Positions 1 through 20,161 of a stretch of DNA of 20,161 nucleotides are shown piece by piece. The stretch lies in IMG/VR virus record IMGVR_UViG_3300006641_000247, positions 1-20,161 of that record; one strand, 5' to 3'. Position 1 is the stretch's first letter. Every line of letters begins with the position of its first letter. The notes beneath the pieces are model-generated. The model made no database searches, was not told the origin of the DNA, and saw nothing but the letters and a program-made list of their open reading frames with translations. The DNA is from a virus. A program made the position numbers and the translations under genes.

Positions 1-7
1 CTAAGAC

Positions 8-232
8 ATGACCACGACAATACAAAACACGAATGACCTTCTTTCCTTTCTTGTGACCCAAGCCGAGTCCCGCAAGGACTGGTTTGGGTTCACACAACAA
101 AGGATGACGGCGATTTCGTTGGCGCACGAGATTGCTGCGCGTCATGCCGACACGATGACTCCCGAGGAAGTCGTCGAGTACGCTATCGCAATCAACACGC
201 AAATCTTCCACAAGATCATCAAGCCACAGTAG
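8..232 (+). CDS. Small protein of unknown function, head-tail region
   Basis: A 74-residue, soluble, mostly helical-looking protein that I do not recognise. It starts at ATG after a possible upstream stop (TAA at positions 2-4) and ends 6 nt before the gp10-like gene, so it belongs to the same late operon. There is no cysteine, signal peptide or membrane segment. The middle and C-terminal part (alternating Ala, Glu and Ile with a TPEEV turn) suggests a helical bundle. By position, between head-completion and tail genes, it could be a small connector or assembly factor, but no motif shows this. It is an open frame with co-directional close spacing on both sides, so it is probably a real gene; its function is unknown. 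Confidence 0.6.
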   Translation: MTTTIQNTNDLLSFLVTQAESRKDWFGFTQQRMTAISLAHEIAARHADTMTPEEVVEYAIAINTQIFHKIIKPQ

Positions 233-238
233 GTCATC

Positions 239-802
239 ATGGCAGGCTTCACATTCAAGTTTGAAGGTCTGTCGGATGTCTTGCAAGTGTTCGATGAACT
301 TGCCCGAGAGATCGGGGATAAGGAAGCGCGAAGTAAGATTTTGATTCCTGCGACCAAAAAGGCAATGCAGCCTGTTTTGGGCATGGCGCAACAAAATGCC
401 CCGGTAGACACCGGCGGTCTTCGCTTGTCTTTGCAAGTCGAAGCGCGACGCCCGAGCCGAAGGGATCGTCGCTCTAAGTATGTCAGCAACACCGATACCG
501 TAATCGCTGTTGTAACTACCGCTTCCGGTCGCAAGCTCAAGCAAATGAGCGAAGGCAAGGGGCTAGAACGCTCACGCAAACGTCTAGCCAAAATGGGCAT
601 GGAGCAACAGGACGCATCTCGATTTATGGGTGTTGACTCCGATGCGCGAGCGATTGCTCAGGAATTTGGCACTGCTCGCAATCCTGCACAACCATATTTG
701 CGCCCATCATTAGAGAATAATGCAATGGTAGTTGCCAATGATCTTGGACAGACATTGGCAACACAGATCAATAAATACAAGTCAAGGAAAGTCAAGAAAT
801 GA
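239..802 (+). CDS. HK97 gp10-like head-tail connector / tail completion protein
   Basis: A 187-residue protein with the two hallmarks of the HK97 gp10-like family: an APVDTGGLRLSL segment at residues 54-65 and EFGTARNPAQPYLRPSLE at residues 142-159. Family members form a ring joining the head portal or adaptor to the tail tube, inside virion assembly. The basic linker between the two motifs (residues about 70-120) is rich in Arg and Lys. The start at 239 follows a short AGGT box. The stop overlaps the next start (ATGA at 799-802), which suggests translational coupling with the chaperone gene. Family assignment is confident; the exact role (connector or tail terminator neighbour) is inferred from the family. 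Confidence 0.87.
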   Translation: MAGFTFKFEGLSDVLQVFDELAREIGDKEARSKILIPATKKAMQPVLGMAQQNAPVDTGGLRLSLQVEARRPSRRDRRSKYVSNTDTVIAVVTTASGRKLKQMSEGKGLERSRKRLAKMGMEQQDASRFMGVDSDARAIAQEFGTARNPAQPYLRPSLENNAMVVANDLGQTLATQINKYKSRKVKK

Positions 803-1278
803 GCAAGATTGCAGCGGCTCTCGGTGAGTCATACCAAGCCAAGCGGGAAGAACTCCGCATTCGCAAGTTTGAACTTGGAGGGCACACCTTCAAGGTCAGG
901 GTTCCGGTCGTCGCTGAGACTGATGCCATTTTCAAGCGCATCAACGAACCCGACGAAGCCAAGATTCAAGAACTGTTTGAAAAGCTGTCAAAGCCAATTC
1001 TTGAATTTAAGGACGACGCCGAAAAGACCGGCTTTGAATTCACCGAGGACGACATTCTGATTGAGGGCAAATCAACCCGGCAGACTGTCCGAACCCAAGT
1101 GATGACGCAAACGCGCATCACCGAATTCATCAAGCTGCTTGTCCCTGTAGAGGGCACGATGGCAGACATCACCTACGAGGACATCGAAGCGGAATTCCCG
1201 ATGTCCACGCAGCTTGCCCTAATTGAGAAGATTGCCGAAGTCATCTCCCCGAACTACCGGGAATCGCGGGGAAACTGA
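799..1278 (+). CDS. Tail assembly chaperone, gpG-like (zero-frame product)
   Basis: A 159-residue, charged, alpha-helical-looking protein directly upstream of a second small ORF in the -1 frame and then the tape measure gene. This is the same position and architecture as lambda G, T and H. In that family the G product and the frameshifted G-T fusion coat the tape measure protein and recruit tail tube subunits; both are absent from the mature tail. The last two sense codons (GGA AAC) lie inside a canonical slippery heptamer, and the stop TGA is at 1276-1278. The gene overlaps the gp10-like gene by 4 nt. Identification rests on synteny and the frameshift site rather than on a sequence motif. 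Confidence 0.82.
   Translation: MSKIAAALGESYQAKREELRIRKFELGGHTFKVRVPVVAETDAIFKRINEPDEAKIQELFEKLSKPILEFKDDAEKTGFEFTEDDILIEGKSTRQTVRTQVMTQTRITEFIKLLVPVEGTMADITYEDIEAEFPMSTQLALIEKIAEVISPNYRESRGN
1269..1275 (+). promoter_or_regulatory. Programmed -1 ribosomal frameshift site (GGGAAAC)
   Basis: The heptamer G-GGA-AAC fits X-XXY-YYZ exactly in the zero frame of the chaperone ORF, just before its TGA. Slipping one base back re-pairs the two tRNAs on GGG and AAA and continues with CTG at 1275 in the open -1 frame to the stop at 1632-1634. The fusion would be 159 + 119 = 278 residues. Lambda uses GGGAAAG at the equivalent place. The -1 frame is open from about 1227, and its best independent starts (TTG 1287, ATG 1311) have no well-placed ribosome binding site. 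I saw no clear strong stem just downstream. Confidence 0.88.
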
Positions 1279-1286
1279 CACGCTCG

Positions 1287-1634
1287 TTGAAGAAACAGGT
1301 AGAGGCGGCAATGATCTTCAACGGGCACACACAAGACTCAATTGCTGCCATTGACTACGATGTGATGGGCGATATACAAACCATGTATTCCGACGGGATG
1401 CTTGGCAATCACAACGTCATCTACCTGTTGGGGTCGCTTGTCTCGGGCGTTTTCAACTACATGAGATCGGCCAACGCGCAGCCGTTTTCGCTTGAGAAAG
1501 TTCTTGGCCCCGCATACGATTACATCTATCCCCCGCTAACCGAGGAACAGAAGAAGGCTCAAGCCAACGAGCAGCTTCTGACCTTTATGACGATGGCACC
1601 GGGCTTCAATAAAGAAAGGTTCAAACGTGGCTAA
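1287..1634 (+). CDS. Tail assembly chaperone, gpT-like C-terminal extension (made by -1 frameshift)
   Basis: This is the downstream half of the tail assembly chaperone pair. The frame is most likely read as an extension of the 799-1278 product, entering at codon CTG 1275 after slippage. The listed start at TTG 1287 is only the first nominal start codon in frame. The 115 residues include a PPLTEEQKKAQANEQLL helix near the end and an FNYM/YDYIYPP aromatic patch. In lambda the T part of the fusion binds the tail tube protein while the G part binds the tape measure. The end overlaps the tape measure start by 8 nt. No other function is suggested by the sequence; the role follows from position and the slippery site. 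Confidence 0.8.
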   Translation: MKKQVEAAMIFNGHTQDSIAAIDYDVMGDIQTMYSDGMLGNHNVIYLLGSLVSGVFNYMRSANAQPFSLEKVLGPAYDYIYPPLTEEQKKAQANEQLLTFMTMAPGFNKERFKRG

Positions 1635-3612
1635 CATGATTGCACGCTTGGGCGTATTGCTCGGGCTGAACACCGCCGAATTCAATCAGGGTCTTGCTCA
1701 ATCGGGCAAGAAGATGGAAGAGTTTGTCGGCAAGGCAAAAGGCATGGCAACGGTGGCAGCAGGCGCGTTCGCGGCCATGACTGCCAAGGCAATGTTGTTT
1801 GCTGACGAAGTTGCTGACGTGGCAGCGGCAAACGATGTGGCGATTGATACCGTCATCAAGCTACAGAATGCCCTAGCCAACTCAGGCGGCAAAGCTGAAG
1901 ACGCAGGCAAGATGTTTGCCTCGTTCACTAACTATGTGGACAAGGCCGCAGAGGGATCGTTTGAGGCGCAGCGCAACTTTGCCAAGATTGGCGTTTCGCT
2001 CAAAGACCTTGAATCTCTGACGAGTCAGCAGCTTTTCCTGCGAACCATCCAAGGTCTTGCCGAGATTGAAGACCCGCTGACACGCTCCGCAAAAGCAATG
2101 GAGTTGCTCGGTAAAGCGGCAAAGGGCGTAGACATCGCGGGCGTTGCCGAAGGCATCAACAAGGCCAACGACGTTACAGAGAAGCAAGCCAATGCGATCA
2201 AGTTGCTTGCCGATTTCTACGACAAGCTCGGTCAGGCAAGTCGCAACCTAACGCTTAACTTTGTTGACTTCTTAGAGCCTGCGCTTCGCAAGATCAACGA
2301 AGCATTGGACAAGATGAGCCAACACGCCAAGTCAGGCACGCTCATCCAAGGATTTTTCGGCACGCTCAAGAAAGACTTTGCCGAGATTCAAATCACGGCG
2401 GCAAAAGACGAAATTGCCGCAATGGAAAAGCTGCTTCAAGACCCGAACGTGTCGGCGTTTTGGAAGGGCACCTATCGGGAGAGGATGAAGGAAGCCCAAG
2501 ATCAGCTTGCCAAGTGGCAACCGATCCTTGCGGCGATGAATGGCGAACTCAAGAATATGCAATCGGGCAGTTCGCAAGCCGGTGCCGGTCGCGGGTTTAT
2601 CAATCCCCCCTTGGTCACCGGGCCTTCCGGCCCAAAGATTCGAGATGTAAAGCCGGGCATTGACCCTGAAGAAGAAAAGCGCAAGCGAGAAGAGGAAAGA
2701 GAAATCAAGCGACGCGGCGAAATGGCTGCAAAGGCGCATCGTGCCCGCATGGAAGAGCAGAAAGATATAGACGATGCGACTGTCGCATACATAAATTATG
2801 TGCAGGCAATCAAGGAGTACGACGAGGCTCAGAATCGCGCATTGACTACTGAAGAGCGTTTGACCAATCTTGAATTGCAGCGCAGCAATATGCAAGAGTA
2901 CAACTATCAATTTTTGCGCTCAAGCATTAGTTTGACTGCTGAACTTGCAGAAGAACATAGAAAACTGAGCGAAGCCTCTCTTGCCCCCAAGGATCGTGAA
3001 GATGCTGAAAAGCGTTTGAATGAACTCTATCAGCGTAGGTTGCAATTGCTTAACATGATTCGAGAAGAATCAGAAAAAGCCAACCAAGACATCGGCGTGT
3101 TTGAAGGCTTCAAAAAGGCAGCAGGCGACTTCTTCAAAGAATTCCCTAAGGACATGGAAACCGGCGCAATGATGTTCGGTTCGCTTATGGGCAACATGAC
3201 CCGTGCGCTTGACGACTTCGTGCGTACCGGCAAGCTGAACTTCAAAGAGTTTGCTCGCAGCATCATCCTTGACATGATTGCCATTCAACTGAAGGCTTCG
3301 GCCATGAAGCTGTTGGCAAGCGTCTTCGGCTTTAACCTCCCCACGCGGGCAATGGGCGGCACGGTTACGGGCAACTCTGCCTATCTCGTGGGTGAGCGCG
3401 GGCCTGAACTGTTTGTGCCCCGCATGAGTGGCACCATCATTCCGAATCACAATCTGCAAAGCGCGGGCGCGTCAACCAACATCACGAACTACAACATCCA
3501 AGCGATTGATGTGAAGTCGTTTGAGCAAAGGTTACTTGGTAGTTCTAAAGCAATTTGGGCGGCGAATCAGTACGCGCAAAAAGGCTTGGCTGTCACGCCG
3601 GGGAGAATGTAA
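1627..3612 (+). CDS. Tail tape measure protein
   Basis: A 661-residue protein that fixes tail length and is ejected with the DNA. The N-terminus (LGVLLGLNTAEFNQGL, residues about 7-22) is the usual tape measure start. It is followed by long charged helices, a hydrophobic Ala-rich stretch (about 37-55), a very Glu/Lys/Arg-rich coiled region (about 350-500), and a C-terminal glycine-rich block with GERGPELFVP (residues 575-610) common to lambda-H-like and TP901-like tape measures. The start is GTG 1627, chosen because AGAAAGG lies just upstream; ATG 1636 is the alternative. At about 0.15 nm per residue the length predicts a tail near 100 nm. No peptidase or lysozyme domain is visible in it. Confidence 0.93.
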   Translation: MANMIARLGVLLGLNTAEFNQGLAQSGKKMEEFVGKAKGMATVAAGAFAAMTAKAMLFADEVADVAAANDVAIDTVIKLQNALANSGGKAEDAGKMFASFTNYVDKAAEGSFEAQRNFAKIGVSLKDLESLTSQQLFLRTIQGLAEIEDPLTRSAKAMELLGKAAKGVDIAGVAEGINKANDVTEKQANAIKLLADFYDKLGQASRNLTLNFVDFLEPALRKINEALDKMSQHAKSGTLIQGFFGTLKKDFAEIQITAAKDEIAAMEKLLQDPNVSAFWKGTYRERMKEAQDQLAKWQPILAAMNGELKNMQSGSSQAGAGRGFINPPLVTGPSGPKIRDVKPGIDPEEEKRKREEEREIKRRGEMAAKAHRARMEEQKDIDDATVAYINYVQAIKEYDEAQNRALTTEERLTNLELQRSNMQEYNYQFLRSSISLTAELAEEHRKLSEASLAPKDREDAEKRLNELYQRRLQLLNMIREESEKANQDIGVFEGFKKAAGDFFKEFPKDMETGAMMFGSLMGNMTRALDDFVRTGKLNFKEFARSIILDMIAIQLKASAMKLLASVFGFNLPTRAMGGTVTGNSAYLVGERGPELFVPRMSGTIIPNHNLQSAGASTNITNYNIQAIDVKSFEQRLLGSSKAIWAANQYAQKGLAVTPGRM

Positions 3613-4263
3613 ATGTCGTTTCAGACCATCGTTGACATTCAGCAGTCGATGACTGTGAACAACCGGCGCACGGTCGGTCAGCAAGTCACGCGGGGTGGGC
3701 AGATCAGGACGGCGCAGTACCTTACTTCCGTTCCTTGGGTCTTCACCATCGTCCCGCACAACTACCTGTATTACCCACAGGCGCGAGATGTGATTCAGAC
3801 CATCGACAACCTCGACCGACAGACGGCGGCAAACATCACGTTCAGCGGCACCACGCTTTCTTGGTTCACCGAGTACAAAGGTGGATTAACCGCAGGGCAG
3901 GCTGCGGCGCTGACACTTGCTTCGGTTCCTGCGGCAAACTCGCAAACCATCTCAGTGGGCAATCTCCCCGCCGTCGGCGCGGGCACGGTTGTGTTTGCGG
4001 CGGGCGACTTCCTGCAACTCGGCAGCTACGTTTACAAGGTCACGCAACAAGTCTTGCGCGGCGGTAGCTCGACGGTATCGGTCAACTTGCACCGCCCCGT
4101 TATCGGCACGCCTAGCACGGGCACCCTCACGGCCGTCGGGTCTGCGGTCTACTTTCCCGTGTATGCGGAAGTCTGCCCGACCTACTCGCTCACGCCGATG
4201 ACCAATGGCGCGTTTGTGAACTGGGATCAACCGTTCGTGTTCCGGGAGAACGTCGCGCCATGA
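3613..4263 (+). CDS. Distal-tail-type minor tail protein (putative)
   Basis: A 216-residue, beta-rich protein that starts one base after the tape measure stop. The first 110 residues hold aromatic strands (YLTSVPWVFTIVPHNYLYYP) and an IDNLDRQT segment. The C-terminal half is Thr/Ser/Val-rich with strands of the kind seen in beta-sandwich ring proteins. Position right after the tape measure is where lambda M, DUF2460 or Dit-type proteins sit, forming the ring that caps the tube and holds the tip hub. I cannot point to a family-defining motif, so the assignment is positional. The stop overlaps the next start by 4 nt (ATGA at 4260), so expression is likely coupled to the hub-type gene. Confidence 0.62.
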   Translation: MSFQTIVDIQQSMTVNNRRTVGQQVTRGGQIRTAQYLTSVPWVFTIVPHNYLYYPQARDVIQTIDNLDRQTAANITFSGTTLSWFTEYKGGLTAGQAAALTLASVPAANSQTISVGNLPAVGAGTVVFAAGDFLQLGSYVYKVTQQVLRGGSSTVSVNLHRPVIGTPSTGTLTAVGSAVYFPVYAEVCPTYSLTPMTNGAFVNWDQPFVFRENVAP

Positions 4264-4940
4264 GTACCACGATGAACGCGCTGAACAGCGCAAACATTCG
4301 ACACGCTGAGTTTGTCAGGATGGTAGTTGGCAAGACATCGCCAACGACCTACACATTCTGCAACGCGGCTGCGCCTGTCACGATCAGCGGAATCACGTTT
4401 TCGGGGATGGGGTCGCTTCTCGGAATCGGTCAGGTCGAGCGCAACATCAAGTCAACCTCGACCGACATGATGGTGTCGCTGACCGGCATCAACCCGGCCA
4501 ACGTCGCGCTAATCCTAAGCGCAGACATCAAAGGAAGCACAGTCGAAATTTGGCGCGGCTTCCTTGACTCTGACAATCAGATCATCACCACGCCAACGCA
4601 GCAGTTCTTTAAACGCTACCAAGGCATCGTTACCAATGTCTCAATTACCGAGGATTGGAACGACGAGGTACGAAGCAGGATTGCCACTTGCTCGATTTCC
4701 TGCACCTCCATGAAGCGGGTGCTAGAAACCTATGTGGCGTCTTCCAAAACGAACAAAACAGTTTGGCAGGATCGTTACGCGGGCGACACCTCAATGGATC
4801 GTGTCGATGCGATTTCTAGCACCTACTTTGACTTTGGCAAACCCGCATCGGGTGGCGGCGTGGCAAGTCCGGGCGGCATCAACGGCGGCAACGGAGGGTC
4901 TACGGTTCCGCGAATTGAATACGAAAATATCGGCGAATGA
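4260..4940 (+). CDS. Tail hub-type minor tail protein (gpL / DUF2163-like, putative)
   Basis: A 226-residue protein with a beta-rich core: the N-terminal strand region (TYTFCNAAAPVTISG, about residues 30-45), a VEIWRGFLDSD segment near residue 95, a QGIVTNVSITEDWNDE segment near 120, and a CSISCTSMKRVLETY region near 145. The tail is Gly/Ser/Pro-rich and ends in PRIEYENIGE. The order distal protein, this gene, then J matches lambda M-L-(K-I)-J, where L binds the tip and carries an iron-sulphur cluster. Three Cys lie close together here (near residues 140-150 and 35), but I cannot claim a cluster. The gene overlaps both neighbours by 4 nt. Confidence 0.6.
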   Translation: MSTTMNALNSANIRHAEFVRMVVGKTSPTTYTFCNAAAPVTISGITFSGMGSLLGIGQVERNIKSTSTDMMVSLTGINPANVALILSADIKGSTVEIWRGFLDSDNQIITTPTQQFFKRYQGIVTNVSITEDWNDEVRSRIATCSISCTSMKRVLETYVASSKTNKTVWQDRYAGDTSMDRVDAISSTYFDFGKPASGGGVASPGGINGGNGGSTVPRIEYENIGE

Positions 4941-5383
4941 TCAGGGAAGCAAACAAGTTCGACATAGATGCTTGCGTCGAGATGATGCGGCAATATGCGG
5001 CAGAGTCCCCGATCATTAAGCTAAGAGACAAGACACTACACGACGAGCAACACATACGCAGCCTGCTTTCCTCGCTCATCATCGGTCGCGGCTTTGTCCT
5101 AGTGGACAACGAATATCGCGGGATGGCAGCGGGGATCGTGGTGCCGAATGTGTGGTGCCCCGAGGTTAACGAAGTCAGGGAACTAGCTTGGTGGGTCGCG
5201 CCCGAGCATAGGAACACAACGATTGGCGGCAAATTGTTTTTGGCCTACAACAAGAAAGCACAAGAATTGATTGATCAGGAACGGGCAGAGGTTGTCATCA
5301 TTTCGCTGATGCCTCAAAGCCCTAAGATTGATCTTGAAAGCCGAGGCTTTAAGAAAATCGACTCGACGTACTGCAAGGAATAA
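4937..5383 (+). CDS. GNAT-like acetyltransferase in the tail operon
   Basis: A 148-residue protein with the GNAT fold order. The N-terminal strand is IREANKFDIDACVEMM (residues 2-17). A central strand pair (GFVLVDNEYRGMAAGIVV, 52-69) leads to ELAWWVAPEHRNTTIGGKL (82-100), which corresponds to the acetyl-CoA pyrophosphate loop. The usual R-x-x-G-x-G/A appears as R92-N-T-T-I-G97-G98, so the first glycine is a threonine. The C-terminal region (SRGFKKIDSTYCKE) resembles the GNAT beta6-beta7 end. It lies where lambda has the tip peptidase K and gene I. It could acetylate a virion or host protein, or be a structural or assembly protein that has lost catalysis. The fold assignment is good; the substrate is unknown. 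Confidence 0.75.
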   Translation: MIREANKFDIDACVEMMRQYAAESPIIKLRDKTLHDEQHIRSLLSSLIIGRGFVLVDNEYRGMAAGIVVPNVWCPEVNEVRELAWWVAPEHRNTTIGGKLFLAYNKKAQELIDQERAEVVIISLMPQSPKIDLESRGFKKIDSTYCKE

Positions 5384-5386
5384 AAA

Positions 5387-8300
5387 ATGGTCGGAACAAT
5401 GATTGCCGCCGCCATCGTCGGCGCTACAACGGGAATCGCATACTACGCGACCGCCTTTGCGATCAACTACGCGCTGTCCTACGTCGTCACCCGCACATTC
5501 GGGGCAAACAAGGCGCCCAACCAAGTTGATCCCGGCTCACGTCAGCAAATCCCCCCAAGCGCAAACAATCCGATCCCGATTGTCTATGGCGATGCGTGGC
5601 TAGGCGGTACGTTCGTTGATGCGGTGCTGTCCACCGACAACAAGACGATGTATTACGTCTTAGCGATCAGCAACATCTCACCCGATGGTCAGTTCACCTA
5701 TGACCGTACGCAGTTCTACTACGGCGACCGACTCGTCACCTTTGACGGCACTGACCCCACCAAAGTTGTCTCCCTGACTGACGGCGCAGGCAACGTAGAC
5801 ACCAAGATTTCGGGCAACCTTTACATCAACCTCTACACCTCCAACGCGGCGGGCACGATCATCAACGTGACCGGCTCTGCCCCGAGTGTGGTGATGGGTG
5901 GTTCAGACATTACGCCTAGCCTGCGGTGGCCTAGCACTCCAACGCGGCAAATGAATGGTTTGGCATTTGCCATTGTCAAGCTCACCTACAACAGCGAAGC
6001 GGGCACGACGGGACTTCAGCCCCTGACCTTCAAGGTTTCGCATTACCTCAAGAGCGCAGGCGCGGCACGCCCCGGCGATGTGCTTGAGGACTACCTGAAG
6101 TCGGATGTGTATGGTTGCGCGGTTCCTATCGGCAACATCAACACCACGGCTTGTGCGGCGCTAAATACCTACTCTGACCAACTGATCACATACATCCCCT
6201 ACACGGGCGGGTCTACTACCCAAGCTCGGTATCGGATCAACGGTGTGCTGAACACGGGCGAGAACGTCCTAAGCAACATCGATCGCATTCTCACGGCTTG
6301 CGACTCTTGGCTTGCGTACCAAGAAACCACGGGTCAATGGATGCCGGTGATCAACAAGGCAGAGTCGTCATCTTTCTCGTTTAATGACTCCAACATCATC
6401 GGTGAGCTTCGGGTAAGCATCTCCGACATCACGCAGAGCATCAACCAAGTCGAGGCCACGTTCCCGTGGAAAGGCAACAAGGATCAGCCCAACCTGATTT
6501 TCTTGGAAACGCCAAGTGTGCTGATGTACGCGAACGAACCTGCCAACAAAGCAACGGTGACGTTCGACCTGATCAACGACTCGGTGCAAGCGCAGTACAT
6601 CGCCAACCGGATGCTTGAGCAAGCGCGTGAGGACTTAATTGTCACGTTCTCGACCGCATACCCCGGCATTCAGGTTGACGCGGGTGATGTCATCAGCATC
6701 ACAAACAGCGACTACGGTTGGACGAACAAGCTGTTTCGCGCCATCAAGGTCAGCGAAACAACCCTACCCGACGGCAACCTTGGCGCACAGATTGAATGCA
6801 CAGAGTACAACGCCGACGTATACGACGATCAGAACATCACGCAATTCACGCCATCGCCTAACAGCGGGCTTTCCTCCGCGTATTTCTTTTCCGCTCTTGC
6901 TGCTCCGACGGTCAGCGATCAACTGCCTTCGGCTGCGGTTCCCTCGTTTAGCGTCACTTGCAACGTGCCAAGCTCAGGCCGCGTCACAAGCATCACGCTT
7001 TTCTATACGACCTCCGCGACGCCTTCGGCTTCGGATTGGAAGGTGTGGGGCACGGAGTATTCAGCCAACTCGCAGACCTTCGCGCCCTCGCTTGCGTTCA
7101 AGTTCACCAATGTTTCGCTTCCTGCGGCAACTTACTACTTTGCGTTCAAGGTCGCAAACGACGTAGCAACCTCGCAGCTTTCGACCGTTTCATCGGCGTT
7201 TGTGTGGGCACCTGTCTCGCCTTCGGGCGTCAAGACTGCGATTGCGTATCTCTATCAATGGGCGCTTACTCAACCCGGCAACCCGTCGGGCACTAGCACG
7301 TTCACATGGGCAACCGCGACAAACTCGGGCTACACCGGCGGCAATGGGTGGCAGACGATCATCCCGGCCAACCCCGGCACGGCGGGATTCTCTCTGTGGG
7401 TCGCGGCAAAAGAAGTATCTGAACCGGGCGCTGTCTTAACCACTACGATCAGTTGGACTTCGGGCTTTAGTGTCTACGCGCAGTCAACAAACGGCGCAAC
7501 AGGCCCGACAGGGCCGACAGGCCCAACAGGGCCGACCGGAAATAAAACGGCAAAGGCTTCTGTTTATCAATGGGCCGCAACCATTCCGGCAGGCCCAACG
7601 GGAACCTCAACGTACACATGGTCTAGCGGAACATTTACGCCCAATCCTGCGGGGTGGTCTAGCTCAATCACAACCTCGCCAAGCGCGGGCTTTACGCTTT
7701 GGGAGGCGTCTGTATCTCTGATTGATGTGGGGACTGCCACGACAACCACAATCAATTGGACAACGGCAAGCATCATCGCAGCGGGATATGCCGGTAACAC
7801 AGGCCCAACGGGATCGGCAGGGTCAAGCGCACGCATCTGTTTTGCGCGAGTGCCTAGCAATCCTTCCCCTGTTGCCGGAAACATCACCACTACCGGGTCT
7901 GCGTCATTTCCAAGCAGTGCCCAATCGCTTGCGACTTGGGGATTTGCTGCAACGTGGGGCGCAAGTGACCCGAACCCGTCTAGCACTGATTCCTTGTATC
8001 AATCGGACGGCATCTACGATCCGACAACCGGAAACACGGTGTGGTCTACGCCGTACATCTCAAGCCTGAAGGTCGGCACGCTGTCGGCTATCACGGTCAA
8101 CACGGGTGCGCTGACAGTTCAAAACACTTTGACAGTCAGCAACACCGGCAACATCCAAGGCGGGCAAACCGACTACAACACAGGCACCGGCTTCTTCCTT
8201 GGCTATAGCGGCGGCGCTTACAAGTTCAGCATTGGGTCATCGTCTGCGTCTTTGCTTTGGGATGGGTCTGCCCTTAACTTGACCGGCGCAAGCAACCTAA

Positions 8301-9319
8301 ACATTGGCGGCACCGCAAAGTTTTCAGGCAACAACACTTCACTTGGGCAAAACACAACCGTATGGGTTGAAGGTTCTGTAACGACTTCCACAAGTCTTTT
8401 GGTTCAGAACTCATACCCCAGTGGGTATTGCATACAAGCCAATCACCTTGGGTCATCTTCATCAGGCAATCAAGGTTCAGGAATTTATGCTTACGGTGCT
8501 GTCTATGGAATAACCGGATCGACCTCAACTTCTGCTGTCGGTCAAGCGGGTGTTGATGGTTACTCTTATTACGGCAAAGGTGTATACGGCAATTCCTTTT
8601 CGGGTTGGGGTGGCTATTTTGAGTGCAACACCTTGGCGCAAGGCTTGTACGCAAGCGGCATTCAACTACCTCAATCGGGCGAACTTCGATGGAGAACTAC
8701 GGGCGGCGGTATTGGTGCGTATGCCTACACAGATGGCAATGATGCGCTTTATTTAGTTTCAGGCGCTTCGGGATCGGGCAATCCTAAAGCCGTGCTTTTT
8801 GGCACCAAAGGAACCGGACGCGCTCGGGTAGAAGATGTATTCCTTCGGCCTGAGGTAGATAACTCAATGACCTTGGGCGCGGCGTCTTTTCGATTCGTGG
8901 ATGTGTACGCGGTCAGTGGCTCAGTCAATACCTCGGACGAACGGGAAAAGAACATCCTTGGTGACAACCCTCTTGGGTTGAACTTCATCAACAAGCTGCA
9001 AACCATCCAATACAAGTGGAAGGTGGCGCAGGCTGCGGTCAAGGAAAACGTCTATGACGATGAAGGCAACTTGACGGGCGAACGCGAAATACAACCGGCT
9101 CGGGAGGGCGTGCGTACTTTCCACGGATTGAGTGCTCAACAAGTCAAGGCGACCTTAGATCAGCTTGGCGTGGATAGCTTTGCGGGATGGGTCTTGGCAG
9201 ACAAAGACGACCCAAACAGTCTTCAGGGTTTGCGCTATGGCGAATTCATTGCCCCACTGATCAAAGCAATCCAAGAACTTTCACAAGAAGTTGCTGACTT
9301 AAAGGCAAAGCTACCCTAA
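5387..9319 (+). CDS. gpJ-like tail tip / central fibre protein with C-terminal S74 intramolecular chaperone
   Basis: A 1310-residue tip protein. A hydrophobic segment at residues about 5-33 leads to the J-type region (PIPIVYGDAWLGG near residue 62; hub-like strands to about 482, including AGDVISITNSDYGW). This is followed by a fibronectin-like part (about 500-610), two related beta domains (616-696 and 720-795) split by a collagen-like GPT run (703-718), a long Gly/Ser/Thr shaft, and a peptidase S74 domain from about 1170. The S74 motif SDEREK places the catalytic Ser at 1183 and Lys at 1188, so autocleavage before Ser1183 would free a 128-residue chaperone ending in a heptad-rich helix. AAGGA lies 8 nt upstream of the ATG, inside the previous gene. 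The role in host recognition and DNA release is inferred from the family. Confidence 0.9.
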   Translation: MVGTMIAAAIVGATTGIAYYATAFAINYALSYVVTRTFGANKAPNQVDPGSRQQIPPSANNPIPIVYGDAWLGGTFVDAVLSTDNKTMYYVLAISNISPDGQFTYDRTQFYYGDRLVTFDGTDPTKVVSLTDGAGNVDTKISGNLYINLYTSNAAGTIINVTGSAPSVVMGGSDITPSLRWPSTPTRQMNGLAFAIVKLTYNSEAGTTGLQPLTFKVSHYLKSAGAARPGDVLEDYLKSDVYGCAVPIGNINTTACAALNTYSDQLITYIPYTGGSTTQARYRINGVLNTGENVLSNIDRILTACDSWLAYQETTGQWMPVINKAESSSFSFNDSNIIGELRVSISDITQSINQVEATFPWKGNKDQPNLIFLETPSVLMYANEPANKATVTFDLINDSVQAQYIANRMLEQAREDLIVTFSTAYPGIQVDAGDVISITNSDYGWTNKLFRAIKVSETTLPDGNLGAQIECTEYNADVYDDQNITQFTPSPNSGLSSAYFFSALAAPTVSDQLPSAAVPSFSVTCNVPSSGRVTSITLFYTTSATPSASDWKVWGTEYSANSQTFAPSLAFKFTNVSLPAATYYFAFKVANDVATSQLSTVSSAFVWAPVSPSGVKTAIAYLYQWALTQPGNPSGTSTFTWATATNSGYTGGNGWQTIIPANPGTAGFSLWVAAKEVSEPGAVLTTTISWTSGFSVYAQSTNGATGPTGPTGPTGPTGNKTAKASVYQWAATIPAGPTGTSTYTWSSGTFTPNPAGWSSSITTSPSAGFTLWEASVSLIDVGTATTTTINWTTASIIAAGYAGNTGPTGSAGSSARICFARVPSNPSPVAGNITTTGSASFPSSAQSLATWGFAATWGASDPNPSSTDSLYQSDGIYDPTTGNTVWSTPYISSLKVGTLSAITVNTGALTVQNTLTVSNTGNIQGGQTDYNTGTGFFLGYSGGAYKFSIGSSSASLLWDGSALNLTGASNLNIGGTAKFSGNNTSLGQNTTVWVEGSVTTSTSLLVQNSYPSGYCIQANHLGSSSSGNQGSGIYAYGAVYGITGSTSTSAVGQAGVDGYSYYGKGVYGNSFSGWGGYFECNTLAQGLYASGIQLPQSGELRWRTTGGGIGAYAYTDGNDALYLVSGASGSGNPKAVLFGTKGTGRARVEDVFLRPEVDNSMTLGAASFRFVDVYAVSGSVNTSDEREKNILGDNPLGLNFINKLQTIQYKWKVAQAAVKENVYDDEGNLTGEREIQPAREGVRTFHGLSAQQVKATLDQLGVDSFAGWVLADKDDPNSLQGLRYGEFIAPLIKAIQELSQEVADLKAKLP
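7229..7775 (+). repeat. Two related beta domains in the tail-tip protein
   Basis: Residues 616-696 and 720-795 of the J-like protein align by eye: KTA..YQWA...P.G.GTST(F/Y)TW, then GW, then AGF(S/T)LW(V/E)A, then TTTI(S/N)WT. The repeat period is about 104 residues. The DNA copies differ at many bases, so this is an old duplication. The domains resemble small beta-sandwich shaft or carbohydrate-binding modules, but the type is not identified. Confidence 0.75.
7493..7540 (+). repeat. Collagen-like Gly-X-Y run in the tail-tip protein
   Basis: Residues 703-718 read GAT followed by four GPT triplets and a final G. Such runs form short triple helices and act as rigid trimeric linkers in phage fibres. 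Shorter fragments (AGNTGPTGSAGS) recur around residue 800. The codons alternate (CCG/CCA, GGC/GGG), so the run is not a pure DNA microsatellite. Confidence 0.85.
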
Positions 9320-9431
9320 AATTTGGCAAGACAAGACACACTTCGTAGCCCTGCGAGTCAGCGGGGAGCGTCACAACCCGAGTTAGGGGAAACCATGAGT
9401 GTCAATGCGCTTCCCCGCGTAGGGAAGCAAA
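9320..9431 (+). promoter_or_regulatory. Structured leader before the fibre module (only gap of the late operon)
   Basis: This 112-nt stretch is the only plus-strand gap longer than about 15 nt between genes before 17523. It holds alternating C- and G-tracts. CCCTGC (9349-9354) pairs with GCGGGG (9361-9366). CCC (9377-9379) can pair with GGG (9386-9388). GGGGAA (9386-9391) can pair with TTCCCC (9411-9416), and GCTTCCC (9409-9415) pairs with GGGAAGC (9422-9428). The last two pairings exclude each other. No convincing -35/-10 pair is present and no U-tract follows a stem, so a translational switch fits better than a promoter or terminator. I do not recognise a known riboswitch class. Confidence 0.5.
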
Positions 9432-9448
9432 ATGCCCAAGTTCAATAA
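9395..9448 (+). CDS. Candidate 17-codon leader peptide
   Basis: ATG 9395 follows a strong ribosome binding site (AGGGGA at 9385-9390) with 4-5 nt spacing and opens 17 codons (MSVNALPRVGKQNAQVQ) ending at TAA 9446-9448. It overlaps the first 17 nt of the fibre-adaptor gene in another frame. Its translation would sweep through the stem at 9409-9428 that covers the adaptor's ribosome binding site. It may act only by being translated, not as a peptide. The alternative is chance: short ORFs with a good SD do occur. Confidence 0.4.
   Translation: MSVNALPRVGKQNAQVQ
9409..9428 (+). promoter_or_regulatory. Stem-loop sequestering the ribosome binding site of the fibre adaptor gene
   Basis: GCTTCCC (9409-9415) and GGGAAGC (9422-9428) form a perfect 7-bp stem with a six-base loop. 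The 3' arm contains the only SD-like sequence (AGGGAAG) for ATG 9432, so the folded form should block initiation. The same TTCCCC can instead pair with GGGGAA at 9386-9391, which would free the adaptor site and mask the leader ORF site. Confidence 0.55.
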
Positions 9449-9914
9449 GAACGTCATCACCCAAGTCAGCGGGTTTGACAACGCCCTTCTGTCGGGTGAG
9501 TTGGTTTGGAACCAAAAGACTTATTGGAACCTTCAGCTTAAAAATTGCGGCACTATCGTTGATCTGACGGGTGCCACAATTGCTGCGTCTATCGTTCGAC
9601 GAACGGTGACCAACCTGATAGACACCCGCAACGGGCTGTCTTTTGATGTGGGGGACTACACCCCAACGCCAACGCCGGTCAACCTGACGATCACCAATTT
9701 CGTCCCGGCTAACGGCTCGTTCACGCTTGTGATTGATGACTCTACTTGGAGTCTGATCAACAGCGATCCTGAACTGTCAATCAACGCCAACGACCCCGTG
9801 GCCTTCACGGGTCGCATCAAGATTTCCATTCCGGTGCAAGGAACAAACCCGGCTCAGGATTGGGTCATCTTCCTTTTCTTCCTCGTGCGCTCCGATGGAG
9901 TGATTAAGGTCTGA
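9432..9914 (+). CDS. BppU N-domain-like fibre adaptor / baseplate protein (putative)
   Basis: A 160-residue beta-rich protein. The segment VDLTGATIAASIVRR (about residues 44-58), followed by strands to SFTLVIDDSTWSLI and a final DWVIFLFFLVRSDG strand, follows the pattern of the BppU N-terminal immunoglobulin-like domain (D-LTGATV-x-x-x-I-R). In lactococcal phages that domain anchors receptor-binding proteins to the distal tail. Here it is the first gene after the J-like protein and is followed 2 nt later by the large fibre, which supports an adaptor role. Start ATG 9432 is preceded by AGGGAAG, which lies in a stem. The fold call is by pattern only; it could be another minor tail beta-sandwich. 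Confidence 0.62.
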   Translation: MPKFNKNVITQVSGFDNALLSGELVWNQKTYWNLQLKNCGTIVDLTGATIAASIVRRTVTNLIDTRNGLSFDVGDYTPTPTPVNLTITNFVPANGSFTLVIDDSTWSLINSDPELSINANDPVAFTGRIKISIPVQGTNPAQDWVIFLFFLVRSDGVIKV

Positions 9915-9916
9915 TC

Positions 9917-12900
9917 ATGCAAGTCTTCGTCGAGAATCCCAATACCATCGTCATTGATGTCGATCAGGGCCGTCAGGGTCGCGGCATTTCAAACATCACT
10001 TACACCGAGGTAAGCGGGCAATACTTCCTCATCGTCACCTACACCGATGGAACCACCGAAACGCTCGGGCCTTTGGTGGTCACGGGCGGCGCGGCTTTCC
10101 TGTTGGGTGGCACGACCGGCGCACTTCCCTATCAAAGCGCACCAAATACCACGACCTTCCTGCCCATCGGCACGGCCAATCAGGTTGTCGTTGCGGGCGC
10201 TTCTGCCCCTCAGTACACCTCAAACCTCACCGGCCTGACGGTCAATAACACGCCTGTCGGCAACACTACGCCTTCGACGGGCGCGTTTACCAATTTGTCG
10301 GCCTCGGGCACGTTTGCCCTGACCGGCGACCAAGTTCAGATTTCCGAAGGCGGCACCGGGCAGACCACGGCCAATGCAGCTTTCAACGCTCTTGCTCCCT
10401 CACAGACCGGCAACGCAGGCAAGTACCTCAAGACGGACGGTACGAATTCCGCGTGGGATCAACTTGACATCTCGACTGCCGACATCACCGGCACGCTTCC
10501 GATTGCTAATGGCGGCACGGGGGCAACGACCGCATCGGGCGCACGGGCTAACCTGAGTGCTGCGGTTCTTGGCACAAACAACGACATCACTTCGATGACC
10601 GGGGTGACGGGCGGCATTAGCTCGCCTGACTTCGTGCAGTTCGACACGACCGCTGCTGCAACTAACGCAGTTGGCAAAGTCTATTGGGACGCAGCGCAAG
10701 GCACGCTTGATGTTGGCCTGCTTGGTGGCAACGTCGTCACGCGCATCGGTCAAACCCTTGTGGCGTTTGTAACCAACGCCGAAGCTGTCACCATTACTAA
10801 GGGTCAGGTGGTCTATCTGTTCGGCGCTCAAGGCGACCGGGCAACCGTCAAACTTGCCTACAACACCTCTGACGCGACTTCTGCCAAGACGTTTGGCGTG
10901 GTGGCTGAGAACATCGGGCCTAACCAAACCGGCTTCGTGATGTGTCAGGGTGTCCTAGAAGGATTGAACCTCGGCGCATTTACCGCAGGCAACACCCTGT
11001 ACCTCGGCGCTACTCCCGGCTCACTCACGGCCACAAAGCCTGCCGCACCGAATCACCTTGTGTATGTTGGTCTTGTCGAGCGTGCGAACCCCGGTAATGG
11101 ACAGCTCTACGTCAAGGTGCAGAACGGCTATGAGCTAAACGAAATCCACGACGTACAGATCATCACGCCGCAAAACGGACAGACGCTGATCTATGACGCG
11201 ACTACCTCGCTTTGGAAGAATGCCAACCTGACCGCAGGATCGGGCATCAGCGTCACGAACGGCGCTGCGTCGATCACCGTGTCCAACACGGGCGTTTTGT
11301 CGTTTAGTGCAGGCACGACCGGCCTGACGCCTGCCACCTCGACTACGGGCGCAGTGACCCTTGGCGGCACGCTGAATGTGGCTCACGGCGGAACAGGGGC
11401 TACGACTGCTTCGGGCGCTCGGACTAACCTCGGGTTGGGAACGATCTCAATTCAAGACGCCAACAATGTTTCAATCACCGGCGGCACGATCACGGGTATC
11501 ACCGACCTTGCCGTGGCCGATGGCGGCACAGGTGCGTCCAATGCTCCCGATGCTCGGACTAACTTGGGCGCTGCGGCATCTGCCACAACGATTACCGCAG
11601 GCACCGGATTGACGGGCGGTGGCGATCTGTCTGCCAACCGCACCATCTCTATCGCCAACACCACGGTTACCTCGGGTTCCTACGGCTCGGCTTCCGATAC
11701 CCTGACGGCCACCGTCAATCAACAAGGCCAACTGACGGCGCTCGCCTCGACGCCGATTGCGATTGCCAACACCCAAGTTTCGGGCCTTGGCACGCTTTCG
11801 ACGCAGAACGCCAATTCGGTCGCCATCACGGGTGGTTCGATCAACAACACGACCGTGGGTGCTGCGACCCCCTCGACGGGCGCATTCACCTCGGTGGCCA
11901 TGACCTCGGGCACGGTCACCACGACCCCCGCAAGCGCAACCGACATCGCAAATAAGCAATACGTCGACACGCTGATTTCGAGTGGCATCACCTACCACGC
12001 CCCGGTCAAATATGAGGTGCCCAACAGCACGGGCAACCTCAACGCGACCTACAACAATGGAACCGCCGGTGTCGGCGCGACGCTGACGAACGCAGGCACG
12101 CTTGCAGCATTCACGCCCGATGGGGTGGTGGCGCAGGCGGGTGACCGCATCCTGATCTACAACCAAACCAATGCGTTTGAGAACGGCGTCTACGTTGTCA
12201 CCACGGTTGGAAGCGGCTCGGTTGCATGGGTGCTGACTCGCGCTTCTGATGCAGATACTTACGCGCTCAAGAGTCCAAACAGTCTTGGCGAGGGTGATGC
12301 CTTCTTCATCCAAAGCGGAAACACGGGCGCGGGCGAAACCTACGTCTGCAACACGCAAGGCACGATCACGTTCGGCACCACCCCGATCACCTTCGTGCAA
12401 GTCTCTGCCGCACAGGTCTACAGCGCAGGCACGGGCCTGACGCTCTCGGGTACGCAGTTCTCAATCACCAACACCGCAGTCACGCCCAACAGCTACGGCT
12501 CTGCTTCCGACACGCTTACTGCGACCGTTAACGCACAGGGTCAACTGACTGCGCTCGCGGCCACGCCGATTGCCATTGCGAATACGCAAGTGTCCGGCCT
12601 TGGAACGATGTCCACCCAAAACGCGACGAACGTGGCGATCACGGGCGGATCAATTACCGGCATCAATGATCTTGCGGTTGCTGACGGTGGCACGGGCGCG
12701 TCTGACGCCTCGACCGCACGCACGAACCTTGGTGCTGCGGCTTCAGCCACGACCATCAGCGCGGGTACAGGTCTGTCGGGTGGCGGCGACTTGTCGGCCA
12801 ATCGGACTATCTCGCTTGCCAACACCACGGTTACTGCTGCGTCTTACGGCTCGGCATCGTCGGTCGGCACGTTTACGGTCAACGCTCAAGGCCAACTGAC

Positions 12901-15133
12901 TGCGGCATCTTCCACGCCTATCGCCATCGCCAACACTCAGGTGTCGGGGTTGGGCACGATGTCCACCCAAAACGCCAACAGCGTTGCGATCACGGGCGGC
13001 AGCGTTGACGGCACGACTATCGGCGGCACGACTCGCGCAGCGGGATCGTTCACCACGTTGACGCTCACAAATGCTCTTGGCATTGCCAACGGGGGCACGG
13101 GGCAAACGACTGCCAACGCAGCATTCAACGCCCTTGCGCCTTCTCAGACGGGCAATGCCGGGAAGTATCTGACCACTGACGGCACGAATACTTCGTGGGC
13201 AACGAACCCGCTAGGCACGGTGACTTCGGTTGATGTGTCGGGCGGCACCACGGGCCTGACCACTAGCGGCGGGCCGATCACCTCTAGCGGCACCATCACC
13301 CTCGGGGGCACGCTTGCCACCACGAACGGCGGCACGGGCCTGACCTCTTTCACAGCCAACGGTATTGTCTATGCCTCATCCACGAGTGCGCTGACCACGG
13401 GGAGTGCGCTGACGTTTGATGGGACGACGCTGAACACCAAAGGTCAGTTTAGGGTCACCGACAGCACGAACGCCGCCAATTACCTTCTGTTTGGTTCTGG
13501 GGCAAACGCGCCTCGTGGTGGAAATTCCATTACCGCGCAAACATCAACATTTGTGTTTGGTACGGAGACAGATAACCCAAACATCTTCATCGTCAACGGC
13601 ACCGAACAAATGCGCCTGACTAGCAGCCTGCTGTCAGTCGTACCCGGCGCAACGATTCAAGGACTCACCGTAGGCCGTGGCGCGGGTGCTGTGGCTACCA
13701 ACACTGCGGTGGGTGCGAGTGCGTTGGCGGCGAATACAACGGGCGAGCGTATTACAGCGGTCGGCAATAACGCTCTCTTGTCAAATACCACAGGCAACTA
13801 TGCTGTTGCTGTCGGTTGGGAGGCGCTTCGTTCGAACACGATAGGCGATAGAAACCACGCGTTTGGCTACGCCAGTATGTATACCAATACAACTGGTAAC
13901 TACAACACTGCTGTCGGTTATGGGGGGCTTTACGCCAACACGACTGGCGGCAATAACAGTGCCATTGGTTATAGCGTGCTAGGAGCCAACACTACCGGCT
14001 CTAACAATACCGCTGTTGGAACCGACTCCCTCTACTTCAACACCACCGCTTCAAACAATACTGCTGTTGGTTATCAGGCGGGGTATAGCAATACGACGGG
14101 TACAACAAGCGTATTTTTGGGTCGGCAAGCGGGTTACTCCAACACTACAGGCGCAAACACTCTGATTGGCGATCAGGCAGGCTATTTCATTACCACTGGT
14201 ACAGGTAATGTAGGTGTTGGCCGATATGTTTTGAATGCAATTAGTGGAACAAATACTGGCAACTATAATGTTGCGGTTGGTGACAATGCACTTAGTTCCA
14301 ACACCACCGGCAGTAGCAACGTCGCAATTGGTCACGCGGCCCTCTACTCCAACACCACCGCCTCTAACAACACTGCTGTAGGGTATCAGGCGGGGTATGG
14401 CAATACGACGGGGGCCGACAACACATTCCTTGGTCAACTCGCAGGCTATGGCGTAACCACGGGCAGTAGAAACACGCTCGTAGGTTTCTACACCGGGTCG
14501 CAAATGACCACGGGAACTTTCAACACCTTCATCGGAACGCAGGCGGGTCAGGCGGTCACTACTGGTGGCAAGAACACCATCCTCGGCACTTACTCCGGCA
14601 ACCAAGGTGGCCTCGACATCCGCACGGCAAACAACTACATCGTGCTGTCGGATGGAGATGGGAATCCGCTTATCTCCACAAATGCTTCGCGCTCTGTTGC
14701 GCTGAATGGGGCTGTGCCGCAGACCGGCACCGGCATCACCTTCCCCGCCACCCAATCCGCATCCTCTGACGCGAATACGTTGGATGACTATGAGGAGGGG
14801 ACTTGGACACCCGGATCATCTGCGGTAACAGTGACCGTAAATGAGGCGAGGTATACAAAAATTGGTCGTTTTGTTCATGCTTACGCTTATGTTGAAATCA
14901 ATAACACAAGTGGTGGCACATTAAGCGGCCTCGCATGGACTGGTCTTCCGTTTAATTCGCTTGGCTACGGCCCTGCAACTCGCTATTACAAAGCGGGAAC
15001 CGGGAGCACAAACACTCAGATTTGGGGCGGCGATAGTTACACCGAATCTGGCTCAACTCAAATCATTGACAACAACGATGTTGGCTCAGGGATTAGCCAA
15101 ATCATGATTTCTGCAACTTACTTCGCATCTTAA
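9917..15133 (+). CDS. Large modular tail fibre / receptor-binding protein with YadA-like repeats
   Basis: A 1738-residue fibre. An N-terminal attachment region (about 1-60) precedes a shaft made of tail-fibre repeats of the GGTGATTA-x-x-AR-x-NLG kind (about residues 145-560). A fibre domain found in many phages starts with DIANKQYVD at 676 and runs to about 835 (AGDRILIYNQTNAFENGVYVV within it). Near-copies of the shaft module follow to about 1090. A switch to 18 units of 17-18 residues (A-V-G-x-x-A-L-x-x-N-T-T-G pattern) begins at residue 1262 and ends near 1565. The C-terminal domain starts with TLDDYEEGTWTP (1621-1632), a common receptor-domain opening in phage fibres. Unlike the J-like protein, no S74 motif is present. 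AAGGT precedes ATG 9917. Confidence 0.9.
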   Translation: MQVFVENPNTIVIDVDQGRQGRGISNITYTEVSGQYFLIVTYTDGTTETLGPLVVTGGAAFLLGGTTGALPYQSAPNTTTFLPIGTANQVVVAGASAPQYTSNLTGLTVNNTPVGNTTPSTGAFTNLSASGTFALTGDQVQISEGGTGQTTANAAFNALAPSQTGNAGKYLKTDGTNSAWDQLDISTADITGTLPIANGGTGATTASGARANLSAAVLGTNNDITSMTGVTGGISSPDFVQFDTTAAATNAVGKVYWDAAQGTLDVGLLGGNVVTRIGQTLVAFVTNAEAVTITKGQVVYLFGAQGDRATVKLAYNTSDATSAKTFGVVAENIGPNQTGFVMCQGVLEGLNLGAFTAGNTLYLGATPGSLTATKPAAPNHLVYVGLVERANPGNGQLYVKVQNGYELNEIHDVQIITPQNGQTLIYDATTSLWKNANLTAGSGISVTNGAASITVSNTGVLSFSAGTTGLTPATSTTGAVTLGGTLNVAHGGTGATTASGARTNLGLGTISIQDANNVSITGGTITGITDLAVADGGTGASNAPDARTNLGAAASATTITAGTGLTGGGDLSANRTISIANTTVTSGSYGSASDTLTATVNQQGQLTALASTPIAIANTQVSGLGTLSTQNANSVAITGGSINNTTVGAATPSTGAFTSVAMTSGTVTTTPASATDIANKQYVDTLISSGITYHAPVKYEVPNSTGNLNATYNNGTAGVGATLTNAGTLAAFTPDGVVAQAGDRILIYNQTNAFENGVYVVTTVGSGSVAWVLTRASDADTYALKSPNSLGEGDAFFIQSGNTGAGETYVCNTQGTITFGTTPITFVQVSAAQVYSAGTGLTLSGTQFSITNTAVTPNSYGSASDTLTATVNAQGQLTALAATPIAIANTQVSGLGTMSTQNATNVAITGGSITGINDLAVADGGTGASDASTARTNLGAAASATTISAGTGLSGGGDLSANRTISLANTTVTAASYGSASSVGTFTVNAQGQLTAASSTPIAIANTQVSGLGTMSTQNANSVAITGGSVDGTTIGGTTRAAGSFTTLTLTNALGIANGGTGQTTANAAFNALAPSQTGNAGKYLTTDGTNTSWATNPLGTVTSVDVSGGTTGLTTSGGPITSSGTITLGGTLATTNGGTGLTSFTANGIVYASSTSALTTGSALTFDGTTLNTKGQFRVTDSTNAANYLLFGSGANAPRGGNSITAQTSTFVFGTETDNPNIFIVNGTEQMRLTSSLLSVVPGATIQGLTVGRGAGAVATNTAVGASALAANTTGERITAVGNNALLSNTTGNYAVAVGWEALRSNTIGDRNHAFGYASMYTNTTGNYNTAVGYGGLYANTTGGNNSAIGYSVLGANTTGSNNTAVGTDSLYFNTTASNNTAVGYQAGYSNTTGTTSVFLGRQAGYSNTTGANTLIGDQAGYFITTGTGNVGVGRYVLNAISGTNTGNYNVAVGDNALSSNTTGSSNVAIGHAALYSNTTASNNTAVGYQAGYGNTTGADNTFLGQLAGYGVTTGSRNTLVGFYTGSQMTTGTFNTFIGTQAGQAVTTGGKNTILGTYSGNQGGLDIRTANNYIVLSDGDGNPLISTNASRSVALNGAVPQTGTGITFPATQSASSDANTLDDYEEGTWTPGSSAVTVTVNEARYTKIGRFVHAYAYVEINNTSGGTLSGLAWTGLPFNSLGYGPATRYYKAGTGSTNTQIWGGDSYTESGSTQIIDNNDVGSGISQIMISATYFAS
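10349..13190 (+). repeat. Internal shaft modules of the tail fibre
   Basis: Long modules recur in the fibre: about 11482-11847, 12466-12653 (partial) and 12648-13008, each running through ADGGTGAS, ARTNLGAAASATTI, GGGDLSANRTIS, SYGSAS, TVN-x-QGQLTA and PIAIANTQVSGLGT. A second module (GGTGQTTANAAFNALAPSQT, then GNAGKYL-x-TDGTN) occurs at 10349-10446 and 13089-13190. The proteins are almost identical, while synonymous positions differ widely (8 of 30 bases across LGAAASATTI between copies one and three). Confidence 0.88.
13700..14640 (+). repeat. YadA-head-like repeat array (18 units) in the tail fibre
   Basis: Residues 1262 to about 1565 contain 18 consecutive units of 17-18 residues with a (A/V)-(V/I/F)-G-x-x-(A/S)-(L/G)-x-x-N-T-T-G-x-x-N core. 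The second half of the array shifts toward a GYQAGY variant. Such units form left-handed beta rolls in trimeric adhesins of bacteria and occur in some phage fibres. Copies differ in sequence and codons, so this is not a simple tandem DNA repeat. Confidence 0.85.
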
Positions 15134-15145
15134 AAGGAAATTATC

Positions 15146-15406
15146 ATGGCTAAATTTGAAGAAAAAACCTACATCTCTCAATTCGACATCCAACCCAACG
15201 GGTGCATTGGGGTTCGCAAGACCACCGATGTCCTGAAGGATGGCACCGTCATTTCGTCAACCTACTGGCGTTGCGTCCTCGCGCCCAACGACCCGCAGGC
15301 ATCCACGGTGCTGAATGAGGCTTACTACCTCAACATCGCCAACTACGCTTGGAGCCAACCGTCGCCCCAACCGTATGACCCGAATCCCCCAACCCCCGGA
15401 GTTTGA
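15146..15406 (+). CDS. Small conserved-looking protein after the tail fibre, function unknown
   Basis: An 86-residue protein with a strong ribosome binding site (AAAGGAAA, 8 nt before ATG). The sequence has a beta-hairpin-like front (TYISQFDIQPNGCIGVRKTT) followed by STYWRCVLAPND and a Pro/Tyr/Gln-rich C-terminus (SPQPYDPNPPTPG). No membrane segment or known motif is visible. Its position directly behind the long fibre, 12 nt after the stop, is where fibre assembly chaperones or small virion proteins are often found, so such a role is possible but not shown. The stop overlaps the TTG/AAC/ATG region of the next gene without gap. Confidence 0.7.
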   Translation: MAKFEEKTYISQFDIQPNGCIGVRKTTDVLKDGTVISSTYWRCVLAPNDPQASTVLNEAYYLNIANYAWSQPSPQPYDPNPPTPGV

Positions 15407-15408
15407 AC

Positions 15409-15630
15409 ATGACTGAAACCCCAACCGCTGAAGAAATCGCACGCCACTACAGCGCCGCGATGGACAGCGTGAACCTGCTGAACGCCGGTAAGTCCGAAGG
15501 CATGGACGATGCTGAATGGGCGGATTGCGTCAAGCGCAACGTCGAGCATTTGAAGATTATGGTCGCCAAAGACTTCATGCAAGACCAAGACCTTGATCCC
15601 CTGAACGCAGCCATTTCCGCTAACGAATAA
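15409..15630 (+). CDS. Small acidic phage protein of unknown function
   Basis: A 73-residue acidic protein. I choose ATG 15409 over TTG 15403, because the ATG has a GGAG box 7-8 nt upstream and lies just after the previous stop. Notable is the MDDAEWADCVKRNVEHLKIM segment (about residues 31-50) followed by VAKDFMQDQDLDPL, a pattern I have seen in small proteins behind phage tail genes, where it has no assigned function. It is helical, soluble and has a single Cys. It could be a late regulator or a chaperone. Only the gene call is confident, not the role. Confidence 0.7.
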   Translation: MTETPTAEEIARHYSAAMDSVNLLNAGKSEGMDDAEWADCVKRNVEHLKIMVAKDFMQDQDLDPLNAAISANE

Positions 15631-15640
15631 GGAAACGACA

Positions 15641-15805
15641 ATGAACGACAAGACTGAAATCAAGCTGACTCTGCAACTGGTCAACGCCATTCTTCAATAC
15701 TTGGGCACCCGCCCATATCAAGAGGTGTTCCCGCTAGTGGCAGAGATTCAGAACCAAGCAACTCCGCAAGTCCCGGACGTAACACAGGAACCCACGGTGC
15801 AGTGA
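15641..15805 (+). CDS. Short hypothetical protein (54 residues)
   Basis: This short ORF starts at ATG 15641 behind AAGGAAAC and ends in TGA that overlaps the next ATG (TGATG at 15803-15807). The N-terminal half (IKLTLQLVNAILQYLGTRPY) looks like an amphipathic helix. It continues with QEVFPLVAEIQNQATPQV and ends in a Pro/Thr/Glu-rich tail. The coupling to the next gene and the good ribosome binding site support a real gene. A similar layout (a short LQLVNAIL-x-YL-type helix) occurs in phage proteins without a function. It may belong to the tail or lysis module. Confidence 0.6.
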   Translation: MNDKTEIKLTLQLVNAILQYLGTRPYQEVFPLVAEIQNQATPQVPDVTQEPTVQ

Positions 15806-16026
15806 TGGAATCGCAAGTCTTTATTAACAGCATTTTTGGTGTGGCCGCATTCCTTGGGGGATGGGTGTTAAACAACATCACGCGCACGATCAATCGGATT
15901 GATAAAGACTTGCGTGAGATGCCCCACATCTACGTCACGAAGGACACTTACCACCGCGACATAGACGAACTGAAGGACATCTGTAGGCAAATCTTTGCCA
16001 AGCTAGATCACAAAGCAGATAAGTGA
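15805..16026 (+). CDS. Small single-pass membrane protein of the lysis region
   Basis: A 73-residue protein with one transmembrane segment (VFINSIFGVAAFLGGWVL, residues about 5-22), then a charged stretch, an HIYVTKDTYHRDIDELKD motif and a helix ending in IFAKLDHKADK. I take ATG 15805, which overlaps the previous stop (TGATG), not GTG 15802. Proteins with this plan (N-terminal TM, YV-x-K-D-x-Y, then a KLD-x-KADK end) are common next to holin and endolysin genes in phages and are usually left unnamed. A holin helper, antiholin or inner membrane spanin-like role is possible, but nothing here is decisive. Confidence 0.68.
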   Translation: MESQVFINSIFGVAAFLGGWVLNNITRTINRIDKDLREMPHIYVTKDTYHRDIDELKDICRQIFAKLDHKADK

Positions 16027-16520
16027 TGGAACCGATAACCGGCATTCTTGCGGCAGTATCAGCAGCGAATGCCGCCTTCGGTGCAGTCAAGAAACTCGTC
16101 GCCACGGGCCGCGAGATTCAGGACGTTGCCGGTCAGATTGGCAAGTGGTACGGGGCCTTCGGGGACTTCAATCGCCTCGCCACCGAGAAGGCCAACAAGA
16201 AGCCTTCCATCTTCAAACGCTTGTTGCATGACGGCAGCATTGAGCAGGAAGCCTTGCAGATCACGATGCACAAGCAGGCGCTGATCAAGCAGGAGTACGA
16301 ACTCAAGATTCTGATCGTCGCTCACTACGGCGAGAACGTCTACAACGAAATGATCATGGAGCGCATCCGGCTTAAGCGGGAGCGCGACAAGAAAGAGCGT
16401 GAGCATCGGCTGCGGCAGCAGGATTTCATGCTCAACGTCAAGTACGGTGGGGCGATTGCATTTCTCGGAACCGCTGTCTTGGCGGTTCTTTACTATTTGG
16501 CAGACAAGGTGAGGCACTAA
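16026..16520 (+). CDS. Membrane-anchored helical protein of unknown function in the lysis cassette
   Basis: A 164-residue protein, start ATG 16026 (TGATG overlap with the previous gene). The N-terminus is Ala-rich and amphipathic (ITGILAAVSAANAAFGAV). A long charged helical middle contains RIRLKRERDKKEREHRLRQQ near residue 120. A single transmembrane segment (YGGAIAFLGTAVLAVLYYLA, about 140-159) lies close to the C-terminus. The layout fits a tail-anchored membrane protein with a cytoplasmic coiled coil. Comparable proteins occur between tail and holin genes in aquatic phages. It could help lysis timing or membrane remodelling; no enzymatic motif is seen. Confidence 0.65.
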   Translation: MEPITGILAAVSAANAAFGAVKKLVATGREIQDVAGQIGKWYGAFGDFNRLATEKANKKPSIFKRLLHDGSIEQEALQITMHKQALIKQEYELKILIVAHYGENVYNEMIMERIRLKRERDKKEREHRLRQQDFMLNVKYGGAIAFLGTAVLAVLYYLADKVRH

Positions 16521-17023
16521 TGCTTTCTCTACTCTCGACCCTTGGCGGCTTGCTGATCAGCGGCCTTCCCAAGCTCTTAGACTTCTTCCAAAACAAGGCC
16601 GATCAAGCGCACGAACTGCGAATGATGCAAGTGCAGACTGAGCGCGAACTGCAAATGGCAGCAGCGGGGTTTGCGGCGCAGGCAAGGATGGAGGAAATCC
16701 GCACCGAACAGGTGATGCTAGAGACAGACGCCCGCATGACCGAAGCGGCGCTGAAGCACGATGAGCAAGTGCTAGAGAAGGCAAGCCGGTGGGTGGCAAA
16801 CTATGTCGGGACGGTGCGTCCGACCGTGACCTACATCTTCGTGTTTGAATTGGTTGCCATAAACGCATTCATGGCGTGGTATCTGTGGAACCATCCACAG
16901 CTTATTCAGAGCATGGACGACATCATTCAGTATTCCGACCTGATTTTCTCGACCGATGAAATGGCAATGCTTGGGGCCGTGATCGGCTACTGGTTCGGAA
17001 CACGCGGGTGGGCTAAGAAGTGA
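16520..17023 (+). CDS. Holin, 3-TM family of the gene-transfer-release type
   Basis: A 167-residue inner membrane protein. A hydrophobic N-terminal segment (LLSTLGGLLISGLPKLL, about 4-20) is followed by a charged coiled coil (about 25-90) and two transmembrane segments (about 98-122, VTYIFVFELVAINAFMAWYL; and 147-163, LGAVIGYWFGTRGW). The end GYWFGTRGWAKK and the ASRWVANYVGTVRP entry to TM2 match the holin family described for gene-transfer-agent release (PF11351-type). Holins make the lesion that lets endolysin reach the wall. ATG 16520 overlaps the previous TAA, and the stop overlaps the endolysin GTG (GTGA). Confidence 0.8.
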   Translation: MLSLLSTLGGLLISGLPKLLDFFQNKADQAHELRMMQVQTERELQMAAAGFAAQARMEEIRTEQVMLETDARMTEAALKHDEQVLEKASRWVANYVGTVRPTVTYIFVFELVAINAFMAWYLWNHPQLIQSMDDIIQYSDLIFSTDEMAMLGAVIGYWFGTRGWAKK

Positions 17024-17523
17024 AACTGAGCAAGGCAGGCGAAGACCTCATGCACAAGTATGAGGGCTTTAGAAGCAAGCCTTACCTTTGCCCTGCCCAC
17101 ATTTGGACTATTGGGTACGGCCACGTTCTCTATCAAGAACAGATCAGATTGCCGGTAGTCCGAAAAGAAGGCTACACAGGAATGATTCGCAATGAATACA
17201 ACATCAAGCCCGAAGACAATCGCATATGGACGAAGACCGAGATTGATGAGTTATTCCGCGATGATGTCGGCACTTTTGAACGTGGTGTTTTTCGACTTGT
17301 TCCCGGTGTGGTTGGGCGTCAAGGCAGCTTTGACGCTCTTGTATCTTTTGCCTTCAATGCCGGTCTAGGCAACCTTCAGCGTAGTCAGATCAGGATTCGC
17401 GCCAACCGGGGCGATTGGGAAGGTGCAGCAGATGCGTTCCGTCAATGGACACGTGGGGGTGGCAAGGTGCTGCCGGGGCTAGTCAGGCGCAGAGAAGCCG
17501 AGATAGCCCTTTTCCTATCTTAA
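17020..17523 (+). CDS. GH24 endolysin (T4-type lysozyme)
   Basis: A 167-residue muralytic enzyme that cleaves the MurNAc-GlcNAc bond. The catalytic Glu is E15 (YEGFRSKPY). The second residue of the usual E-8-D/C-5-T triad is C24 and the third is T30 (WTIGYGH). A longer loop (about 37-75) separates this from the helical lobe (VSFAFNAGLGNL and WTRGGGKVLPGLVRRREAE). No signal peptide or anchor is present, so export should need the holin next door. The start is GTG 17020 overlapping the holin stop; no other start fits the family length. This is the last gene before the plus-strand terminator. Confidence 0.92.
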   Translation: MKLSKAGEDLMHKYEGFRSKPYLCPAHIWTIGYGHVLYQEQIRLPVVRKEGYTGMIRNEYNIKPEDNRIWTKTEIDELFRDDVGTFERGVFRLVPGVVGRQGSFDALVSFAFNAGLGNLQRSQIRIRANRGDWEGAADAFRQWTRGGGKVLPGLVRRREAEIALFLS

Positions 17524-17556
17524 GGATAGACTAGGGCGGTAGTTGCCTCTCTCCTG

Positions 17557-17579
17557 CTGAGTTTGTCGGATGAACTCAG
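17557..17579. other. Inverted repeat between convergent operons
   Basis: CTGAGTT (17557-17563) and AACTCAG (17573-17579) make a 7-bp stem with a nine-base loop in the gap after the endolysin. No T-run follows on either strand, so it is not a standard terminator. It might act as a 3'-end stabilising stem for either transcript. Confidence 0.35.
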
Positions 17580-17581
17580 AC

Positions 17582-17839
17582 TTAGCCCCCCTTAGCGGGG
17601 GCTTTCTTTTGCCACTCAGACAGGATCACTCGCTCAAGGTACTTGCGGCCTGCGATGCCTCGGTGCTCCTCCACACCGCGAAGATACTCCCGACGCTCTG
17701 CAAGGGGTTTGGACAGGACGTAGCGGGCTTCGCACTCGGCGCGAAATTGCTCAGACGCACGATAGTCTCGGGCTGCCCCGGCTTTTGACGGGTCAAGACC
17801 TTGTGCTTGTTCTTGCACATTCGTGACCTTCTTGTCCAC
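17582..17839 (-). CDS. DUF7696-like small protein
   Basis: An 85-residue basic protein, the last gene of the minus-strand cluster. The segment EQFRAECEARYVLSKPLAER (residues 30-49) followed by REYLRGVEEHRGIAGRKYLE is the pattern I associate with DUF7696, a family of small phage and prophage proteins of unknown function. The start is uncertain. GTG 17839 has AAGGA about 10 nt upstream; GTG 17818 has AAGAAGG 8 nt upstream and would give 78 residues. Most of the gene overlaps the Zn-ribbon ORF in another frame. Its 3' end is the stem of the late-operon terminator. No function is proposed. Confidence 0.65.
   Translation of the reverse strand: MDKKVTNVQEQAQGLDPSKAGAARDYRASEQFRAECEARYVLSKPLAERREYLRGVEEHRGIAGRKYLERVILSEWQKKAPAKGG
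17584..17610 (+). terminator. Intrinsic terminator of the late operon
   Basis: AGCCCCC (17584-17590) pairs with GGGGGCT (17597-17603), seven pairs with a six-base loop, followed by TTCTTTT to 17610. This lies 60 nt after the endolysin stop. The reverse strand has no T-run after the stem, so it stops plus-strand transcription only. The stem also encodes the last residues (PAKGG) and stop of the convergent gene. Confidence 0.82.
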
Positions 17840-17898
17840 TGCTCTGTTTTCCTTGTCTCAAGGGTGCGAAGATAGAAACCACACTCAGGGCATTTCAT
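17626..17898 (-). CDS. NrdR-like Zn-ribbon protein, possible regulator
   Basis: A 90-residue protein whose first 36 residues form a Zn-ribbon-like front: MKCPECG with C3 and C6, then ETRKTEQWTRRSRM, then C28 and H32 (CKNKH). This resembles NrdR-type and phage Ogr-like zinc fingers (CPxC, a TR-x-RRR basic stretch, then C-x-x-x-H), which bind DNA. I start it at ATG 17898; TTG 17919 would add seven residues. The remainder (about residue 40 on) is low in hydrophobic pattern and is read from DNA that also encodes the DUF7696-like protein, so it may be an unconstrained tail. The gene overlaps the upstream gene by 14 nt. Confidence 0.62.
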   Translation of the reverse strand: MKCPECGFYLRTLETRKTEQWTRRSRMCKNKHKVLTRQKPGQPETIVRLSNFAPSAKPATSCPNPLQSVGSIFAVWRSTEASQAASTLSE

Positions 17899-18076
17899 CT
17901 TTGGACAACTCAAGGTCAATCATCAGGTTGCGGATGGTTGCATGAAGCATACCGATTTCCCGGTTCAGCCTTGAGATGTCATCGTCAGGACAAATGGCTT
18001 TTGCTTCGTCGTAGATTTTGTTAAGCAAAGCATCGGCGACTTGGTGAGTTTCGTCTATTCGTTTCTTGTAGTTCAT
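17885..18076 (-). CDS. Small helical protein of unknown function
   Basis: A 63-residue protein starting at ATG 18076, which overlaps the upstream nuclease-like gene's stop (ATGA). An open frame extends further upstream, but its first 28 codons (Arg/Gly-rich) lie inside that gene and are very likely not used. The sequence KKRIDETHQVADALLNKIYD, then DISRLNREIGMLHATIRNL and an acidic end (ELSKDEMP) suggest a coiled coil or two-helix bundle. No cysteine pair or catalytic motif is present beyond one Cys. Function unknown. Confidence 0.62.
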   Translation of the reverse strand: MNYKKRIDETHQVADALLNKIYDEAKAICPDDDISRLNREIGMLHATIRNLMIDLELSKDEMP

Positions 18077-18504
18077 CGCACCATCACGAATCGTTCGCTG
18101 CTGATCACGACGGCAGGCTCCATGTCCTGAGCGTCGCCCCTGTCTTGTCTGCCCCACCACACAAGCCCATCATGCTGAAAGTCGTCAATGCGGGCATAGC
18201 GCACTTGGTCTGTGAAGCCAATCAAAAGGACAAACGCACAACCACTGACACGGCACATCTGCTCGGCAGCACACCACTTCCCAAAGCTGAGTTTGTAGCC
18301 ACCCATCTTTTTGATTTGCTCAAAGGTGTGGTTTCTCACTTTGACTTCGACGAAGCCGACAATCTGCTCACTTCGCTCAATCGCAAAGTCGAGGTGATAG
18401 CGAATCGGCAGCTTGCGTAGCGTGCATTCAAAGGTCTGCTCGAAAAAGAGCGCGAGGCTGCGCTCTTTCTCAAGGTTGGACTCTGTTTCGTACAGCGGCC
18501 TCAT
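18073..18504 (-). CDS. PD-(D/E)XK nuclease-like phage protein
   Basis: A 143-residue protein from ATG 18504. The core is LPIRYHLDFAIERSEQIVGF followed by VEVKVRNHTF: D39, then E53-V-K55, the D-(x)n-E-x-K layout of PD-(D/E)XK nucleases, with an upstream acidic residue in the first helix (E14 or nearby). A helix with KKMGGYKLSFGKW follows, then a strand rich in Val, Leu and Ile (CAFVLLIGFTDQVRYARI). This order matches small phage restriction-endonuclease-like proteins. Its DNA substrate is unknown; it may process recombination intermediates with the exonuclease and SSB. The start overlaps the 39-residue ORF (ATGA), which is why I reject the longer frame starting at 18561. Confidence 0.65.
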   Translation of the reverse strand: MRPLYETESNLEKERSLALFFEQTFECTLRKLPIRYHLDFAIERSEQIVGFVEVKVRNHTFEQIKKMGGYKLSFGKWCAAEQMCRVSGCAFVLLIGFTDQVRYARIDDFQHDGLVWWGRQDRGDAQDMEPAVVISSERFVMVR

Positions 18505-18620
18505 TTGAATATCCAAAGGATTGCCAAGATGACGCCTATGCAAACAGCGGCCATGCGCCACTCTCTAGGATTGTCTTGTTCAATGATGGGATAGCCGACC
18601 ACGAACTCGCATTCGGCCAT
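18501..18620 (-). CDS. Candidate 39-residue single-pass membrane peptide
   Basis: ATG 18620 opens 39 codons ending in TGA at 18503-18501, which overlaps the start of the nuclease-like gene (ATGA). The N-terminal half is polar and acidic (MAECEFVVGYPIIEQDNPRE). The C-terminal half is a clear transmembrane stretch (AAVCIGVILAILWIFK). The start lies inside the last 41 nt of the HNH gene, and no good SD is visible, so it would rely on coupling. The junction style matches the rest of the cluster. It may be a small membrane toxin-like or exclusion peptide, but this is speculation. Confidence 0.5.
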   Translation of the reverse strand: MAECEFVVGYPIIEQDNPREWRMAAVCIGVILAILWIFK

Positions 18621-19074
18621 CGTGCGGGGTGTCTTGTAGTGTGATGATTTCAATTTCTTTATGCCTCAATTTGTGACAAGGTTGACAAAGCCAAACCACA
18701 TCAAGTGGCTTGTCATAGTCTTCATGGTGAGCAAGTGATTTAACAGCCCCGCATCGGGAGCAGGGCTGTCGAATCAACTCACCCTTGCGGACGGCTCTAG
18801 TAACTGCGTTATGTGCCCGCGTTCTGCGCTTATCTTCTTTTCTCCAAGCGGCAGATATTGCAGCGGCGGCTTTTTTTCTTTCAGGGTTTTTACTTCTTTC
18901 TCGGTCATATGCCCTGATTTTTTCAAGGTTGTTGTTTCTGTGTTTTGTAACATCATTTTTGGTGCATTCTTTGCATTTGTTTAGATGACCGTCACCCATC
19001 GCTGAGTGTTTGTAAAACTCATCCAATAGCTTGACGGTCTTGCACTTAAAACATTCTTTCTCCGAACGAGTCAT
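18580..19074 (-). CDS. HNH endonuclease-like protein with N-terminal Zn ribbon
   Basis: A 164-residue protein. An N-terminal zinc site (C8-x2-C11 and C34-x2-C37) is followed by a basic linker. The HNH part has C105-x2-C108, H116-H117-E-D-Y, and WLC130-x2-C133-H134 with H138, a pattern of phage HNH proteins in which H116/H117 start the beta-beta-alpha-metal core. Such enzymes are free-standing homing-type endonucleases or assist packaging. ATG 19074 has an AGGAG box 7 nt upstream. A candidate promoter lies in the 43-nt gap to ssb. Its own signals and its place inside a recombination cluster suggest an inserted gene. Activity is not proven by sequence alone. Confidence 0.8.
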   Translation of the reverse strand: MTRSEKECFKCKTVKLLDEFYKHSAMGDGHLNKCKECTKNDVTKHRNNNLEKIRAYDRERSKNPERKKAAAAISAAWRKEDKRRTRAHNAVTRAVRKGELIRQPCSRCGAVKSLAHHEDYDKPLDVVWLCQPCHKLRHKEIEIITLQDTPHDGRMRVRGRLSHH

Positions 19075-19103
19075 GCCGAACTCCTTGTGCTTGGGGTTCG
19101 ACC

Positions 19104-19109
19104 ATTATA
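19104..19109 (-). promoter_or_regulatory. Candidate -10 box upstream of the HNH gene
   Basis: A perfect TATAAT on the minus strand lies in the 43-nt gap between ssb and the HNH gene. It would give a start about 20 nt before the AGGAG-ATG unit. The -35 position is poor (no TTGACA-like hexamer at 16-18 nt), so this is only a candidate. Confidence 0.3.
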
Positions 19110-19117
19110 GACCCGTT

Positions 19118-19519
19118 CTAATTAAAAGGGATGTCTTGATCTTCAGGGTTGTTGGCGGGATCATGGCGGCGACCCGACGCGGAAGGGGGCGACTCTTTAA
19201 GCCTGTCCCCGGCAAATGCAACGCTGTCCACAGTTCCAATCAGCATTGGATTGGGCTTGCCTTCTTCATTCGTTAACAACTTAACGTGAACATCTTTAAG
19301 GTCTACAAACAGGCTTACACCTTTCTTCAAATAAGGCGCAAGAGACTCGGCGCGTTTGCCGAATAGCGTTGCAACGACCCATTGAGACGGCATCTTGCCT
19401 GTTTCATCTTTTGCGCCGTAATTCCACGCAAGTGAAAGCCTGCACATAGGCTCTCCGGCTCCGGTGTAGCGCAACTCCACATCCTTACCAATGCGACCAA
19501 CTCCAATTAGCTTCATCAT
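19118..19519 (-). CDS. ssb: Single-stranded DNA-binding protein (phage SSB)
   Basis: A 133-residue protein with the OB fold of SSB: GVGRIGKDVELRYTGAGEPM at residues 6-25, SLAWNYGAKDETGKMPSQW at about 29-47, LFGKRAESLAPYLKKG at about 52-67, then VKLL and a Pro/Ser/Asp-rich tail. The end EDQDIPFN matches the acidic DDDIPF tip that SSB uses to recruit partners, with one extra Asn. It protects and organises ssDNA at replication or recombination intermediates. ATG 19519 overlaps the exonuclease stop (ATGA), with AAGGA 8 nt upstream, so it should be made with the exonuclease. Confidence 0.92.
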   Translation of the reverse strand: MMKLIGVGRIGKDVELRYTGAGEPMCRLSLAWNYGAKDETGKMPSQWVVATLFGKRAESLAPYLKKGVSLFVDLKDVHVKLLTNEEGKPNPMLIGTVDSVAFAGDRLKESPPSASGRRHDPANNPEDQDIPFN

Positions 19520-20121
19520 TGGGAAATCCTTTCGACCATCTTGGTCACTTCATCTAGAAACAAACGCACTTCCTTCTCAATCTCCGCAATCAGTGCGTCA
19601 TCGCGGTCAACCCTGACAATCATCATCTGAAGATGGTCGGGGAATCGGGGGTCATAGCTCACGAAGTCGCACCACGCCCTGCCCGTACACGCCATCTGCC
19701 ACTGCATCTGATAGACGTACTTTGTGTCGGGCTTGCGCGTGGACAGGTTCTTGAGGTGTTGTTTGGATTCAGGGCACTTGATCTCGATCAGCCCATCTTC
19801 CCCGACAAACCCATCAGGCGATGCGCCGGACATGCGAATAGTCGGATGGTCGATCATCCCTACCTCGGTCACAAAGTTTCCGGTGGTGGACTCATAGGCT
19901 GATCTAGCCACGGGTTCCTGATCAACGCCCCACTGCATCGCGGCATTCATAAACGATGGCGCTTGAGCATTGGTGATGCGCTCTAGGGCTAGCTCCATCA
20001 GGTAGTTTTCCCGCGAAGCCCCGTAGCCCGTTTTAGTCTTTGCCATCACATCGGCAATTCGAGATGCCGTGGCCTTGCCTAGACGGGCGGCGAACCATTC
20101 AGGTGATTTCTGTTCCATCAT
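19516..20121 (-). CDS. YqaJ / lambda-exonuclease-family recombination exonuclease
   Basis: A 201-residue exonuclease of the lambda Exo and YqaJ type, which resects dsDNA ends 5' to 3' to leave a 3' strand for an annealing protein. Seen near the N-terminus: KSPEWFAARLGKATASRI. The sequence GVDQEPVAR (about 67-75) is the next family motif. The active site is SGASPDG then EIKCP: D105, E115 and K117 in numbering from GTG 20127 (103, 113 and 115 from the chosen ATG), the spacing of lambda Exo D119-E129-K131. YQMQWQMACTG and FVSYDPRFP follow. I choose ATG 20121, because GAGG lies 7 nt upstream; GTG 20127 is too close to that box. Confidence 0.92.
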   Translation of the reverse strand: MMEQKSPEWFAARLGKATASRIADVMAKTKTGYGASRENYLMELALERITNAQAPSFMNAAMQWGVDQEPVARSAYESTTGNFVTEVGMIDHPTIRMSGASPDGFVGEDGLIEIKCPESKQHLKNLSTRKPDTKYVYQMQWQMACTGRAWCDFVSYDPRFPDHLQMMIVRVDRDDALIAEIEKEVRLFLDEVTKMVERISQ

Positions 20122-20161
20122 TGCCACACCTCATTGTCATCACCGCCTGATGTTTCCACTT
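20118..20161 (-). CDS. C-terminal end of an upstream gene (partial)
   Basis: In the minus-strand frame beginning at 20159, 13 codons (VETSGGDDNEVWQ) run to TGA at 20120-20118. This overlaps ATG 20121 of the exonuclease in the ATGA style used through this cluster. The acidic Gly/Asp end looks like a protein C-terminus. By location it could be an annealing protein of the RecT or Erf type, but the fragment is too short to tell. Confidence 0.45.
   Translation of the reverse strand, partial: VETSGGDDNEVWQ

Follow-up and report, generated by a model that had tools for sequence, protein, structure and literature searches.

Small structured RNAs to which a protein binds at a gene's ribosome-binding site are familiar as translational operators of phages, as with T4 gp32 and RegA and the coat protein hairpins of RNA phages. 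The autoregulation of gp32 is one subject of PMC535899. Hairpins can also sequester a ribosome-binding site directly, as they do in T4 late genes and homing endonuclease genes (I-TevI, I-TevII, I-TevIII, segB, soc, e, 25 and 26) and in Aeh1 mobE, and the late promoter of I-TevI is placed so that short transcripts escape the inhibitory structure (PMC2988022). Beyond model phages, it is poorly known how the balance of fibre and tail tip is set and how fibre cassettes move with their expression intact. Both questions would have a simple answer in a leader that moves along with the cassette and supplies a promoter-like box of its own as well as a ribosome-binding site that is masked.

The window, by which I mean the whole 20,161-nt stretch of freshwater phage DNA analysed here, carries an operon (8-17523) whose sole gap, 112 nt at 9320-9431, lies ahead of the tail-fibre genes; the parts of the leader and the tip, adaptor and long fibre genes around it are on the plus strand. 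A preliminary description of this DNA had singled out the gap as the only real one, just before the host-recognition genes, and this is confirmed: the seeming second gap at 15631-15801 is filled by a 54-aa ORF with a Shine-Dalgarno sequence (SD). That ORF (15641-15805, SD AAGGAAA) was missing from the ORF list and precedes the lysis-side genes.

Upstream of the gap lies the gene for a J-like tip or fibre protein of 1310 aa (5387-9319, stop codon TAA at 9317-9319), which is the 5' neighbour that can be swapped; the protein carries short collagen-like GPTGPTG repeats and, at its C-terminus, an S74-like chaperone domain. Immediately 5' of it, the tail operon contains a GNAT-like acetyltransferase gene (4937-5383; PHROG 1249, E 6e-12). 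Downstream lies a 160-aa beta-sandwich protein (9432-9914), here called the adaptor, whose AlphaFold model (mean pLDDT 81) finds 8hqz (E 5e-6) and 7qg9 (E 3e-5) in Foldseek; the predicted fold resembles T5 tail-tip core and DT57C baseplate proteins, and BppU and p132-like viral models are matched as well. These likenesses fit, and are consistent with, a role in fibre attachment. The first large gene past the adaptor encodes a long fibre protein of 1738 aa (9917-15133) with PHROG structural and tail-fibre matches.

The conserved element in the gap is an RNA of about 55 nt with two hairpins upstream of an SD, visible by eye in aligned relatives. H1 (9344-9370) pairs 9344-9346 with 9368-9370 and 9349-9354 with 9361-9366, with an internal loop AG/A and an apical loop GAGTCA. 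H2 (9377-9388) pairs CCC at 9377-9379 with GGG at 9386-9388, with a predicted pair probability of about 0.80 in the window, and its 3' arm belongs to the conserved SD AGGGGA (9385-9390). This SD directly serves the adaptor in relatives that lack the insertion described below; in the window it is now followed by a 17-codon ORF. The C/G tracts at 9349-9366 and 9377-9388, which had been read as extending a chain of alternative pairings, are present as described and are in fact the truly conserved hairpins H1 and H2.

As judged from aligned sequences, the two-hairpin leader is preserved through compensatory base changes, seen in dozens of distinct but related phages. In H1, 96-99% of cells are paired and both sides have changed in 4-6 of the 9 pairs. 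In H2, 13-15 sequences have changed on both sides (CC-C/G-GG versus CC-U/A-GG), and the 5' arm tracks the changes in the SD, as CCC/GGG and CCU/AGG and, in single leaders, CUA/UAG and CCA/UGG. Over the 13 pairs of alignment A1, 93% of cells are paired and 53 cells have changed on both sides, compared with 13 under shuffling (0/500); the corresponding counts are 69 versus 19 in alignment A2 and 64 versus 19 in A5. When the partners are slid, pairing falls from 91-93% to 29-57%. The MAFFT and model-fitted alignments favour the structure used, and the slid and shuffled controls fail to reproduce the signal; likewise, the pattern-selected leader set is biased to the main sequence type, and loci selected by protein agree with it.

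Among 57 representative leaders that share less than 80% identity, nearly all fold into the two-hairpin layout with differing stems, and under strict gap costs the identity among leaders exceeds that of shuffled and upstream blocks. The H1 loop is either a tetraloop of AGUN type or a hexaloop, GAGUNN (AGNN in 35 of 61), and the H2 loop is often (G)AGNN. Single-sequence fold stability is modest (mean z -1.36 for the representative leaders), and H2 is weak, ranging from about -3.5 to above 0 kcal/mol and poorly formed in some leaders, so the masking of the SD may be slight. H1 was also considered as a terminator and rejected, having no U-tract, and a terminator scan listed none within 9320-9448.

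The position of the element is as constant as its structure. Among the best 80 of 148 loci found with the 160-aa adaptor query, and the best 80 of 527 from a profile search, the start codon lies directly 3' of the conserved SD in nearly all. A pattern scan found the element in at least 119 stretches, and among the matches listed for which the downstream ORF was read, the next gene is the adaptor, or an endonuclease followed by the adaptor, in the large majority. Of 19 phage records, covariance model R1 detects the element in 18 at E <= 1 and strongly (E <= 8e-6) in 17, with one strong copy in each strongly matching record, ahead of the adaptor gene. The window scores 71.7 bits against the leader covariance model, which was itself partly built from the window. 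Among genome contigs there was a single match, again with the adaptor downstream (L283, DYLG01000288.1); this 5-kb phage-like tail contig is binned to a Desulfomonile tiedjei MAG, probably wrongly.

P19250A (KX815270), a Methylophilaceae phage, is the sole isolate with the adaptor that turned up in the phage collection searched, and the one cultured representative of the leader there. Its leader (L197:19946-19999) resembles that of the window in its -10 box (TATAAT, L197:19925-19930), H1, H2 and downstream adaptor, but it has no annotation and lacks both the 37-nt insertion and the 17-codon ORF. A nucleotide search of phage records with window positions 8900-10400 gave no match, the window has no Rfam 15 match at the gathering score, and seven relatives have none at E <= 1. 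Nor is the leader described in the literature searched. It is a real, conserved and previously undescribed RNA leader, which would add to the catalogue an RNA family absent from Rfam and present in more than 100 environmental phage contigs.

At the 5' edge of the conserved module, overlapping the stop codon of the J-like gene, is a -10-like box TAAAAT (TAnAAT; 9317-9322), and a scan of the window gives a promoter-like match at 9294-9322. Among the 89 leaders with divergent upstream DNA, a TATAAT-like hexamer (at least 5 of 6 positions) is present in 82% at -95 to -60 relative to the start codon, compared with 9-11% in control bins, and these leaders show no conserved -35 box. In 14 pairs with similar adaptors and unrelated upstream DNA, similarity mostly ends 15-25 nt before H1, at the -10 box. 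These breakpoints indicate that the leader belongs to the adaptor and fibre cassette, and that the upstream gene is the part exchanged. They also back a second suggestion of the preliminary description, that the gap marks a module boundary used in fibre swapping. One pairing, L002 with the window and L001, has a nearly identical leader and adaptor, unrelated upstream DNA and a break at the -10 box, and is by these signs a recent fibre-module exchange.

How does this leader compare with the systems described above? The T4 hairpins appear to be the nearest worked example on polycistronic phage messages: in both cases phage genes lie in long polycistronic units, with a ribosome-binding site in a hairpin and a gene-proximal promoter (PMC2988022). 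Pairing of the SD within a hairpin is likewise predicted here, for H2. However, the candidate promoter of the window would not give a transcript that omits the structure; unlike in I-TevI, its -10 box comes before H1 and H2, and a short transcript would therefore carry them. Also unlike T4, the leader is a conserved two-hairpin family across many phages. Its resemblance to the gp32, RegA and coat protein operators lies in being a small structured RNA at a phage gene's ribosome-binding site, but it has two hairpins with similar loops and freely changing stems, and would be an operator only putatively. Leader-peptide attenuators share with the window a short leader ORF ahead of structural alternatives; here, in contrast, that ORF is not conserved, and there is neither a terminator U-tract nor a regulatory codon run.

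I consider it probable, though well short of certain, that the element is cis-regulatory, a leader through which the fibre module has a promoter of its own and a ribosome-binding site that is masked, with the adaptor of the window clade translated by coupling. A separate transcript would start from the -10 box at the end of the tip gene, and its 5' end would fold into H1 and then into the small H2, whose 3' arm is the adaptor SD. By masking the SD weakly, H2 would set adaptor translation, presumably lowering it, or let a factor set it. The unit of -10 box, H1, H2, adaptor and fibre would stay together while the upstream gene is swapped. This evidence supports the earlier expectation that the fibre module is immediately preceded by a leader that is structured, looks regulatory and contains an SD.

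The window clade adds a complication to this layout. The preliminary description had noted a well-placed SD and a 17-codon ORF overlapping the adaptor start, and both are there: the ORF, MSVNALPRVGKQNAQVQ, runs from ATG 9395 to TAA 9448 and past the adaptor ATG at 9432. Its own ATG occupies the ancestral adaptor start position, and an insertion of about 37 nt (9398-9434, equivalently 9395-9431) separates that ATG from adaptor codon 2, putting the adaptor start 88 nt from the beginning of H1 in the window, versus 51-55 nt in insertion-free relatives. The insertion contains the entire body of the ORF, the segment TTCCCC and a second SD, AGGGAA (9421-9426), which is the adaptor's in this clade. 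It is seen in 8 viral contigs and the window, all almost identical, and the 17-codon frame is restricted to this clade; in the nearest insert-free relatives (L203/L279, L278, L280, L281 and L095) the ATG stands immediately 3' of the conserved SD. To judge by these relatives, the 17-codon ORF arose by a recent local insertion, confined to a single small clade, and is not a conserved device.

Within the insertion, GCTTCCC and GGGAAGC form a predicted hairpin (9409-9428; pairing of 9409-9415 with 9422-9428, probability about 0.88) that buries the second SD, whose mean unpaired probability is 0.19 in the window fold. The ORF runs through this hairpin and beyond the adaptor AUG, and a coupling role for it is plausible, given that a stable hairpin inside the ORF buries the adaptor SD. 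Under the cis-regulatory reading, an insertion behind the ancestral start would have converted that start into the 17-codon ORF and left the adaptor to start beyond a new and stable hairpin that buries its SD; ribosomes on the ORF would melt this hairpin and terminate 14 nt beyond the adaptor AUG. The geometry fits such coupling, and the adaptor of the window clade would probably be translated through it.

As to the origin of the insert, it may be the scar of a former homing endonuclease gene at the adaptor start, a proposal that concerns the insert alone, is compatible with the cis-regulatory reading and seems to me nearly as likely to be right as wrong. Several relatives have a free-standing endonuclease gene at precisely this site, using the leader's ATG (L016, L023, L043, L102, L118, L175 and L183). 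One kind is a GIY-YIG-like protein of about 158 aa (Pfam E 0.016, below the cut-off), and NUMOD3 genes occupy exactly the same site. Other relatives have deletion scars (L010-L013, L127, L147, L182 and L028), some with mini-ORFs such as MSSNQGFLCFARKAG, which would be a precedent for the 17-codon ORF. The sequence GCGTAGGG..AAGC of the insert matches the end of L016, but once multiple comparison is allowed for, the resemblance of the insert to known endonuclease ends falls short of significance (at best 15/500 shuffles). Two other accounts of these junctions were rejected: a frameshift or fusion of endonuclease and adaptor, as the frame relation varies (0, +1 and -1 at junctions L016, L010 and L043), and an intron, as the insert is hardly larger than the ORF and the scars are only about 19-52 nt.

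For the leader itself, a rather unlikely alternative is that both hairpins are bound by an RNA-binding protein from the phage or the host, such as an autorepressor encoded by the adaptor or fibre gene, that would recognise the repeated (G)AGU loops, with H2 fully closed only when bound. The similar loops on both hairpins across diverged stems, the retention of the loop while the stems covary freely and the weakness of H2 on its own would suit such a protein. However, no binding protein was identified, and the likeness of the loops could stem from a fold preference. A broader version, in which the tandem (G)AGU-loop hairpins would be the operator of a protein governing the amount of fibre relative to tail tip, and the unit an exchangeable host-recognition cassette of freshwater phages repeatedly invaded by homing endonucleases at its start codon, I regard as speculative and doubtful.

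It is also unlikely that the element serves mainly to stabilise the 5' end of the mRNA, by protection from RNase E or pyrophosphatase, together with a constant ribosome-loading region, the pairing of H2 being incidental. No helix is stronger or better conserved than H1, which is close to the predicted start of the transcript, but H2 covaries too, including the base pairs of the SD. A DNA-level homology block retained only for recombination between fibre modules is very unlikely. Although breakpoints cluster at the 5' edge of the element, such a block should conserve sequence, whereas the stems diverge with pairing kept; covariation therefore disfavours it, and swapping looks like a consequence of the conserved unit.

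Least probable, and very improbable indeed, is the bistable toggle first proposed for this gap, in which TTCCCC (9411-9416) alternates between the leader SD (GGGGAA, 9386-9391) and, as GCTTCCC, the adaptor SD, leaving one open at a time: the two complementarities exist, letter for letter, and are mutually exclusive, but both pairings occur only with the clade-specific insertion, neither of them nor the 17-codon frame is conserved among relatives, an outcome that the preliminary description had itself named as refuting the proposal, the insert varies too little within the clade for compensatory changes to tell for or against it, and the alternative pairing has a probability of about 0.003 with an ensemble energy 3.6 kcal/mol worse, so that a single stable hairpin and not a balanced toggle is predicted. 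The 141-nt region is indeed more stable than most shuffles (z = -2.32; 4 of 200 equally stable). The bistable 17-codon story is a clade-specific accident.

The endonuclease insertions are accompanied by differences in the adaptor start codon. Where the GIY-YIG-like endonuclease (about 158 aa) or its scar precedes the adaptor (L010-L013, L016, L023, L028, L043, L102, L118, L127, L147, L175, L182 and L183), the codon standing where the adaptor begins is ATA or ATC, in 14 distinct sequences, preceded by SD-like AGGGTAAA, AGGGTAGC or AGGATAAA; at other loci it is ATG, TTG or GTG (87 distinct). L028 has no nearby in-frame standard start, which suggests initiation of the adaptor at AUC or AUA. At the insertions of the second family, NUMOD3 proteins of about 245 aa in the same position (L083:1139-1873 and L178:12729-13469, both on the minus strand), the adaptor keeps a GTG or ATG start.
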